Below, one piece after another: positions 1 through 64,000 of a stretch of DNA of 64,000 nucleotides. Source of the DNA: Frankiaceae bacterium (GTDB lineage Bacteria; Actinomycetota; Actinomycetes; BP-191). How positions within the stretch are numbered: position 1 is the stretch's first letter; every line of letters begins with the position of its first letter. The stretch is taken from positions 1 to 64,000 of the forward strand of contig DATMES010000001.1 of NCBI GenBank assembly GCA_035556555.1, given 5' to 3'. Both the position numbers and the translations under genes were made by a program. The notes below the pieces were generated by a model, which saw only the letters and a list, made by a program, of their open reading frames with translations, was not told where the DNA came from and did no database searches.

Positions 1-58
1 CGGCGGTCAACCCCGGACGAGCGGCGCCCGCGCACCCGCGTCGGCCCAACCCTGCAGC

Positions 59-99
59 CCAGCAGCCGGTCTCACGCGTAGTGATCTTCAAAGAACGAC
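59..99 (+). repeat. Copy 1 of a 41-base dispersed repeat
   Basis: Matches the reverse complement of 28753-28793 at 35 of 41 positions by eye. The shared core is GTGATCTTCA followed by AGAACG. It lies in the gene-free start of the window, upstream of the first gene. The nature of the element is unknown; both copies are intergenic. Confidence 0.6.
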
Positions 100-244
100 T
101 GAGCCCGGCGCCAACCACGCCGTCAGGATGGAAAAGGCTCCCGGTTGCGGAGCCGACCCGAGCACCGTCACCGCACGTGATCATGCGCGGCGTTTCGCCA
201 AGCCCTCCCTAGCGTCTTGGCTCCCTACCAACGGGAGGACAGAC

Positions 245-514
245 GTGATCTTCACGCCGGACAAGGACGGGTCCTGTGATGCCTGCGGCGAGCTCGTGGC
301 CGCCGGGACGCGGGCGACGTGGCAGGAGGGGCCGCCGGCCGGGCGGCTGACGCACCGGGTCTGCCCCGGGTCGTACGTCGACATCGTGCCCGCGGCGCTC
401 GGGCCGGTCGTGTGGGACACCGTGGAGCTGGTCGAGCTCAGCGCGTTCCCGCCCGACGAGCCGATCCCGCTCGAGCTCACCCCCGGCGCGCGGCTCGCGC
501 TGGCGTGGGCGTAG
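245..514 (+). CDS. Small hypothetical protein with a Cys-x-x-Cys motif
   Basis: An 89-residue soluble protein of unknown function. Near its N-terminus it has C-D-A-C-G-E-L and about 30 residues later a V-C-P-G, an arrangement that could bind zinc, but only three cysteines are visible. I chose the GTG at 245 because a good ribosome site (GGGAGGA, 233-239) sits 5 bases upstream. The same frame is open back to an ATG at 128, but that longer start lacks a ribosome site. Nothing in the neighbourhood points to a role. Confidence 0.55.
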   Translation: MIFTPDKDGSCDACGELVAAGTRATWQEGPPAGRLTHRVCPGSYVDIVPAALGPVVWDTVELVELSAFPPDEPIPLELTPGARLALAWA

Positions 515-563
515 CGCGTGTCGCTCCCCGTTTCTGTCACACCCCGGTCCTAGCGTCGTCCGC

Positions 564-959
564 ATGGCAGCCGACACCACGACGTACGTCACCCCGCGCG
601 ACCGCCTGCTGCGGCACTTCGCGACGCGGGCGACCTCCGGCGACCCGGCGACGTGGCTCGCGCAGGCGTGGGCGCGGGCGGCGCTCATGGCGCCGCGCGC
701 CGACGACGATGCCGTGCTGGACCTGCTGCGGATGGAGTGGGACGAGTGGCGGGCGGCTCATCCCGGCGAGCCGCTGGTCGCGTTCCGCGCGCCGGAGGCG
801 ATCGCCGAGGAGCCTGTGGTGCCGTCGCCGCCGCCGTACGACGCGCTCCCCCCGCTGCGCTTCGGCCGGTACGGCGTCGACCTGCCCAGCCACGAGGACC
901 GGATCAGGGAGGAGCAGGAGCGCCTCGCCAAGCGCGACTCGTCGTTCTACGGCTTCTGA
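564..959 (+). CDS. Hypothetical soluble protein
   Basis: A 131-residue protein, acidic and Ala/Arg-rich, without signal peptide, membrane segment or recognised motif. The N-terminal half is predicted helical and the middle has a proline-rich linker (around residues 85-95). It ends 4 bases before the stop of a convergent gene. Coding is supported by strong third-position GC bias and an ATG start close behind the previous gene. I do not recognise the family. Confidence 0.55.
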   Translation: MAADTTTYVTPRDRLLRHFATRATSGDPATWLAQAWARAALMAPRADDDAVLDLLRMEWDEWRAAHPGEPLVAFRAPEAIAEEPVVPSPPPYDALPPLRFGRYGVDLPSHEDRIREEQERLAKRDSSFYGF

Positions 960-963
960 CCGA

Positions 964-2229
964 CTAGGGGCAGGCGGCGGCCCAGCGCGTGCCGCCGTTC
1001 GTGGAGCACCACACCACGTAGCCGAGCGGAGACCAGCGGCCGCCCGTCATGAGCAGCCTCCCGCCTGCGAACGTCAGGAGGCCCAGGGGCGTCGGGCGCG
1101 CGTCGGTGGCGGCGTACGCGTACGCGTACGGCATGGTGCCGCGCGGGGCCTTGACCGTGGGCAACCGTCCGTACGAGACGAGCCGCCACGACGTCCCGTC
1201 GTCGTCGGAACGGTAGAGACGTTCGCTCGGCGGGTTGGCCGCCTGGGTGCCTCCGGAGACCCGCGCGTAGACGGTGCGGCTCCCCTGCCGTCCACCGGTC
1301 ACCGCGACGGCGGGCTGCACGCCCAGCCGCTGCAGCTCGGTGACCGCCCGTTGGAGGACCGTGAGCGGCGTGAACGAGGCGCCGCCGTTTCGCGACGCGA
1401 ACACCCGCAGCGTCCGCCTTCCGGGCTCGATGGTCGTGGCGAAGAGCACGCGGGACTTCTCGTAGTCGGCGGGGAACCAGATCCGGTCGACGGCCTGTCC
1501 CGCGGGAAAGCGGGCGAGCTGCGCCCGGCAGGTGAACGCCGCGTCACATCCGAAGAGCTGGTCGACGGCCGTGAACGCGCTCTCTCCCGCGACCGCTCCC
1601 ACGGCGAACGCGACTCCGTCGAGGTGATGCCGCGGCGAGACGGCGAAGCGGCGGTCCCTCGCGCCCGTGCCGCCGATGAGCCGGACCGTCGCCAGCGTCG
1701 GGTCGAACAGCAGACTGCCCGCGGCGCCCCCCGGCGCTCCCGGAGCGACGATCACGCCGTGGTCGTTCAGCGCCGGAACCGGCGCGGCGGGCAGCCCAGG
1801 TACCGGCGCGGCCGCCGTGGCCAGCGCCACGGGTCCCCGGACAGGCGCCGCCTTGAACGACACGCCGGAATCGACGCTGTAGTAGACCGTGTCGTCGAAC
1901 TGCGCCACGACGAGGCCGTCCGAAGGAAACAGCGGCGAGATGACGGCATCGACGATCCGGGTCGCCGTCTCCGGCAATCCCGCGGTTTCAAGACGTTTCC
2001 AGGTCCTCGCGTGGTCGGAGGTCGCGTAGACGCGTACGGCCGCCGCCGCACGCGCGTAGTCGACCCCGAAACAGAACGCCTTTCCGTCCCGGTCGAACCC
2101 TGGCGAGGTGACAAGACGTTCACAGCCCGGCAGTGCGGGCGGTGGCGCGCCGGCGGCCGGGACCGTCAGGACCAGACCGAAAGCCGAGACAGCGAGCGCG
2201 CAGCCCCGGCGCGCCCAGTGCGGCCTCAT
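964..2229 (-). CDS. Secreted Asp-box (BNR/sialidase-fold) repeat protein
   Basis: A 421-residue secreted protein. The N-terminus (MRPHWARRG, then a hydrophobic stretch ending VPAAGA) is a signal peptide. Asp-box-like motifs of the pattern S-x-D-x-G-x-x-W/F recur: TSDHARTW, SVDSGVSF, SRNGGASF, SDDDGTSW and STNGGTRW. These mark beta-propeller blades as in sialidases and photosystem-assembly-like proteins. I see no sialidase catalytic set, so enzymatic activity is not claimed. The ATG at 2229 overlaps the TGA of the upstream secreted gene (ATGA, 2226-2229), so the two are probably translated together. A longer in-frame ORF upstream was rejected because it would hide the signal peptide. Confidence 0.75.
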   Translation of the reverse strand: MRPHWARRGCALAVSAFGLVLTVPAAGAPPPALPGCERLVTSPGFDRDGKAFCFGVDYARAAAAVRVYATSDHARTWKRLETAGLPETATRIVDAVISPLFPSDGLVVAQFDDTVYYSVDSGVSFKAAPVRGPVALATAAAPVPGLPAAPVPALNDHGVIVAPGAPGGAAGSLLFDPTLATVRLIGGTGARDRRFAVSPRHHLDGVAFAVGAVAGESAFTAVDQLFGCDAAFTCRAQLARFPAGQAVDRIWFPADYEKSRVLFATTIEPGRRTLRVFASRNGGASFTPLTVLQRAVTELQRLGVQPAVAVTGGRQGSRTVYARVSGGTQAANPPSERLYRSDDDGTSWRLVSYGRLPTVKAPRGTMPYAYAYAATDARPTPLGLLTFAGGRLLMTGGRWSPLGYVVWCSTNGGTRWAAACP

Positions 2230-2948
2230 CTCGTCCCCCACGGCTCGTCGGCGCCCACAACGTCTTCCAGGAATCCGTCGCTCCCGGTGATGCTCTTGTT
2301 CGGAACGGCGTCGTAGACATTGGCCTTGAGAGTGGTCAGATCCCTGCTGGGACACGACGTGACCGACCTATTGAAACGGACGCCGAACGTGTCGCGGACA
2401 GTGACGACATGTGTCTGATCGGTCCGCAGCCGAGAATATGACGTGACTTTGAGGAGCCAGTTCGCGGCGTTCGAGGTCGGCACGAGCAGGCCGCTCACCG
2501 GCACCTCGGCATGGAACGTCTGGGAGCTGACGCCGCTGATCCAGCTCAACGTCAGCACCGTCCCGACGTACGCGCAGCCCGCCGCCGTCTGCGCGAAGAC
2601 CATGGGTCCGGTGAGCGCGACCGTGCACGGCGTGTTCGGTACGGACGTCCCGGCGGTCGTAGCCGTGGGGACCGTGATGATCTCGATGGCGCAGTTGGCG
2701 CCGGTGGTCACCGTCCTGACATCGACGGTGCAAGCCTCCGCGGCGAAATTGGGGTTGGTCGACGTGCAGTCGATCTGGTGGCCGGGCCCGGCCGCACCCG
2801 TCGCGGAGCCCTGCCAGATAGGCAACGCGAAGTCGGATGCGACGACGATTGACGCGTTGGCCGGGGATCCCGGCACTCCCGCGGCAATTATTCCCAGCGC
2901 GAGAGCGAGGCGACTGCCCCGACGCACTCGATTCGAGACAGCATTCAT
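2226..2948 (-). CDS. Secreted hypothetical protein, coupled to Asp-box protein
   Basis: A 240-residue exported protein of unknown function. It has a positively charged N-terminus (NRVRRGSR) followed by a hydrophobic core and an Ala-x-Ala-like cleavage site near residue 33. The mature part is Thr/Ser/Val-rich with about seven cysteines, suggesting a disulfide-stabilised beta domain. It is the first gene of a two-gene operon behind the promoter at 3003-3031. The start ATG is at 2948; an in-frame TTG sits one codon upstream. The stop overlaps the start of the next gene. Confidence 0.7.
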   Translation of the reverse strand: MNAVSNRVRRGSRLALALGIIAAGVPGSPANASIVVASDFALPIWQGSATGAAGPGHQIDCTSTNPNFAAEACTVDVRTVTTGANCAIEIITVPTATTAGTSVPNTPCTVALTGPMVFAQTAAGCAYVGTVLTLSWISGVSSQTFHAEVPVSGLLVPTSNAANWLLKVTSYSRLRTDQTHVVTVRDTFGVRFNRSVTSCPSRDLTTLKANVYDAVPNKSITGSDGFLEDVVGADEPWGTR

Positions 2949-3002
2949 CAAGAAATTCTCCCCGTTGGGCCCACACCGTAGGGGGGTGTGTGCGTTGCGG
3001 GA

Positions 3003-3031
3003 AGATTAGGGGAGAGTTGTCAGGGATTCAA
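3003..3031 (-). promoter_or_regulatory. Candidate housekeeping promoter for the secreted pair
   Basis: On the minus strand TTGAAT (-35, 3026-3031) is followed after exactly 17 bases by TAATCT (-10, 3003-3008). Transcription would start near 2996, giving a leader of about 48 bases before the ATG at 2948. The leader contains a small hairpin (CACACC...GGTGTG, 2972-2990). Both hexamers are close to the actinobacterial consensus. Not tested. Confidence 0.5.
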
Positions 3032-3081
3032 GGTCTGCTTGACCAATGCCGCATACGGGCGCCTCTACGCCACGTCATGGC

Positions 3082-5031
3082 TCAGAGTGCCGCGAGCAAC
3101 GAACCTGTCGGCGTGCCGAGGCCGGCGGCGGTGTCGTAGCCGCGGCGCGGGACGTTATCGCCCCACTCCTCGAACGCCTTGAGGACGTACTTCTTGCCGC
3201 TCTTCGCGGTCGCCCCGTCGGTGAAGTCGACCCGGACTCCGCCGCCCGCGCGGCCGTAGCGGACGATGTCGCGGAAGAACGACCGCTTCGCCTTGTAGCG
3301 CCCGTACAGCAGCGGGTTCGCGAAGCCGATCGGCTTGCCGCGGCGGTCGTTCGCCAGCACGAGCAGGCCCGCCACCAGAGCCGTCGAGGCGGTCGACGAC
3401 GCGACCCGCCGCTCGGCGTAGCGGACCTTCCCGTCGGGGAACGTCATCGTGTAGCCGATGTTCATGCCGGTCTCGGCGTCGCCCATGACGGCGAGGTCGG
3501 GCACGGTGCGGCCGAGGGAGCCGTTCGCCCGCTCGGCCAGGGACCCGGGGACGACGCCCTTCTGGTACGCCGGCTGGTCGTGCACGTTGGACGTGCCGCC
3601 GCCCGTCCCCCGGTACGTCGCCGGGATGTCCTCCTCCCACTTGCCGCCCTCGATGAGCCACTGCGACTTGCCCCAGGCCAGCTCGCGGACGTACCGCCCG
3701 CCGCGGCCGAGGACGAGCGAGGTGGCGCCGACCGACGTGGCGAGCGGCTCGCTCGCGGGGAAGACGGTGGTCGGGTTGCCGCCGGTCCACGAGTTGTCGC
3801 CGAGGTCCCCTGCCGCGAACAGCAGCGAGATCCCGGTCGCCGCGGCCTGCTCGGCGATGGCGCCGATGAGCGTCCACTCGGGCTCGGGGACGTTCTCGGA
3901 GGTGGTGTACCAGCCGTTGATGACCGCGTCGCCCCACGCGCCGTCGACGGCGAGCAGCGTGCCGGTCATGAGGTCGAACGAGCTCGTGGTGCCGACGTAG
4001 ACGAGGTTCGCGCCGGGCGCGACGGTGTGCACGGTCTCGAACAGCGTGGACGCCTGCGTGGCCCAGACCGACGGGCGGAGGTACGGCTCGGCGACCGGCG
4101 TCTGGTACGCCCCCGGGTACGAGATCTGCTGCAGCTGCCCGGCCTTCAGCGCCGGGATGCCGTGCCGCTTGGACCACGTCGAGATGTCCTTGCCGAGCGG
4201 CTTGATGGCGTGCGAGCCGACCATCGCGACGGTCTGGCCGCTGCCGTCGACCTTCTTCCTGAGGAGGGCGTCGACGCCGTACGCCGCGCGCAGCGCCTGC
4301 GGCGTCGTCTCGCAGACGACGGCGGCGGGGCGCTTGCCGCGGAACGCAGGCAGCCGGGAGTGCACGGTCGCGCCGTCGTGCTTGGAGCAGGGCGCGCCGT
4401 ACTGGACGGCGGCCGGCGGCGCGACGTCGAGCGGCGTCGGGGGCTCCTCGGGCAGCGGCGGCGGCGGGTCGTCGTGGCCGGTACGGATCAGCGCCGCGCC
4501 CTGGTCGAGCCCGCGGACGCCGGAGACGAGCCGCGCGACGGTGAGCGGCAGGCGCGGAGCCGAGCCGGGGGCACGGAGGGCGAGCCCGCCGACGGCGTAC
4601 CGGGAGAACGACGTCCCGAACGCCCGTGCCACCGCCCGCGCGGGGCCGCGCGCGGGGACGACGAGGCGGTTGGCGGGGACGGCGCCGACCTCGAGGCCGG
4701 ACGTACGCAGCCAGGCCGAGACGGCGGCGACCGTCGCGGGCGCCGGCGAGAAGCGGTCGCGCCACTGCGCGGGGGTGAGGTGGCGGCCGTACGCCGGGTT
4801 CGCCGGGTCGCTCACGGCCAGCGCGAGCGCGCGGGCGGCGCGGGCGTCGCGCCACGGCAGCAGCACCTGGACCTGGACGTCCTCGTCCGCGGCGACGGGG
4901 CCGACGCGCGCGGCGGGCACGGCCCACGCGGGCACGGTGCCGGCGAGCGGCACGGTCGGCGCGGCGGCGACCGGGGCGAGCGGGGCGGCGAGCGCCGCGA
5001 GGGCGCTGAGCAGGGCGAGGCGTCGTCTCAC
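3082..5031 (-). CDS. Sedolisin-like (S53) secreted protein, probably inactive
   Basis: About 649 residues. The N-terminus has an arginine cluster and a signal peptide (RRRLALLSALAALAAP), then a pro-kumamolisin activation domain (RHLTPAQWRDRFSP, then a PARAVARAFGTSFSRY-like region), then a peptidase S53 fold ending in RGKPIGFANPLLYG, a strong S53 signature. In active sedolisins the segment before APGA carries the catalytic Glu and Asp (E-x-x-x-D). Here the equivalent segment reads TQASTLFETVHTVAPGA, with Gln and Leu at those sites. The G-T-S serine motif is replaced by A-S-S-T-A-S. The oxyanion-type Asp (AAGDLGD) remains. I therefore expect a non-proteolytic relative or a divergent active site. 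The start is uncertain: a GTG at 5031 lacks a clear ribosome site, but it is the only start that fits the signal peptide. Confidence 0.8.
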   Translation of the reverse strand: MRRRLALLSALAALAAPLAPVAAAPTVPLAGTVPAWAVPAARVGPVAADEDVQVQVLLPWRDARAARALALAVSDPANPAYGRHLTPAQWRDRFSPAPATVAAVSAWLRTSGLEVGAVPANRLVVPARGPARAVARAFGTSFSRYAVGGLALRAPGSAPRLPLTVARLVSGVRGLDQGAALIRTGHDDPPPPLPEEPPTPLDVAPPAAVQYGAPCSKHDGATVHSRLPAFRGKRPAAVVCETTPQALRAAYGVDALLRKKVDGSGQTVAMVGSHAIKPLGKDISTWSKRHGIPALKAGQLQQISYPGAYQTPVAEPYLRPSVWATQASTLFETVHTVAPGANLVYVGTTSSFDLMTGTLLAVDGAWGDAVINGWYTTSENVPEPEWTLIGAIAEQAAATGISLLFAAGDLGDNSWTGGNPTTVFPASEPLATSVGATSLVLGRGGRYVRELAWGKSQWLIEGGKWEEDIPATYRGTGGGTSNVHDQPAYQKGVVPGSLAERANGSLGRTVPDLAVMGDAETGMNIGYTMTFPDGKVRYAERRVASSTASTALVAGLLVLANDRRGKPIGFANPLLYGRYKAKRSFFRDIVRYGRAGGGVRVDFTDGATAKSGKKYVLKAFEEWGDNVPRRGYDTAAGLGTPTGSLLAAL

Positions 5032-5066
5032 GAGGGGACGAGTTCGACGCGGGGACGTACGACCCT

Positions 5067-5432
5067 CTACGCGGGCGGCGACCAGGGGCCGGCGGCGAGG
5101 TCGCCCTCGAAGATCGCGCGGTCCTCCTCGTCGGTGAGCGCGGCGCCGGCGGCGACCGCCTTGGCGTGCCACCCGGCGAAGTCGCGGCCGGCGACGGCGA
5201 GCGCGCGGGCCATGCCCTCGTACGCGTACGCGAGGTCGAAGCCGCCGAAGCCGTGCTCGGCGCAGAGGTCGTACGACCGCTGGGCGTGGTGGAGGGCGGG
5301 CTCGGGGCGGCCGTTGACGGCGTAGACGCGGGAGACGAGCCACTCGCCGCGCGCGGCCTCGACGGGGCCGCCGCAGGCGCGCCAGTGGTACAGCGACGCG
5401 TGCGCGGTGTCGACGAGCTCCGCGTCGCGCAC
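5067..5432 (-). CDS. TPR-like helical protein of unknown function
   Basis: At least 121 residues, with helical repeats of tetratricopeptide character (GEWLVSRVYAVNGRPEPAL; FDLAYAYEGMARALAVAG). The sequence resembles small actinobacterial TPR-like proteins of unknown role. The annotated GTG start is at 5432, but the frame continues upstream with plausible coding sequence to about 5519. The only possible start there is CTG (5519 or 5513), just at the TGA of the preceding gene (5516-5518). The true protein may therefore be about 150 residues with a non-standard start. Confidence 0.6.
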   Translation of the reverse strand: MRDAELVDTAHASLYHWRACGGPVEAARGEWLVSRVYAVNGRPEPALHHAQRSYDLCAEHGFGGFDLAYAYEGMARALAVAGRDFAGWHAKAVAAGAALTDEEDRAIFEGDLAAGPWSPPA

Positions 5433-5515
5433 GGGGTCGCGGTCGGAGCCGAGGCCGTCCCAGACGGCCGCGTTCAGCTCCTTGGCGAGCGCGCGATGGC
5501 CGTCGGGACCCAGGC

Positions 5516-5734
5516 TCAGCGGAGGTCGATCCCGTCCAGCCAGGCGAGGTCGGGGTTGTAGACGAGCACGGAGCGGTTACGGCGGAGGCAGCGCCACGCG
5601 TCGAGGCGTGCCATCCAGCGCGTGGGTGCCGTTCCGCGCGCCCGGAGCAGCATGTGCCCCTGCGAGAACGTCACGATCTGCCACTCCCAGCCCCGCCGCT
5701 GACGGCGCAGGCCAACTTCGAACGTCGGCGCCAT
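5516..5734 (-). CDS. Small hypothetical protein
   Basis: A 72-residue protein rich in Arg and Trp, starting MAPTFEVGLRRQRRGWEWQ. It has no signal peptide or membrane segment. It lies directly upstream of the TPR-like gene, whose coding sequence seems to begin at or over its stop codon, so the two are probably one transcript. No family recognised. Confidence 0.5.
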   Translation of the reverse strand: MAPTFEVGLRRQRRGWEWQIVTFSQGHMLLRARGTAPTRWMARLDAWRCLRRNRSVLVYNPDLAWLDGIDLR

Positions 5735-5797
5735 GCGGGGATGCTAGGTCGCGCGGAACGGCGCCGTCCGGCGTTTGGGAAAACTCGCGGGCAGCGT

Positions 5798-6757
5798 TCA
5801 GCGACGCGGGGTGAGCCGGCCGAACCGCACCGTCTCGCTGGCGAACACCCGTCGCTTCGACACCACGCGCAACACCTTGGACGCGTCGATCATGAGGCCG
5901 TTACCGAGGTACACGCCGACGTGCACGGCGGGCTTGCCCCAGAAGATGAGGTCGCCCATCCGCAGGTCGGCGAGCGACACGGGTTTGGCCAGCTTCTCGA
6001 TGCCGGCGGGCGTGGCCGGGAGGGTGCCGTTGCCGACCTTCCACCAGGCCCTGCGCACGAGTCCCGCGGCGTCGTACGACGCCGGGCCGGTGCCGCGGAA
6101 CGACCAGCCGTGGCCGACGCCGTAGCGGAGCCTGCGCACGAACGCCCTCGTCGGCTCCTTCGGCACGGTCTTCGGCCGGTGCCCGACGCCGGGAACGGCG
6201 CGGAGCCCGGCGGTTGCAGCCTTGGGAGCCGCCTTGGGCGCCGCCTTCGCCTTCGGGGCCGCCTTGGGCGCGCCCGGCCTGGCCATGCCGGGGCGCGGCA
6301 CGCGGCCGTACCGGACGACGTCGCCGGTCCAGATCGCGCGCTCGATGACGGCGCCGCGCGAGCTGGAGGCGTCGATCATGCGGCCGTTGCCCTGGTAGAT
6401 CCCGACGTGGTGGACGGGGTTGCCGAAGAACACGAGGTCGCCCGGCAGCCGGTCTGCCTTGCTCACCGGCCAGGCCCACGCCTGCTGGTCCCGGGAGCGG
6501 CGGGGCATGTCCTTCGCGCCGCCGAACTTCGTCCAGAGGAACGACGTGAGGCCGGAGCAGTCCCACGCGTCGGGGCCGTTGCCGCCGTAGACGTACTTGT
6601 CGCCGACCTGGTTGCGCGCCGCGGCGAGCACCTTCGCGGCCGCGGTGTCCGGCGCCTTCGGCATGCCGTTCGACGGGATGGCGAGCGCGGACACGCCGCC
6701 GAGCGCCGCCAGCGCGGCGACGACACCGACGATCCGCGTGGCGACGCGGGTACGCAT
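5798..6757 (-). CDS. Secreted double NlpC/P60 protein, second domain inactivated
   Basis: A 319-residue exported cell-wall protein. It has a signal peptide (residues 1-27), a first NlpC/P60 domain (about 38-152) with catalytic Cys67 in WDCSGL and His117 in HHVGIY, and an Ala/Pro/Lys linker (about 158-185, AAPKA repeats). A second NlpC/P60 domain follows (about 200-315). In it the motif is YDAAGL, so Ala230 replaces the nucleophile, while His279 (VHVGVY) is kept. The first domain should cleave peptidoglycan stem peptides; the second can only bind or shape. The ATG at 6757 has a strong ribosome site (GGAGGT). Confidence 0.9.
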   Translation of the reverse strand: MRTRVATRIVGVVAALAALGGVSALAIPSNGMPKAPDTAAAKVLAAARNQVGDKYVYGGNGPDAWDCSGLTSFLWTKFGGAKDMPRRSRDQQAWAWPVSKADRLPGDLVFFGNPVHHVGIYQGNGRMIDASSSRGAVIERAIWTGDVVRYGRVPRPGMARPGAPKAAPKAKAAPKAAPKAATAGLRAVPGVGHRPKTVPKEPTRAFVRRLRYGVGHGWSFRGTGPASYDAAGLVRRAWWKVGNGTLPATPAGIEKLAKPVSLADLRMGDLIFWGKPAVHVGVYLGNGLMIDASKVLRVVSKRRVFASETVRFGRLTPRR

Positions 6758-6874
6758 GGCACCTCCGTGTGACAGCACGAGACCCCCGTGACGTAGGTGA
6801 ACATCGGTCCGATTCGTCCCTACCTTGACCCAGAGGTCTGGCGCCGGTCCAGTCGCAGGCGGGACACTCCGCCC

Positions 6875-8608
6875 GTGACCCGCTTCGTCCAGGACCTCGC
6901 TCCCCTCCCCGACCTGTACGCCGCCGACGTCGCGCTGCGCGCCCATCTGGACCGGTTGCTGGGCGACGTCGGGCACAAGTCGGCGGCCCCGCTGCTCGAG
7001 TCGCTGGCCGCCGACGCGGCCGGCCCGCTGCACGCCGCGGCGCTCGACGCGGAGACGCACCCGCCCCGCCACGTGCCGTACGACCCCTGGGGGAAACGCG
7101 TCGACCGGATCGAGACGGCGGGCGGCTGGGAGACCCTGCGGCGGGCCGCGGCGACACACGGGCTGGTGGCGCTGCCCTACGAGGCCGACGCCCGCGCGAC
7201 ATGGGGGGCCGGCGCGCGCGTCGTGCAGCACGCGCTGCTGCACCTGTACGGGCCGTGGTCGGCGACGTACTCCTGCCCGGTGGCGATGAGCGACGGCGCG
7301 GCGACCGTGCTGGCCGCGGACGGGGTGGACCCGGCACTGCGCGAGCGGCTCCTCCCCCGCCTCCTCTCCCGCGATCCCGACGTCGCGTGGACGTCCGGGC
7401 AGTGGATGACGGAGAGCCAGGGAGGCAGCGACGTCGGGCGTGCGACGACCGAGGCGCGTCGCTCCGACGACGGCACGTGGCGGCTGCACGGCGAGAAGTG
7501 GTTCTGCTCGGCGACCACGTCGGAGTTCGCGATCGCGCTGGCCCGCCCCGAGGGCGCGCCGGACGGCTCGCGCGGGCTCGCCTGCTTCGTCGTACCCCGC
7601 TACGCCCGCCTCGCCGCCGCTCCCCCGGCCGGCTCGTGGGCGCGCGAGACCGCGCCGGGGCTGTTCGTGCACCGGCTCAAGGACAAGCTCGGCACCCGCG
7701 CGCTCCCCTCCGCCGAGGTACGGCTCGACGGCGCGGAGGCGTGGCCGGTCGGCGACCCCGCCGAGCCCGGCCTGCGGCGGATGCTCGCGCTCGTCCAGGT
7801 CACGCGCATCCACAACGCCGCCGCCGCGGCCGCCGGCATGCGCCGGGGGCTGGTGCTGGCGCGGCGGTTCGCGGAGACGCGGGAGGCGTTCGGGGAGCGG
7901 CTGTTCCGGCAGCCGTTGCACCGCGAGGTCCTCTCGTGGCTCGCGGTCGACGCGGACGCGGCGTTCTCCCTGACCGGCCTCTGCTTCTCGCTGCTCGGCC
8001 GCTACGAGAACGACGGCGACGCCGACGCGGGCGCGCTGCTGCGCTTCGCGGCCACGCTGGCTAAGGCGTCCACGGGCAAGCTCGCCGTCGCCAACGCGAG
8101 CGAGGTCGTCGAGTGCTTCGGCGGCCCCGGCTACATCGAGGACACCGAGATCCCGCGCCTGCTCCGCGACTCGCAGGTGCTCCCCGTCTGGGAGGGCACG
8201 ACGAACGTGCTCTCGCTCGACGTGGTGCGCGCGCTGGCCCGCGACGACGCGCTGACGCCGTACCTCGCGTACGTCGACCGCACCCTCGACGTCACCGGCG
8301 AGTGGATCGGCCCGGTCGCCAGGCAGCTGCGCCCGGTCCGCGACGCCGTCGCCGAGGACGCTCGCGCGGCCGCCGCCGAGCCGCTGGGCGCGACGACCCA
8401 GGCACGCGCACGGCACCTCATGGAGCGCATGGCGCACCTGCTGGCAGCGGCGACGTTGCTGGAGCAGGCGTCGTTCGACCTCGACCGAGGGGACGCCAGG
8501 TCCGCGCTGGTCGCGTCGTTGTGGACGCGCCGGCGGGTCCTCGGCGACCCTGCCGCGGGAGAGGGCCACCGGGCGTTCGCCCACGTCGTCGACGGAGCCG
8601 CGTTGTGA
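6875..8608 (+). CDS. AidB-like acyl-CoA dehydrogenase family flavoprotein
   Basis: A 577-residue protein. Acyl-CoA dehydrogenase motifs are present: WMTESQGGSDVG and GEKWFCSATTS (FAD binding, middle domain), GTRALPSAEV, and C-terminal WEGTTNVLSLDVVRALARD. Length and motif wording match the AidB / isovaleryl-type branch (about 540-580 residues) rather than the usual 380-residue enzymes. AidB acts in the alkylation response of E. coli; whether that holds here is inference. Start chosen at GTG 6875; an upstream in-frame GTG at 6797 lies inside the divergent promoter region. The stop overlaps the next start (GTGA). Confidence 0.85.
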   Translation: MTRFVQDLAPLPDLYAADVALRAHLDRLLGDVGHKSAAPLLESLAADAAGPLHAAALDAETHPPRHVPYDPWGKRVDRIETAGGWETLRRAAATHGLVALPYEADARATWGAGARVVQHALLHLYGPWSATYSCPVAMSDGAATVLAADGVDPALRERLLPRLLSRDPDVAWTSGQWMTESQGGSDVGRATTEARRSDDGTWRLHGEKWFCSATTSEFAIALARPEGAPDGSRGLACFVVPRYARLAAAPPAGSWARETAPGLFVHRLKDKLGTRALPSAEVRLDGAEAWPVGDPAEPGLRRMLALVQVTRIHNAAAAAAGMRRGLVLARRFAETREAFGERLFRQPLHREVLSWLAVDADAAFSLTGLCFSLLGRYENDGDADAGALLRFAATLAKASTGKLAVANASEVVECFGGPGYIEDTEIPRLLRDSQVLPVWEGTTNVLSLDVVRALARDDALTPYLAYVDRTLDVTGEWIGPVARQLRPVRDAVAEDARAAAAEPLGATTQARARHLMERMAHLLAAATLLEQASFDLDRGDARSALVASLWTRRRVLGDPAAGEGHRAFAHVVDGAAL

Positions 8609-8817
8609 TCGCCACGCCCGCCACTCCCCTGCTCGCCTGGCTCGCCTTGCTCGACGAGGCGGACCGGCGCGCGTTCTACGACGACCTGCTCGCCGCGGTG
8701 GAGACGGCGCGGGACTCGTCCGACCCCGCCGAGATCGAACGCTGCCTGCGCCAGTGGCGCCTCACCGCCGAGGGCATGGTCAACGCGGAGCTGCGCGACT
8801 CCCTGCTCGAGAGCTAG
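8605..8817 (+). CDS. Small helical hypothetical protein coupled to AidB-like gene
   Basis: A 70-residue acidic helical protein beginning VIATPATPLLAWLALLDE and ending LRDSLLES. Its GTG start overlaps the TGA of the dehydrogenase by 4 bases, implying translational coupling. The middle (DRRAFYDDLLAAVETARDS) faintly recalls small actinobacterial proteins of the DUF6247 kind, but this is only a resemblance by eye. Function unknown. Confidence 0.6.
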   Translation: MIATPATPLLAWLALLDEADRRAFYDDLLAAVETARDSSDPAEIERCLRQWRLTAEGMVNAELRDSLLES

Positions 8818-8847
8818 CCGCTGTCGAGAAGCCGGCGGCTGTCGAAC

Positions 8848-8873
8848 GCGAGCGGCTACGAGCCCGCGCTCGC
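8848..8873. terminator. Hairpin between convergent genes
   Basis: GCGAGCG (8848-8854) pairs with CGCTCGC (8867-8873) over a 12-base loop. It sits between the ends of a plus-strand and a minus-strand gene. No U tract, so only a weak terminator call. Confidence 0.3.
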
Positions 8874-8908
8874 GACGCGCGGACCCGGTATGGAGTTGTG
8901 GGGGTGGC

Positions 8909-9295
8909 TCAGCCTCTGTCCTGGAGCCAGGTCATCACCCCCGTCCCCGTCGCACCGACCGCCATAGCGGCGAACGCCGTCCCGAGCGCGCCGCGCACGA
9001 CCCCGCCGCGCACCGCGGCCGCGAACGCCGCCGCGTCGACCGCGTCGCTCAGGGCCGCGCCGAGCGCCCACTCGCGCTCCGCCTCGGGCGACCGCGACAG
9101 GAGCAGCCCGGCGCCGAGCGCGATCTCCCGCGCGCCGAACATCCGCGACAGCCACGACATGCGCTCCGCCGTACCGGAGTCCACGCCGAGCACCCCGGGC
9201 ATCAGCCGCGGGCGCGCCAGAGCGCCCACGCCGACCAGCACGCGACCCACGGCCACGAGCCGCGCGCCGTCCCGTCCCATCCATCGATTCGCCAT
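8909..9295 (-). CDS. Small integral membrane protein
   Basis: A 128-residue protein with about four hydrophobic segments (around residues 12-24, 55-67, 83-95 and 102-122). It begins MANRWMGRDGARLVAVGRVL. It resembles small DUF4267-type membrane proteins by arrangement, but I am not certain. It stands alone between a convergent gene and the divergent rbpA. Confidence 0.65.
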   Translation of the reverse strand: MANRWMGRDGARLVAVGRVLVGVGALARPRLMPGVLGVDSGTAERMSWLSRMFGAREIALGAGLLLSRSPEAEREWALGAALSDAVDAAAFAAAVRGGVVRGALGTAFAAMAVGATGTGVMTWLQDRG

Positions 9296-9387
9296 GCCGG
9301 CGAGCGTAACGAGGCCCTGTGACAGAAACCGCGCACGTCACCCCAGGGTGCGGCTCAGGTAACGACCCGGTTCCGGAGCGTAGGGAA

Positions 9388-9414
9388 GGGAATCCCTGAC
9401 ACATGCCGCACGTT
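9388..9414 (+). promoter_or_regulatory. Sigma-R (SigH) type promoter of rbpA
   Basis: GGGAAT (9388-9393) and GTT (9412-9414) are separated by exactly 18 bases. This is the GGGAAT-N18-GTT consensus of the thiol-oxidative-stress sigma factor sigma-R/SigH. rbpA is a known sigma-R target in Streptomyces. The promoter lies about 40 bases upstream of the rbpA start. Confidence 0.8.
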
Positions 9415-9451
9415 GGACAGGAACGATCCCCCTGAACCCCGGGAGGCCCCC

Positions 9452-9799
9452 ATGGGTGAACGCGTCCTGCGAGGCAGCCGCCTCGGCGCCGTGAGTTACG
9501 AGAACGACCGCAACACCGACCTGGCCCCGCGCCAGTCGGTGCACTACGACTGCCCCAAGGGCCACCACTTCACCGTGCCGTTCGCGGCCGAGGCCGAGGT
9601 GCCGGGTACCTGGGAGTGCAGCTTCTGCGGCACCGCCGCGCAGCACGCCGGCGCCGCGCCGCCGGAGCCGAAGAAGGTCCGCCCGACCCGCACGCACATG
9701 GACATGCTCCGCGAGCGCCGTACGACCGACGACCTCGAAGAGGTCCTCAAGGAGCAGCTCGCCGCGCTGCACAGCGCCCAGAAGCGGAAGTCCGCGTAG
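9452..9799 (+). CDS. rbpA: RNA polymerase-binding protein RbpA
   Basis: A 115-residue transcription activator of actinobacteria that binds RNA polymerase and the principal sigma factor and stabilises the open complex. The sequence starts MGERVLRGSRLGAVSYENDR, carries the Zn-ribbon-like core (YDCPKGHHF ... WECSFCG), and ends in the sigma-binding helix region (RTHMDMLRERRTTDDLEEVL). Length is typical (110-125). The ATG at 9452 has the ribosome site GGGAGG at 9441-9446. A sigma-R promoter lies upstream and a strong hairpin follows. Confidence 0.96.
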   Translation: MGERVLRGSRLGAVSYENDRNTDLAPRQSVHYDCPKGHHFTVPFAAEAEVPGTWECSFCGTAAQHAGAAPPEPKKVRPTRTHMDMLRERRTTDDLEEVLKEQLAALHSAQKRKSA

Positions 9800-9821
9800 A
9801 ACCCGCTAGGGTCCGAAGTCC

Positions 9822-9857
9822 AGGCCGCGCGCATCACCCCCCCGGTGCGCGCGGCCT
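9822..9857. terminator. Bidirectional terminator between rbpA and fxsA
   Basis: A perfect 11-bp stem, AGGCCGCGCGC (9822-9832) with GCGCGCGGCCT (9847-9857), loop of 14 bases, followed on the plus strand by GTCTGTGT. It separates two convergent genes. Confidence 0.7.
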
Positions 9858-9872
9858 GTCTGTGTCCGGGGT

Positions 9873-10373
9873 CTACTCGGGAGGCAGTGAGGGCGGCGGC
9901 GGGACGTTCGCCGGCCTGCGGTCCGCGGCGGGCACGCGGCGCGAACGCACCTTCCGTACGGTCTCCGTCCCCGACGCGGCGGCGCGACCGTAGCCGGCCC
10001 AGCGGAAGACGCCGACCCGCGACGTGGCCAGCCCCAGCAGGGTCTTGCGCAGCAGCGCCCGCGTCGGCGGCGCGACGCAGACCAGCCCGACGATGTCGGT
10101 GACGAACCCCGGCGTCAGCAGCAGCGCCCCACCGAACACGACGAGCACGCCGTCGGCGGTCTCCTTCGCCGGTACCCGGCCCGCCTCGATCGCCCCGCGG
10201 AACGCCCGCCAGACCTTCGCGCCCTCGCGCTTGACCAGCCACGTCCCGAGGATCGCCGACAGCAGCAGCAGGCCGATGGTGGGCAGGACGCCCAGCCAGG
10301 ACCCGACCTGGATGATGGCCCACAGCTCGACGATCGGGACGACGATGAACAGCACGAGGAGCAGCGCGGGCAT
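9873..10373 (-). CDS. fxsA: FxsA family membrane protein
   Basis: A 166-residue protein with the FxsA domain: N-terminal hydrophobic segment MPALLLVLFIVVPIVELWAI, a second segment (LPTIGLLLLSAILGTWLV), the conserved K-R-E-G-A-K-V-W-R-A-F helix, and a third hydrophobic part with LLTPGFVTDIVGL. E. coli FxsA modulates F-plasmid exclusion of phage T7; the native role in actinobacteria is unknown. The C-terminal 40 residues are Arg/Pro-rich and probably cytoplasmic. It follows ppm1 by 24 bases and may share its transcript. Confidence 0.88.
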   Translation of the reverse strand: MPALLLVLFIVVPIVELWAIIQVGSWLGVLPTIGLLLLSAILGTWLVKREGAKVWRAFRGAIEAGRVPAKETADGVLVVFGGALLLTPGFVTDIVGLVCVAPPTRALLRKTLLGLATSRVGVFRWAGYGRAAASGTETVRKVRSRRVPAADRRPANVPPPPSLPPE

Positions 10374-10397
10374 CAGCGGGCTCCTCTCACGAGATCC

Positions 10398-11162
10398 TCA
10401 ACGTCTGCCGACCGACGCGGGGTTCCGCCCGGCGGGCCGCGCGCGGCGGGACCGTACGGCCCACCACGTCACCCGCCACAGCGCCTCCGCGACGATCGCG
10501 CGGCTCATCTTGCTCTGCCCGCGTTCGCGCTCCACGAACGTGATCGGCACCTCGACGATCCGGAAGCCCGCCCGCCACGCCTGCCACGCGAGGTCGACCT
10601 GGAAGCAGTACCCCTGCGACGCGACCTCGCCGAGCGGCAGCGCGCCGAGCACCGCCATCCGGTACGCGCGGTAGCCGCCCGTCGCGTCCCGCAGCGGGAC
10701 GCCGAGGGCGATGCGGGTGTACGTGTTCCCGCCCTGGCTGAGCAGCCGCCGCGAGGTCGGCCAGTTGCGGACCTCTCCCCCGGGCACCCAGCGCGAGCCG
10801 AGGACGACGTCGGCGGTACGCAGCGCCGCCAGCAGCCGCGGCAGCTCCTCCGGCTGGTGCGAGCCGTCGGCGTCCATCTCGACGGCAACGTCGTAGCCGT
10901 GCTCCCTCGCCCACGCGAACGCCGCGATGTACGCCGCCCCCAGGCCCTCCTTGCCTGTCCGGTGCAGCACGTGGACCTGCGGGTCCTCGGCGGCGAGCGA
11001 GTCGGCGATGTCGCCGGTGCCGTCGGGCGAGTTGTCGTCGGCGACGAGCACGTCGACCTCGGGGACGGCGGCCCGGACGCGGCCGACGATCCAGGCGACG
11101 TTGTCCGCCTCGTTGTAGGTCGGGATGCACACCAGCACCCGCCCGAGATCCGTTGTCGTCAT
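10398..11162 (-). CDS. ppm1: Polyprenol monophosphomannose synthase
   Basis: A 254-residue family 2 glycosyltransferase. It transfers mannose from GDP-mannose to polyprenyl phosphate, supplying lipoglycan and protein O-mannosylation pathways. Motifs: VCIPTYNEADN at the N-terminus, VADDNSPDGTGDIAD (nucleotide-binding Asp pair), MDADGSHQPEEL (D-x-D-like metal site) and a C-terminal ITFVERERGQSKMS typical of dolichyl-phosphate mannose synthases. Its ATG overlaps the stop of lnt (11159-11162). In mycobacteria Ppm1 and Lnt are fused or adjacent; here they are separate, coupled genes. Confidence 0.92.
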   Translation of the reverse strand: MTTTDLGRVLVCIPTYNEADNVAWIVGRVRAAVPEVDVLVADDNSPDGTGDIADSLAAEDPQVHVLHRTGKEGLGAAYIAAFAWAREHGYDVAVEMDADGSHQPEELPRLLAALRTADVVLGSRWVPGGEVRNWPTSRRLLSQGGNTYTRIALGVPLRDATGGYRAYRMAVLGALPLGEVASQGYCFQVDLAWQAWRAGFRIVEVPITFVERERGQSKMSRAIVAEALWRVTWWAVRSRRARPAGRNPASVGRR

Positions 11163-12679
11163 CGGCGGCGCAGACTACCGGCGAACGCCCCCGCGATGCC
11201 CGCGACACCCACCAGCGCGAGCAGCCACTCGGGCCAGGCGCCGAGCCGGGTGGCGAGCGTACGGCCCCGCGCCAGCGGCACCTCGTGGACCAGCAGGTCG
11301 CGCGTGAAGATGGCGGAGCGGTCGACGTACGACCCGTCCGGCGCGATCACCGCGCTCACCCCGCTGGTCGCCGCGACGAGCACCGCGCGGCCGTGCTCGA
11401 CCGCGCGGATGCGCGACATCGCGAGCTGCTGGTGGGTCAGGTCGGAGCGGCCGAACGTCGCGTTGTTGGTCTGCACCACGAGCACCTCGGCGCCCTGCCG
11501 TACGCCGTCGCGCACCAGGCCGTCGTACGCCACCTCGAAGCAGATCACGTCGCCGAGCGAGACCCCCGCCACCTGCAGCGGGTCGGTCGAGCCCTCGCCG
11601 GCGGGCACGAAGTCGCGCGGGATCAGCGCCAGCCGCCCGAACCACGGCGTCACGACGTCGCGGAACGGCACGTACTCGCCGAACGGCACCAGGTGCCGCT
11701 TCACGTACGTCGCCCCGAAGCCGGTCGCCGGGTCCCACACGACGCCGGCGTTGTGGACCTCGGTGTCGTTCTTGTCGAGAACGGCGCCGACGACGACCGG
11801 CACGCCGATCTCCTTCACCGCGCCGTCGATGAGCGCGCGCGCGACGGCGTCGGTGCGGGGGTCGCGGTCGGTGCTGTTCTCAGGCCAGATGACGAACGCC
11901 GGCCTCGGCAGCGTCCCCGCCCGCACGGCCGCGGCGAGCTCGTACGTCGCCTCCGCGTGGTTGCGGATCACCGCGTCCTGCTGGCGGGTGTCGCGCGACG
12001 GCAGGCCGAGGCGGGGGACGTTGCCCTGGACCAGCGCGGCGACGGTCGTGCGGTCGGGCTTGGGCGCGCCAGGGAGGAGCGGTGACAGCGCCAGTGGTGC
12101 CAGGGCGAGCGCGAGGGCGGCGGCGGTGAGCGGCACGCGGCGCGCGGCCGCGTAGCGGACCGCGACGACGCCGAGACCGGCCGCCAGCGCCACGAGGAAC
12201 GTCACCAAAGGCGCGCCCCCCACCGACACCCACGGCAGCCACGGGCCCTCGTCCTGGCTGAACGCGAGCCGCCCCCACGTGAACCCGCCGAACGGCCAAC
12301 GCCCCCGTACGGCCTCCTGCAGCACCCACACGCCCGCCGCCCACAGCGGCCACGCGGGCAGGCGCGAGACGGCGGCGAGGGCCACGGCGGAGGCGGCGAG
12401 GATGGCCGCCTCCAGCAGCGCGAGGATGAGCCAGGCGTTGGTGCCGGCGCCGGGCTGGAGCCACTGCAGCAGCGGGACGAAGAACGCGACGCCGTAGACC
12501 AGGCCGAGGAGCGCGGCGCGTCTCAGGGGCTGCCGATGGACGGCGGCGAGCAGCAGCGCGGGGCCGACGACGGCGAGCGGGCGGACCGAGTAGTGCGGGA
12601 ACGCCAGCATCGTCAGCACCCCGCCGAGCAACGCGACCAGCAGCGCCGGGCGGCGCGCGAGCCGGTTGTCCTCGATCAC
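11159..12679 (-). CDS. lnt: Apolipoprotein N-acyltransferase
   Basis: A 506-residue membrane enzyme that adds the third acyl chain to lipoproteins. About six N-terminal transmembrane segments (residues 10-200) precede a nitrilase-type domain. The catalytic triad is visible: Glu267 in WPENS, Lys327 in YVKRHLVPFGEY and Cys380 in VICFEVAY. A final transmembrane helix lies near 485-500. It is the first gene of the lnt-ppm1-(fxsA) unit. Several lipoproteins in this window (19937, 21080, 54471) are likely substrates. Confidence 0.93.
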   Translation of the reverse strand: MIEDNRLARRPALLVALLGGVLTMLAFPHYSVRPLAVVGPALLLAAVHRQPLRRAALLGLVYGVAFFVPLLQWLQPGAGTNAWLILALLEAAILAASAVALAAVSRLPAWPLWAAGVWVLQEAVRGRWPFGGFTWGRLAFSQDEGPWLPWVSVGGAPLVTFLVALAAGLGVVAVRYAAARRVPLTAAALALALAPLALSPLLPGAPKPDRTTVAALVQGNVPRLGLPSRDTRQQDAVIRNHAEATYELAAAVRAGTLPRPAFVIWPENSTDRDPRTDAVARALIDGAVKEIGVPVVVGAVLDKNDTEVHNAGVVWDPATGFGATYVKRHLVPFGEYVPFRDVVTPWFGRLALIPRDFVPAGEGSTDPLQVAGVSLGDVICFEVAYDGLVRDGVRQGAEVLVVQTNNATFGRSDLTHQQLAMSRIRAVEHGRAVLVAATSGVSAVIAPDGSYVDRSAIFTRDLLVHEVPLARGRTLATRLGAWPEWLLALVGVAGIAGAFAGSLRRR

Positions 12680-13025
12680 GTGCCGACGCTACCTGCGGCC
12701 GTACGGCACCGCAGAACGCGCGGGCGGCGCTGGAACGGAAAGAGGGTCCAGCCGCCCTTCGGACCGGGCCGTTCCCGCGGGCGGCGGGCTACGGAGCACC
12801 GTTGTCTACTGGGCGGCCGGACCCCTCCGGCGCGAGACCACCCCCGCCGGCCGGTGGCTCCTGGGCGCCCCCTTGTGGGGAGCGCCCTCCGGTCGTTCGA
12901 CCAGGTGGTCGGCCGAACCCTGCCAAGCGCGTACGGCTGTGTCAACACACCCCTGACCTGCGGTTTTACGGCATCAGCGCAGGTCAGCCGCATGATCGGC
13001 GATCACGAAAAACCGCTCGTACGGA
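12680..13025. other. Intergenic region with one perfect dyad
   Basis: 346 bases without a supported gene between lnt (upstream side) and kal (downstream side), both on the minus strand. The clearest structure is CTGACCTGCG (12953-12962) and its exact complement CGCAGGTCAG (12978-12987), spaced by 15 bases. It could terminate the kam operon or be an operator. Short ORFs here have no convincing coding signal. The lnt promoter must lie in the left part, but I could not fix it. Confidence 0.5.
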
Positions 13026-13427
13026 CTAGGAATTGGGCCGTTCGGACGAGGCTTGGGGCACGACCACCGTGCCCGTCGCCGTGACGACGACGAGCGGCTC
13101 GGCGAGGACGCGCGCGGCGGACTGGCCGGCGTCCGGCGCGGCGCGGCAGACGACCCGCGCCTCGAACGCGATCTCGCGCGATCGCCTGCCCATCCGCGTC
13201 ACCGTCGCCGTCGCCTCGAGGACGTCGCCGCCGTGGACGGGCCCGGTGAAGCTCACCTCGCTGTAGCCCGCGAACAGCCCTTCGTCGCCGTCCGTACGGA
13301 TGCAGACCTCGGTGGCGACGTCGCCGAAGAGCGCGAGGACGTACGCGCCGTCGACGAGGTTGCCGCCGTAGTGGGCGTGCGAGTACGGCACGTAGCGCCG
13401 GTGCGTGACCGACAGGCCTTCGCTCAT
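13026..13427 (-). CDS. kal: 3-aminobutyryl-CoA ammonia-lyase
   Basis: A 133-residue hotdog-fold protein. In lysine fermentation it removes ammonia from L-3-aminobutyryl-CoA to give crotonyl-CoA. It begins MSEGLSVTHRRYVPYSHAHYGGNLVDGAYVL and contains ATEVCIRTDGDEGLFAGYSEVSF, close to the known Kal pattern; the length matches. Its ATG overlaps the kamE stop by 4 bases (13424-13427). It is the last gene of the minus-strand unit. Confidence 0.85.
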   Translation of the reverse strand: MSEGLSVTHRRYVPYSHAHYGGNLVDGAYVLALFGDVATEVCIRTDGDEGLFAGYSEVSFTGPVHGGDVLEATATVTRMGRRSREIAFEARVVCRAAPDAGQSAARVLAEPLVVVTATGTVVVPQASSERPNS

Positions 13428-14293
13428 GCGCTGATCCTGTCGGACGACGGCGGCAGGAGGGCGTGGACGAGGTACGACGCCACCTCGCGCGGCGTCGTCC
13501 CCTTGCCGAACACGCGGTCGACGCCGTACTCCCCCGCCTTGGTCTGGTCGAAGCGCGGGCCACCGACGACGAGCAGCGGGCGGGCGTCGGGGTACGCCGC
13601 CCGGAACGCCGCCGTGACCTCCTGCGTGTGGTGCACGTGGGCGTCCCGCTGCGTGACGACCTGGCTGGTCAGGACGGCGTCGGCGTTCTCGGCCTGCGCG
13701 CGCGCGACGAGGTCGTCGACGCCGACCTGCGAGCCGAGGTTCACGACGCGGATCTCGCGGTAGTACTCGAGCCCCTTCTCCCCCGCGAACCCCTTGACGT
13801 TGAGGATCGCGTCGAGCCCGACGGTGTGCGCGTCGGTGCCGACGGTCGCGCCGACGACGACGAGCCTGCGGCGCAGCCGCGAGCGGATCGCGAGGTTGAC
13901 CTCCTTGGCCGACAGGAGCGGGTACTCGCGCTCCACGACCTCGACCTGGGACAGGTCGACGAGGTGGCCGACGCGGCCGTACACGACGAAGAACGTGAAC
14001 GAGGGGCCCATCCCCTTGGCGTGCACGACCATCGCCGGCTCGATGCCCATCTTGTGCGCGAGCTGCAACGCCGCGCCCTCGGCCTGCGCGTCGTGCGGGA
14101 CGGGCAGCGTGAACGACAGCTGCACCATCCCGTCGCCGGTCGTGTCGCCGTAGGGGCGGACGACCCGGCCTGGTGGCGGCGCGGCGGAGGGCGTGACGTT
14201 GCCGAGGCGGTCGTGCGAGGCGGGGACGCGGGCCTCCTCGGCGGCTGCGGCGGCACCGCCGGGTACGGGCTCGCGGCGCTGACGGGCGGTCAT
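13424..14293 (-). CDS. kamE: Lysine 5,6-aminomutase beta subunit
   Basis: A 289-residue cobalamin-binding subunit of the adenosylcobalamin- and PLP-dependent D-lysine / L-beta-lysine 5,6-aminomutase. The B12 signature D-x-H-x-x-G is DAHTVG at residues 154-159, with downstream Rossmann elements (LTSQVVT; LLVVGGPRF). The N-terminal 45 residues form an Ala/Pro-rich extension. The ATG (14293) overlaps the kamD stop, and its own stop overlaps the kal start, so subunit synthesis is coupled. Confidence 0.93.
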   Translation of the reverse strand: MTARQRREPVPGGAAAAAEEARVPASHDRLGNVTPSAAPPPGRVVRPYGDTTGDGMVQLSFTLPVPHDAQAEGAALQLAHKMGIEPAMVVHAKGMGPSFTFFVVYGRVGHLVDLSQVEVVEREYPLLSAKEVNLAIRSRLRRRLVVVGATVGTDAHTVGLDAILNVKGFAGEKGLEYYREIRVVNLGSQVGVDDLVARAQAENADAVLTSQVVTQRDAHVHHTQEVTAAFRAAYPDARPLLVVGGPRFDQTKAGEYGVDRVFGKGTTPREVASYLVHALLPPSSDRISA

Positions 14294-15849
14294 CGCGCAC
14301 CCTCCAGGATCTCGGTGGCGGGGTTCCAGTAGCCGTCGCCGTGCGCGACGACGCCGTCGAGGCCGCGGCCGCCGTCGGGCGGGCGCTTCGTGATGCCGAA
14401 CGTCCCCTCGGCGATCGCGTCGAGCAGGCCGTCGTCGGCGATGCGCTCGAGCAGCTCGACGGACTCGGAGAGGACCTGGCGCGCGCGGGTCGCGATGAAG
14501 CCGTCCTTGGGCGGGTGGAAGTCCTCGGCGAGGTTGCCGGCGGCGGAACGCACGTAGGCGACGTTCTCCAGCGCGAGGTCGCGGTCGGAGAGGAACGGCG
14601 TGACGATCCCCTCGGTCATCATCCCGACGAGGATGATCCCCTGGCCGGTCATCGTGCCGACGAGGTTGAAGAAGCCGTCGAGCAGGTAGCCGGCGAACAC
14701 GTTGCCGGTCATGTGCTTGGTAGGCGGCATGTACTTCAGCGGCGCCTCGGGGAACACTTCGCGGACGAGCTGCGCGTGGGCCAGCTCGAGCCTGAGCTGG
14801 TCGGGGATGGCGGGGTTGATCTCGAACGCGTGCCCCAGCCCGAGCTGCCACGGCTCCAGGCCGGCTTCGAGGCCGAAGCGCTCGTTGAGCAGCTGGCTCA
14901 CGACGACGGTGTGCGCGGCGTCGACGGCGTCGGCGGTGGTGAGGTAGTTGTCCTCGCCGGTGTTGATGACGATGCCGGCCCGGGCGTGCACCTGCCTGCT
15001 GAACCGCTGGTCGACGAACGTCCGCCGCGGGTTGATGTCGCGGAAGATGATCCCGTACATGCAGTCGTTGAGCATCATGTCGAGGCGTTCGAGGCCGGCC
15101 AGGGCGGCGATCTCCGGCATGCAGAGGCCGCTCGCGTAGTTGGTCAGCCGGACGTAGCGGCCGAGCTCCCTGCCCACGTCGTCGAGGGCGGCGCGCATGA
15201 GGCGGAAGTTCTCCTGCGTGGCGTACGTCCCCGCGTAGCCCTCGCGCGTCGCGCCCTCGGGGACGTAGTCGAGCAGGCTCTGTCCGGTGGAACGGATGAC
15301 CGCGACGACGTCGGCGCCGGCGCGGGCCGCGGCCTGCGCCTGCGGGATGTCCTCGTAGATGTCGCCCGTCGCGACGATGAGGTAGATCCACGGCATCGGC
15401 GGGTCGCCGATCCGCTCGAGCAGCCGGTCGCGCTCCTTGCGGTTGGCGTCGATGCGCTTGATGCCGGCGCCGACGGCCTTGCGCGCGGCCGCGGTCGCGC
15501 GGGTGGCGTCGCGGCCCGCCGGCACGCGGAACGTCACCCCGCCGGTCGCCGCCTTCTCCGCCAGCGTCGCGAGGTCGGTGTCCTCGCGGAGCAGCGCGTC
15601 CCAGACGGGCAGCGCGACACCCTGCTCCAGGCCGGCGTCGTCGCGTACGGCCTCGACGAGGCGGTTGACCCACGGGATGCCCTCGGCGTCGGCGCCGGTG
15701 ACGCCGGCAAGCCTGAGAACGGCGCGTTCGACGCTGACGGTCGTGTGGGTCCGCGCCATCTCCTCGACGGGCGCGGCGGCCCGCGCGGCGAGGCGGCGCG
15801 CCTTGCGCACCACGGACGCGTCCAGCCGCAGCTTGCGTTCCACGGTCAT
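14290..15849 (-). CDS. kamD: Lysine 5,6-aminomutase alpha subunit
   Basis: A 519-residue catalytic subunit with a TIM-barrel that binds PLP and the adenosylcobalamin. It starts MTVERKLRLDASVVRKARRLA and has the conserved stretches IDANRKERDRLLERIGDPPMPW, MLNDCMYGIIFRDINPRRT, INTGEDNYLTTADAVDAAHTV and GNVFAGYLLDGFFNLVGTMTGQ, diagnostic for KamD. Length agrees with the clostridial enzyme (about 516). ATG at 15849 overlaps the stop of the amidohydrolase gene. Confidence 0.95.
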   Translation of the reverse strand: MTVERKLRLDASVVRKARRLAARAAAPVEEMARTHTTVSVERAVLRLAGVTGADAEGIPWVNRLVEAVRDDAGLEQGVALPVWDALLREDTDLATLAEKAATGGVTFRVPAGRDATRATAAARKAVGAGIKRIDANRKERDRLLERIGDPPMPWIYLIVATGDIYEDIPQAQAAARAGADVVAVIRSTGQSLLDYVPEGATREGYAGTYATQENFRLMRAALDDVGRELGRYVRLTNYASGLCMPEIAALAGLERLDMMLNDCMYGIIFRDINPRRTFVDQRFSRQVHARAGIVINTGEDNYLTTADAVDAAHTVVVSQLLNERFGLEAGLEPWQLGLGHAFEINPAIPDQLRLELAHAQLVREVFPEAPLKYMPPTKHMTGNVFAGYLLDGFFNLVGTMTGQGIILVGMMTEGIVTPFLSDRDLALENVAYVRSAAGNLAEDFHPPKDGFIATRARQVLSESVELLERIADDGLLDAIAEGTFGITKRPPDGGRGLDGVVAHGDGYWNPATEILEGAR

Positions 15850-17405
15850 GCCGCCCATACCGTCCGTCCTCTCACGACGGTCCGGACGCAGTCCGGCGTC
15901 TTGGTCACGTCGGGCAGCCCGGCCTCGGACCAGCCGGCGTCGGTGGACCAGCCGGCGATGCGTTCGTCGGTCGGCCGCGGCGGCAACGGCGTCGCGTCCC
16001 ACACCGCGAACGTCGCCTCAGCCCCCACCGCGATCGCGCCGCCCTCGTCGTCGCCGGCCGCGCGCCGACCGCCGCGGGTCGCGGCGAGGAACGCCGCCCG
16101 CGGCGACACGGCGTTGGCCGGCGTGCGGTGGTGCACCGCCGCGCGGACGCCTCCCCACGGGTCGAGCGGCGTCACGGGCGCGTCGGCGCCGAACGCCATG
16201 ACGACACCGGCACGCGCGAACGCGGCGTACGGGTTCAGCCCCGCCGTGCGCTCCGCGCCGAGCCGCGCGTCGTACATGCCGCCGGGCCCGCCCCACTCCG
16301 CGTCGAACGCCGGCTGCACGCTTGCCACCAGCCCGAGCCGCGCCATCCGCGCGACCGACTCGGGCGAGGCTGCCTCGACGTGCTCGAGCCGGTGCCGTCC
16401 CGCGAGCACCGCGGGCAGGCCGGCGCGTTCGGCCACCATGTCGAACGCGTCCAGCACCGTCTCCACCGCGCGGTCGCCGATGACGTGGAAGCCCGTCTGC
16501 AGTCCCGCCGCGACGCACGCCTCGATGTGCGACGCGACCTCGTCGGCGCCGTAGCGCAGCTCGCCCGAGCGCGAGGCGTCGTCGGCGTACGGCGCCGAGA
16601 ACGCCGCCGTGTACGACCCGATCGAGCCGTCGCAGAACAGGTCCCCGCCGGCACCGCGGATGCCGAGCCGCGCCGGGGTGTCGGTGTCCCCGAGCGAGCC
16701 CCAGTACGCCACCACGTCGACCGCCGGCTCCTCCGACGAGCCGATCGAGAGCAGCGACACGAGGTCGGCCTCGCCCGCGACGTCCGGACCGCTCATCTCG
16801 TGCACGCAGCCGATGCCCAGCCGCGCTGCCTCCGTCAGCGCCGCCCGCTGTGCTTCGAGAATCTGCGAGGGACGTAACGAGTCCAGGGCGACGCGCCGCA
16901 CGACGTGGTGCGCGTCGAGGCGCACCAGGCCGTCGCCCTCGTTGCCGGGCAGAGAGTCGATCGAGCACAACGCCAGCAGCGCCGACGACGCGACGGCTCC
17001 GTGCACGTCCGCGCGCGCCAGGTAGACGACGCTGCCGTACGAGGCCCGGTCGAGCTCCGCCGCGGTCGGCGGGCGGCCCTCGGGCCAGCCCGACTCGTCC
17101 CAGCCCGTACCGAGGATGGGCCGGCCGCCGGACGACCGCGCCACCCGCTCGACCCGGTCCAGCGCCTCGCGCAGCGACGCACAGCCGTGCAGGTCGAGGC
17201 CGGTCAGCATGAGGCCGGTGGCCGTCGTGTGGACGTGCGCGTCCACGAACGCCGGCGTCACGAACGCGCCACCGAGGTCGACGGTCGAGTCCGCGCCGGG
17301 GCCGGCCGAGGAGCCGACCCACGCGAAGCGCCCCTCCGACACGACGAACGACGTCGGCGAGCCGGGCGCGTGGACGCGGGCGTTGGTGAAGAGCGTGGTC
17401 GTCAC
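15846..17405 (-). CDS. YtcJ-like amidohydrolase inside the lysine cluster
   Basis: A 519-residue metal-dependent hydrolase of the amidohydrolase superfamily (YtcJ type). Metal-ligand motif V-D-A-H-V-H-T follows AFVTPAF near residue 55; further ligands sit in GFHVIGDRAVETVLDAF, HRLEHVEAASPES and MAFGADAPVTPLDPW. The GTG start (17405) overlaps the kdd stop, and its stop overlaps the kamD start, so it is an integral member of the operon. Its substrate is unknown. Possibilities are a cyclised or acylated pathway intermediate or a lysine-derived amide; this is inference from position only. Confidence 0.88.
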   Translation of the reverse strand: MTTTLFTNARVHAPGSPTSFVVSEGRFAWVGSSAGPGADSTVDLGGAFVTPAFVDAHVHTTATGLMLTGLDLHGCASLREALDRVERVARSSGGRPILGTGWDESGWPEGRPPTAAELDRASYGSVVYLARADVHGAVASSALLALCSIDSLPGNEGDGLVRLDAHHVVRRVALDSLRPSQILEAQRAALTEAARLGIGCVHEMSGPDVAGEADLVSLLSIGSSEEPAVDVVAYWGSLGDTDTPARLGIRGAGGDLFCDGSIGSYTAAFSAPYADDASRSGELRYGADEVASHIEACVAAGLQTGFHVIGDRAVETVLDAFDMVAERAGLPAVLAGRHRLEHVEAASPESVARMARLGLVASVQPAFDAEWGGPGGMYDARLGAERTAGLNPYAAFARAGVVMAFGADAPVTPLDPWGGVRAAVHHRTPANAVSPRAAFLAATRGGRRAAGDDEGGAIAVGAEATFAVWDATPLPPRPTDERIAGWSTDAGWSEAGLPDVTKTPDCVRTVVRGRTVWAA

Positions 17406-18424
17406 GCCTCCAGCCTCGCCTCGAACAGGCTCCGGACGCCAGGAGAAGAGCGCAGCAGATCCAGCGCCAGGTCCGCGTGGCCAGGGACGAATCCGTTGCC
17501 GACGAGCATCGTGACGTCGGCCGCCAGGCCCTCGGCGCCGAGGGCAGCGGCCGTGAACGACGTCGCCATCGAGAAGAAGACAACGGTGCCCCCGTCGGCC
17601 GTGGCGAGGATCGCTCCGCCCTCGCACCCGGGGACATCTACGCAGACGACTGTGACAGTTTTCTGTCCACAGACCGCGGCGGCGAGGGCGACCGGATCGC
17701 GCGCGTCCGCGACGACGACCTCGTCGGCAAGACCCGCGGCCCGGAGCGCGGCGGCTTCGGCAGCAGACGGGACGACGCCGACGATCGACGACGCCCCCGC
17801 CGCGCGCGCGGCCGCGCAGGAGAGCGAGCCGGACTTCCCCGCCGCGCCGATGACGCAGACGGACGGCGCGGAATACGCGGAGCAGACCCGCGACACCAGC
17901 GCCGGCGCGCCGCAGACGTCGAGCACCGCGAGCGCCAATGGTGCGGGCAGATCCGACGGCAGCACGGCCGCGATCGACCGCGCGAAGAGGATCGCCGTCC
18001 CTGAGCACGGCACCTGCTCCGACTCCCCCGACCACGACGCGAGCCCGTCGGTGATCCGCAACGGCGTCAGCGTCAACGACACCAGCGTCGCCACGCGGTC
18101 CCCCACGGCCAGCCCCAGGGGCGACGTAGCGCCGACCTCCGACACGACGCCCACGAGCATCCCGCCGGACCCCGTGACGGGGTTGTGCATCTTGCCGCGC
18201 CGCTCGACGATCCCGAGCACCTCGGCCCGGACGGCGTCGCCGGAACCGTCGTGCGCCACGACGAGCTGGCGGAACGACGCGGCGTCGAGGTTGAGCCGCT
18301 CGACGTCGATCCGCACCTCGGAAGGCCACAGCACGGGCGACGCGTCGAGCACGTCCGCGGCCTGCGGCAGGAAACCGGAAGGAGAGACGACGCGGTGCAG
18401 GCCGATCGGCGACTCGTCCACCAT
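17402..18424 (-). CDS. kdd: L-erythro-3,5-diaminohexanoate dehydrogenase
   Basis: A 340-residue oxidoreductase of the zinc-less MDR-like type that converts 3,5-diaminohexanoate to 5-amino-3-oxohexanoate with NAD(P)+. It opens MVDESPIGLHRVVSP, has GKMHNPVTGSGGMLVG and a Rossmann segment VCVIGAAGKSGSLSCAAAR. Length and motifs fit known Kdd (about 346). It heads the minus-strand unit kdd-amidohydrolase-kamD-kamE-kal; ribosome site GGGGAGGGG precedes the ATG. The divergent promoter region with kamA is described separately. Confidence 0.9.
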   Translation of the reverse strand: MVDESPIGLHRVVSPSGFLPQAADVLDASPVLWPSEVRIDVERLNLDAASFRQLVVAHDGSGDAVRAEVLGIVERRGKMHNPVTGSGGMLVGVVSEVGATSPLGLAVGDRVATLVSLTLTPLRITDGLASWSGESEQVPCSGTAILFARSIAAVLPSDLPAPLALAVLDVCGAPALVSRVCSAYSAPSVCVIGAAGKSGSLSCAAARAAGASSIVGVVPSAAEAAALRAAGLADEVVVADARDPVALAAAVCGQKTVTVVCVDVPGCEGGAILATADGGTVVFFSMATSFTAAALGAEGLAADVTMLVGNGFVPGHADLALDLLRSSPGVRSLFEARLEA

Positions 18425-18525
18425 CACGCACCCCTCCCCGGAAAGATTGCGGTCTATCGTTGCTCTGCCCGCATGATCTACGTATCGTTGGCGTTCACAC
18501 AAGCGGGACACGGGAGGCACGCGAC
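18425..18525. promoter_or_regulatory. Divergent kdd / kamA control region
   Basis: 101 bases between the two starts. On the plus strand TTGCTC (18460-18465) and TATCGT (18483-18488) are spaced 17 bases, a plausible promoter for kamA. The octamer TATCGTTG occurs twice, at 18455-18462 and 18483-18490, 28 bases apart, possibly an operator pair on one face of the helix. Regulator unknown. Confidence 0.4.
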
Positions 18526-19932
18526 ATGGCGGAGGGTCTCGCGCAGCCGTTCGCGTACCCGCAGGCGCGGGAGTTCCGCGAGCCCGACTGGACGCGCCTC
18601 CCCGGGTTCAAGGACGTCACGAGGGACGAGTGGGAGTCGGCCCAGTGGCAGCGCTCCCACTGCGTCAAGAACCTCGCCCAGCTGAAGAACGCGTTCGGCG
18701 GCCTGATCGGCGACGACCTCCTCGCCGACATCGAACGCGACCAGGCCGAGCGCGCGACGATGTCGATCCTCGTGCCGCCGCAGATGCTCAACACGATGGA
18801 CGAGACCGACCTGTACGCGGACCCCGTACGCCGCTACATGCTGCCGGCGTTCAGCGAGCGCGACCCCGAGTGGCCGTCGCACCCGCGGGCGATGCGCGAC
18901 TCGCTGCACGAGCACGAGATGTGGGCGGTCGAGGGGCTGACGCACCGCTACCCCACCAAGGTCCTCGCGGAGATGCTGCCGACCTGCCCGCAGTACTGCG
19001 GCCACTGCACCCGCATGGACCTCGTCGGCAACTCCGTGCCGCAGGTCGCGAAGCTGAGGTTCGAGGCCAAGCCGGCCGACCGGCATCGCGCGATGCTCGA
19101 CTACCTGCGCGCCAACCCCGGCGTACGCGACGTCGTCGTGTCGGGCGGCGACGTCGCCAACCTGCCGTTCCACCAGCTCGAGACGTTCGTCGCCGAGCTG
19201 ATCGAGATCCCCAACGTGCGCGACGTACGGCTGGCGTCGAAGGGCCTCATGGGCCTGCCCCAGCACTGGCTCCAGGACGACGTCGTCTCGGGCATGGAAC
19301 GCCTGGCGCGCAAGGCGTTCGAGCACGACGTCGACCTCGCGCTGCACACCCACGTCAACCACGCGAACTCGGTGACGCCCCTCGTCGCGAAGGCGTCCAA
19401 ACGACTGCTCGAGGCCGGCGTCCGCGACGTCCGCAACCAGGGCGTGCTGCTGCGCGGCGTCAACGCCACCCCCGAGGCGCTGCTCGACCTCTGCTTCACG
19501 TTGCTCGACCACGCCAAGGTGATGCCGTACTACTTCTACATGTGCGACCTCATCCCGGGGTCGGAGCACTGGCGCGTCTCGGTGGCGCAGGCGCAGGAGC
19601 TGCAGCACGCGGTCATGGGCTACCTGCCGGGCTTCGCGACACCGCGCATCGTCTGCGACGTGCCGTACGTCGGGAAGCGCTGGGTGCACCAGGTCGCGGA
19701 GTACGACCGCGAGCGCGGCATCTCGTACTGGACCAAGAACTACCGCACCGGCATCGAGCGCGACGACGCCGACGCGCTGACCCGCCGCTACGAGTACTAC
19801 GACCCGATCGCGTCGCTCCCCGAGGCCGGCCAGGAGTGGTGGCGCGCACAGACGTCCGCCGCGATGACCGGGCTCGCGCAGCGCGCGGCCGCCGAATCGA
19901 GGGACGCGAGCGCCGCGCTGGCCGCACACTGA
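18526..19932 (+). CDS. kamA: Lysine 2,3-aminomutase (radical SAM)
   Basis: A 468-residue radical SAM, PLP-dependent enzyme converting L-lysine to L-beta-lysine, first step of the pathway. The [4Fe-4S] motif C-x3-C-x2-C is Cys154, Cys158 and Cys161 (TCPQYCGHCTR). Further conserved parts: VVSGGDVANLP, the HTHVNHANSVTP segment, NQGVLLRGVN and PYYFYMCDLIPGSEHWRV. Start ATG 18526 has CGGGAGG upstream; an in-frame ATG further upstream lies in the promoter region. It is about 40 residues longer than the clostridial enzyme. Confidence 0.93.
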   Translation: MAEGLAQPFAYPQAREFREPDWTRLPGFKDVTRDEWESAQWQRSHCVKNLAQLKNAFGGLIGDDLLADIERDQAERATMSILVPPQMLNTMDETDLYADPVRRYMLPAFSERDPEWPSHPRAMRDSLHEHEMWAVEGLTHRYPTKVLAEMLPTCPQYCGHCTRMDLVGNSVPQVAKLRFEAKPADRHRAMLDYLRANPGVRDVVVSGGDVANLPFHQLETFVAELIEIPNVRDVRLASKGLMGLPQHWLQDDVVSGMERLARKAFEHDVDLALHTHVNHANSVTPLVAKASKRLLEAGVRDVRNQGVLLRGVNATPEALLDLCFTLLDHAKVMPYYFYMCDLIPGSEHWRVSVAQAQELQHAVMGYLPGFATPRIVCDVPYVGKRWVHQVAEYDRERGISYWTKNYRTGIERDDADALTRRYEYYDPIASLPEAGQEWWRAQTSAAMTGLAQRAAAESRDASAALAAH

Positions 19933-19936
19933 GGGC

Positions 19937-20776
19937 ATGACCCGCGCCGCCGCCGCCCTCCTCGCCGCGGTGGCGCTGCTGCCCGCGTGCACCGACGGGC
20001 CGACCGCGTCGGTCGCCTCCACCCGGATCGTGCTCCAGGTGTCGTCCAGGGGTGGCGGCAGCGTTCCTGGGTCGTACGCCAGCCTGCCCGCCTGGACGCT
20101 GTACGACGACGGCCGCGTGATCTGGGAAGCACGGAGAGCCCCATCGACGGGCGTAGGACCGCTCCTCGACGACCTCCGCTCCGCGACCGTGTCGGCGGAG
20201 GACGTACGGCGCATCGCCGACGGCGCCCGCGAGGCGGGGGTCGACGGCGTCGCGCGCGACTACGGCGAGCTGCCCGTGTGGGACGCCGGCACGACCGTCT
20301 TCGTGCTGCACACCGACAGGGGCCGGGTGGCGAACGCCGTCTACGCGCTGGAGATGGCGCCCGAGACGGGCACCCCGGAGAACGACGCCAGGCGCACGCT
20401 GCACGAGCTGTTCCGCCATCTCCTCGACCTCGACGGCTGGCTCGGCGAGGGCACGCTGCGCGACGAGGAGCCGTACGAGCCGGAGGCGTTCGCCCTCTAC
20501 GCCCGCCGCATGGAGGGCGAGTACGAGCGCCGCTACCGCACCCCGTGGCGCGGGCCCGCGTTCGCCGCCGGCGAGGACACCCCGGCAGGCCTCTGCACAG
20601 TCCTCACCGGGGAGACGCTCGAGAAGGTGTGGCCCGACATCACGAAGGCGAACGTCCTCACGGTCTGGGTCACCGACGACGGCGACTGGTCGTTCCGGCC
20701 GCGCCAACTGCTCCCCGGCGAGAGCACGTGCGCCGACGGCACCGCGGTGGCGGAGGTGACGGCGCCGGCGCCATAG
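19937..20776 (+). CDS. Lipoprotein, paralogue of the 21080 gene
   Basis: A 279-residue predicted lipoprotein; the lipobox is LLPAC (Cys about residue 19). The mature part holds conserved blocks: ARDYGELPVWDAGTTVFVLHT, LYARRMEGEYERRYRTPWRG and CTVLTGETLEKVWPD. The same blocks recur in the lipoprotein at 21080, so the two arose by duplication. Function unknown; the set of two paired cysteines near the C-terminus (CTVLTG, STCAD) is shared. It follows kamA by 4 bases and may be cotranscribed without being functionally linked. Confidence 0.75.
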   Translation: MTRAAAALLAAVALLPACTDGPTASVASTRIVLQVSSRGGGSVPGSYASLPAWTLYDDGRVIWEARRAPSTGVGPLLDDLRSATVSAEDVRRIADGAREAGVDGVARDYGELPVWDAGTTVFVLHTDRGRVANAVYALEMAPETGTPENDARRTLHELFRHLLDLDGWLGEGTLRDEEPYEPEAFALYARRMEGEYERRYRTPWRGPAFAAGEDTPAGLCTVLTGETLEKVWPDITKANVLTVWVTDDGDWSFRPRQLLPGESTCADGTAVAEVTAPAP

Positions 20777-20803
20777 AGCACGCCGGCGCCGCGGGGACGT
20801 GAA

Positions 20804-20977
20804 TCAGCAGCTGGCCGAGCCCGTACAGCACGTGCACGTCATGAACATCCTGCTGACGTTGGCGCAGACGGCGGCGGGCTGGGTCTGGACGGTCAGCGCC
20901 GCGCCGACGACGTCCATCAGGTCGTCGGGCGTGAGCTCGACGAGCGTCTCGCGCTTGAGGCTGAGGTTGCGCTTCAT
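20804..20977 (-). CDS. Leader-type small peptide (RiPP precursor-like), Cys-rich
   Basis: A 57-residue peptide between two paralogous lipoprotein genes, on the opposite strand. The leader reads MKRNLSLKRETLVELTPDDL then MDVVGAA, the same pattern as the peptides at 25721-27077, 34823 and 62903. The core (from about residue 27) has five cysteines, including TCTCC, and ends GSASC. A ribosome site (AAGGAGA) lies 4 bases before the ATG. By family resemblance the leader is like class I lanthipeptide leaders; that any modification takes place is inference. No processing gene is adjacent. Confidence 0.75.
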   Translation of the reverse strand: MKRNLSLKRETLVELTPDDLMDVVGAALTVQTQPAAVCANVSRMFMTCTCCTGSASC

Positions 20978-21079
20978 GCGTCTCCTTGGTGCCGAGGGGT
21001 GGACGTCCACCGAATCACGCGGAACGCCGTACGTCACGGTGCCGGGAACGCCACGCCTCTCTGCCGCGTCCGAGGCGAC

Positions 21080-21931
21080 ATGAAGCGACTCGCCGCCGTT
21101 CTCGTCGCCCTGGCGCTCGCGGGCTGCGCCGAGCCGTCCTCGGTCGGCCAGGAGCCCACGCCGACGCCGACCCCCACGCCGGCGTACGCCGCCGACGACG
21201 CCGTCCTGCGCGTGGAGTACCGCGGCGGGCTGCTGCCCCGCGAGACCGTGCCCGACGGGCCGTACTGGGCGCTCTACGGCGACGGCCGCGTCGTCACGCG
21301 CGGCCCCGAGCCCGACATCCATCCCGGCCAGGCGATGCCGAACCTGCGGGTCGCGGCCGTGCCCGCCCCGACCGTCACGGAGCTCGTCGAGGCCGCGCGG
21401 GAGGCCGGCATCGACGGGGTGCGGCGCGACTACGGCGACCCGCCCGTCGCCGACGCGTCCACCACCGTCTTCGTGCTCCGCACCGAGGACGGCGTCGTCG
21501 AGACCGCCGTCTACGCGCTCGCGGAGCACGGCGACGAGGGCAACGAGGCGCGCAGGAAGCTGTACGACTTCCACCGCCGGCTCACGGCGGAGCGCGAGGA
21601 CGGCGGCTTCGGTGGCCGGAGCTCCGACGAGGTGTACGAGCCGGCCGCCGTGGCCGTCTTCGCGCGGCCGTACACCGAGCACGACGACGACGGCCTCGCG
21701 GTCGACCACAGGGAGCAGGAGCTGCGGTGGCGCGGCCCCGACCCCGCCACAGGCGAGGACACCAGGGCCGGCCGGTGCACAGTCGTCACCGGCGCCGCGC
21801 TGGCCACGGTGCTGCCCGACCTGCGCAGGGCGAACACCCTGACCCGCTGGCGCTACGACGGCAAGGACTGGGCGCTGGGCCTGCGCCCGCTGTTCCCGGA
21901 CGAGAGCACCTGCGCCGACGTGCTGGCCTGA
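21080..21931 (+). CDS. Lipoprotein, paralogue of the 19937 gene
   Basis: A 283-residue predicted lipoprotein with lipobox LALAGC (Cys about residue 16), followed by a Thr-Pro repeat linker (PTPTPTPTP). Blocks VRRDYGDPPVADASTTVFVLRT and CTVVTGAALATVLPDL align with the 19937 lipoprotein. The C-terminus ends with an STCAD motif as in the paralogue. Unknown function, anchored outside the membrane. Start ATG at 21080. Confidence 0.75.
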   Translation: MKRLAAVLVALALAGCAEPSSVGQEPTPTPTPTPAYAADDAVLRVEYRGGLLPRETVPDGPYWALYGDGRVVTRGPEPDIHPGQAMPNLRVAAVPAPTVTELVEAAREAGIDGVRRDYGDPPVADASTTVFVLRTEDGVVETAVYALAEHGDEGNEARRKLYDFHRRLTAEREDGGFGGRSSDEVYEPAAVAVFARPYTEHDDDGLAVDHREQELRWRGPDPATGEDTRAGRCTVVTGAALATVLPDLRRANTLTRWRYDGKDWALGLRPLFPDESTCADVLA

Positions 21932-21932
21932 G

Positions 21933-23498
21933 CTACCCCAGCGCGGAGACCGGCACGGCCACGGAGTTCCACGCCGCCTTGACGTTCGCGGTCGGGTAGC
22001 CGAGGTCGGTCGCCGCACGGATCGTCGCCTCGCGCGCGCCCACGTACGCCGTCTTCGACGTCATGTACGTCGTCAGCGCGCGGTACCAGATCTTCGCCGC
22101 GGCGAGGCGGCCGATGCCGGTGACGGCGGGCGCGCCCTTGCAGCCGGCCAGCCCGTCGCCGAGCGGCGAGCTGGTGCCCTCCGCGAGCAGGAAGAAGAAC
22201 CGGTTGGCGACACCCGACGAGTAGTGGACGTTGAGCCGGCCGAGGGTCTTCGACCAGCAGTCCGGCGAACGCCCGTCCAGCGACGGGTGGTACATGTACC
22301 GGAACCCGTCGCCGGTGTACGGCAGCAGGATCTCCTCGCCGATGCCGTAGTCGCCGGGGTCGCCGGAGCTGGCCGCGTAGAACTCGACCATCGAGCCGAA
22401 GATGTCGCTCGTCGCCTCGTTGAGGCCGCCGCTCTCGCCGCGGTACTGCAGCCGCGCCGTCCGGCTCGTGATGCCGTGCGTCATCTCGTGCCCGGCGATG
22501 TCGAGCGAGACGAGCGGCAGGTCGGTCGAGCCGTCACCGTCGCCGAACGTCATGCAGAAGCAGGTGTCGCTCCAGAACGCGTTGTCGTAGTTGGTGCCGT
22601 AGTGGACGCGGGAGTACGTGCCCTTGCCGTCGTTGGCGATGCCGAGGCGGCTGTGGGTCGTCGCGAAGTAGTCCCACGTCTTCGCGACGCCGTAGTGCGC
22701 GTCGACCGCGGCGGTCTCGCGCGCGGCGCCGGTGAGGCCGTGCGTGCCGGTGCCCCACGAGTTGTCCGGCCCGGTGAACAGCGTGCCGATGCCGCTCGTG
22801 CCGCCCTTGAGGTCGGTCGTGTAGCCGCCGCCGCGCGTCGGGTCGCGCAGCTCGTACGTCGCGCCGTTGAGGTTGGTCTGCACCGTCACGGTGCCGACGT
22901 AGAGCGAGGCGCCCTGGCCGTCGACCGTCTCGATGCCGTCCCACGAGTCGAGCACGGAGCCGTCGGCCGCGGACACGACGACGTGCAGCTCGCTCGGGTC
23001 GCCCGCGGCGGTCGTCCCCTCGACGACGGTCTCCCAGGCCAGCGCCGGCGAGGCGCCGAACGCGTGCACGACGAGCCGCGGCGACGAACGCCGCACCGAC
23101 CCGCGCAGCGACGCCGCTCCGATCGCGGCGGCGTCGGCCGCGGACACCCTGGCAGCGGTCGAGAGCCGCAACGCCTTCGCGAGGCCGCCGGACGTGCCGC
23201 GCAGCGCGCCGTTACGGCGGCCGTGCACGACGACGTCGCCGCCGAGCACCTCGAGGCCGCGGTAGAAGCGGTCGAAGCGCACGTGCTCGGTGCCGTCGGC
23301 GTCGAGGACGACGTCGCGGGCGCGGAACGCGTGGTCGGTGCCGGGGTTCGCGGCGCGCAGGTGGCCGAGCGCGCGCGCGACGGCGGCGGACCTGGCGTCG
23401 GCCGCGCGCGGGGCCGGCGCGGCACCCGCCGTCGAGCCTGTCGTGAGGGTCGCGGCCACGGCGGCCAGCGCCACGCAGATCGTCATGCGGCGGTTCAT
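21933..23498 (-). CDS. Secreted M4 (thermolysin-type) metallopeptidase
   Basis: A 521-residue secreted zinc protease. Signal peptide residues 1-26, an FTP/propeptide region (about 35-195), then the catalytic domain. Zinc ligands: HEMTH at 337-341 and Glu361 in GGLNEATSDIFG; the transition-state His lies in NVHYSSGVANR. All catalytic residues are present, so it should be active after propeptide removal. The length matches the bacillolysin/griselysin family without an extra C-terminal domain. It is transcribed alone. Confidence 0.93.
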   Translation of the reverse strand: MNRRMTICVALAAVAATLTTGSTAGAAPAPRAADARSAAVARALGHLRAANPGTDHAFRARDVVLDADGTEHVRFDRFYRGLEVLGGDVVVHGRRNGALRGTSGGLAKALRLSTAARVSAADAAAIGAASLRGSVRRSSPRLVVHAFGASPALAWETVVEGTTAAGDPSELHVVVSAADGSVLDSWDGIETVDGQGASLYVGTVTVQTNLNGATYELRDPTRGGGYTTDLKGGTSGIGTLFTGPDNSWGTGTHGLTGAARETAAVDAHYGVAKTWDYFATTHSRLGIANDGKGTYSRVHYGTNYDNAFWSDTCFCMTFGDGDGSTDLPLVSLDIAGHEMTHGITSRTARLQYRGESGGLNEATSDIFGSMVEFYAASSGDPGDYGIGEEILLPYTGDGFRYMYHPSLDGRSPDCWSKTLGRLNVHYSSGVANRFFFLLAEGTSSPLGDGLAGCKGAPAVTGIGRLAAAKIWYRALTTYMTSKTAYVGAREATIRAATDLGYPTANVKAAWNSVAVPVSALG

Positions 23499-23751
23499 CG
23501 GGCGCGCCTCTCGTCGTACGGCCGAGCCGCCCCCGTACGGCCTCTCCCGGCGACGGTACGCGCGCCGTCCCCGCCCGTCAGCGGATCCGGCAACTTGTCC
23601 CGGCCCGGCCCGAAATGCCCCCGGTCACGTCCGGCTGGGGACCGACTACTCGCCGTCACCTGGGACGTTCGTCCTGGGCGCCCTGGGCACATGGAGGCAT
23701 TTGTGTCCGTGACGCTAGGTAATCGATCCTTCACGTCCGAGAGTTATCCAC

Positions 23752-25719
23752 ATGGGACACCTCGGCGACCTCTCCTCCGCACGACCGGCGGCCCGCCGGC
23801 AGCTCGGCCCGCTCCACCGCCGCCTCCACGCACTCGTCGCCGCCCTCCCTACCGGCAGGCCCCTCACCGACGACCGCTGGGAGCCCCGGCACCGCGGCAT
23901 CGCGATCCTGCTGTGGGCGCACGTACCCGCGCTGTTCGTCATGGCGCTCATCACCGGCCGCGGCCTGTCGCACGCCGTCATCGACGTCGGCCCGATCGCG
24001 CTCTGCGGCCTGGTGGCCGTACGTCCCGGCGGGCGGTACGTCCGCTCCGGCGCCGCCACTCTCGGCCTCGTCGTGTCCTCCGCGGTCCTCGTGCACCTGT
24101 CCGGCGGCAACGTCGAGATGCACTTCCACTTCTTCGTCATCGTCGGCGTCATCACGCTCTACCAGGACTGGGTGCCGTTCGGCCTGGCGCTGCTGTTCGT
24201 CGTCACGCACCACGGCCTCGTCGGGATCCTCGCGCCGGACGCCGTCTACAACCACGACGCCGCGCAGCGGAACCCGTGGCTCTGGGCCGCGATCCACGGC
24301 GGGTTCGTCCTCGCCGCGAGCGTGGCGCACATCCTCGCGTGGCGGCTCAACGAGGACCAGGCGTTCCTCGACGAGCTGACCCGCCTGCCCAACCGCGCGC
24401 TGCTCGGGGAGCGCGTCCGCCTCGCCCTCGGCCGCCGTGCCAGGGACGGCCGCGACGTGACCGTGCTGTTCGTCGACCTCGACGGCTTCAAGGCCGTCAA
24501 CGACACCATGGGCCACGGCGCCGGCGACAAGCTGCTCGTCGAGGTCGGCAACCGCATCAGCGGCATCGTCCGCCAGAGCGACACCGCCGCGCGGCTCGGC
24601 GGCGACGAGTTCGCCGTCCTGCTCGACGGCTCCGACACGAACGCCGCGACCTGCGTCGCCAACCGCATCCTCGCCGCGCTCGCCACGCCCATCGGCACCG
24701 GCGGCCACCACGAGACGGTCATCGGCGCGAGCATCGGCGTCGTCGCGGTGACGCACGAGACCACTGTCGACCAGGTGCTGCGCAACGCCGACCTCGCGAT
24801 GTACATGGCGAAGGCCGCCGGTCGCGGCCGCGTCGAGGTGTTCCAGGACGCGATGTTCGACGAGGCCATCGAGCGCGCCGAGCTCGAACGCGACCTGCGC
24901 GACGCCATCGCGAACGGCGGCATCAGCGTCAGCTACCAGCCCTGCGTCGACCTCGCCGACGGCACCGTGAACGGCGTCGAGGCGCTCGTCCGCTGGACCC
25001 ACCCCGAGCGGGGCAACGTGTCCCCCGGCGTGTTCATCCCGATCGCCGAGTCCACCGGCCTGATCCTCGAGCTCGGCCGGTACGTCCTGCGCACGGCCTG
25101 CCGCGACGCCGTACGGCTGCGTGCCTCCGACCCCCACCTCACCGTCGCGGTCAACGTCTCCGCCCGCCAGCTCTCCAGCCCGGGCTTCGCTGCCGACGTG
25201 GCGGCGGCCCTGTGCGACAGCGGGCTGCCCGGCGCGGCGCTCGTACTGGAGATCACCGAGTCGATGCTCGTCGGCGACGTCGAGCTGTCCGCGGCGCGGC
25301 TCACCGACCTCAAGCTGCTCGGCATCCGGCTCGCGATCGACGACTTCGGCACCGGGTACTCGTCGCTGTCGTACCTGCGGCACTTCCCGATCGACATCCT
25401 CAAGATCGACCGGTCGTTCGTGGAGCAGCTGCCCGGCGACGGCGCGGCGCTGGCGCGCAGCATCGTCCGCCTCGGCCAGTCGCTCAAGCTCGAGGTCGTG
25501 GCCGAGGGCGTGGAGGACGAGCAGCAGCGCGACGAGCTGCGCCGGCTCGGCTGCTTGCAGGCGCAGGGCTTCCTGTTCGCCGAGGCACGGCCCGTGGCCG
25601 CCGTCGAGACGCTGCTACGGCGTTCGCAGTCGCGTCCCGAGTGGTGGCACGGGCCGTTCTCGGTGATTCCCGACCAGCGCGCCGCCTCGGAGTCCGAGAC
25701 GCGGAGCGCCGTCCAGTAG
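23752..25719 (+). CDS. Membrane diguanylate cyclase / phosphodiesterase (GGDEF-EAL)
   Basis: A 655-residue cyclic-di-GMP enzyme. The N-terminal part (about 45-197) has six membrane segments and a His-rich sensor-like motif (GGNVEMHFHFF, 118-128; THHG, 152-155). The GGDEF domain has the intact motif at 283-287 and an RxxD inhibitory site (RQSD, 274-277). The EAL domain begins GVEALVRW and keeps ITESMLV and IDDFGTGYSSLSYLR. Both activities look possible. The membrane part could bind a metal or oxygen-related ligand, by analogy with His-rich sensors. Ends one base before the convergent peptide gene. Confidence 0.92.
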   Translation: MGHLGDLSSARPAARRQLGPLHRRLHALVAALPTGRPLTDDRWEPRHRGIAILLWAHVPALFVMALITGRGLSHAVIDVGPIALCGLVAVRPGGRYVRSGAATLGLVVSSAVLVHLSGGNVEMHFHFFVIVGVITLYQDWVPFGLALLFVVTHHGLVGILAPDAVYNHDAAQRNPWLWAAIHGGFVLAASVAHILAWRLNEDQAFLDELTRLPNRALLGERVRLALGRRARDGRDVTVLFVDLDGFKAVNDTMGHGAGDKLLVEVGNRISGIVRQSDTAARLGGDEFAVLLDGSDTNAATCVANRILAALATPIGTGGHHETVIGASIGVVAVTHETTVDQVLRNADLAMYMAKAAGRGRVEVFQDAMFDEAIERAELERDLRDAIANGGISVSYQPCVDLADGTVNGVEALVRWTHPERGNVSPGVFIPIAESTGLILELGRYVLRTACRDAVRLRASDPHLTVAVNVSARQLSSPGFAADVAAALCDSGLPGAALVLEITESMLVGDVELSAARLTDLKLLGIRLAIDDFGTGYSSLSYLRHFPIDILKIDRSFVEQLPGDGAALARSIVRLGQSLKLEVVAEGVEDEQQRDELRRLGCLQAQGFLFAEARPVAAVETLLRRSQSRPEWWHGPFSVIPDQRAASESETRSAVQ

Positions 25720-25720
25720 G

Positions 25721-25903
25721 TCAGTCCGTGCAGCCCTGGCGGGTGATGCAGTCGAAGCAGGTGTGCTGAGCGCAGCTCGGCACACGGCTGACGCACTCCG
25801 CGAGGGGCTGCGTCGGGGGCGCGGCCGCGCCGACGACGACGGTGAGCTCGTCGGTCGCCAGCTCGGCGAGGGTCTCGCGCCGGAGGTCGAGGCGCTTGGT
25901 CAT
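25721..25903 (-). CDS. Leader-type small peptide 1 of tandem array
   Basis: 60 residues; last of seven tandem minus-strand peptides. Leader MTKRLDLRRETLAELATDEL then TVVVGAA. Core cysteines at 37, 44, 49, 52 and 58. Unlike the other six it lacks the T/S-C-P motif, so it is the most divergent core. Ribosome site AAGGAG lies upstream. Precursor-like by leader conservation; modification unknown. Confidence 0.78.
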   Translation of the reverse strand: MTKRLDLRRETLAELATDELTVVVGAAAPPTQPLAECVSRVPSCAQHTCFDCITRQGCTD

Positions 25904-25916
25904 CGGGGCTCCTTGG

Positions 25917-26108
25917 TCAGCAGACGCCGGTCTCGCAACCGCTGTGCGTCATGACGCAGCCGAGCAGGTCGCTCATGTCGCAACGGAGGATCGGGCAGCT
26001 GGCGCCCGCCGCACAGGTGGGCCCGCTGAGACCGCCGACCGCGAGGCGCAGGTCGTCGGTCGTCAGCTCGGCAAGGCTCTCGCGGCGCAGGGTGAGGCGC
26101 TTCGTCAT
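25917..26108 (-). CDS. Leader-type small peptide 2 of tandem array
   Basis: 63 residues. Leader MTKRLTLRRESLAELTTDDL then RLAVGG (double-Gly end). Core has six cysteines (32, 38, 43, 51, 58, 63), including the family motif S-C-P-I-L-R-C and a C-terminal Cys. The start is an ATG at 26108, not the longer frame. It sits 13 bases ahead of peptide 1. Confidence 0.78.
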   Translation of the reverse strand: MTKRLTLRRESLAELTTDDLRLAVGGLSGPTCAAGASCPILRCDMSDLLGCVMTHSGCETGVC

Positions 26109-26128
26109 CGGGATGGGGTGCCTTTCGG

Positions 26129-26323
26129 TCAGCAGTTGTTGGTGGCGCAGCCGTCGGCGGTCGGGAGGCAGCCGAGGATGTCGCTGAGGTCGGAGTCGGC
26201 GCAGCGCGCGATCGGGCACGTCATGCCGACCCTGGTCATGTCGTACGCGCCGCCGACGACGGCGACGAGGTCGGCGGACGTGAGCTCGGAGAGCGTCTCT
26301 CGCTTGAGGCTGAGGGTGCGCAT
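26129..26323 (-). CDS. Leader-type small peptide 3 of tandem array
   Basis: 64 residues. Leader MRTLSLKRETLSELTSADL then VAVVGG. Core cysteines 36, 41, 52, 59 and 64, with T-C-P-I-A-R-C and the ending TNNC. An ATG one codon upstream (26326) overlaps the stop of peptide 4 by one base (TGATG), so translation is coupled. Start choice between the two ATGs is open. Confidence 0.78.
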   Translation of the reverse strand: MRTLSLKRETLSELTSADLVAVVGGAYDMTRVGMTCPIARCADSDLSDILGCLPTADGCATNNC

Positions 26324-26325
26324 CA

Positions 26326-26520
26326 TCAGCAGTTGTTCGTCTCGCACTCGGTGCGCGTCAGGAGACAGCCCAGGAGGGCGCTGAGCTCGACGTCGCAGCG
26401 TACGACCGGGCAGGTGAAGCCGTCGTTCGTCCGGGCGGCGGCGGCGCCGACGACCGCGAACAGGTCGGCCGGGGTGAGCTCGGCGAGGGTCTCGCGCTTG
26501 AGGTTGAGGGTGCGCTTCAT
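26326..26520 (-). CDS. Leader-type small peptide 4 of tandem array
   Basis: 64 residues. Leader MKRTLNLKRETLAELTPADL then FAVVGA. Core cysteines 37, 42, 52, 59 and 64, with T-C-P-V-V-R-C and the ending TNNC. It is the closest relative of peptide 3 and the best match to the family consensus. Confidence 0.8.
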   Translation of the reverse strand: MKRTLNLKRETLAELTPADLFAVVGAAAARTNDGFTCPVVRCDVELSALLGCLLTRTECETNNC

Positions 26521-26532
26521 GGGGGTCCTTTG

Positions 26533-26709
26533 CTAGCAGTCGTAGGTCAGGCAGTTGTCCGTGCCGACGCAGCCGAGCTGGTCGGTGAGGTCGCGGACGC
26601 AGACCGCGACCGGGCAGGTGAGGCCGCTCTGGCCACCGACGACCATGCGCAGGTCGTCGGTGGCCAGCTCGGCGAGGCGCTCGCGCTGGAGGGTGAGCCG
26701 CTTCGTCAC
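26533..26709 (-). CDS. Leader-type small peptide 5 of tandem array
   Basis: 58 residues, read directly from the sequence. The start is GTG at 26709 with GGAGA upstream, and the stop is TAG (26533-26535). Leader (M)TKRLTLQRERLAELATDDL then RMVVGG. The usual Glu-Thr-Leu is Glu-Arg-Leu here. Core cysteines 32, 37, 47, 53 and 58, with T-C-P-V-A-V-C and ending TYDC. Confidence 0.78.
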   Translation of the reverse strand: MTKRLTLQRERLAELATDDLRMVVGGQSGLTCPVAVCVRDLTDQLGCVGTDNCLTYDC

Positions 26710-26721
26710 GGGGTCTCCAGG

Positions 26722-26898
26722 TCAGCAGGTGTTGGCGGTGATGTCGCCGCAGCGCGGCAGCAGCGTCATGTCGTTCAGGCACTGGCCCACCGGGCACGTC
26801 ATGTCCTGCCCGGTCGGGCTGCCGCCGACCGCGAGCAGCAGCTCGTCGGTCGTCAGCTCGGTGAGGCTCTCGCGCCTGAGGTCGAGACGCTTCCGCAT
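26722..26898 (-). CDS. Leader-type small peptide 6 of tandem array
   Basis: 58 residues. Leader MRKRLDLRRESLTELTTDEL then LLAVGG. Core cysteines 35, 40, 50 and 58, with T-C-P-V-G-Q-C and ending ANTC. Its ATG overlaps the stop of peptide 7 by one base (TGATG), coupling the two. Confidence 0.8.
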   Translation of the reverse strand: MRKRLDLRRESLTELTTDELLLAVGGSPTGQDMTCPVGQCLNDMTLLPRCGDITANTC

Positions 26899-27077
26899 CA
26901 GCACGTGTTGAGCGTGAGGCACCCGCACGTCGGCAGGATCGTCGCCTCGCGGACGCACTCGACGGCCGGGCAGGTGAAGCCCCGCGCGGTCGCGGCTTCG
27001 GCGCCGACGACGGCGGTCAGGTCGGACGGGGTCAGGTCGGTGAGGGTCTCGCGGCGGAGCCGCAGGGTGCGCTTCAT
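26898..27077 (-). CDS. Leader-type small peptide 7 (first of tandem array)
   Basis: 59 residues; promoter-proximal member. Leader MKRTLRLRRETLTDLTPSDL then TAVVGA. Core cysteines 36, 41, 51, 53 and 59, with T-C-P-A-V-E-C and ending LNTC. Ribosome site GGAAGGA 8 bases before the ATG. It lies 53 bases downstream of the Lrp-type gene on the same strand, so all eight genes may form one transcript. Confidence 0.8.
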   Translation of the reverse strand: MKRTLRLRRETLTDLTPSDLTAVVGAEAATARGFTCPAVECVREATILPTCGCLTLNTC

Positions 27078-27130
27078 GGAGGGGATTCCTTCCGAGGGGG
27101 AAACCGGACCATACCGCCTCAGACCCGTCC

Positions 27131-27571
27131 TTAGAAGGAGGGCGGGCGCCCCTCGTACGGTGTCGAGAGGACGACCGTGGTCCGCGTCGAGACGTTCGCG
27201 GCGGCGCGGATCTCCTGAAGCACCAGCTCCAGCGCCGTCGGCGTGGGCACCCGGACCTTGAGGATGTACGACTCGTCGCCGGCCACGCTGTGGCACGCCT
27301 CGATCGCCGTGATGCCGGCGAGGCGTTCGGGAGCGTCGTCCGGGGCGCTCGGGTCGATCGGTTTCACCGACACGAACGCCGTCAGCGCCAGGTCCAGCGC
27401 GTCGGGGTCGATCTCGGCGCGGTAGCCGCGGATGACGCCGCGCTGTTCGAGGCGCCGTACGCGCGAGTGCACCGCGGACACCGACAGGCCGGTCTGCTTC
27501 GCGAGGTCGGTGAAGCTCATCCGGCCGTCGTGCGACAGCAGCCGCAGGATCTCCGCGTCGGTCTCCTCCAT
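27131..27571 (-). CDS. Lrp/AsnC family transcriptional regulator
   Basis: A 146-residue regulator. N-terminal winged helix-turn-helix (MEETDAEILRLLSHDGRMSF ... SVSAVHSRVRRLEQRGVI) and a C-terminal RAM ligand-binding domain (about 65-140, ITAIEACHSVAGDESYILKVR). Members sense amino acids and form octamers on DNA. Lying directly upstream of the seven small peptides on the same strand, it is a candidate regulator of them; it could equally serve distant targets such as lysine catabolism. Confidence 0.9.
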   Translation of the reverse strand: MEETDAEILRLLSHDGRMSFTDLAKQTGLSVSAVHSRVRRLEQRGVIRGYRAEIDPDALDLALTAFVSVKPIDPSAPDDAPERLAGITAIEACHSVAGDESYILKVRVPTPTALELVLQEIRAAANVSTRTTVVLSTPYEGRPPSF

Positions 27572-27606
27572 CACGGCGAGCAGAGTACGGGCCGCGTCCG
27601 GAAACG

Positions 27607-27640
27607 GGAAAAGGGCCACCCGCGCGGAGCAGCCCTTTCC
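27607..27640 (-). terminator. Hairpin downstream of the 27679 gene
   Basis: GGAAAAGGGC (27607-27616) pairs with GCCCTTTCC (27632-27640) with one bulged A and a 15-base loop. It lies between the small membrane-protein gene and the Lrp gene and would end the former. Confidence 0.45.
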
Positions 27641-27678
27641 GATCCCTGCCGGCCCCAGACACCGGAGGGCCCGGTGCC

Positions 27679-27906
27679 TCAGCGGGTCTGCGAGACAGAC
27701 CCGTCCGCGTTGCGGACGAACTTCACGCCGGAGTCGATGACGGGGCGGTGGCTCTTGCCCTCGTCGTCGTCCGCCGTGACGCTGCCCGGCTGCGACGGCC
27801 GAACGTCCGCGTTCGCGCGACGCGCGAACACGCTGTAGCACGCCACGACTGCGAGCAGCGTGGCCAGCAGGACCGCGAAGGTCCTCCGTACCGCGATGGT
27901 GCTCAT
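27679..27906 (-). CDS. Small single-pass membrane or secreted protein
   Basis: 75 residues starting MSTIAVRRTFAVLLATLLAV, a hydrophobic helix ending near residue 26, then a polar tail rich in Asp, Ser and Arg (TADDDEGKSHRPVIDSGVKF). Ribosome site GGGAG lies before the ATG at 27906. A longer frame upstream was rejected. No family recognised. Confidence 0.6.
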   Translation of the reverse strand: MSTIAVRRTFAVLLATLLAVVACYSVFARRANADVRPSQPGSVTADDDEGKSHRPVIDSGVKFVRNADGSVSQTR

Positions 27907-28137
27907 GGTGCTGCTCCCGTCCGAGGGCCGGAGCGGCTGCGGGTTGCAGCCACCCAGTGCTCGGACGAGCCGGTCTCGCCACTCACTCCCCGGGTCGTCT
28001 AGGCGACCGTGTTGTCTCCGTGCGCCGCGAACGGCGTCGGTGTGGACCACCCGGATCTTCGTGTCTCGCCCGCCCGGCTGGCGTTCCGCCGGACGCTGTC
28101 CTCATCGGCAGGTACGGCGGATTGCTTGAATGCCGTC

Positions 28138-28749
28138 ATGGACACCTCCCCCGCCGCCGTGGACGCGTTCCTCACGAACCTGCTCATCCCGGACAACCCT
28201 GCGCTGGAGACGGCGGACCTGCCGCCGATCTCGGTGTCCGCGCCGCAGGGGCGCCTCCTGCACCTCCTCGTGCGCCTGACCGGCGCGCGGCGGGTGCTGG
28301 AGGTCGGGACGCTCGCTGGCTACAGCGCGTGGTGGATGGCGTCGGCGCTGCCTGACGGCGGCCGGCTGGTGACGCTGGAGGTGTCCGGCCATCACGCTGC
28401 GGTGGCGCGGTCGAATCTCGCCGGGCTGCCGGTGGACGTGCTCGTCGGCCCTGCGGCCGAGTCGCTGGCCGGGCTGGAGGGGCCGTTCGACCTCGTGTTC
28501 GTCGACGCCGACAAGCCGTCGAACGTGCTCTACCTCTCGGAGGCGCTGCGCCTGTCACGTCCGGGGACGCTCATCGTGCTCGACAACGTCGTCCGGCAGG
28601 GCGCCGTTCTGGATCCGGAGGACGACAACGCGCGCGGCACGCGGGCGGCGCTGGACTGGGTCGCCGCGGAGCCGCGGCTGACGGCGACGGCGATCCAGAT
28701 GGCGGGCGCGAAGGGCTGGGACGGCATGCTCTTCGCGCTGGTGTCGTAG
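28138..28749 (+). CDS. SAM-dependent O-methyltransferase (catechol-OMT-like)
   Basis: A 203-residue class I methyltransferase of the O-methyltransferase family 3. SAM-binding motif VLEVGTLAGYSAWWMA (about residues 52-67) and metal/substrate motif LVFVDADK followed by VLDNVVRQG. Such proteins methylate catechols or caffeoyl-type substrates with a divalent metal; the substrate here is unknown. Start ATG 28138. It ends just before the second copy of the 41-base repeat. Confidence 0.9.
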   Translation: MDTSPAAVDAFLTNLLIPDNPALETADLPPISVSAPQGRLLHLLVRLTGARRVLEVGTLAGYSAWWMASALPDGGRLVTLEVSGHHAAVARSNLAGLPVDVLVGPAAESLAGLEGPFDLVFVDADKPSNVLYLSEALRLSRPGTLIVLDNVVRQGAVLDPEDDNARGTRAALDWVAAEPRLTATAIQMAGAKGWDGMLFALVS

Positions 28750-28752
28750 TAC

Positions 28753-28793
28753 GCCGTTCTCTGAAGATCACCACGCTCGAGACCGGCGGCTGG
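28753..28793 (-). repeat. Copy 2 of the 41-base dispersed repeat
   Basis: In reverse orientation this matches 59-99 at 35 of 41 positions. It starts 4 bases after the methyltransferase stop and lies before the convergent dehydrogenase end. See the matching entry at 59-99. Confidence 0.6.
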
Positions 28794-28813
28794 ACGGCAA
28801 GGAACAAGCGAAG

Positions 28814-29962
28814 CTAGACGCCGTCCTTGACGAGCGAGCGGCTGATGACGAGGCGCTGGACCTGGTTGGTGCCCTCGACGATCTGCAGCACCTTGGCCTC
28901 GCGCATGTACCGCTCGACGGGGTACTCGGTGACGTAGCCGTAGCCGCCGTGCACCTGCACCGCGTCGGTCGTCACGCGCATCGCCGTGTCGGACGCGAAC
29001 AGCTTGGCCATCGCGGCGTCGCGGCCGTACGGCTTCCCGAGGTCGCGCCGCCGCGCCGCCGACAGGTACAGCGCGCGCGCAGCCTCCACTCCCGTGGCCA
29101 TGTCGGCGAGCATGAACGCCACGCCCTGGAAGTCGACGATCGGCTTGCGGAACTGCGTCCGCACCTTCGCGTACTCCAGCGCGGCGTCGAGGGCGGCCTG
29201 CGCGACGCCGACGGAGCAGGCGGCGATGCCGAGCCGGCCGCCGTCCAGCGCGGACAAGGCAATACGGAAGCCGATGCCCTCCTCCCCCAGCAGGCGCTCG
29301 GCGGGCACCCGCGCGTCGTCGAGGACGATCTGCGCGGTGGTGGACGCCTTCATGCCCATCTTCTTCTCGGGCGCCGCGGGCTTCAGGCCCGGCGTGTCCG
29401 CGGGCGCGAGCAGCGTCGAGATGCCGCGCGCGCCGTCCTCACCGGTGCGGACCATGAGGTTGTAGAAGTCTGCCTCGCCGCCGTGCGTGACCCATGCCTT
29501 GACGCCGTTGACGACGTAGTCGTCGCCCTCGCGCACCGCCCGCGTCGACAGCGCCGCGGCGTCGGAGCCGGACCCCGGCTCGGACAGGCAGTACGCCCCC
29601 AGCAGCTCGCCGCCGAGCATGTCCGGCAGCCACTTCGCGCGCTGCTCCTCGCTGCCGTACGCGAACAGCGGGAAGCACGACAGCGTGTGCACGCTGACGC
29701 CGAGCCCCACCGCGAGCCACGCGGCCGACAGCTCCTCCAGGCACTGGAGATAGACCTCGTACGGCTGCTCCGCGCCGCCGTACGTCTCCGGGTAAGGCAG
29801 TCCGAGCAGCCCGGCGCGGCCGAGCGTGCGGAACACGTCGCGCGGGAACTCCCCGCGCTCCTCCGCGTCGGCGGCGCGCGGTGCCAGCTCCTTCGCGGCG
29901 AGGTCGCGGACCAGCTCGAGCAGTGCCTCGGCCTCGGGCGTGGGCAGGGTGCGGTCGACCAC
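28814..29962 (-). CDS. Acyl-CoA dehydrogenase
   Basis: A 382-residue FAD-dependent short/medium-chain type acyl-CoA dehydrogenase. Signatures: AYCLSEPGSGSDAAAL (FAD contact), VNGVKAWVTHGGEAD, and near the end VHGGYGYVTEYPVERYMREA followed by IVEGTNQVQRLV. The Glu in VEGTNQ is the catalytic base. Length is standard. It follows the M24 peptidase gene by 3 bases on the same strand, forming a two-gene operon. It may feed crotonyl/butyryl-CoA metabolism, but this is not shown. Confidence 0.92.
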   Translation of the reverse strand: MVDRTLPTPEAEALLELVRDLAAKELAPRAADAEERGEFPRDVFRTLGRAGLLGLPYPETYGGAEQPYEVYLQCLEELSAAWLAVGLGVSVHTLSCFPLFAYGSEEQRAKWLPDMLGGELLGAYCLSEPGSGSDAAALSTRAVREGDDYVVNGVKAWVTHGGEADFYNLMVRTGEDGARGISTLLAPADTPGLKPAAPEKKMGMKASTTAQIVLDDARVPAERLLGEEGIGFRIALSALDGGRLGIAACSVGVAQAALDAALEYAKVRTQFRKPIVDFQGVAFMLADMATGVEAARALYLSAARRRDLGKPYGRDAAMAKLFASDTAMRVTTDAVQVHGGYGYVTEYPVERYMREAKVLQIVEGTNQVQRLVISRSLVKDGV

Positions 29963-29965
29963 GTT

Positions 29966-31078
29966 CTAGCCCTCCAGGACGAGCAGGTCGCGGGTGACGA
30001 GGTTGAGGCGCTCGCCGCCGTCCGCGGTGCAGACGACGATGTCCTCGATGCGCGCGCCGTGCCTGCCCGGCAGGTAGATGCCTGGCTCGATGGAGAACGC
30101 CATCCCCGGCGCGAGCGGCTCGGCGTTGCCGGAGACGATGTACGGCTCCTCGTGCTCCTCCAGCCCGATGCCGTGGCCCGTGCGGTGGATGAAGTACTCG
30201 CCGAAGCCCGCGTCGGCGATGACGTCGCGCGCGACCGCGTCGAGCGCCTCGCAGGTGATCCCCGGCCTGACCGCCTCGCAGGCCGCCGCCTGCGCCTCCT
30301 GCAGCACGGCGTACAGCTTGTCGAAGCCGTCGGGGACCTCGCCGGCGACGTACGTCCGCGTGATGTCCGAGCAGTACCCGTCGGGCGTCGTGCCGCCGAT
30401 GTCGAACACGATCGCGTCGCCGCGTTCGATGACACGGTCGCCGACGTCGTGGTGCGGCGAGGCGCCATTCGGACCGGAGCCGACGATGACGAAGTTCACG
30501 GTGGTGTTGCCGCCCGCGAGGATCGCGTCGGCGACGTCGCGGCCGACCTCGCGCTCCGTACGCCCCAGGAGCCGCATCGACTGGATCTGCTCCTGGACGC
30601 CGTCGATGATCCGCGCCGCCTCGCGCAGCGCCGCGACCTCCTCGGTGGTCTTGCGCATCCGCAGCTCGCGCAGCGCGGCGCCCGCGAGCTCGTGCCGTAC
30701 GCCCGGGACCGCGTCCCGCCACCGCAGCGCGTGCATGAGCCACGTGCGGTCCGAGATGCCGACGATCCTCGCGTGACCGAGCAGGCGCGCGGTGAGGGCG
30801 TACGGGTCGTCGGTCTCGCCCCAGCCGACGATCTCGATGCCGAGCGCGCCGGCCGGGGAGGACTCGGCGCGGGGGCGTTCGAGGGTGGGCACGACGAGCG
30901 TCGGCGGGCCTTCCGCGGGGACCACGAGGCAGGTGAGGCGCTCCAGCGGGAGGGCGTCGTAGCCGGTCAGGTAGCGCAGGTCGGCACCGGGCGTGACGAG
31001 CAGCGCGTCGAGCCCGGCAGCAGCGGCGGCGGTGGCCGCGCGGCCGAGCCGGTCGGCCGGGTAGAGAGCGGAGGTCAT
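29966..31078 (-). CDS. M24 family metallopeptidase (Xaa-Pro aminopeptidase type)
   Basis: A 370-residue pita-bread fold peptidase. N-terminal creatinase-like domain (to about residue 140), then the catalytic domain with metal ligands in VFDIGGTTPDGYCSDITRT (two Asp), GHGIGLEEHEEPYIV (His), SIEPGIYLPG (Glu) and IEDIVVCTADG (Glu). All five ligands are visible, so dimetal activity on X-Pro dipeptides is likely. It is cytoplasmic and first in an operon with the acyl-CoA dehydrogenase. Confidence 0.92.
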   Translation of the reverse strand: MTSALYPADRLGRAATAAAAAGLDALLVTPGADLRYLTGYDALPLERLTCLVVPAEGPPTLVVPTLERPRAESSPAGALGIEIVGWGETDDPYALTARLLGHARIVGISDRTWLMHALRWRDAVPGVRHELAGAALRELRMRKTTEEVAALREAARIIDGVQEQIQSMRLLGRTEREVGRDVADAILAGGNTTVNFVIVGSGPNGASPHHDVGDRVIERGDAIVFDIGGTTPDGYCSDITRTYVAGEVPDGFDKLYAVLQEAQAAACEAVRPGITCEALDAVARDVIADAGFGEYFIHRTGHGIGLEEHEEPYIVSGNAEPLAPGMAFSIEPGIYLPGRHGARIEDIVVCTADGGERLNLVTRDLLVLEG

Positions 31079-31191
31079 GCCGCCCAGGGTAGTGGGCGGC
31101 GGCTCACCCGGTTCTCTGTAAGGAGAGGCCTCCTCGTCCGTGCAGGTGGGGTACGGCGCCGCGTCCGCGCGCCGAGCCCAGGAGGGGATCC

Positions 31192-32169
31192 ATGCGCATC
31201 ACGCGTTCCATCCGGCATTTCGCGGCGGTCGCCGCGGCAACCCTGGCCGCCGCCGGCGCCACCGTCCTCGCGTCGCCGGCGCCCGCCGCTGCGAACCACG
31301 TCGCCACCATCTCCGTCACCCAGGCAGGCAACGACGGCTCGGACGTGACCTTGCAGGTCGACGTCACGTACACCGGCGCATCCGGCGGCGGTTCCTTCAG
31401 CTGGTCCACCGGCGACGGCCGCTCCAGCAGCGTCAGCGACGGCGTGAGCGGCGGCACGTACCTCGGCGACGGCTCGGGCACCGGCACGATGTGGGGCGGC
31501 TCCGGCCGCCTCGGGACGTTCACGTGGCAGCGAACGCAGCCCGCGGCCAACGTCGCGCGCACCCGCCTCACGTACTCGTACCGGCTCGCGGGGGTCTACA
31601 CGGTGGACTGGTCCGGCTGCTGCCCCGAAGTGACGGGCGCGACGCCGGTGTCGGTGGCGACGAGCCTGCCCGCGTGCGACGACGGGCTCGACAACGACGG
31701 CGACGGCAACACGGACTACCCCGACGACGCGGGCTGCGCGACGGCCGACGACGAGACGGAGCTGCCGGAGTGCCCGCCGTCGACGGTGACCTTCTGCCTG
31801 CTGCCGGGCAAGGAGGTGCTGGAGGTGGTCGTGCGGAACGTCGACGTCACCCTCACCGGCCAGGAGCACACCGTCGTCGGATGGATCGAGCGTTACGAGT
31901 TCGGCGCCGGCCCGACCGCGGTGACGCTGCCGTGTGTGCGCTTCGCCGGGACGCCCAACGCCTGCGCCGCCGCCGGTGGCGAGTTCGACGGCGTGATCGC
32001 GACGCTCGGGCCGGTGTCGCAGCGCGAGCCTGAGCTCACCTACGGCGAGGTGATTGCCACTGCCGGCGTCTGCGAAGCCGAGCTCGTCCTCACCGTGGGC
32101 GGCCTGGGCGTCGACCACGCGCCCGCGCTGAGCATGTGCGACAACGGGCGGGTCGAGCAGAGTCTCTGA
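31192..32169 (+). CDS. Secreted protein with Ca-binding-like Asp repeat
   Basis: A 325-residue exported protein. Signal peptide to about residue 34 (ending PAAAANH). The N-terminal domain (35-160) is Gly/Ser/Thr-rich beta structure. A motif CDDGLDNDGDGNTDYPDDAG at about 163-182 is a Ca-binding-like Asp loop seen in many bacterial surface proteins. The C-terminal part (about 195-325) has about six cysteines. Function unknown. Ribosome site AGGAGG precedes the ATG. Confidence 0.75.
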   Translation: MRITRSIRHFAAVAAATLAAAGATVLASPAPAAANHVATISVTQAGNDGSDVTLQVDVTYTGASGGGSFSWSTGDGRSSSVSDGVSGGTYLGDGSGTGTMWGGSGRLGTFTWQRTQPAANVARTRLTYSYRLAGVYTVDWSGCCPEVTGATPVSVATSLPACDDGLDNDGDGNTDYPDDAGCATADDETELPECPPSTVTFCLLPGKEVLEVVVRNVDVTLTGQEHTVVGWIERYEFGAGPTAVTLPCVRFAGTPNACAAAGGEFDGVIATLGPVSQREPELTYGEVIATAGVCEAELVLTVGGLGVDHAPALSMCDNGRVEQSL

Positions 32170-32188
32170 CGCGGACGCCTGAGCCGAG

Positions 32189-32226
32189 GCGCGCCGGGCG
32201 GGACGGGGGTTGCCCGCCCGGCGCGC
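32189..32226. terminator. Strong bidirectional terminator
   Basis: A perfect 14-bp stem, GCGCGCCGGGCGGG (32189-32202) with CCCGCCCGGCGCGC (32213-32226), loop 10. It lies exactly between two convergent genes. Confidence 0.75.
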
Positions 32227-32230
32227 GGTC

Positions 32231-32659
32231 TCAGGCTGCCGAACGCGACGCGACGACCGGCCGGGACTTCGACAGCAGCGCGAGGATCACGACGCCGGCG
32301 ATCGCCGACACGAGGTGCAGGCCGTTGTCGGCGGCGTTGAGCGAGAGGAAGTTCGCGGACGTCTCCTTGCCCGCGACCGCGAGGCCGTAGGCGAACGTCG
32401 CCCCGTAGCCGGCGACGAGCGCCGCGCCGTACGCCTTCGCCGTCTCGCGCTGCCGCCACAGCGCCAGCCCGCCGAAGCCGATGAGCAGGTGCACGACGTT
32501 GTGCAGCGGGTTGATCTGGAAGATGCCGAGCAGCTTCTCGCTCTCGTCGACGGCGGTGAAGCCGTCGAAGCCGGTGACGAAGAAGCCGAGCACGCCCACG
32601 AGGACGTACGCCGCGCCGATGACCAGCGCGAGCCGCCGGCCGTTGTCGATGCCTTCCAT
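32231..32659 (-). CDS. DUF4383 family membrane protein
   Basis: A 142-residue protein with four transmembrane helices. The DUF4383 hallmark N-P-L-H-N-V-V-H-L-L-I-G-F-G is at about residues 50-63. The family is common in actinobacteria and its function is unknown. It is downstream of the 33801 gene only distantly and probably has its own promoter. Confidence 0.88.
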   Translation of the reverse strand: MEGIDNGRRLALVIGAAYVLVGVLGFFVTGFDGFTAVDESEKLLGIFQINPLHNVVHLLIGFGGLALWRQRETAKAYGAALVAGYGATFAYGLAVAGKETSANFLSLNAADNGLHLVSAIAGVVILALLSKSRPVVASRSAA

Positions 32660-32706
32660 TGGTGAGCTCCGTTCGGGTCAGGGAACCGTCACGAAGCCTT
32701 CGTGCG

Positions 32707-33801
32707 TCAGCCCACCGCGGATGTGATGGTGAGCGTGGTGTCCGCGCCGGCGTCGTCGATGCCGGGCGCAACCGTGAGGTGGCGGGTGAGGACCATGAGC
32801 CGCAGCACGCCGAGGACGTCTCCGGGGCGAAGCGCGAGCCTGATCGCCAGCCGGCGCGGTGTCGCGGTCAGCGGGCCGGTCCAGCTCAGCAGGTGCTGGA
32901 CGTCGCCCATGAACACCTGGAAGTCGTCGCGCAGCACCGCGAGCCGCGCACCCCGCTCGTGGTCCTCCGGCAGGTCGAGGACGTCCCACGCGGCCGGCGG
33001 CGCGGGGTTGGGCACGAGCAGGCCGTCGTGCGTTCTGGCAAGCAGGCCGAGGCGTTCGAGAACGGCCACGGCGTCGGCGTACGTCGCCATCCCGGCGAGT
33101 CCCGCCGCCGCCGCGAGGGTCTCCAGCGTGGCCGCCCACTCGGGGACGTTCTCCGGCGTTAGCGCCCCGTCGGGCAGCTCGTGCTGGGCGACCGGCCTGC
33201 CCGCGCTCGCGAGCGCCGCGGTGACCTCGCGGAACGCCCGCGGCGCCGACAGCATCGACCACCCCGCCCGCTGCCACGCGCCGAGCGCGGCGTGCCAGGC
33301 GGGCTGCGGGCCGCGCGCGAACGGCAGCGCCCCCGCGATGCGCCGCGGGGGCCCCGCGAGCGGGTCGGGCGGCGCGTCGTCGGGCCAGATCCTGAGCAGC
33401 CACCGCTCGGGCACGTCGGACGTGTCGCCGTACGCGCTGAGGTGCCTGCCGGTCGCGAGCACCTGCACGCGCGCGCGATCGAGCCCGGTGACGTCGAGCC
33501 CCGGCTCGTCCGGCTCCGGCGGGTCGAATCCGCCGAAGCGCAGCGGCTCGCCAGCGGGCACCGCCGCGAACGGCAGCTCGTCGGCGTCCTCCCACTCGGC
33601 CCCCGGCTCGGGCGGGCGGGCGTCCCAGCGTTCGGCGCGGGCCTGGACGTCGGCGTACTTCGAGCCGCAGACCATCGCGACGTAGCCGGGCGTGGAGGCG
33701 GCGTACGTCTGCGTGCCGAGGTCGTCGAACCGCTGGCTCGCGTTGAGGATCGCGAAGTCGGTGGAGAGCCGCTTCTCGTACGCCGCCACGAGGGTCGCCA
33801 T
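32707..33801 (-). CDS. Hypothetical protein
   Basis: A 364-residue soluble protein beginning MATLVAAYEKRLSTDFAILN. It has conserved-looking segments (VCGSKYADVQARAERWD; VFMGDVQHLLSWTGPL) but no motif I can assign. No signal peptide or membrane segments. Start ATG at 33801, directly divergent from the exonuclease gene with 40 bases between starts. Confidence 0.65.
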   Translation of the reverse strand: MATLVAAYEKRLSTDFAILNASQRFDDLGTQTYAASTPGYVAMVCGSKYADVQARAERWDARPPEPGAEWEDADELPFAAVPAGEPLRFGGFDPPEPDEPGLDVTGLDRARVQVLATGRHLSAYGDTSDVPERWLLRIWPDDAPPDPLAGPPRRIAGALPFARGPQPAWHAALGAWQRAGWSMLSAPRAFREVTAALASAGRPVAQHELPDGALTPENVPEWAATLETLAAAAGLAGMATYADAVAVLERLGLLARTHDGLLVPNPAPPAAWDVLDLPEDHERGARLAVLRDDFQVFMGDVQHLLSWTGPLTATPRRLAIRLALRPGDVLGVLRLMVLTRHLTVAPGIDDAGADTTLTITSAVG

Positions 33802-33841
33802 GCGCCGGAGCCTGCCACGCAGCCGCCCGTATGCTCGGGCC

Positions 33842-34744
33842 GTGCCGTCGTTGCGGATGCTCCTCGACACCCCCTCGCTGTACTTCCGGGCGTTCTACGG
33901 GGTGCCCGGCTCGGTCGTGTCCCCGCGCGGCGAGCCGGTCAACGCGGTCCGCGGGCTCATCGACATGGTCGCCCGGCTGGTCGACACGCGGCGGCCGACG
34001 CACCTCGTCGCGGCGATGGACCACGACTGGCGGCCGGCATTCAGGACCGACCTCATCCCTTCGTACAAGGCGCACCGCGTGGCGTACGGCGACGTCGAGG
34101 AGGTCCCCGACCTGCTGTCTCCGCAGGTGCCGGTCATCGAGGACGTGCTCGGCGCGGTCGGCATCGTCGTCATCGGGGCGACCGGCTACGAGGCCGACGA
34201 CGTCATCGGGACGCTCGCCACCCGCTCCCCCGACCCCGTGGAGGTCGTCACCGGCGACCGCGACCTGTTCCAGCTCGTGGACGACTCCCGCGGCGTGCGC
34301 GTCCTCTACACGCAGAAGGGGCTGGCCAACCTCGCGACGTTCGACGAGGCGGCGGTGCGCGAGAAGTACGGCATCCCCGGGCGCGCGTACGCCGACTTCG
34401 CGCTGCTCCGTGGCGATCCGTCGGACGGGCTGCCCGGCGTGCCCGGCATCGGCGAGAAGACCGCGGCCGCGCTCGTCACGAAGTACGGCTCCGTCGAGGC
34501 GATGCTGGCGGCGCCGGACGCGCCCGCGAAGGTGCTCGCCCACAGGGCGTACGTCGAGGCCGCGCTGCCCGTCGTGGCCGTCGCGAAGGACGTGGACCTG
34601 CCGGAGCTCGACGATCGGCTCTGCGCCACGCCCCGCGACCCCGCGCGGCTGGTCGAGCTGTCCGACCGCTGGGGCCTCGACTCGCCGCTCAACCGGCTGT
34701 TCGCCGCTCTCGACAAGGCATGCGAAACCACGCCCCCGTCATAG
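33842..34744 (+). CDS. 5'-3' exonuclease (PolA N-terminal / FEN type)
   Basis: A 300-residue stand-alone nuclease related to the 5'-nuclease domain of DNA polymerase I. Metal-binding acidic residues: Asp in LLDTPSLYFRAF, the GYEADDVIGTLA Asp pair, VVTGDRDLFQLV, and the helix-hairpin-helix PGVPGIGEKTAAALVTKYG. It would remove flaps or RNA primers. Start taken as GTG 33842; the ATG at 33857 (MLLDTPSLY) is nearly as likely. It ends before a strong terminator. Confidence 0.9.
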   Translation: MPSLRMLLDTPSLYFRAFYGVPGSVVSPRGEPVNAVRGLIDMVARLVDTRRPTHLVAAMDHDWRPAFRTDLIPSYKAHRVAYGDVEEVPDLLSPQVPVIEDVLGAVGIVVIGATGYEADDVIGTLATRSPDPVEVVTGDRDLFQLVDDSRGVRVLYTQKGLANLATFDEAAVREKYGIPGRAYADFALLRGDPSDGLPGVPGIGEKTAAALVTKYGSVEAMLAAPDAPAKVLAHRAYVEAALPVVAVAKDVDLPELDDRLCATPRDPARLVELSDRWGLDSPLNRLFAALDKACETTPPS

Positions 34745-34770
34745 GGACGCGCGGGACCGATATGACGACG

Positions 34771-34815
34771 CGTGTGTTTCCCTGACGCCGTTACCCGACG
34801 TCAGGGAAACGCACG
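34771..34815. terminator. Bidirectional terminator
   Basis: A 17-bp stem with one mismatch, CGTGTGTTTCCCTGACG (34771-34787) with CGTCAGGGAAACGCACG (34799-34815), loop 11. It separates the exonuclease gene from the convergent leader-peptide gene. Confidence 0.75.
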
Positions 34816-34822
34816 GCCGGAA

Positions 34823-35032
34823 TTAGGTCGTCTGCTGCGGGCAGAAGCACACGCAGCTGCCGTCGCTGACGTCGCAGCCGCCAGGGAGGATCAGCGCGTC
34901 GGCGATCGGGTCCGTGCAGACGCAGCTGCCGTCGCTGACAGTCCTCAGCTGCGGCGCGCCACCGGCGACGCGGCGCATCTCGTCGGTGGACAGCTCCGTC
35001 AGGTGCTCGGCACGGAGTGTGAGCTTCCTCAT
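34823..35032 (-). CDS. Leader-type small peptide with duplicated core, beside lanC-like gene
   Basis: 69 residues. Leader MRKLTLRAEHLTELSTDEM then RRVAGG, a divergent form of the family leader (AEHL instead of RETL) with a clean double-Gly end at about residue 25. The core carries VSDGSCVC twice (about residues 32-39 and 55-62), joined by TDPIADALILPGGCD, and has six cysteines. Ser next to Cys in each repeat would suit thioether rings. Ribosome site AGGGGAG. It is divergent from the LanC-like gene, 128 bases away. Confidence 0.8.
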   Translation of the reverse strand: MRKLTLRAEHLTELSTDEMRRVAGGAPQLRTVSDGSCVCTDPIADALILPGGCDVSDGSCVCFCPQQTT

Positions 35033-35079
35033 TTGTCGCTCCCCTCTAGTGGGCGAAAGAATTCGCCACGACGGCGGCG

Positions 35080-35108
35080 AGAGTAGTGACGGCCGATGCC
35101 GGTGTAAA
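35080..35108 (-). promoter_or_regulatory. Candidate promoter of the LanC-adjacent peptide
   Basis: On the minus strand TTTACA (35103-35108) and TACTCT (35080-35085) are separated by exactly 17 bases. Transcription would start near 35073, about 40 bases before the ATG at 35032. Confidence 0.5.
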
Positions 35109-35160
35109 GCGGTACGAATGACGACTTTCCGGATTTTCCGGCGCGTGCCAGAGTTCCGCC

Positions 35161-36426
35161 ATGGGGGCCCTGCTGACCGGCACCGCGGGCGACCGCGCGG
35201 TCGACGCGGCGTGCGCGATCGCGGCCGCGCTGTCGGCCGCTCCGCCGGCAGCGGGCTCGGCCGACGCCGCTCCGACGCTGAGCGGCGTCCTCGGCGCCGC
35301 GCTCTTCTGCACGGCGCTCGGCGAGGCCACGGGCGACAGCGCGTACACCGGCACCGCCGCCACGCTCCTCGACGACGCGGTGGCGCAGGTCGCGGAGCTG
35401 GAGCACCCCACGATCGGCCTGTACGGCGCCCCGATCGGCCTGGCGTGGGCCGACGCGGTGCTCCGCCCGCGGGTCGTACCGGACGACCAGGACGAAGGCG
35501 AGACGGACGTCGACAGGTTCGTGGGCAACGCGCTCGCGCGGGAGCGTTGGCCGTGGCCGAACGACCTCCTGCACGGGCTCGCCGGCCTCGGCATGTACGC
35601 CCTCGCCCGCCTCCCGCGCGAAGCGGCGCGCCGCGACCTGGCGCGCGTCGTGGCGCACCTCGCGGCGCTCGCGGAGGAGGACGAGGCCGGCGTCGCGTGG
35701 CGGTTCGTGCCGGCGCCCGGCAGCTCGTTCCGGTTCAACGAGTTCCGGCCGGAGGGCAACGTCAACCTCGGCTTCGCCCACGGCATGCCGGCGATCGTGA
35801 CGTTCCTCGCGGCGGCCCATCGGACGGGCGTCCCCGGCGCGGGCGAGCTGCTCGGACCCGCGGTGCGCTGGGTCGTGGCGCAGCGCCTGCCGCCGGGCGA
35901 ACGGTCGGCGTTCCCCGCGTACGTCGTCCGCGGCAGGCCCGCGACGGGCACGCGGCTGGCGTGGTGCTACGGCGACCCCGGCGTCGCGGTCGCGCTGCTC
36001 GCCGCCGGGGACGCGCTGGGCGACGACGACCTCGTCGCCCTCGCCGGCGAGATCGCCCGAGGATGCGCGGCGCAGGCCGACGACGGCGTCGACGGCGCGA
36101 CGCTCTGCCACGGGTCGGCCGGGCTCGGCCACGTGTTCCACCGCCTCGGGCGGGCCCTCGGCGACGAGCACGTGCTCGGCCTCGCGCGGCACTGGTTCGG
36201 CGTCGCCCTCGACCGCCACCTCCCCGGCCTGCTCGTCGTGGACCGTACGCGGGCCAAGGAGCTGGTCGCGGCCGGGAGCACGCTCGTCGTCGAGCCCGGC
36301 TACGGCTTCCTCTCCGGCGCCGCCGGCGCGGGCCTGGCACTGCTCGCCGCGACGAGCGACGAGGAGCCGTGGTGGGACGGCGCGCTGCTCGTCCAGCCGC
36401 CGGGGACGTGGCCGGTACGCCGGTAG
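35161..36426 (+). CDS. LanC-like lanthionine cyclase, stand-alone
   Basis: A 421-residue protein of the lanthionine synthetase C fold. The zinc and catalytic residues are in place: His207 in GFAHGMP, Cys269 in WCYGDPG, Cys316 and His317 in TLCHGSAG. Length fits bacterial LanC (about 400-450). LanC closes thioether rings on dehydrated Ser/Thr after LanB acts. No LanB, LanM, protease or transporter is nearby. The adjacent small peptide is the obvious candidate substrate. A LanC-like protein with another role (as in eukaryotic LANCL) cannot be excluded. glpD follows after 14 bases. Confidence 0.88.
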   Translation: MGALLTGTAGDRAVDAACAIAAALSAAPPAAGSADAAPTLSGVLGAALFCTALGEATGDSAYTGTAATLLDDAVAQVAELEHPTIGLYGAPIGLAWADAVLRPRVVPDDQDEGETDVDRFVGNALARERWPWPNDLLHGLAGLGMYALARLPREAARRDLARVVAHLAALAEEDEAGVAWRFVPAPGSSFRFNEFRPEGNVNLGFAHGMPAIVTFLAAAHRTGVPGAGELLGPAVRWVVAQRLPPGERSAFPAYVVRGRPATGTRLAWCYGDPGVAVALLAAGDALGDDDLVALAGEIARGCAAQADDGVDGATLCHGSAGLGHVFHRLGRALGDEHVLGLARHWFGVALDRHLPGLLVVDRTRAKELVAAGSTLVVEPGYGFLSGAAGAGLALLAATSDEEPWWDGALLVQPPGTWPVRR

Positions 36427-36440
36427 GCGACGATGGGGGC

Positions 36441-38084
36441 ATGAGGCCGTTCTCCGTCGCGCACCGCGCGGCCGACGTCGCGGACGTCACCGGCGAGGTG
36501 CTCGACGTGCTCGTCGTCGGCGCGGGCGCGACCGGCGCGGGCGTCGCGCTCGACGCGGCCTCCCGCGGGCTGTCGGTCGCCGTCGTCGACCGGGGCGACC
36601 TCGCGAGCGGCACGTCGAGCAAGTCGAGCAAGCTCATCCACGGCGGCCTGCGCTACCTCGAGAACTACGACGTCCTGCTCGTCTACGAAGGCGTCAACGA
36701 GCGCGAGCTGCTGCAGCGCCTCGCGCCGCACCTCGTACGGCCGATGGAGTTCGTCTACCCGATCCTCCCCGACACCGATCGCGTGCGGATGGTGGGGCTG
36801 GGGCTGACGACGTACGACGTCCTCGCCGGCTGGCGCAACGTGAAGCGGCACGACCGCATCAGTGCCGAGGAGGCCGTCGCGAAGGCGCCGGCCCTCGCGC
36901 CGAGCGACGTGCTGCGCGCGTACGTCTACGGCGACTGCGCCACCGACGACGCCCGCCTCGTCCTCGCCAACGTCGTCGCCGCGCGGCGCTTCGGCGCGAC
37001 CGTGCTGACGTACGCCGAGGTCGTGTCGTTGCTGACCGACGACGGGCGCGTGGCAGGCGCCACGGTGGCGGACAGGCTGACCGGGGAGACGTACGACGTC
37101 CGCGCCCGCCACGTCGTCAACGCCACCGGCGTCTGGGTCGACACCCTCCTCGCGCTGGAGGACCCGGCGCACCAGGGCGTCGTACGGCCGAGCAAGGGCG
37201 TGCACCTCGTCGTGCCGCACCACCGGGTGCCGCTGACCGAGGCCGCGATCCTCATGCCGTCGAGGCAGGGCGACGGGAGGAGCATGTTCGCGATCCCGTG
37301 GGGGCGGCAGACGATCCTCGGGACGACGGACACGGCGTACGACGGTCCTCTGGACGGTGTGTCCGTCGGCGAGCAGGACGTCGAGTACGTCCTCGGCGCC
37401 TGCAACGCGCTCTTCCACTCGTCCCTGTCGGCCGGGGACGTGGTAGGCGCGTGGGCGGGGTGCCGGCCGCTGCTGCGCGGCTCGTCCGAGGCGATGAGCG
37501 ACCTGTCGCGGCGCCACGCGCTGTCCGAGGGCCCGACAGGGCTGCTCACCATCACCGGCGGCAAGCTGACGACGTACCGCCGCATGGCCAAGGACGTCGT
37601 CGACCGCATCGTGGACCGCGACGGCGTGAAAGCGCGCTGTCGCACCGACGAGATCGCGCTCGGGTCGTCGCGGCAGTACGACGACGTCGTCGCGGAGGTC
37701 GCCGGAGCGGCGCAGGCGCTCGGCGTGGGCGACGAGGAGGTCGCGGCGACGCTCGTACGCCAGCACGGCGAGGCGGCCGCGGACGTGCTGTCCCTGGCGC
37801 TGGAGAGCGGCCTCGTCTCGCCGCTGTCGGCGTCGGCGTGCCACCTCATGGCGGAGGTGCTGTACGCCGCGCGGCACGAGGGCGCGGCGACGCTGGAGGA
37901 CGTGTTCTCGCGGCGTACGCGGCTGGCGTTGCGGGCGAAGGACGCCGCCCTGCCGGTCGCCCTCGACGCCGCCCTGGTGCTGGCGCGAGAGATAGGGCGC
38001 GACGAGGCGTGGGCGGCGGAGCAGGTGGCGGCGTACGAGGCCGCCGTACGCCGCGAGCGCGGCGCCATCGGGCTCGAGCCCTGA
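36441..38084 (+). CDS. glpD: Aerobic glycerol-3-phosphate dehydrogenase
   Basis: A 547-residue FAD enzyme oxidising glycerol-3-phosphate to dihydroxyacetone phosphate at the membrane. N-terminal dinucleotide motif VLVVGAGATGAGVALDAASRG (about residues 23-43), then SGTSSKSSKLIHGGLRYLE, the second family signature, GRQTILGTTDTAYDGP, and a C-terminal DAO_C domain. Start ATG 36441. Its product DHAP is the substrate class for the AGPS-like operon at 42948-39636 on the other strand. Confidence 0.94.
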   Translation: MRPFSVAHRAADVADVTGEVLDVLVVGAGATGAGVALDAASRGLSVAVVDRGDLASGTSSKSSKLIHGGLRYLENYDVLLVYEGVNERELLQRLAPHLVRPMEFVYPILPDTDRVRMVGLGLTTYDVLAGWRNVKRHDRISAEEAVAKAPALAPSDVLRAYVYGDCATDDARLVLANVVAARRFGATVLTYAEVVSLLTDDGRVAGATVADRLTGETYDVRARHVVNATGVWVDTLLALEDPAHQGVVRPSKGVHLVVPHHRVPLTEAAILMPSRQGDGRSMFAIPWGRQTILGTTDTAYDGPLDGVSVGEQDVEYVLGACNALFHSSLSAGDVVGAWAGCRPLLRGSSEAMSDLSRRHALSEGPTGLLTITGGKLTTYRRMAKDVVDRIVDRDGVKARCRTDEIALGSSRQYDDVVAEVAGAAQALGVGDEEVAATLVRQHGEAAADVLSLALESGLVSPLSASACHLMAEVLYAARHEGAATLEDVFSRRTRLALRAKDAALPVALDAALVLAREIGRDEAWAAEQVAAYEAAVRRERGAIGLEP

Positions 38085-38107
38085 CGACGCCGCGCCCGCG
38101 GGCACCG

Positions 38108-38554
38108 CTACGTGTGCGACAGCAGCAGGCCGCCGGAGACGCGGAACCTCGTGGCCCCGGTCGTGCAGTCGTTGCCGGGGTCCTCGTTGATCGCGAGCTC
38201 GCCCTGCACCTGGCCCTGGAACGTCAGCGTCCCGCCCTGCCAGACGAACGTGAACTGGTGCCCGGTCGCCGACGTGCCGGCACCGGTGGCAAGGCCGCAG
38301 TTGCCCGCGACCGTCCCGGCGAACGACTCGGGCACCGGGAAGGCCGTGCAGTGCCCCGTCACAGGGAACGCCATCGTGAAGCTGGTCGTCGTCGGCCCGC
38401 CGAACCCGACGAAGAACATGGGGTGGCCGGTCCTGAAGGTGCCCGTACCGATGCAGACGTTGGTGTGCGCCTGCGCGGGTGCGGCGGCCCCGAGGGTCAG
38501 CAGGCCGACGATCGTCGTGACGGCGAGCGCGCGCACCGTACGCGTGATGGACAT
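38108..38554 (-). CDS. Secreted hypothetical protein
   Basis: A 148-residue exported protein: signal peptide ending AAPAQAH (about residue 30), then a Gly/Thr-rich beta domain with four cysteines (VCIGTG, GHCTAF, GNCGLA, NDCTTG), probably two disulfides. No family recognised. It converges with glpD, 23 bases apart. Confidence 0.7.
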   Translation of the reverse strand: MSITRTVRALAVTTIVGLLTLGAAAPAQAHTNVCIGTGTFRTGHPMFFVGFGGPTTTSFTMAFPVTGHCTAFPVPESFAGTVAGNCGLATGAGTSATGHQFTFVWQGGTLTFQGQVQGELAINEDPGNDCTTGATRFRVSGGLLLSHT

Positions 38555-38691
38555 GGTTTCCTCCCGTTTTGTGCCGGATCTCCGACGCGCGGGAGTCTGC
38601 TCGCGCCCGGCGTCCGCTGAGAAGCGCTATTACGGAAACTCGTCACCGCGACTTTCGGTCAAGCGCCCGCCAAGACGGCCCGTCCGGGCCA

Positions 38692-38720
38692 TTGCGCGGG
38701 CGACCTCCCGGGCGGATAAC
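38692..38720 (+). promoter_or_regulatory. Candidate promoter for the 38753 gene
   Basis: TTGCGC (38692-38697) and GATAAC (38715-38720) with a 17-base spacer, followed about 30 bases later by the start codon and its ribosome site GAGGAGG. Confidence 0.4.
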
Positions 38721-38752
38721 GGCCTCGGACCCGTATCCGCGAGGAGGCCACG

Positions 38753-39022
38753 ATGGCCATCGTCCTGAGCATGACCGCGCCCGACCGCACGTCGTACGAG
38801 GCGGTGATGGACCTGCTCGACCTCGACGACAACCCGCCAAGCGGCCTCGTCGTGCACACCGCGTCGCAGACCGCCGACGGCGTCCGCGTCCTCGACGTGT
38901 GGGAGACCCAGGCGGACCTCGACACGTTCTTCGAGACGCGGCTGGGCAAGGCGATCGCCGAGGTCGGGATGGAGCCGCCGCCGCCGGACATCACCGAGAC
39001 GTTCAACGTCTACATCCCCTAG
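38753..39022 (+). CDS. Small ABM-like hypothetical protein
   Basis: An 89-residue protein of ferredoxin-like (antibiotic monooxygenase-like) appearance: MAIVLSMTAPDRTSYEAVMD, VLDVWETQADLDTFFETRLG, then a beta strand ending TFNVYIP. Such proteins are often of unknown function; catalysis is not claimed. Ribosome site GAGGAGG. Confidence 0.7.
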   Translation: MAIVLSMTAPDRTSYEAVMDLLDLDDNPPSGLVVHTASQTADGVRVLDVWETQADLDTFFETRLGKAIAEVGMEPPPPDITETFNVYIP

Positions 39023-39067
39023 ATCTTCGGACGCAGCGCCTTCGGCAGCAGCACGAACGCCGTGGCG
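39019..39067 (-). pseudogene. Displaced 3' end of a lipid-kinase-like gene
   Basis: On the minus strand this short stretch encodes ATAFVLLPKALRPKI plus TAG. The intact lipid-kinase-like gene at 39636-40499 ends ATFELLPKALRLKI plus stop. The DNA of 39021-39067 and 39638-39684 matches at about 40 of 47 positions, in the same orientation. It is a remnant left by duplication or by insertion of the segment carrying the 39079 gene. Confidence 0.65.
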
Positions 39068-39078
39068 CGCGCTCGCGT

Positions 39079-39612
39079 CTAGAGCCAGGTCCAGGTCTCG
39101 AGCATCGCGAGGCCGGTGTCCTGGACCACCGCGTCGCCCGGGTCGCCGAGCACACCCGCGCCATAGAGCGTGCCGTCGTGGACGAAGCGGTACTCGCGGA
39201 TGATCCGCAGCCCGACCTTCATGTCGACGAACGCCGCCGGCATCCCCGCGATCGTCGTACGCCGCACCGGCCCGACCGCGATGTCGACGTCGCTCAGGGC
39301 CTTCACCGGATCGGCGGGCCTGTCGTCCCACCGCCGCGCGAGGAACGCGCCCTTCGGCAGCACCACCGTCGCCATCTGGTCGGGGCTCTCGCCGCCGATG
39401 CGACCGGTCGCCGGGGCCTGGAACGAGAATCCCGCGTGCCCCGCCACCGGTGCGCGCGTGACCGTGCGCCCGAGCGGGACCTGCGCACCCCCGGGGGCGA
39501 CGCTGACGTACGGCACCTCGTCGCGTGCCGTCACGGCGCGCGCGGTCACGGCGGCGCCCATGCCCGCCGCCGTCACAAGGGTGACGGCGAGCACCGTCCG
39601 GATCGTCCCCAC
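39079..39612 (-). CDS. Membrane-anchored or secreted hypothetical protein
   Basis: A 177-residue protein with an N-terminal hydrophobic helix (TIRTVLAVTLVTAAGMGAAV) and a soluble outer domain of unknown type (GFSFQAPATGRIGG ... TGLAMLETWTWL). The start is GTG 39612, after GAAGGG. The gene lies exactly between two direct copies of a lipid-kinase gene 3' end, so it may have been inserted. Confidence 0.6.
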   Translation of the reverse strand: MGTIRTVLAVTLVTAAGMGAAVTARAVTARDEVPYVSVAPGGAQVPLGRTVTRAPVAGHAGFSFQAPATGRIGGESPDQMATVVLPKGAFLARRWDDRPADPVKALSDVDIAVGPVRRTTIAGMPAAFVDMKVGLRIIREYRFVHDGTLYGAGVLGDPGDAVVQDTGLAMLETWTWL

Positions 39613-39635
39613 ATCTGCCCTTCGGCACGAACCGG

Positions 39636-40499
39636 TCAGATCTTCAGCCGTAGCGCCTTCGGCAGCAGCTCGAACGTCGCCGGCGTACGCCCCGCCACCA
39701 CGTCGTCGACGGCCACCAGCGCCGGCGGCGTCGCGACGACCTCCGCGCGCTTCTGCCGCCACTGGCTCACGTGCTCGCTCGGCAGGTGCTCGCCGCGCAG
39801 CATCAGCGGCTGCGCGCTGAACGGCAGCGTCCGCGGCCCCGCCCACACCTGCACGTCCCACGCGCCGTCGTCGGGCAGCGCCGTCGGCGCGGCGCGCAGG
39901 CCGCCGTACGCGTACTGCCCGTTGGCGAGCCGCACCTGCGTCGCCTCGGCGTGGTACTCCGCGAACGTCATGTCGACGTCGTACGTCGTCGCCTTGTGCC
40001 GCGCCAGCGCGCGGTACCACGCGAGGAGGTTGCCGACCCGGCCGCCGCGCATCCGCCTCGTCGCCTCGGCGCCGAGGCCGACGACGGCGTCGTTGAAGAC
40101 GTACGTCTCCCCCTCGCTCGTCCGCGCCACGCCCACGTCGATCCGCAGCACCCGCGGCCCGGCGAGGAGGATCGCCGCGGCCTCGCCGTTGGTGTCGATG
40201 CCGAACGACCGCGCGAAGTCGTTGCGCGCCCCGCCGGGGAACACCCCCGCGACCAGCTCCGTGCCGACCAGCGCGGGCAGCCAGCGTACGAGTGACGCCT
40301 GGCCGCCGCAGTGCACGAGGAACCGCTCTCCCTCTGCCACCAGGCCGTCCACCGTCGCGCGCGGGTCCGTGCCGAGGCCGACGCGGCGGAACGCCACGTC
40401 CTTCGCCCGCAGCGACGTCTCGAACTCCTGCTGCTGCGCCGGCTCCGCCGCGTCCTTCGACGGGATCAGGAGTACGGGGTCGCCGAGCGGGTGCGTCAC
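39636..40499 (-). CDS. Lipid-kinase-like protein lacking the GGDGT motif
   Basis: A 287-residue protein of the diacylglycerol/NAD kinase-like fold. The catalytic nucleotide motif G-G-D-G-T/M is replaced by CGGQASL (residues 64-70), and the next motif is FPGGARNDFA (87-96) instead of P-x-G-T-x-N-D. It therefore probably does not phosphorylate diacylglycerol in the usual way. GTG start overlaps the upstream Fe-S gene by 4 bases. Operon mates are an Fe-S protein and an AGPS-like flavoprotein. An intact paralogue is at 49422-50297. Confidence 0.75.
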   Translation of the reverse strand: MTHPLGDPVLLIPSKDAAEPAQQQEFETSLRAKDVAFRRVGLGTDPRATVDGLVAEGERFLVHCGGQASLVRWLPALVGTELVAGVFPGGARNDFARSFGIDTNGEAAAILLAGPRVLRIDVGVARTSEGETYVFNDAVVGLGAEATRRMRGGRVGNLLAWYRALARHKATTYDVDMTFAEYHAEATQVRLANGQYAYGGLRAAPTALPDDGAWDVQVWAGPRTLPFSAQPLMLRGEHLPSEHVSQWRQKRAEVVATPPALVAVDDVVAGRTPATFELLPKALRLKI

Positions 40500-41563
40500 G
40501 CGAGCCTTCCAGCAGCGAGGACGAGGAGGTCGGTCGCGCCGAGCGCGCGGCCTGCCGAGGCGCAGGCCGTGACGGCAGGCGCGTCGAGGGCGTCGAGCTC
40601 GTCGCGGCGTACGGCGGCCACGGCCTCCGCACCCTCGCGGTCGACCAGCGGGTACGCCGCCCCCGCCCCCGAACACCGTGTGTCGATCCCGGTGGCGGCG
40701 GGCTCGCGGACGTCGTGGCCGAGCGCGCGCAGGATCGCGGGACCCTCTTCGACCACGCCGAGGGCGCGGGTCAGCGTGCACGGCGCGTGCCACGCGACGG
40801 CGCCGCCGGACGAGGTCAGCGGGAGCGACCCGATGACCGACGCGAGCCACTCGACGGCGGTCGTCACCGTCGGCGCAGAGAGGCCGAGGCGCGGCCACTC
40901 GTCGCGCATCATCCGCGCGCAGGACGGCGAGGCGACGACGACGCGGTCGGCGCCCGCGAGACCGGCCGCCGCGCGTGACGCGAGGGCGACGGTCTCCGCG
41001 GTCAGGCCGAGGTCGTGGGTCACCGCGCCGCAGCAGTCGTCGTCCGCCTCGCACCGCACCCGCTCCCCCGCTGCCGTGAACAACGCCACCGCGGCAAACC
41101 CCACGTCCGTGCCGTCGGTGGGACAGCCGAGCCAGAGGACGGTCGCGGCATCGGCGCCGTTCCGCGGGTGCGGCTCCGTACGCGGCGTGCCGGTCGCCGC
41201 GATCCGCTCGCGCAGCGCGGCGGCGGCGGGCAGCAGGACGCCCGCGTCGGCCGCGGCCGCGCGTGCGGCGCGGGACTCCTCGGGGAGGTTGGTGCCTGGC
41301 AGGCAGGGCTGCGCGCAGGCGAGGCAGCCGGTGCACGACGCGACCTGCTCGGCCAGCGGCAGTGACCAGCCGGTCGACGTGCCGCGTACGACGGCGTCGC
41401 TGATCCGCCACGGCTGCACCGCCTCGCGTCCCGTGCCCGCCGCGACGGGACACTGAGGCCGGCAGAGCTTGGGGCAGAGCGAGCAGAGCGACGCCTGCGC
41501 CAGCGGGTCGTCGTGGCGGGGTACGGGCTCCGTACGCCGCGTTATGGTCGGCAGCGGCGTCAT
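40496..41563 (-). CDS. Fe-S cluster protein (GlcF/CCG-domain type)
   Basis: A 355-residue electron-transfer partner of FAD oxidases. Two ferredoxin-like motifs near the N-terminus: CSLCPKLCRPQCP (about 27-39) and CTGCLACAQPC (about 78-88). Two cysteine-rich CCG-like domains follow (CCGAVTHDLG; WHAPCTLTRALG). The ATG overlaps the stop of the FAD subunit gene. Electrons would pass from the flavoprotein to a quinone or other carrier. Confidence 0.88.
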   Translation of the reverse strand: MTPLPTITRRTEPVPRHDDPLAQASLCSLCPKLCRPQCPVAAGTGREAVQPWRISDAVVRGTSTGWSLPLAEQVASCTGCLACAQPCLPGTNLPEESRAARAAAADAGVLLPAAAALRERIAATGTPRTEPHPRNGADAATVLWLGCPTDGTDVGFAAVALFTAAGERVRCEADDDCCGAVTHDLGLTAETVALASRAAAGLAGADRVVVASPSCARMMRDEWPRLGLSAPTVTTAVEWLASVIGSLPLTSSGGAVAWHAPCTLTRALGVVEEGPAILRALGHDVREPAATGIDTRCSGAGAAYPLVDREGAEAVAAVRRDELDALDAPAVTACASAGRALGATDLLVLAAGRLA

Positions 41564-42948
41564 AGCCCGAGCTTCCCCGGGTTGCAGACGCCGGCCGGGT
41601 CGAGCGCGGCCTTCACGGCGCGGAGCACGCCGTACCCCGCGCCCATCTCGGCCGCGAGCCACGGCGCGCGCGCCTGGCCCACGCCGTGGTGGTGTCCGAT
41701 CGTGCCGCCCGCCGCCGCGCACGACGTCATGGCAGCAGCCCACGTCGCGTCGTACCGCTCGAGGGCCTCCGACGGCGAGGCGGCGTCGTACGCGAACGAC
41801 CAGTAGACCGACGCCCCCTCCGGGTAGCAGTGCGACACGTGCGCGAACACGACGCTCGCGTGCTCCGACATCGCGGCCTTCATGGCGTCGTACACGCCCG
41901 GCAGCCGCGACCAGAGCGCGGCGACCTCGATGGTGTCGGCGACGCCGTTCGGGCCGAGGAGCTGGCCGGAGAGGACGCGCGGGAGGTTGAACGACACGTC
42001 GTAGCGGTGCGCCCACCAGTGCTCGCCGGGCTCCGGTCCCAGATCCGTTGCGGCAGAGCAGGATCGACGCAGTACGGCCTCCTCCGCGGCCACGACGTCG
42101 GGGTCGCCCTCGCAGGCCGTGACGAGCAGCGCGCCGCCCTCGCGGCCGAGCACGAGCGTCGTGTCGAGCTCGTCGTAGAGCCGGAGGACGGCGGGACGCG
42201 CGCCGGTGCGCATGACGTCGCGCAGCGCGCCCAGACCGTCGGTCAGCGAGGGGAAGAGCCAGCCGCCGAAGCGGCGTGCGGCCGGCAGCGGCGACAGCCG
42301 GAACGTCACCTCCGTCACCACCCCCAGCGTGCCCTCCGCGCCGGCAAGGAGGCGCCACACATCAGGCCCGGCGGCGGTGCGCGGGGCGGGGTTCGTACGC
42401 CACACCGTGCCGTCGGGCAGCACCGCCTCGAGCGCGACGACGAGGTCCTCGGCCTTGCCGTACCGCGTCGACAGCTGCCCCGCGCCGCGCGCCGCGACCC
42501 AGCCTCCGACCGTCGAGCACATGATCGACGAGGGGAAGTGACCGACCGTCCAGCCGCGCGCGTTGACCGCCGCCTCGACGTCGGGCCCGAGCGTCCCCGC
42601 GCGGAACGACGCGACCCCCGACTCCTCGTCCAGCGCGACGAGACCGGCGAGGCCGGAGAGGTCCAGCAGCACTCCCCCGCGGACCGCCACGGCACCGCCG
42701 ACGACACCGGAGCCTGCGCCGTACGGCGTCACCGGCACCCCGCTCGCGGACGCCCACGCGAGCACCGCCGACACCTCGGCCGTGGAGTCAGGGCGTACGA
42801 CCACGTCGGGCTCGGGCGCCGCCTCACCGCACCGTTCCGCCAAAGCCAGGCGGGGCCAGCAGTCACGGGCGTGGGCGCGGCGTTCGGCGGCGTCGGCGCG
42901 CACCCGCTCGGGCGGCACGACACCCGCGAGCGCGGCGACGAGGTCCAC
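41560..42948 (-). CDS. FAD-binding oxidase of AGPS / glycolate-oxidase type
   Basis: A 462-residue flavoprotein. FAD-binding PCMH domain with VTPYGAGSGVVGGAVAV and STVGGWVAARGAGQLSTRYG. The C-terminus carries the triple His GGTIGHHHGVGQ (His419-421) characteristic of alkyl-dihydroxyacetone-phosphate synthase, where glycolate oxidases have a single His before G-V-G. The end CNPGKLGL is common to both. The presence of a coupled Fe-S partner suggests an oxidase/dehydrogenase role, so the substrate is uncertain. It is the first gene of the three-gene unit. Confidence 0.88.
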   Translation of the reverse strand: MDLVAALAGVVPPERVRADAAERRAHARDCWPRLALAERCGEAAPEPDVVVRPDSTAEVSAVLAWASASGVPVTPYGAGSGVVGGAVAVRGGVLLDLSGLAGLVALDEESGVASFRAGTLGPDVEAAVNARGWTVGHFPSSIMCSTVGGWVAARGAGQLSTRYGKAEDLVVALEAVLPDGTVWRTNPAPRTAAGPDVWRLLAGAEGTLGVVTEVTFRLSPLPAARRFGGWLFPSLTDGLGALRDVMRTGARPAVLRLYDELDTTLVLGREGGALLVTACEGDPDVVAAEEAVLRRSCSAATDLGPEPGEHWWAHRYDVSFNLPRVLSGQLLGPNGVADTIEVAALWSRLPGVYDAMKAAMSEHASVVFAHVSHCYPEGASVYWSFAYDAASPSEALERYDATWAAAMTSCAAAGGTIGHHHGVGQARAPWLAAEMGAGYGVLRAVKAALDPAGVCNPGKLGL

Positions 42949-42969
42949 GCTGGAAACCTACCGGCGCGG

Positions 42970-44688
42970 CTACGTGGCCCGGATCGCGTCGCCGTACGTG
43001 CGCGCGGAGAGATGGTCCGCGTGGCCCGGGAGATAGACGCGGTACAGGTGCGACCCCTGGCGCGGCGTGAACGTGAACGTCGCGCTCCCCGTCGCGGTCA
43101 ACGGGGTGCTGGTGATCGTGAGCCAGCCGCTGGTGCCGGCGCGCTGCAGGTAGAACCGGAACCCCGCGTGGGCGGGCCGGACCCGCGCCCTGATCGTCAC
43201 CTTCGTGCCGTACCGCACGTCGACGTCGGAGATGGTGCCGGTGATGACGGGGTTCACGAGGAGGCGCTGCGTGCCGCCGCTCGTCGACCCGAGGTACGCC
43301 GCGTCGGGCGGCACGAACCGCGCCTGGTACTCCATGTTCACCGTCGCGTACGCGAGGAAGAACGCGTCACCGCTCGTGTTGGTCAGGTCGGTGCCCGCGT
43401 ACCGCCACGTCGTCGTACCGAGCGGGCGCCGGTAGAACCGCACCGGCTGGCTCGACGCGCCGCGGCCGCCGTGCCGCAGCTGCGCCTTGATCGCGTACTT
43501 CGTGCCGTACGGCATGACCGGCATCGCCGTGGAGACGGCGAGCGTCGTCTTGCCGGACATGCGCACCGCGTCGGCGACGATCGGCATCCCCGCGGTCCCG
43601 GACGCGCTGGACATCTCCAGGGGCGACATCGGGCTGAGGTCGCGGTCGCCCAGGGAGACCCAGGTCCCCTTCGCGGCCTCCTGGTCGACGGTCCTGTCGC
43701 CGGCGGCGCTGGAGGAGTACGTCACCGTCCCGAGGGTCGCGTCGCCCAGCGCAGGGACGTAGACCGAGACGCGGTACCTGCCCTGCACGCGCGGCGCCCA
43801 CTCGACGACGGTCTCCGCGGCACCGACGGCGGTCGTCGTGGTCCACCGGGCCCGCCCGATGACCCCGGTCCCCTTCGCGAGCTCCCACGCCGCGCACTGG
43901 AAGCACGTGACGTTCCTGCCGTCCGGGCCGGTGTGCCCGTTCGGGTACGTCGTGTTCGGCGCCGGCGTCGTCGCGAGCGAGTGCGTCGGCGCGGCGACGG
44001 TGCTCGTAACGGCGCCGGTCGCGGCGTCGTAGAAGACGAACTCCTTCGCCGGGGAGAACCTCGCCTGGAACGCGCCGGGGAACACGTACGACGGGTCCGC
44101 GTCCTGCGGCTTCGTGAACCAGTACGGCCGCAGCGCGGGGAAGTTCGGGGCGTGGCGGAACGGGTCGGCGACGACGTTCGCGACCGTCGTCGGGTACGCC
44201 GGGTCGCTGCCGCAGGACCGGTAGCCGCAGATCGCGTGGAACCAGTTCTCGACGACGTCCGGACCATCGGGGACGCCCCCCGCGGGCGGGGCCTCGAGCG
44301 TCGCGTCCCACTGCTCGCGCAGGAGCCGCGCGCCCTCGCCGGCGTTGTAGACGTAGTCGGCGGCGAGGCGTACCTGGTCCGCGGGCGCGTAGCCCGTGGT
44401 GTCCACCTGGAGCAGCCCGACCTCGCACGCGGCCTCGTTCGCGAAGTACGGCGTGTCGTTGCCGCGGAACTGCCGCCACTTCGCCTCGACATACGCGACG
44501 GCGCGCAGCACCGGCTTCGGGACGCCGTGCGCAGCCGCGGCGGCGTCGAGCGCGGCACTGACCTGCGGCGTCGTGGGCTGTCTGCCGCGGACGTCGAGGA
44601 CCGCCTGCGGGCAGGAGGCCGGCGCGGCCGACGCGGGCACTGGCCCGCTCAGCGCGAGAACGAGCACAGGCACGAGCACGCGACGCAC
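42970..44688 (-). CDS. Secreted lysozyme-like protein with C-terminal Ig-like domains (paralogue 2)
   Basis: About 572 residues. Signal peptide (VRRVLVPVLVLALSGPVPASA), then a transglycosylase/lysozyme-like domain with candidate catalytic Glu in RAVAYVEAKWRQF, and GLLQVDTTGYAP. A central domain (CFQCAAWEL; golvesin-like carbohydrate-binding appearance) is followed by Ig-like repeats (YGTKYAIKAQLRHGG; YGTKVTIRARVRPAH). GTG 44688 has GGGGGGAG upstream. It aligns throughout with the next gene and is a tandem duplicate. Confidence 0.8.
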   Translation of the reverse strand: MRRVLVPVLVLALSGPVPASAAPASCPQAVLDVRGRQPTTPQVSAALDAAAAAHGVPKPVLRAVAYVEAKWRQFRGNDTPYFANEAACEVGLLQVDTTGYAPADQVRLAADYVYNAGEGARLLREQWDATLEAPPAGGVPDGPDVVENWFHAICGYRSCGSDPAYPTTVANVVADPFRHAPNFPALRPYWFTKPQDADPSYVFPGAFQARFSPAKEFVFYDAATGAVTSTVAAPTHSLATTPAPNTTYPNGHTGPDGRNVTCFQCAAWELAKGTGVIGRARWTTTTAVGAAETVVEWAPRVQGRYRVSVYVPALGDATLGTVTYSSSAAGDRTVDQEAAKGTWVSLGDRDLSPMSPLEMSSASGTAGMPIVADAVRMSGKTTLAVSTAMPVMPYGTKYAIKAQLRHGGRGASSQPVRFYRRPLGTTTWRYAGTDLTNTSGDAFFLAYATVNMEYQARFVPPDAAYLGSTSGGTQRLLVNPVITGTISDVDVRYGTKVTIRARVRPAHAGFRFYLQRAGTSGWLTITSTPLTATGSATFTFTPRQGSHLYRVYLPGHADHLSARTYGDAIRAT

Positions 44689-44769
44689 GTGGACTCCCCC
44701 CACGACAGGCGCCATCCGGCGCCCCGCCATGCTACGAGCGCCGGCGGGCGGCCGGAGCGTTTCCGCGGA

Positions 44770-46494
44770 CTACGTGACCTTCAGCGTCAGCCGCGCGCTG
44801 GTGCCGGTCGTGTGGTCCGCGTGCGCGGGGAGGACGACCCGGTAGTAGTACGTCCCCGCCGTCGTCCGCGACACCGCGAACGACGTGCTGCTCGCGCTGC
44901 CGAGCGCCTTGGACGCGGCGTTCTGCCAGGCGCCGTTGACGAGGCGCTGGAGGTAGACCGTGCGCCCCGCGTGCGACGGCGCGACGGAGACCGACAGCGT
45001 CGTCGCGGTGCCGCGCGGCACCGAGGTCCTGGCGAGCGTCGCGGTGACCTTGGGCCGCACGTCCACCCGCCGGTTGCCGCTCGCGACGCTCACCCACGCG
45101 GCGTCGGGGGCGGTGAAGCGGGCGGTGTACTCGGCGTTGACCGACGGCTTCACCGAGATCGCGACGGTGCCGCCGGCGGACGTGACGTAGGTGCCGATCG
45201 GCGACCACGTCGTCGTGCCCGCGGCGCGCTTGTACAGCTTGACGCTCCGCCCCGCGACGGCGGACCCGCCGTGCGTCAGCTTCGCGGTCAGCGTGGTCGC
45301 GGCGCCGTACGTCAGCGTCGTCGCCGTGGTCGTCACCGAGAGCGTCGGGACGGCGGACAGACGCAGCGCGTCGGCCACGATCTTCCTGCCGGCGACGGTG
45401 CTGTGGTCGCCCACCCACACCGGCGCGGCGGCCGACAGCGAGCGCCTGCCGAGCGAGACCCACGCGTTCTTGTGGTCGTTCTGCGCCACGGTCTGCGTGG
45501 CCGTGCCGAGGTGGTACGTCGCCGTCGCCAGCGTGTCCGTGCCGATCGCCGGAATGTACGCCCGCACGTCGTAGGTGCCGGTCCGCGGCGGGATCCACGT
45601 GACCTTCGCGGCATCGTTGCCGGTCACCGAGTTGGTCCAGTGCGCCGACCCCGCGATGCCCGTGCCCTCCACGGGCCGCCAGAACGCACAGTCGGTGCAC
45701 GAGACGCCGAGGCCGTTGGGGCCGTAGCCGCCGGGGCCGTAGCCGGGGAACGGCGTGCTGCCGAGGTGCGTACGGATGTCCACCGTGCCGGAGACGACGC
45801 CGGTGTCGGGGTCGTAGAAGACGAACCTGTCGGGGTCGTGCTGCGCCTGGAAGCCCCATGGGAAGTCGTACGACGCGTCCGCCTCGTACGGCGTCGTGAA
45901 GCCGCCCGGTGGCATGTGCCCGAGGATCGCGCTCGGGACGCCGAGCTGGAACGGCCGCTTGATCAGCTCCGCGACGGGATGCGCGTAGGCCATGTCGGCG
46001 GAGCCGAGGCAGCCGTTGTAGCGGCAGATCGCGGCGTACCAGTTCTCGATGACGTCGGGGTCGTCGAGGGCGTAACCGGCAGGCGCGGGGTGCGTCTGCT
46101 TCTGCAGCTCGACCCACTTGCCCTTGAGGTGCTTCGCGCCCTCGGCGACGTTGAACGCCACGTCGCTCGCGAGCTGCACGCCGTCCGTGCGGTTGCCGAG
46201 CGTGAGCTGCATGACGCCGATGCCGCACACGTCGTCGGCGCCGGAGATGAGCGGCCGCCCGTCGGCGTGGAACTGCCGCCAGCCCGACTCCTTGAACGCG
46301 ATCGCCTTGAGCACCTGCGGGGGGATGCCGTTCGCCTCCGCGCTGTCCTCGAGCAGGCCGGCGAGGGTGGCGTACGACACGTTGCTGCCGCGGACGTCGA
46401 GCACCTCCTGCGGGCAGGCCGCCTCGCCGGCGTACGACACCGCGGGAACGCCGAGCAGAGCGGCGGCGAGCAGCGGGACGAGCAGACGGCGCAT
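44770..46494 (-). CDS. Secreted lysozyme-like protein with C-terminal Ig-like domains (paralogue 1)
   Basis: A 574-residue exported protein: signal peptide (MRRLLVPLLAAALLGVPAVS), CPQEVLDVRGSNVSYATLAG, a Glu in AIAFKESGWRQF, and GIGVMQLTLGNRTDG, as in transglycosylase (SLT-like) folds. The middle has CTDCAFWRPVEGTG and the end has Ig-like repeats (YGAATTLTAKLTHGG; RGTATTLSVSVAPSHAG). It lies 16 bases downstream of helY and 81 bases upstream of its paralogue. Likely acts on cell wall or polysaccharide; not proven. Confidence 0.8.
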   Translation of the reverse strand: MRRLLVPLLAAALLGVPAVSYAGEAACPQEVLDVRGSNVSYATLAGLLEDSAEANGIPPQVLKAIAFKESGWRQFHADGRPLISGADDVCGIGVMQLTLGNRTDGVQLASDVAFNVAEGAKHLKGKWVELQKQTHPAPAGYALDDPDVIENWYAAICRYNGCLGSADMAYAHPVAELIKRPFQLGVPSAILGHMPPGGFTTPYEADASYDFPWGFQAQHDPDRFVFYDPDTGVVSGTVDIRTHLGSTPFPGYGPGGYGPNGLGVSCTDCAFWRPVEGTGIAGSAHWTNSVTGNDAAKVTWIPPRTGTYDVRAYIPAIGTDTLATATYHLGTATQTVAQNDHKNAWVSLGRRSLSAAAPVWVGDHSTVAGRKIVADALRLSAVPTLSVTTTATTLTYGAATTLTAKLTHGGSAVAGRSVKLYKRAAGTTTWSPIGTYVTSAGGTVAISVKPSVNAEYTARFTAPDAAWVSVASGNRRVDVRPKVTATLARTSVPRGTATTLSVSVAPSHAGRTVYLQRLVNGAWQNAASKALGSASSTSFAVSRTTAGTYYYRVVLPAHADHTTGTSARLTLKVT

Positions 46495-46510
46495 GAGAGG
46501 TTCCCCCGGG

Positions 46511-49168
46511 TCAGACGACGGACGAGTACGCGACGACGCCCCGCCGCAGCGACCCGATCGCCGAACGCGCGGTGGCGCGTACGGGACTGTTCTCCGCGGC
46601 GACGTCCGCCACCTGCGAGAGCAGGTCGAGGAGCATCTTCGCCCAGCGTACGAAGTCACCGGCCGTCAGGTCCGACTCCTGCAGCACGGCCTCGAGCCGC
46701 GCGCCCGCCGCCCACCGGTGCGCCGCCCACGCGAAGCCCAGGTCGGGCTCGCGCAGGAAGTCCAGCCGCTGGTCCTCCTCGGCCGCCTTGAGCCGCGCCC
46801 ACTGCCGCACCATCTCGGCCACGGTCTCGCGTACGGCGCCCCCGGGGATCTTGGGGGCGGCGTCGACCTGCCCGCGCGCCTCGTACACGAGCACCGACAC
46901 GCAGGCGGCCAGCTCCGGCGGCGTGAGGTCGTCCCAGACGCCGGAACGCAGGCACTCCACGACGAGCAGGTCGGACTCGTTGTAGACCTGCGCGAGCTGC
47001 TTGCCGCTGGGCGTGACGGTCTCGCCCGTGACGTAGCCGAGCGACTCCAGCAGCGCCACCACCGAGTCGAACGTCCGCGCGATCGAGTTGGTGCGCCCGC
47101 GCACCTTCTGCCGCAGCGTCTCCGTGTCGCGGCGCAGCTTCTGCCAGCGCTCCGCCCAGCGCGCGTGGTCCTCGCGCTCCTCGCAGCCGTGGCACGGGTG
47201 CGCGCGCAGGTCGCGGCGGATGCGCGCGATGTCGGCGTCGTCGGCCGCCGCGGCGCGCGGCTTGCGGGGGCGCTCGCCGTTGGCGTCGAGGCCGAGGTTG
47301 CGCAGGCTCGACGCGAGGTCCCTGCGCGCCTGCGGCGAGCGCGCGTTGAAGTTGCGCGGCACCTTGACGCGCCCGAGGGGCTGGACCGGCGACGAGAACT
47401 CCACCGTCGACAGCCGCTTGACCTGCCGGTCCTCCAGCAGCACGAACGGCCGCGGGTCCTCGCTCGTCGACAGCCCTGGGTCGAGCACGACGGCGAGCCC
47501 CGCGCGGCGCCCTGACGGCACGCGTACGACGTCGCCGATCCGCAGCGACTCCAGCGACCGCACGGCGTCGATCCGCCGCTGCGCCGCCGAGTCGCGGGCC
47601 AGCGTCGCCTCGCGGTCCTTGAGCTTCTGCCGCAGGCCCGAGTACTCCAGGAAGTCGCCGAGGTGGCAGGTCATCGCCTCCTCGTAGCCCTTCAGCGCCT
47701 CCTCGTTGCGGGCGACCTGGCGGGCGAGCCCGACGACCGCCTTGTCCGCCTGGAACTGCGCGAACGACGACTCCAGCAGCGCCCGCGCCCGCTCTCTCCC
47801 CACGCTTCCGACGAGGTTGACGGCCATGTTGTACGACGGCCGGAAGGAGCTCCTCAACGGATAGGTACGCGTCGAGGCGAGGCCCGCCACCGCGAGCGGG
47901 TCGAGGCCAGGCTGCCAGAGCACGACGGCGTGCCCCTCGACGTCGATGCCGCGCCGGCCCGCGCGCCCGGTCAGCTGCGTGTACTCACCGGGCGTGATGT
48001 CGGCGTGCGTCTCGCCGTTCCACTTCACGAGGCGTTCGAGGACGACCGATCGCGCCGGCATGTTGATGCCGAGCGCGAGGGTCTCGGTCGCGAAGACCGC
48101 CTTGACCAGGCCGCGGACGAACAGCTCCTCCACGCACTCCTTGAACGTCGGGATGAGGCCGGCGTGGTGGGCCGCGACACCGCGTTCGAGGCCTTCGAGC
48201 CACTCCCAGTAGCCGAGGACGGCGAGGTCCTCCTCGGGCAGCTCCGTGCAGCGCAGCTCGACGTACTCGCGGACGCGCTCGCGCTCCTCCATCGAGTTCA
48301 GGCGCAGGCCGCCGCGGAGGCACTGCTGCACCGCGGCGTCGCAGCCCGCCCTGCTGAAGATGAACGTGATCGCCGGCAGCAGCCCCTCGCGGTCCAGCTT
48401 CTCGACGACGTCGACACGGCTCGGTACGTCGTTGCCGTGGCGCGGCCGGTGGCCGCCGCGGTGCGGGCGGCGGGCGCCCCACTCCGTCGTCACGCGCTCG
48501 TCGCGGGCCAGGCGCATGAGCGCGCCGTTGACCTGCTGGCCGCTCTCCTCGAACAGGTCGTACAGCCTGCTGCCGACGAGGACGTGCTGCCAGAGCGGGA
48601 CGGGCCGGTGCTCCTCGACGACGACGCGGGTGTGGCCGCGGACGGTGACCAGCCAGTCCGCGAACTCCTCGGCGTTGGAGACCGTGGCGGACAGCGAGAC
48701 GACGCGCACCGACGGCGGGAGGTGGATGATCACTTCCTCCCAGACGGCGCCGCGGTAGCGGTCGGAGAGGTAGTGCACCTCGTCCATGACGACGTAGCCG
48801 AGGCCGCGCAGGGCGTCGGACGAGGCGTACAGCATGTTGCGCAGCACCTCGGTGGTCATGACGACCACGGGGGCGTCGCCGTTGATGGCGTTGTCGCCTG
48901 TGAGCAGGCCGACGTTGCGCGCGCCGTGGCGGGCGAGCAGGTCGCCGTACTTCTGGTTGGACAGCGCCTTGATCGGCGTCGTGTAGAAGCACTTCTGGCC
49001 CGTGGCGAGCGCGAGGTGGACAGCGAACTCGCCGACGACGGTCTTGCCCGCGCCGGTCGGCGCGGCGACGAGAACGCCCTCGCCGGCTTCGAGCGCGGCG
49101 CAGGCGGTGAGCTGGAAGCCGTCGAGCGGGAAGTCGTACCGAGCGGCGAACGCGTCGAGCTCGGACAT
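46511..49168 (-). CDS. helY: DEVH-box RNA helicase, HelY family
   Basis: An 885-residue Ski2-like superfamily 2 helicase. Walker A APTGAGKT (36-43), Walker B DEVH (129-132), SATVSNAEEF (motif III) and QLTGRAGRRGID (motif VI), with a C-terminal DSHCT domain. This is the actinobacterial HelY that acts in RNA processing. It lies in the conserved tat/paf neighbourhood. A hairpin (TAGCGCCC...GGGCGCTA) overlaps its start codon. Confidence 0.93.
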   Translation of the reverse strand: MSELDAFAARYDFPLDGFQLTACAALEAGEGVLVAAPTGAGKTVVGEFAVHLALATGQKCFYTTPIKALSNQKYGDLLARHGARNVGLLTGDNAINGDAPVVVMTTEVLRNMLYASSDALRGLGYVVMDEVHYLSDRYRGAVWEEVIIHLPPSVRVVSLSATVSNAEEFADWLVTVRGHTRVVVEEHRPVPLWQHVLVGSRLYDLFEESGQQVNGALMRLARDERVTTEWGARRPHRGGHRPRHGNDVPSRVDVVEKLDREGLLPAITFIFSRAGCDAAVQQCLRGGLRLNSMEERERVREYVELRCTELPEEDLAVLGYWEWLEGLERGVAAHHAGLIPTFKECVEELFVRGLVKAVFATETLALGINMPARSVVLERLVKWNGETHADITPGEYTQLTGRAGRRGIDVEGHAVVLWQPGLDPLAVAGLASTRTYPLRSSFRPSYNMAVNLVGSVGRERARALLESSFAQFQADKAVVGLARQVARNEEALKGYEEAMTCHLGDFLEYSGLRQKLKDREATLARDSAAQRRIDAVRSLESLRIGDVVRVPSGRRAGLAVVLDPGLSTSEDPRPFVLLEDRQVKRLSTVEFSSPVQPLGRVKVPRNFNARSPQARRDLASSLRNLGLDANGERPRKPRAAAADDADIARIRRDLRAHPCHGCEEREDHARWAERWQKLRRDTETLRQKVRGRTNSIARTFDSVVALLESLGYVTGETVTPSGKQLAQVYNESDLLVVECLRSGVWDDLTPPELAACVSVLVYEARGQVDAAPKIPGGAVRETVAEMVRQWARLKAAEEDQRLDFLREPDLGFAWAAHRWAAGARLEAVLQESDLTAGDFVRWAKMLLDLLSQVADVAAENSPVRATARSAIGSLRRGVVAYSSVV

Positions 49169-49195
49169 AGCGCCCAGCCTAAGCGACGGGCGCTA
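49168..49195. promoter_or_regulatory. Hairpin at the helY start
   Basis: TAGCGCCC (49168-49175) and GGGCGCTA (49188-49195) form an 8-bp stem over a 12-base loop that touches the helY ATG. It may terminate the upstream small secreted-peptide transcript or mask the helY start. Confidence 0.35.
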
Positions 49196-49216
49196 CGTCC
49201 GGCCGTTCTCAGGTGG

Positions 49217-49378
49217 TTAGCAGTTGAAGCCGATGCCCAGCTTCTCGAACAGCGGGTACTCGGGGCAGTAGCACGGCTCGCCGGGCTGGCCGCCACCACA
49301 GGTGGCGCTGGCGGCGGTGGTGCCGAACGGGATGACCGCGAGGGCGGCGATCGCGACGGCAGCGAGGGTACGACGCAT
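49217..49378 (-). CDS. Small secreted Cys-containing peptide
   Basis: A 53-residue peptide found by direct reading. Signal peptide MRRTLAAVAIAALAVIPFG to about residue 26 (ASA), then a mature peptide of about 27 residues, starting TCGGGQPGEPCYCPEYPL, with four cysteines (27, 36, 38, 53) and a Cys end. Ribosome site GGAG. Not a leader-family member. Possibly a secreted bioactive or structural peptide. Confidence 0.6.
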   Translation of the reverse strand: MRRTLAAVAIAALAVIPFGTTAASATCGGGQPGEPCYCPEYPLFEKLGIGFNC

Positions 49379-49421
49379 GAGGGGCTCCATACGGGGTGAG
49401 GGGGTTACGAACCTGCGCAGA

Positions 49422-50297
49422 CTACGACGAAGCGGGCGCGAACACCTGCACCGCGCCCGCGACGCACTCGCAGGTCAGCGGCAGCGGCCCGATGCGCTCG
49501 CCGTCGGCGTACGCCACGACGCCCGGCGAGTCGATCGTGACGACCTTCGCGCGCCGGATCGTGACCGACGGGTGGCCGACGTGCTCGCCGGTCCGCGCCT
49601 TGGGGAGCGTCTTCACGAAGTCGAGCTTGGAGACCGGCCCGAGCACGCAGACGTCGACCAGCCCGTCGTCGAGGACCGCGTCGGGCGTGATGCGGTAGCC
49701 GCCGCCGTACGACTGCGCGTTGCCGACCGCGACGAGCATGGCGTCCGTACGCCACTCCTCGCCGTCCAGCGTCAGCGTGAACGGCAGCGGCTTGAACGAC
49801 GGCAGCTCCAGCGCGATGGCGACGTTGTAGCGGGCGTTGCCCTTCGGCCAGCGCAACCGGTTGGCGCGCTCGTTGACGATCGAGTCGAAGCCCGCGCCGA
49901 GCACGCAGCCGAACCACGTCTCCCCCGCCCGCACCGCGTCGATCCGCCGCTGCGACCCGGCGAGCACGACGTCGGTCGCGGCGACGGCGTCGCTGGGGAG
50001 CGAGAGGGCGGCGGCGAGGTCGTTGCCGGTGCCGGCGGGCACGATGCCGAGCGGCGTCTCGGTGCCGGCCACAGCCTGCAGCGCGAGGTGCACCATGCCG
50101 TCGCCGCCGAGCGCGACGACCGCGTCGACGCCCTCGGTGACCGCGGCGTGGGTCAGGTCGCGCGCGTGGTCGCCGTCGACCCCGACGACCGTACGGACGC
50201 GGGCGCCGCGGGAGCGCAGGCGTTCCTCGACGGCGGAGCGCAGCGCGCCGCCGCGGCCCTTGCCCGAGGTCGGGTTGACGACCAGCGCGATGTCCAC
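49422..50297 (-). CDS. Diacylglycerol kinase family lipid kinase
   Basis: A 291-residue lipid kinase with intact motifs: VNPTSGKGRG at the N-terminus, VVALGGDGMVHLALQAV (catalytic nucleotide loop) and GIVPAGTGNDLAAAL. In actinobacteria such proteins phosphorylate diacylglycerol or related lipids for phospholipid turnover. It sits 10 bases downstream of tatC, continuing the conserved cluster. Compare the degenerate relative at 39636. Confidence 0.9.
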   Translation of the reverse strand: MDIALVVNPTSGKGRGGALRSAVEERLRSRGARVRTVVGVDGDHARDLTHAAVTEGVDAVVALGGDGMVHLALQAVAGTETPLGIVPAGTGNDLAAALSLPSDAVAATDVVLAGSQRRIDAVRAGETWFGCVLGAGFDSIVNERANRLRWPKGNARYNVAIALELPSFKPLPFTLTLDGEEWRTDAMLVAVGNAQSYGGGYRITPDAVLDDGLVDVCVLGPVSKLDFVKTLPKARTGEHVGHPSVTIRRAKVVTIDSPGVVAYADGERIGPLPLTCECVAGAVQVFAPASS

Positions 50298-50307
50298 GGG
50301 CCGGAGC

Positions 50308-51153
50308 CTAGAGGGGCGAGACCTCGTCGTCCGACCACTGGTCGGTGCTCTCCGTGTCGCGGCCGCGACGCATCCGGTCGCGGATGCGTCCGAACAGGAT
50401 GACGAACTCGTACGACAGCACGAGCGGCACCCACATGAGGAGGAACGTCATCGGGTCCTGCGACGGCGTGATGACCGCCGCGAACACGCAGAGGCCGAAG
50501 TACATCCCCCGCCGCCAGCGCCGCAGCTTGGCGGTGGGCGTCACGCCGACGATGTTGAGGAACAGCATGAGCAGCGGGAACTCGAACGACACGCCGAACG
50601 CCAGCAGCATCAGCGACACGAAGCCGAGGTACTTGTCGACCGTGAGGATCGACGTGATGCCCTCGCCGCCGACGCCGAGGAGGAACTGCAGGCCGTTGTC
50701 GAGCGTGTAGTACGCGAACACGCCGCCCGCCGCGAACAGCACGATCGACGACGCCACGAACGGCACCGCCCAGCGGCGTTCGCGCTGGTGCAGCCCCGGC
50801 GTCACGAACTGCCACAGCTGCCACAGCCACACCGGCGCCGACACGACCGCGCCGGTCATGATCGCCACGCGCATGCGGATGACGAACTGGTCGAGGATGC
50901 CGGTGACGTACAGCTGGCAGTCGCCGCCGTCGGGCGGGAACCGCAGGTTCGCGGGCAGGTCGCAGAAGGGGCGTTGCAGGAACGCCAGGATCGGCTCGAA
51001 GAAGACGAACGCCGCGATCGTCGCGATCGACAGCGCGATGACGCTCTTGACTAGCCGCGAACGCAGCTCGGTGAGGTGCTCGACGAGCGTCATCCGCGAC
51101 GCGTCGGGGTCGGCGGGGCGCCGGGAGCGTGGCCGCTCGGTGGTGTCGGTCAT
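50308..51153 (-). CDS. tatC: Twin-arginine translocase subunit TatC
   Basis: A 281-residue membrane protein with six transmembrane segments. N-terminal MTLVEHLTELRSRL motif, the cytoplasmic substrate-receptor region, FVTPGLHQRERRWAVPF, and the conserved FGVSFEFPLLMLFL. It binds the twin-arginine signal and works with TatA. Slightly longer N-terminus (DTTERPRSRRPADPDAS). 35 bases after tatA on the same strand. Confidence 0.95.
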   Translation of the reverse strand: MTDTTERPRSRRPADPDASRMTLVEHLTELRSRLVKSVIALSIATIAAFVFFEPILAFLQRPFCDLPANLRFPPDGGDCQLYVTGILDQFVIRMRVAIMTGAVVSAPVWLWQLWQFVTPGLHQRERRWAVPFVASSIVLFAAGGVFAYYTLDNGLQFLLGVGGEGITSILTVDKYLGFVSLMLLAFGVSFEFPLLMLFLNIVGVTPTAKLRRWRRGMYFGLCVFAAVITPSQDPMTFLLMWVPLVLSYEFVILFGRIRDRMRRGRDTESTDQWSDDEVSPL

Positions 51154-51188
51154 GGCAGCTCAGGCCGCCCCCGCCGGTGCGCGGCGGG

Positions 51189-51440
51189 TCAGCGGGTCTC
51201 GGACCGGTCGGTCCGGGTGGCCTTCCACTCCTCGAACTCGCGCGCCTCGCGGGCGGCGTCGCTCTCGGCCAAGGTGGGCTGCTCGTCGGCGTTGCCGCCG
51301 CGGAGGCCCTTGGTCTCGGACTTGAAGATGCGCATGGAACGACCGAGCGAGCGCGCGGCGTCCGGGAGCTTCTTCGACCCGAACAGCAGCACGAGCACCG
51401 CGAGGATCGCGAACAGCTCGAAGCCCTGGGGCAGGTTCAT
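51189..51440 (-). CDS. tatA: Twin-arginine translocase subunit TatA
   Basis: An 83-residue protein: a single N-terminal transmembrane helix ([20 protein letters not shown]) followed by the [20 protein letters not shown] amphipathic helix and a polar tail. It forms the Tat pore. Length is typical. No tatB is present, as usual for actinobacterial minimal systems. Confidence 0.94.
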
Positions 51441-51528
51441 GCGGACATCCTTCGCGCGAGGGTGGTGATCAGTCTACGCCGGGCGGCGTGCGTACAAGGG
51501 AGCGTTCGCACGATGTCCGCCTCCGGTT

Positions 51529-51711
51529 CTACTGACGTTCCCGCGGCGCAATCGTCTCCAACTCTTCCGCCGCGGCCGCCACCTTGGCCGAAGCCTCGGC
51601 GACAGTCCGTCCCAGGGCCTTCACCTGCCGGAACGCCCGGAGCGTGAGCAGAGCGAGCAGCAGGAGGCTCCCGGTGACGACCGAGACCGCGAAGACGGTG
51701 ACGTAGAGCAC
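51529..51711 (-). CDS. Small single-pass membrane protein
   Basis: 60 residues from a GTG at 51711. A hydrophobic helix (VLYVTVFAVSVVTGSLLLLA, LLTLRAF) is followed by an amphipathic Ala/Glu-rich tail. A longer frame upstream runs through the palindromic repeats and is rejected. No ribosome site seen. It lies between tatA and pafC, so it may belong to this conserved cluster. Confidence 0.5.
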   Translation of the reverse strand: MLYVTVFAVSVVTGSLLLLALLTLRAFRQVKALGRTVAEASAKVAAAAEELETIAPRERQ

Positions 51712-51766
51712 GGAGGGATCGTACGGCGCGGGGCGGGCGGGGGCGGGCGGGCGGGGCTCGCCGATT

Positions 51767-51824
51767 TCGTGATCTTGGTGACGTTTGTGTGCGCCCAGCA
51801 CCACCAACGTCACCAAGATCACGA
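51767..51824. repeat. 58-base palindromic repeat, copy 1
   Basis: Left arm 51767-51785 (TCGTGATCTTGGTGACGTT) and right arm 51806-51824 (AACGTCACCAAGATCACGA) are perfect 19-base complements around a 20-base loop. The unit is identical to 51858-51915. Size and structure resemble REP/BIME-like elements. Confidence 0.85.
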
Positions 51825-51857
51825 GTTCGGGGGTGGGGGCAGGCGGCGCCGCGCAGT

Positions 51858-51915
51858 TCGTGATCTTGGTGACGTTTGTGTGCGCCCAGCACCACCAACG
51901 TCACCAAGATCACGA
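51858..51915. repeat. 58-base palindromic repeat, copy 2
   Basis: Identical over 58 bases to the copy at 51767-51824, same orientation, separated by 33 bases. Perfect inverted arms of 19 bases around the same loop sequence. Confidence 0.85.
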
Positions 51916-52057
51916 CGCTGGGCTGCGAGGGGGCGGAGTGGGTCGTCAGAACGAGCCAGCGCAGCACCCCCGGAAGAGAGCCGGGGCGGGCGGGGCCGGT
52001 CGAGCGACTGAAGCGACGCAGTCGCCCTCCCGCCCATCCCGGCGGACGCTGCAGAGA

Positions 52058-52106
52058 GAAAAAACAGAGATCCCCTCCGCACAGGGCTGTGGCGGAGGGG
52101 ATCTCT
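52058..52106 (-). terminator. Intrinsic terminator of the 52123 gene
   Basis: AGAGATCCCCTCCGC (52066-52080) pairs perfectly with GCGGAGGGGATCTCT (52092-52106), loop 11. On the minus strand it is followed by a run of T (TTTTTT, complement of the A-tract at 52058-52064). Strong Rho-independent form. Confidence 0.85.
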
Positions 52107-52122
52107 GACGGGGGCGTGAGGA

Positions 52123-52455
52123 CTAGCGCGTAGGCACCTGAGCGGCCGCGGCCGCAACGAGGTCCGACGCGCCGAGCTGAAGAGCGAAGTCGAGGAGGTC
52201 GTCGTACGTGAGGACCGGGCCGGCCTTGGGCTCGAGCGCCTCGGCGGGCAGCTCCCAGACCTCGGCGCGGACGCCGCCGCTCATGAGCAGCGAGACGACG
52301 TGGTCGTCGGCGGGCTTGCGCACCGCGTCGCTGCACTTGGGGCAGGTGAACGTGTAGTACGACTGCGGCGCGTGGTTGCACACCATCAGCGTCACGTCCT
52401 TGGACGTCAGCTCGACCTCGCCACAACCGGGGCAGGAAGCCTTGATGGTCGTCAT
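52123..52455 (-). CDS. Zinc-ribbon hypothetical protein
   Basis: A 110-residue protein opening MTTIKASCPGCGEVEL, with a second C-x-x-C in FTCPKCSDAV about 30 residues later: a four-cysteine zinc ribbon. The C-terminal half is helical (LTYDDLLDFALQLGASDLV). It is widespread-looking in actinobacteria and of unknown function. A strong terminator follows. Confidence 0.72.
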   Translation of the reverse strand: MTTIKASCPGCGEVELTSKDVTLMVCNHAPQSYYTFTCPKCSDAVRKPADDHVVSLLMSGGVRAEVWELPAEALEPKAGPVLTYDDLLDFALQLGASDLVAAAAAQVPTR

Positions 52456-52571
52456 GGTGTGTCCCTCCCGACGCGTCGCCGGTCCTCTCGCGGCGAACAC
52501 CAATGGCTTCGGCAGGTTTCCGAAATTGCTTGACCGCCGTTCGGGGCCATCCGGGGAGGGGTCCGTACGGA

Positions 52572-53516
52572 CTAGTCCTCGCCGTACGCCGCGAGCGCGG
52601 CCCGCGCGGTCTCCCGCACCGCCTCGGCCAGCGCCGGAGGAGAGGCCACCGTGGCGGACGGACCGAGGCGCAGGAGCAGCCGCCGCAGCCAGCCGTCGTC
52701 GTGGACGCGGAGGTCGACGCGTACGCCGCCTTCGGGCCGTTCTTCGAGGGTCTCGTACGGGTAGTAGTCGGCGACCCAGCGGGCGTCGCGGTCGAGCAGG
52801 AGGGTGACGACGGGGTCCTCGGGGGCGGGGTGGTAAAGCCCTTCGGTCAGCGAGCGCGGCGCGGCCCGCGCGGGCACCTCGGCGGGCAGGTCGAGCTCGG
52901 TGGCCTCGACGATCCGGTCGAGGCGGAACAGCCGTACGTCCTCGACGCGCCGGCACCACGCTTCGAGGTACCAGCGGCCGTCGACGTTGACGACGCGCAT
53001 GGGGTCGACGTCGCGTTCGGAGACCTCGTCGCGGCTCGGGTTGTGGTACTTGATGTGCATTCGCCGCCCGCGTTCGGTGGCGCCCTCGACGGCGCGCAGC
53101 GTCTCCCCCGCCTCGTCCAGCGAGACCTCGACGCGCCCCGCCGACGACTCGAACGCCGCCTCCAGCTTCGCCAGCGCCCGGTCCAGCGCGTCCCGCTCGA
53201 CCAGGCCCGGCTCGGACGCGAGCGTCCGCGCGGCGACGACGAGCGCGAGAGCCTCCTCGGCGTTGAGCGTCAGCGGCCGTGCGAACTCCTCCGCGTTGCC
53301 GACGGTGATCCGGTCGCCCTCGTACGACACCTCGATGAGGTCGCCGGGCGTGTAGCCGGGCAGCCCGCAGAAGAACAGCAGGTCGAGGTCCTCGCGCAGC
53401 TGCTTCTCCGTCACGCCGAACGTCTCCGCCGCCTCCGCCACCGGGATGCCCGGGTGCTGCTGGAGGTACGGCACCAGCGAGAGCATCCGCGCGAGGCGGC
53501 TCGTCGTGCGGGTCAC
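52572..53516 (-). CDS. pafC: WYL-domain transcriptional activator PafC
   Basis: A 314-residue regulator. N-terminal winged helix (LARMLSLVPYLQQHPGIPVAEAAE), central WYL domain (MHIKYHNPSRDEVSERDV; WYLEAWCRRVEDVRLFRLDRI) and a C-terminal WCX-type region. With PafB it forms the DNA-damage (LexA-independent) activator of mycobacteria. GTG start overlaps the pafB stop (GTGA), giving coupled synthesis of the heterodimer. Confidence 0.9.
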   Translation of the reverse strand: MTRTTSRLARMLSLVPYLQQHPGIPVAEAAETFGVTEKQLREDLDLLFFCGLPGYTPGDLIEVSYEGDRITVGNAEEFARPLTLNAEEALALVVAARTLASEPGLVERDALDRALAKLEAAFESSAGRVEVSLDEAGETLRAVEGATERGRRMHIKYHNPSRDEVSERDVDPMRVVNVDGRWYLEAWCRRVEDVRLFRLDRIVEATELDLPAEVPARAAPRSLTEGLYHPAPEDPVVTLLLDRDARWVADYYPYETLEERPEGGVRVDLRVHDDGWLRRLLLRLGPSATVASPPALAEAVRETARAALAAYGED

Positions 53517-54463
53517 TTCAGCACCGCCCGGAGCCGCTGGACGACGGCGTCGCGCGCGTCGGCCGGCGCCACCACGACGACGTCGGGGCCGAAGCCCACG
53601 ACCCAGTCGGCGAACCGGTCGACGTCCCCCAGCGGCACCTCGGCGCGGGTCCACCCGTCGGGCTCCTCGGCCGTGGTCAGAGCCGTGCGCCGCACGTCCC
53701 ACGCCGCTCCCGGCGCCAGCCGCACGACCGCGGTGCCGGTCGCGGGGTCGTTGTCGAACGGCGCCACGAGCGCGCGGAGGTCCACGCCCTCCGGCACCGC
53801 GAAGGCGCCCGTCTCCCCGAACGCCGTCACCGGGCCGGTCACGCGCGCCAGCTTGAAGACCCGCGCCGCGGAACGGTCGCGGTCGTGGCCGACGACGTAC
53901 CACTTGCCGTGCCGGTGCACGAGGCCCCACGGCTCGACCGTGCGCTCGACGGCGGTGTCTGCGTACGACGGCCGGTACGCGAAGCGCACCGCCTGACCGG
54001 CGCGCACCGCGGCGAGCAGCGGCTCGAACGCCGCGTCGCGAGTGACCACGCGCGGCTCGATGCCCGACGTGGCGACGGGGTCGGCCTCGATGCCGGCGGC
54101 GCGCAGCTTGAGCAGCGCGCTCGCGCTCGCGTCGGCGAGCCCGGCCGACTGCCACAGCCGCGCGGCCAGCGCCACCGCAGCGGCCTCGTCGGGCTCGAAC
54201 GGGATCGCCGGCAGCTCGTACGACGACCGCGGGATCCGGTAGCCGAGCTCGTCGCCCCAGGCGTCGACCGGCTGCGTCTCGAGCGGCACGCCGAGGTCGC
54301 GCAGCTCCTCCTTGTCGCGCTCGAACTGGCGGCGGAACGTGTCGTGGTCGGCGGCGTCGTACCCCGGTACCACGGACCTGATCTGCTCGATCGTCACCGG
54401 CCGGCGGGCGGAGAGCAGCATGAGCAGCAGGTTGACCAGCCGCTCGAGCTTCTTCGCCGACAC
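53513..54463 (-). CDS. pafB: WYL-domain transcriptional activator PafB
   Basis: A 316-residue regulator starting (M)SAKKLERLVNLLLMLLSARRPV, with a helix-turn-helix, a WYL domain (GQAVRFAYRPSYADTAVERTV; GKWYVVGHDRDRSAARVFKLA) and a WCX-like C-terminus. WYL domains sense nucleic-acid fragments such as single-stranded DNA. GTG at 54463. Seven bases separate it from the FKBP gene. Confidence 0.9.
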   Translation of the reverse strand: MSAKKLERLVNLLLMLLSARRPVTIEQIRSVVPGYDAADHDTFRRQFERDKEELRDLGVPLETQPVDAWGDELGYRIPRSSYELPAIPFEPDEAAAVALAARLWQSAGLADASASALLKLRAAGIEADPVATSGIEPRVVTRDAAFEPLLAAVRAGQAVRFAYRPSYADTAVERTVEPWGLVHRHGKWYVVGHDRDRSAARVFKLARVTGPVTAFGETGAFAVPEGVDLRALVAPFDNDPATGTAVVRLAPGAAWDVRRTALTTAEEPDGWTRAEVPLGDVDRFADWVVGFGPDVVVVAPADARDAVVQRLRAVLK

Positions 54464-54470
54464 CGCGGGG

Positions 54471-54983
54471 TCAGCTCGTCTGCTGCGGGTCTTCGCCGGG
54501 GCCGACCTGGCCGCTCGCCGAGATGAGGTCGACGACGAACACGAGGGTCTGCCCGCCGAGCTCGTGCCCGCCCGCCTCGCCGTACGCGAGGTGCGGCGGG
54601 ATGACGAGCTGCCGCCGGCCGCCGACGCGCATCCCGAGCAGGCCCTTGTCCCAGCCCTCGATGACATTGCCGTTGCCGAGCTGGAACGGGAACGGGTGGC
54701 CCGAGTCCCACGACGACTCGAACTCCTTGCCCGTCTCGTAGATCAGGCCGACGTAGTGGACGGCCAGCGTCTGGCCGGGGAACGCGGCGCCGCCGGTGCC
54801 GACGATCAGGTCCTCCTTGACCAGGTCCGTCGGCGCGGGTCCCTTGGGCACCGTCACCTTCGGCTTCGCGGTCGCGACGGGAACCGCCGGCCCTGACGAC
54901 TGGCCGACCGAGGACGGCTTGTCCTCGCCCGTGCAGGCGGACAGCAGAAGTACGGCACAGAGGCACGCGACGGCGCGGCGCAA
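54471..54983 (-). CDS. FKBP-type peptidyl-prolyl isomerase lipoprotein
   Basis: A 170-residue lipoprotein: lipobox LLLSAC (Cys about 17), a Pro/Lys-rich linker, and an FKBP domain (about 55-158) with VHYVGLIYETGKEFESSWD, LGNGNVIEGWDKGLLGM and LVIPPHLAYGEAG. It catalyses proline isomerisation outside the membrane. FKBP genes at this position are typical of the pafA-pafBC region. Confidence 0.92.
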   Translation of the reverse strand: MRRAVACLCAVLLLSACTGEDKPSSVGQSSGPAVPVATAKPKVTVPKGPAPTDLVKEDLIVGTGGAAFPGQTLAVHYVGLIYETGKEFESSWDSGHPFPFQLGNGNVIEGWDKGLLGMRVGGRRQLVIPPHLAYGEAGGHELGGQTLVFVVDLISASGQVGPGEDPQQTS

Positions 54984-55033
54984 CGGTTTCTCCCTCGTCG
55001 GAACTCCGGGGCTCCCACGCTACCGTGCGCCGT

Positions 55034-56098
55034 GTGATCCGCATGCGGGAGGCGCGCGTCCTGGGGACGGTGCGTTCGTGGCCCGGCGCCGTCGAGATCC
55101 GCGTGTCGGTGGACGGCGCGGAGGCCGCGGCGCTCGCGTACCCCGCGCTCGTCGGCACGCCTGTCGAGGGCGACGTCGTGCTGCTCAACACCTCCGCCGT
55201 CGACCTCGGCCTCGGCACCGGCGGCTACCACCTCGTCGTCGCGATCCCCGGCCGGCTGCCACCGGATGCGCCGGGACCTGGGCACATCGTCAAGGCGCGC
55301 TACACGCCGCACCAGGCTGCTGTGCTCGGGGTGTCGGAGGAGGCGTCGCCGTACGCCGCAGTCATGGCCTCCGCGGTCTCCGTGTCGTCGATGCCGGTGG
55401 TCGTCGCGGACCTGCACTCCGCGTTGCCCGCCGTCCTCGCCGGGGTGCTGCACGCACGACCCGGCACGAGGGTCGCGTACGTCATGACCGACGGCGGCGC
55501 GCTCCCCCTCTGGCTCTCGCGCACCGTTCCCGCGCTGCGGCCGCATCTCGCCGGGACGGTGACGGCCGGGCAGGCGTTCGGCGGCGACCTCGAAGCCGTG
55601 ACGCTGCACGAGGCGCTGCTCGCCGCGCGGCACGTCCTCGCCGCCGACGTCACGATCGTCACGCAGGGGCCAGGCAACCTCGGCGTCGGCACGCCGTGGG
55701 GCTTCTCCGGGGTAGCGGCCGGCGACGCCGTCAACGCCGTCGCTGCCGTCGACGGCGTACCCGTCGCGTCGTTGCGGATCTCCGACGCCGACCCCCGCGA
55801 ACGTCACCGCGGCGTCTCCCACCACAGCCGCACGGCGTACGGCCGCGTCGCCCTCGCCCGCGCGCACGTCGTCGTCCCTTCGCTGCCTGAGCCGCTGGCC
55901 TCCGACGTCGGACGCGACCTCGCCTCGTCGGGCATCGCGGACCGCCACGAGGTCGTGCGGATCACCGCCGATGGGCTGCTGGAGGCGTTGCGGCGCAGCG
56001 GGTTCCCGCTCTCGACCATGGGGCGCGGGCTCGACGAGGACACGGCGTACTTCGTCGCCGCGGCGGCCGCCGGCGCGCACGCCGCGGGCCTCGTCTGA
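55034..56098 (+). CDS. DUF3866 family protein
   Basis: About 354 residues. The sequence (REARVLGTVRSWPGAVEIRV; VAYVMTDGGALPLWLSRTV; VTQGPGNLGVGTPWGFSGV) matches the actinobacterial DUF3866 family of unknown function. Start chosen at GTG 55034; GTG 55025 and ATG 55043 are also in frame. Its TGA overlaps the start of the cyclase gene (TGATG), so the two are cotranslated. Confidence 0.85.
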   Translation: MIRMREARVLGTVRSWPGAVEIRVSVDGAEAAALAYPALVGTPVEGDVVLLNTSAVDLGLGTGGYHLVVAIPGRLPPDAPGPGHIVKARYTPHQAAVLGVSEEASPYAAVMASAVSVSSMPVVVADLHSALPAVLAGVLHARPGTRVAYVMTDGGALPLWLSRTVPALRPHLAGTVTAGQAFGGDLEAVTLHEALLAARHVLAADVTIVTQGPGNLGVGTPWGFSGVAAGDAVNAVAAVDGVPVASLRISDADPRERHRGVSHHSRTAYGRVALARAHVVVPSLPEPLASDVGRDLASSGIADRHEVVRITADGLLEALRRSGFPLSTMGRGLDEDTAYFVAAAAAGAHAAGLV

Positions 56099-57612
56099 TG
56101 GGCCATCGGCCGTATCCGCCGGGCACGCCTTCCGACGTCATGCGCCGCGCGCTGCTGCGCGTCGGTGGCCTGCTCGTGGTGTCGAACCTCAGCGGCGCCG
56201 TGCTGTCGTTCGTCTACCTCGCGATCGTCTCGCCGGTGCCGTCGACCGTGTCGAAGGCGACGCGCGACGAGCTGACGCGGACCGGCGTCGTCGTGTTCGT
56301 CGCGTTCATGGTCGTGAGCGGGCTGGTCGTCGGCTGGCTGCTCAACGCCCGCGCGTTGCGCGTCTCGCGCTGGGCCGCCCAGGAACGCCCGCCCACCCCC
56401 GCCGAGGTCGAGGAGGTGCTGCTCCTCCCCCGCACCATGCTGCGCTACCCGTCGGTCGTGTGGCTCTGCGCGGCGACGACGTTCGGGGCACTGCAGGCGT
56501 CGTTCGACGTGGGGTGGGTCCTCGTCGTCCGCGTCGTCACCGGCATCCTGCTCGGCGGGCTCATCACGTCCACGCTCACGTACCTCCTCGCCGAGCGGAC
56601 GCTGCGTCCCGCGGCGGCGCTGGCGCTGTCGTACGGCGTCCTCGACCGTCCCCGCGCGCCCGGCATCCTGCCGCGCATCGTCGTGTCCTGGCTGCTCGGC
56701 TCCGCGCTGCCGCTGCTGTCCGTCGGGCTGACGCAGACCATCCGTACGCCGCTGGAGCGCCAGCAGCTCGCGGGCGCGATCTGGTTCCTCGTGATCGTCG
56801 GCGTCGTCGCCGGCGCCATCGCGATGGTCGTCGCGGCAAAGTCCGTGGCCGAGCCGATCCGCGACCTGCGCGACGTCCAGCGCGAGGTCGAGCGCGGCAG
56901 GCTCGACGTGCGCGTCGAGGTCCGTGACGCGTCCGAGGTAGGGCTGCTGCAGACCGGCTTCAACGAGATGGTCGCGGGCCTCGAGGAACGCCGCCGCCTC
57001 CAGGACATCTTCGGCCGCCACGTCGGCGCCGACGTCGCGCGGCAGGCGCTCGACCGCGGCGTACGGCTCGGCGGCGAGACCCGCGACGTCAGCGTGCTGT
57101 TCGCCGACGTCATCGGGTCGACGGCGCTGGCGCAGGAGCGGCCGGCGGAGGACCTCGTGGCGGCGTTGAACGCGTTCTTCGCCGCCGTCGTCGCGGCCGC
57201 GCGGGCGGAGGGCGGCTGGGTGAACAAGTTCGACGGCGACGGCGCGCTCTGCGTGTTCGGCGCGCCGGGCGACCTGCCCGACCACCGCGCGGCCGCGCTG
57301 CGGGCCGCGTTGCGGCTGCGCGCAGCCCTCGCCGAGGTGTCCGCGGCGTATGGGATCGACGCCGGCATCGGCGTCTCGTCCGGCCTCGCGACGGCGGGCA
57401 ACGTCGGCGCGGAGGAACGGTTCGAGTACACCGTCATCGGCGACCCCGTGAACGAGGCCGCGCGGCTCACCGAGGCCGCCAAGACGAGGCCCGAACGCGT
57501 GCTCGCGAGCGGCCCCACCGTCGCCGGCTCCGGTCTCGACGGGTGGCGCGAGGTCGGCGAGGAGACGCTGCGCGGGCGCGGCACACCGACCGTGCTCTAC
57601 GCGCCCGGCTGA
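56098..57612 (+). CDS. Membrane adenylate cyclase (class III, HAMP)
   Basis: A 504-residue protein: six transmembrane segments (about 18-240), a HAMP linker (AKSVAEPIRDLRDVQREVERG, 247-267) and a class III cyclase domain (about 328-495). Catalytic residues are visible: Asp337 (FADVIGST), Lys377 (NKFDGDG) and Asp381, plus IGDPVNEAARL for adenine specificity, so ATP is the likely substrate. It ends convergent to pafA. Confidence 0.92.
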   Translation: MGHRPYPPGTPSDVMRRALLRVGGLLVVSNLSGAVLSFVYLAIVSPVPSTVSKATRDELTRTGVVVFVAFMVVSGLVVGWLLNARALRVSRWAAQERPPTPAEVEEVLLLPRTMLRYPSVVWLCAATTFGALQASFDVGWVLVVRVVTGILLGGLITSTLTYLLAERTLRPAAALALSYGVLDRPRAPGILPRIVVSWLLGSALPLLSVGLTQTIRTPLERQQLAGAIWFLVIVGVVAGAIAMVVAAKSVAEPIRDLRDVQREVERGRLDVRVEVRDASEVGLLQTGFNEMVAGLEERRRLQDIFGRHVGADVARQALDRGVRLGGETRDVSVLFADVIGSTALAQERPAEDLVAALNAFFAAVVAAARAEGGWVNKFDGDGALCVFGAPGDLPDHRAAALRAALRLRAALAEVSAAYGIDAGIGVSSGLATAGNVGAEERFEYTVIGDPVNEAARLTEAAKTRPERVLASGPTVAGSGLDGWREVGEETLRGRGTPTVLYAPG

Positions 57613-57643
57613 CCCGCACTTCACGTGCGCGGCGGCCCGTCGC

Positions 57644-59002
57644 CTACATCGACGCGATGAGCTTCTCGACGCGTTCGTCCACGGCGCGGAACGGGTCCTT
57701 GCAGAGGACGGTCCGCTGCGCCTGGTCGTTCAGCTTGAGGTGCACCCAGTCGACCGTGAAGTCGCGGCGCTTCTCCTTGGCCTTGCGGATGAACTCGCCG
57801 CGCAGCCGCGCCCGCGTGGTCTGCGGCGGCGTGTCCATGGCCTCGGTGATCGTCACGTCGTCGGTGACGCGGGTGACCGCGCCCTTGCGCTCCAGCAGGT
57901 AGTAGAGCCCGCGGTCGCGGTTGACGTCGTGGTACGCGAGGTCGAGCAGCGCGACCTTCGGCGACGACAGCGGCAGCTTGTGCTTGGCGCGGTAACGCTC
58001 GACGAGCTGGTACTTCGTGATCCAGTCGACCTCGCGGGCGACGTCGTCGAGGTCGCCGGTCTCGATGGCGTTCAGCGTGCGACCCCAGAGGTCGAGGACG
58101 CGTTCCGCGACGGGGTCGCTCCCCCGCCGCGTCACGAAGTCGCGCGCCTTCGCGTGGTACTCGTGCTGGATCTCCAGCGCGCTGGCCTCGCGGCTGTTGG
58201 CGAGCTTGACCCGCTTGCGGCACGTGATGTCGTGGCTGATCTCGCGGATGGCACGGATCGGGTTCTCCAGCGTGAGGTCGCGCATGACGACCCCTGCCTC
58301 GATCATCCGTAGCACCAGGTCCGTCGTGCCGACCTTGAGCAGCGTGGTGGTCTCGTTCATCGACGAGTCGCCGACGATGACGTGCAGCCTGCGGAAGCGC
58401 TCGGCGTCGGCGTGCGGCTCGTCGCGGGTGTTGATGATCGGCCTCGACCGCGTCGTAGCCGACGACACGCCCTCCCAGATGTGCTCCGCGCGCTGGCTCA
58501 CGCAGAACACCGCGCCACGTGGGGTCTGCAGCACCTTGCCCGCGCCGCAGACGATCTGCCGCGTCACGAGGAACGGGATGAGCACGTCCGCCAGGCGGCT
58601 GAACTCACCGTGCCGGCCGACGAGGTAGTTCTCGTGGCAGCCGTACGAGTTGCCGGCCGAGTCGGTGTTGTTCTTGAACAGGTAGATCTGGCCGGCGATG
58701 CCCTCCTCGTGGAGTCGCTGCTCGGCGGACGCGAGCAGCGACTCGAGGATGCGTTCGCCGGCCTTGTCGTGCGTGACGAGGTCGACGAGCGAGTCGCACT
58801 CGGGAGTCGCGTACTCGGGGTGGCTGCCGACGTCGAGGTACAGGCGCGCGCCGTTCTCCAGGAAGACGTTGGAGGAACGCCCCCACGACACGACGCGGCG
58901 GAACAGGTAGCGCGCGACCTCGTCCGGGGAGAGCCGCCGCTGGCCGCGGAACGTGCACGTGACGCCGTACTCGTTCTCCAAGCCGAAGATGCGGCGGTCC
59001 AT
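57644..59002 (-). CDS. pafA: Pup-protein ligase PafA
   Basis: A 452-residue carboxylate-amine ligase that attaches Pup to lysines for proteasomal degradation. It begins [18 protein letters not shown], carries [15 protein letters not shown] and [21 protein letters not shown], and ends [10 protein letters not shown]. Length equals the M. tuberculosis protein. I prefer the ATG at 59002 to the one at 59017. The prcBA/pup/dop genes are not in the window; upstream lies a toxin-like pair. Confidence 0.95.
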
Positions 59003-59192
59003 CAGGCTCCACCCCACGACACGAAACCGCAGTTCAGCGGCCCTGTCGCTGTCATGGGCTGTCCTCTCGTGGAGCCTGGTTCTGGCTCAGATCTGACTCA
59101 CGCCGCATCGCCTGCTGATCGTAGTCGCGCTTCCTCGCCGAACGTCGCTGAACGCGACCGCTGTCCGGTTGGTCGGTTCCCGTGCGGTCCGC

Positions 59193-59834
59193 TCACGACT
59201 TATCGCTGTCGGCTTCAAGCGCTCCCGCCCATGAGCGGGCCTGGTCGCGGAGCGCGGCGACATCGGCGCTGGGGAGTCCGAGCGCCGTGAAGTCCTCGTC
59301 GTCGAGTCTGTCGATGGAGCGGAGCGCTGCCGCGAAGTAGCGCCGGTCGAACCCCGGGTCCTTCTCCGCGGCGAGGTCAAGGAGTCGCTCCGCCGGAAAC
59401 GTCCGCAGCAGTGCGGCGACGTCGACGAAGTCACGCGCCGCGGCCCTGCCGAACAATGCGAGCATCTTGTCGGCCGCGATCTCCTCCTGATGGAGAACGG
59501 CGCCGATGTCCAGCCGAACCGGCGGGCGTATTCGGGCGTCCCTCGCCAGCTCGACCTTGCATGCCCGGCCGGAAGGCTCCGTCACGGTCAGGCGGACGTA
59601 CGTCGATGTGTGCACCTCGACGACAACGAACAGGTCGTCAGACTCCAGCACCGCAAGAAGCGCGTCCGCGAGAGCCGGCACCTCGTCTTCAGGCGTGAAC
59701 ATGTCCACGTCCTGCGTCGGCCGCTCCACGAGCCGGTGCGCAAGCATCGCGCCGCCACCGGCAAGGGCAAGGCTTTCCGCCCCCGGCATGGCGAGCGCGA
59801 CCCGGGCGATCCGCTCCTGCAACGGGTCGAGCAC
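59193..59834 (-). CDS. AbiEii/AbiGii-type nucleotidyltransferase toxin
   Basis: A 213-residue protein of the type IV toxin family. GGGAMLAHRLVERPTQDVDMF carries the G-G...R-x-T-x-D-V-D nucleotidyltransferase motif, and AADKMLALFGRAAARDFVDV holds the second conserved block (K...R...RD..D). The GTG start overlaps the TAG of the upstream gene by one base, as in two-gene toxin-antitoxin modules. Antitoxin partner likely the 59834 gene. Confidence 0.82.
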   Translation of the reverse strand: MLDPLQERIARVALAMPGAESLALAGGGAMLAHRLVERPTQDVDMFTPEDEVPALADALLAVLESDDLFVVVEVHTSTYVRLTVTEPSGRACKVELARDARIRPPVRLDIGAVLHQEEIAADKMLALFGRAAARDFVDVAALLRTFPAERLLDLAAEKDPGFDRRYFAAALRSIDRLDDEDFTALGLPSADVAALRDQARSWAGALEADSDKS

Positions 59835-60184
59835 TACGCCGCCGTTGCTGCGGCGATCAGCGGCTCCCAGGCCCGTCGTACGTGCGGTGAGAGCCACAGG
59901 ACGCTCCACAGCCGGAGCAACTCGGTCGCGTTGACGTAGCTCCGGACGTCATCGACGGTGCCCTCGGTGAGGACGGCCTCGTAGAGCATCCGCCGATCGT
60001 GGTCGATCGCAAGATCGAAGGCGCGCCGGTCCGCCGGACCACTCCATGACAGCCGGAGCGGCAGCGTGACGACGCCGACGAGGCTCCCCGTCAACTCGTC
60101 GAGCGACTCGGGCACAGCAACAGGACGCTCCCACCCATGCTCGCGGATGGTGGGTCGCCAGGACGACGGCGTCGCGGAAGTCAC
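59834..60184 (-). CDS. Putative partner (antitoxin) of the AbiEii-like toxin
   Basis: About 116 residues, starting at a GTG (60184). It has a beta-rich start (VAVPESLDELTGSLVGVVTLPLRLSW) and a helical tail (MLYEAVLTEGTVDDVRSYVN; RLWSVLWLSPHVRRAWEPLI). It overlaps the toxin gene by one base. It is much shorter than the classical AbiEi antitoxin and not recognisably homologous. Role by position only. Confidence 0.6.
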   Translation of the reverse strand: MTSATPSSWRPTIREHGWERPVAVPESLDELTGSLVGVVTLPLRLSWSGPADRRAFDLAIDHDRRMLYEAVLTEGTVDDVRSYVNATELLRLWSVLWLSPHVRRAWEPLIAAATAA

Positions 60185-60320
60185 CCGACAAGTGTCCCAT
60201 CGTGAAGCGCGCAGTCGAGTGTGCTGGCGCCGTACAACGGCGAGGTCGCCGAGAGGGCCGCCCGCGGACCTGACCGGCACCACCGAGGTCATGGCGTCAG
60301 GCGCACGCCCTCGCGAGCGG

Positions 60321-60955
60321 TCAGGAGGTCGTGTCCGCGGGCACGCCGACGGCCGCGTCGACGTAGAGCAGCCGGTCCAGCTCGGCGATGACGTTGTCAT
60401 AGCAGGCACGGCGCTCGTTGGGGTAGCGAGCAAGCAGGTCCTCGAGGTCGTGACGCTCGAGCCGTGCGACGAGTGTGCCGAGCGCCGCCATCCGCAGGTC
60501 GGCGTGCGGCGCGTACAGCAACTCGCGCAGTTCGTCGTCGGCGACCTCGGGGTCCGCGCTGAGGGCCTGCACCGCGGCGACCGCATCGGGCTTGTCGGGG
60601 GCAAGAGCGAGTACCGTCCGTGCGCCTGCACTTCCACCGACCCGCAGGATGGTGTCGACGACCTGGCGGCGCAGCGGGTCGTAGGTGTTGGGGACTTGTG
60701 AGATCAGCAGGTCGAGGTCGTCGCCGGTGGCAAGGGGCAGGGAGAGGCGTAGCGCATCGTCGCCCCAGCCCTTCTTCGCGGTCAGTTCGGTACGGAAGCG
60801 GCCTCGGTCGTCGTCGGTGACCTCGCCGGAGTGACCAGGATGCGTAACGCGGTGAGGCGGATCTTCCAGCGCACGAACGGCAGCACGTCAGACTCACGCC
60901 ACTCGCTGCTCTCCAGCGGCTCGACGATCTCGGCGGCGTCAGTATCGAACATCAC
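60321..60955 (-). pseudogene. Frameshifted HEAT-like helical repeat gene
   Basis: From 60952 (ATG) the frame reads MFDTDAAEIVEPLESSEWRE SDVLPFV. It then continues only in another frame: ALEDPPHRVTHPGHSGEV and on through RGRFRTELTAKKGWGDDALR to ...DELRELLYAPHADLRMAALG and stop at 60321. The break is near 60875-60890. The joined product would be about 200 residues of helical repeats. A start codon is missing in the second frame, so the gene is broken or contains a sequencing error. Confidence 0.55.
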
Positions 60956-60969
60956 CCGGGCACCGGGCG

Positions 60970-61525
60970 GCTCGGCATCGGCGGGCACGTGAGCGGCGGT
61001 CGGCCGGTCGCCCAGACCGCGGTGAGGTACGGCCGCGCTGGCGTACCTCGCGGTGCAGGTACGGCCGAGCATCGTCACCTTCGCGGTGGCGGGCCACGAG
61101 TAGCCGACGGCGTTGTAGTGACGGCCGGGGCCGCTTTCGGGGTGGAGCCGCCCTTGCCGGGGCCCGTCCACGTCACCGCGAACGGCTTCCCGAACGCCCG
61201 CAGCGTGACGGAGAACCGCGTCTCGTCGGTCGCGTCGAACTGCGCGGGGACGAGCACGTTCTGGAACGCGGTGTAGTCCCGCGTGCACGGCTCCGGCGTG
61301 CCGCACGTGAAGAACCGGACGAGGGTGCCCGACCACGGCGGCCTCGGTGGTGAGGCCGGTCGCCAAGCTCGCCCCGAAATCCACCGTGTAGCCGATGCCG
61401 TCCGTGCCCAGTACGTCGACGAGGGCGGTGCCGGACATGCTCTCCCTGACGAGCGGTCGGTCCAGGGTGGCGTGCGAGGTGGCGGACACGGCGACGAGGA
61501 GCAGAGCAGCAGGCGAGCGCGGCAC
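60970..61525 (-). pseudogene. Frameshifted secreted protein gene
   Basis: GTG 61525 starts a signal peptide (PRSPAALLLVAVSATSHA) and TALVDVLGTDGIGYTVDFGA. Near 61340 coding switches to a second frame (GTLVRFFTCGTPEPCTRDYT; TDETRFSVTLRAFGKPFAVT). Near 61130 it switches to a third (YNAVGYSWPATAKVTMLGRT). Two frameshifts in one gene; the 3' end is unclear. Function unknown. Confidence 0.5.
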
Positions 61526-61653
61526 GCATGGGCACCCCGGTAGTCGGTTACGGATGATCTTCGCCTCGCCGCGGCGGGTCCTGCGGGCACGGCGCGCATG
61601 AACCGTTCAGTACGCTGCCCCCGGCCAGGTCCTCGACCCGAGAGGGGCGTCCG

Positions 61654-62067
61654 ATGGCGTCGCTGCTCAACCCGTACCTCACCTTCCCCGGCACCACGCG
61701 GGAGGCGATGGAGTTCTACCGCGACGTGTTCGGCGGCACCCTGGCGGTGAACACGTTCGCCGAGTTCGAGGAGCAGGACCCCGCCCTCGCGGACAAGGTC
61801 ATGCATGCCAGGCTCGACACCGACGGCGGCTTCACGCTGATGGCGTCGGATCCGCCACCGGGAACGCCGGTCGAGCCGGGCACCAACATCGCCGTCAGCC
61901 TGAGCGGCGACGACGACGCCGAGCTGCGTGGCTACTGGACGAAGCTGTCGGACGGCGGCACGGTTCAGATGCCGCTGGAGAAGCAGATCTGGGGCGACAC
62001 GTTCGGCATGTGCACGGACAGGTTCGGGCTGCCGTGGATGGTGAACATCGCCGGATCGTCGGGCTGA
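61654..62067 (+). CDS. VOC / PhnB-like protein
   Basis: A 137-residue protein of the vicinal-oxygen-chelate superfamily, PhnB subgroup. It has NPYLTFPGTTREAMEFYRDV, FGGTLAVNTFAEF, HARLDTDGGFTLMASD and the ending WGDTFGMCTDRFGLPWMVNI. These fit the family, though enzymatic specificity cannot be told. ATG at 61654. Converges with the methyltransferase gene, ends one base apart. Confidence 0.9.
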   Translation: MASLLNPYLTFPGTTREAMEFYRDVFGGTLAVNTFAEFEEQDPALADKVMHARLDTDGGFTLMASDPPPGTPVEPGTNIAVSLSGDDDAELRGYWTKLSDGGTVQMPLEKQIWGDTFGMCTDRFGLPWMVNIAGSSG

Positions 62068-62808
62068 CTACTTCTCGAAGACCGCGACCTGGCTCGCGCT
62101 GTCCGACGTGAACGGCTCCCTGTGCCAGTCCGCCCAGCGGTCACGGAGCCGTAGCCCGGCGAGGCGCGCCATCAGCACGAGCTCCGACGGCCAGACGTAG
62201 CGGTACGGCGCGGAGCTCTGCCTGAGCCGCCCGTCGACCGCCGTCCAGTGGTGCGACGAGGCGATCTGGCCGACGAGGTCGTCGAACGTCTCGATGCCGA
62301 CGTGGTCGCGTTCCATGGTGAAGACGTGGCTCGTCGTCCCCAGCGGCACGCGGCGCAGCTGCGGCACGATCACCTCGACGACGAAGCACCCGCCGGGCTC
62401 GAGGTGCGCGGCGGCGTTGGCGAAGACCGCGAGCTGCTCGTCCTGCGTGGTGACGTTCATGATCGTGTTGGCGACGAGGTAGACGAGGCTGAACGTCCCC
62501 GGCACCGTCGCGTCCTTCATGTCCCCGATGGTCACGGGTACGGATTCCGCGCCGGGCTTGGCGCGCAGCCGCGCGGCCATCGGCTCCGAGAGCTCGATGC
62601 CGCTCACGGGCACGCCGCGCGCGCTCAACGGCAACGCGACCCGGCCCGTTCCGACCGCGAATTCCAGCGCGCGGCCGTCGCCTGCCAGCTCGGCCAGCAG
62701 GTCGACGATCGGGTCGAGGACCGCCGGCTGCGCTTCGTCGCGGTACGTCTCGTCGTAGCCGTCGGCGATCTCCTGACCCCACGTCACCGAGCCCATGCCG
62801 CGCAGCAT
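62068..62808 (-). CDS. SAM-dependent class I methyltransferase
   Basis: A 246-residue methyltransferase. SAM motif ALEFAVGTGRVALPLSARGV (about residues 47-66), followed by VSGIELSEPMAARL, and FSLVYLVANTIMNV. Substrate unknown. Two possible ATG starts, 62808 and 62796 (MGSVTWGQEIADGYDE); neither has a strong ribosome site. Confidence 0.85.
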   Translation of the reverse strand: MLRGMGSVTWGQEIADGYDETYRDEAQPAVLDPIVDLLAELAGDGRALEFAVGTGRVALPLSARGVPVSGIELSEPMAARLRAKPGAESVPVTIGDMKDATVPGTFSLVYLVANTIMNVTTQDEQLAVFANAAAHLEPGGCFVVEVIVPQLRRVPLGTTSHVFTMERDHVGIETFDDLVGQIASSHHWTAVDGRLRQSSAPYRYVWPSELVLMARLAGLRLRDRWADWHREPFTSDSASQVAVFEK

Positions 62809-62877
62809 GGCGCAGCCATCCGGACGCCGCGACCCATTTCGGGCAGGCCTCGGGCAGGACGACGGCGAAGGTCTCCC

Positions 62878-64000
62878 CTACCCCTCTCGGAAGGCACCCC
62901 TCATGAAGCGCAGCCTCAACCTCCGGCGCGAGACCCTCGCGGAGCTGACGACGAGCGAGCTGACGGCGGTCGCCGGCGGCGCCAGCGGCCCCGCCTGCCC
63001 GGTGTGGGAGATCGCGGAGAAGGCGTTCGACGACCCGACGATCATCTGGTGCCGCACGGTCTGACCACTCACGGGGGTCGCGAACGGCGCCCCGAACACC
63101 GAGACCTCCCTGGGCCAGCACGTACCGACGTCGAGGCGCACGTAGCGCACGGGGACGGCGGGGCTGCCCGTGTAGACCTGCCGTTCCTTCGACTCGACGC
63201 TCACGTCGAGGTACACGACGCCCTCGACGGACCCGGCGACGGCGCGTACCTCGCAGCCTCGGACGACGTACGCCTCCGGGCGCGACAGCCTGCCCAGGTC
63301 CACGACGACGCTCCTGTCGGCGTCCGTGACGTCGCTCCGCTCGCCCAACCGGCCATCGGTCAGCTCGCAGCGGGGCGGCTCCGCCGGCGGGACGAGGCGG
63401 TGGACGTAGCAGCCCTTGCCGCGCGACATCGGCCGCACGGCCTTCGTGACCGGACGGACCCCGGAGCGGTACGTCACGTACCGGGAACCGATCTTCGTCG
63501 TCACCCTGGTCTGAGTCCCCGTCGTGCCGGTCTCCACGACGCGGGTGTCGACGGTACGGACGCCACCGACGACGTCGCCGTACGACCACGCGGTCTTCGA
63601 GCCCTGGACCAGCGCGACGTTCACGGGAGAGGCGGGGGTGCCGAGCACCGCCGGCACCTTCGCGCGGATCCTGCGGTGGGTCGTGCTGACCTTGTCGACC
63701 GACGCGCCACGCAGCCAGAGGCGGATGGTCGGCAACGTCCGCTCGCCGCGGTACCGCACGCTCGTGGTCGTCCTCGGCGGCAGCGTGCCGCGGATCAGCG
63801 CGGGGCGGGTGACCGCGACGTCGTCGAACACCTGCTCCTCGACCCGCAGCCCGGAGCCGAAGGCGTAGGCCCAGCGACCGCTCGCGTCCGTCCTGGCGTT
63901 GACGGTGACCCGCCAGGCCTCCGGCTCGTCGTCGTCCATGAGGTCACAGCCGAACCCGAACGAGAACGCGCAGAACAGCCCCCTGGCGAACAGGCTGAAC
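62878..64000 (-). CDS. Partial gene: beta-rich protein with discoidin-like C-terminus
   Basis: The open frame enters at the window edge (reading CAFSFGFGCDLMDDDEPEAW) and continues for about 370 residues. An internal ATG at 63939 is possible but the frame upstream also looks coding, so I treat it as 5'-truncated by the window. Segments VTVNARTDASGRWAYAFGS and LPPRTTTSVRYRG suggest Ig-like surface repeats. The stretch DLGRLSRPEAYVVRGCEVRA to PREVSVFG is discoidin-like. The last 60 residues are antisense to the leader-peptide gene at 62903 and may not be functional. Confidence 0.6.
   Translation of the reverse strand, partial: FSLFARGLFCAFSFGFGCDLMDDDEPEAWRVTVNARTDASGRWAYAFGSGLRVEEQVFDDVAVTRPALIRGTLPPRTTTSVRYRGERTLPTIRLWLRGASVDKVSTTHRRIRAKVPAVLGTPASPVNVALVQGSKTAWSYGDVVGGVRTVDTRVVETGTTGTQTRVTTKIGSRYVTYRSGVRPVTKAVRPMSRGKGCYVHRLVPPAEPPRCELTDGRLGERSDVTDADRSVVVDLGRLSRPEAYVVRGCEVRAVAGSVEGVVYLDVSVESKERQVYTGSPAVPVRYVRLDVGTCWPREVSVFGAPFATPVSGQTVRHQMIVGSSNAFSAISHTGQAGPLAPPATAVSSLVVSSARVSRRRLRLRFMRGAFREG
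62903..63064 (+). CDS. Leader-type small peptide, single copy
   Basis: 53 residues. Leader MKRSLNLRRETLAELTTSEL then TAVAGG matches the family. The core is short and Cys-poor: GPACPVWEIAEKAFDD and a final IIWCRTV, with only Cys32 and Cys50. It retains the A-C-P motif. Ribosome site GGAAGG. It lies antisense to the 3' end of the partial gene at 62878-64000. Confidence 0.75.
   Translation: MKRSLNLRRETLAELTTSELTAVAGGASGPACPVWEIAEKAFDDPTIIWCRTV

Follow-up and report, generated by a model that had tools for sequence, protein, structure and literature searches.

How are seven small Cys-rich peptides matured when they are encoded in tandem behind one common leader and no modification gene adjoins them? 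This question was raised by an array of seven consecutive ORFs of 58-65 amino acids, read on the minus strand from 27077 to 25721 of the window, which is the whole stretch of 64,000 nucleotides analyzed here from a Frankiaceae bacterium. Coordinates without another label refer to this window. Precursor 1 (26898-27077) is composed of the leader MKRTLRLRRETLTDLTPSDLTAVVGA and the core EAATARGFTCPAVECVREATILPTCGCLTLNTC, and its stop codon overlaps the start codon of precursor 2 (26722-26898) as TGATG. Precursor 3 (26533-26709) begins with GTG and is followed by precursor 4 (26326-26520) and precursor 5 (26129-26326), whose start is at 26326 or 26323; the TGATG overlap at 26326 is the second of the two such junctions. 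Precursor 6 (25917-26108) was identified as an array member by leader alignment, and precursor 7 (25721-25903) possesses a core without the T/S-C-P-x3-C motif. In the alignment, M, L5, L7, R9, E10, L12, L15, L20, V24 and G25 were invariant in all seven leaders, which end in VVGG, VVGA or AVGG and are followed by divergent cores. The original prediction had described seven consecutive ORFs with a common leader and variable Cys-rich cores, and both coordinates and alignment agree with it. The stop/start overlaps that it reported are real, and the T/S-C-P-x3-C motif with a cysteine at the very end was found in six of the seven precursors, as it had stated. Its remark that Ser/Thr are few relative to Cys proved wrong, as the seven cores hold 42 Ser/Thr residues against 35 Cys.

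To follow the leader beyond the array, the own genome (3.98 Mb in 71 contigs, 99.9% complete) was searched. The leader pattern combined with a near start and a short ORF gave 47 matches in 460 kb, whereas neither the reversed sequence nor any of ten triplet shuffles yielded one, which excludes a chance origin of the pattern. Precursor 4 as a single query exposed a genome-wide family with 54 matches. A profile built from 35 leaders found 60 matches at a threshold of E <= 0.01, and their extraction resulted in 60 ORFs at 29 sites, ranging from singletons up to runs of seven. One precursor (L024:10062-10256) is situated just downstream of the 3' end of an apparent tRNA gene, a possible insertion site. 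Conservation of the leader outside its own genome, on which the original prediction had been staked, was observed in two sister genomes of the same genus and order, with 27 and 54 profile matches. Among 297 genomes of the class, with no more than 28 candidates scored per genome, leader matches were found in three, all of this genus. All statements on co-occurrence across species refer to these three congeneric genomes, whose assemblies comprise between 71 and about 150 contigs.

Leaders and cores of the family showed different conservation, random precursor pairs being 57% identical in the leader and 35% in the core. All cores in a pooled set of 134, about two duplicate rows included, contain Cys plus Ser/Thr, and Thr makes up 14.1%, Cys 12.6% and Lys 1.2% of the core residues. 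Only 4 Cys were counted in 3448 leader residues. Of 127 leaders, 116 have Gly at position -1 and 126 have Gly or Ala at position 0; GG/GA is the type of site accepted by C39 domains. The four near-invariant leucines of the leader vary synonymously between CTC, CTG and TTG, a codon pattern which suggests selection at the peptide level. Mean entropy per codon position did not set the third positions apart (0.91, 0.95 and 0.93), so that among the codon measures only the synonymous Leu codons speak for selection.

A check of the rest of the genome for LanB, as advised with the original prediction, revealed one full-length enzyme together with a LanC and a C39 exporter. They are situated in locus L010 on contig C2, in the order LanC (7491-8714), LanB (8711-11719), a 143-aa protein (11716-12147) and an ABC transporter with a peptidase C39 domain (12147-14345). 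The LanB of 1002 aa is covered by PF04738 (524.7 bits, 1-648 of 649 positions) and PF14028 (191.5 bits, 1-255 of 255). By phmmer it aligns with MibB and NisB, and the LanC with NisC, over the catalytic motifs. All five LanCs compared retain the zinc ligands C-CH (CHG motif) and the conserved histidine (C269, C316, H317 and H207 in the numbering of the window LanC described below). The exporter is most like the NHLP type, with 620.6 bits to TIGR03796, below its cut-off of 853.3. Between LanB and exporter, a small membrane protein carrying the LFRPEAVEHHARG motif is encoded in all three species (L010:11716-12147, L105:14495-14965, L104:1370-1855 and L106:4602-5186). The 143-aa protein showed no family match, and a fold search with it gave no match at E <= 0.001. 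Its model contains, at modest confidence, a transmembrane helix and a small beta domain, and it is possibly a shortened HlyD-like adaptor.

LanB and the C39 domain each occur just once in the own genome. The locus is flanked by precursors, two at one end and three at the opposite end, so 5 of the 60 precursors are at the LanB locus while 55, the array among them, are remote. Gene order and flanking same-leader precursors are kept in both sister species, G002 (L105) and G001 (L104 and L106). At least 11 precursors are near the LanB locus of G002, and in G001 the locus is spread over two contigs, apparently as two copies, with 3 and 5 precursors beside them. The second LanB copy of G001 is interrupted by a contig end, and G002 contains a second C39 gene. 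Because of this extra LanB and this extra C39 gene, a single enzyme set can be claimed in the strict sense for the own genome alone.

On the gene content, the uniqueness of the enzymes in the own genome, the leader conservation and the core composition observed, the array is very probably part of a set of about 60 class I lanthipeptide precursors which are processed in trans by one LanB/LanC pair and one exporter. Following established class I biochemistry, the remote single LanB would bind each precursor through its leader and dehydrate Ser/Thr of the core by glutamyl-tRNA-dependent glutamylation and subsequent elimination. The LanC encoded beside it would then add Cys thiols, forming (methyl)lanthionine rings, and the C39 domain of the ABC exporter would cleave after GG/GA, with export of the products. 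Enzyme action on the array, the chemistry of ring formation and leader cleavage are all inferred, as is the biological role of the products. The remote precursors probably use the contig C2 enzymes, since they have the leader in common with the LanB-adjoining precursors and no alternative modifying-enzyme family recurs among 223 proteins flanking precursors. One modification system for several related products, as proposed originally, is thus probable, although its scale had been underestimated at seven precursors instead of about 60 at 29 sites. The statement that no modification enzyme, protease or transporter is near the array is right for the adjacent genes and wrong for the wider surroundings, with a LanC 8 kb off in the window and LanB and C39 exporter on another contig.

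What counts against this assignment is that the leaders score below the NCBIfam cut-off for curated class I leaders. The model NF038153 ('class I lanthipeptide leader') matched six of the seven array peptides at 11.9-17.3 bits, all below its cut-off of 22; precursor 3 scored 17.3 bits and precursor 2 was not matched. We take NF038153 to be a model of one leader subtype which does not define class I lanthipeptides. Scanned against Pfam, the precursors yielded matches at chance level only. The earlier call of a class I-type leader with a GG/GA end is supported both by these sub-cut-off matches and by LanB and LanC with leader-matched precursors adjoining.

The second LanC-like cyclase, encoded in the window itself (421 aa, 35161-36426, plus strand), is the nearest competitor for the array. 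It shows 46% identity with the main LanC and has intact zinc ligands (C269, C316, H317) as well as the conserved H207, and a lone precursor (34823-35032, minus strand) with two copies of VSDGSCVC in its core is placed divergent from it. With this cyclase only 8 kb from the array, it may be specialized on the array while LanB is shared, so that two cyclases would serve different substrates. Such a division is unlikely. An orthologue of the window LanC was not found in either of the two sister species, though the array keeps its place there, and the adjoining precursor is the more obvious substrate. Exonuclease and glycerol-3-phosphate oxidase genes, which flank the 34823-36426 module here, are directly adjacent in G001, with neither the LanC nor the precursor between them, hence the module is a lineage-specific cyclase-plus-precursor unit by gain here or loss there. 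Under processing by the shared LanB/LanC pair, the window LanC may still serve as a second cyclase on some precursors.

Two further lone precursors were found in the window which, like that at 34823-35032, have the leader of the array, one at 62903-63064 (plus strand) and one at 20804-20977 (minus strand), whose core end CTCCTGSASC resembles array cores of the sister species. The latter is flanked by two paralogous proteins without family match (19937-20776 and 20999-21931), a relative of which also adjoins the array in G002 (L108). Near the array, a thermolysin-type M4 metallopeptidase is encoded at 21933-23498, and an M4 gene is found beside the G002 array as well. This neighbourhood may be fortuitous, or the peptidase may act in a later step of processing.

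For export, a double-Gly leader and a C39 exporter would be enough on their own, and the peptides might accordingly stay unmodified or become disulfide-bonded, the leader acting as an export signal for the C39 transporter only. This is very improbable in view of a full-length LanB and LanC which in three species share one conserved locus with the exporter and same-leader precursors, and of cores rich in Thr as well as Cys, each having both. Cyclisation by disulfides or an unusual chemistry, as first supposed, gives way to the LanB/LanC on another contig with its leader-matched precursors; disulfide or unknown chemistry is needless for explaining the array.

Even less credence is given to a radical SAM-type thioether or another RiPP chemistry on these leaders. 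Precursor 3, alone among the seven array peptides, matched TIGR04149 (rSAM-modified RiPP), at 15.2 bits and below the cut-off of 25, and it scores higher with the lanthipeptide leader model. A radical SAM gene is located at 18526-19932, but it belongs to the lysine 2,3-aminomutase family and was ruled out as a modifier; it is the only recognised radical SAM gene nearby, and no radical SAM family recurs in the 223 flanking proteins.

PF05147 detected four LanC domains in the own genome, representing two stand-alone class I-type proteins, one class III LanKC and one protein beside the LanKC. With all four so accounted for, a ProcM-type LanM with CCG was not encountered. The LanKC locus (C1 75.8-79.6 kb) was also considered as the modifier and ruled out, having its own separate system. 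Its surroundings (L032:6907-19165, C1:70.9-83.2 kb) encode the LanKC of 882 aa, which scores 805 bits with NF038151, along with another LanC-like protein, an M16 peptidase pair, two ABC transporter proteins and a regulator of the PucR type. These genes apparently amount to a complete class III lanthipeptide system plus one additional cyclase. Pairs of M16B peptidases are established as proteases of class III lanthipeptides (PMC8960859), and the pair beside the LanKC thus marks this locus as a separate system.

Least probable of all is a repetitive family of decayed or untranslated relics without products, for which the high copy number and two partial members at contig ends could be cited, since no stop interrupts the frame of any leader match, Shine-Dalgarno-like sites precede 52 of 67 first and 42 of 64 internal genes against 19% of random places, and the leader is conserved as amino acids with synonymous variation and kept in three species.

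The 5' region of the array (27078-27110, minus strand) contains CCCCTC and a Shine-Dalgarno-like GGAAGG. CCCCT[AC] was found within 60 bp upstream of 19 of 36 first genes and of 5 of 137 control genes (p = 2e-11, a generous value since the motif was first spotted by eye in the same sequences). It may represent common control or common descent of copied 5' regions, two origins which are not separable, and a k-mer search of the 165-bp upstream regions gave nothing above background. Directly upstream of the array, an Lrp/AsnC-type regulator is encoded (27131-27571, minus strand), with 88-90% identity in both sister species, and it may have a regulatory role on the array.

This AsnC-type regulator adjoins the arrays of both sister species. 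In G001 the array is situated beyond a GGDEF-EAL gene, and G002 shows two precursors, the M4 peptidase and a run of at least 11 precursors. Copy number and cores of the array differ among the three species. Cores of the T/S-C-P type nevertheless account for 6 of 8, 9 of 9 and 11 of 12 precursors at the array locus in the three species, against 6 of 106 elsewhere. Mean best core identity between orthologous arrays was 0.51 and 0.53, barely above the 0.49 of random precursors, so the orthology is shown not by global core identity but by the T/S-C-P motif and synteny. The retention of this motif while copies and cores changed indicates that the site keeps its core family as the sequence turns over. 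In a tree of LanBs, the enzymes of the genus grouped with those of Acidobacteriota and separately from 19 further LanBs from the same class as the genus, a biased sample taken from among the best scorers of the Pfam search. The branching hints at LanB transfer between lineages, offered as a suggestion only.

Natural processing of tens of substrates is documented mainly for class II LanM of marine cyanobacteria, whose promiscuity has been associated with a CCG zinc motif. With some confidence, the present system is regarded as a naturally occurring class I equivalent of the prochlorosins. In it, a LanB/LanC pair with an ordinary CHG motif, of a type known from Acidobacteriota and not from other members of its own class, would process about 60 unrelated cores scattered over the genome of a rare lineage. 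Individual sites, the array among them, would hold on to their core families amid changes in the remaining core sequence, and extra cyclase-plus-precursor modules would come and go. A class I system on the scale of about 60 precursors was not found in a collection of open-access papers; the novelty is accordingly provisional. If true, a glutamyl-tRNA-dependent LanB and a CHG-type LanC are capable of a prochlorosin-scale substrate range. This would give a second, independent case for studying enzyme tolerance, and likewise the reason for a bacterium to maintain a diversified set of peptides. Class I peptide engineering would moreover gain a natural library of cores compatible with one leader, up to about 60 in each species. 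A large precursor-based survey limited its search to seven genes from LanC (PMC7268733). Mining restricted to a few genes around LanC would miss most of the precursors found here.

Known class I systems usually possess one or few precursors adjoining the enzymes. The present system shares the full-length LanB, the LanC with zinc ligands and histidine, and the leader followed by a Ser/Thr/Cys core with class I. It resembles the L1a type (NF038153) in leader pattern and in the possession of LanB plus LanC, and differs from it by leader scores below 22 bits and by having only 5 of 60 precursors in the LanB locus. Similarity to the nisin and microbisporicin systems is seen in the alignment of LanB and LanC with the solved MibB, NisB and NisC, whose clusters, unlike the present one, contain the precursor together with the enzymes. 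Leader removal here is expected by the C39 exporter instead of the LanP of the nisin/microbisporicin type.

Among named relatives, LanBs of Acidobacteriota (Holophagales UBA5704, Thermoanaerobaculia and gp11 MAGs) are closest, with 39-49% identity over the matched parts. Similar leaders are found in the Holophagales MAG (G297), which has a related LanB and gave 9-10 matches at E < 1e-3. The Acidobacteriota leaders have longer N-termini and match the leader here more weakly, and the assemblies are MAGs. The matches in G297 are distributed over contigs C196, C36, C101, C198, C2, C162 and C172, with Cys-containing cores where these were read, which suggests scattered class I precursors in Acidobacteriota too.

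In organization, the 60 precursors at 29 sites with one LanB and variable cores are closest to the prochlorosins and synechococsins, where ProcM has 29 precursors and SyncM 79 (PMC10783134, PMC10027976). Both kinds of system combine scattered and tandem precursors, one processing system, a double-Gly leader and divergent cores (PMC10783134, PMC10027976). The prochlorosins depend on a class II LanM with CCG zinc motif and Nif11-type leaders in cyanobacterial hosts, whereas the present system has separate LanB and LanC, a CHG motif, an L-x-L-x-x-E-x-L-x-x-L leader and a non-cyanobacterial host. Prochlorosin-like in organization and class I in its enzymes, it is provisionally placed as a variant of known lanthipeptide biology.
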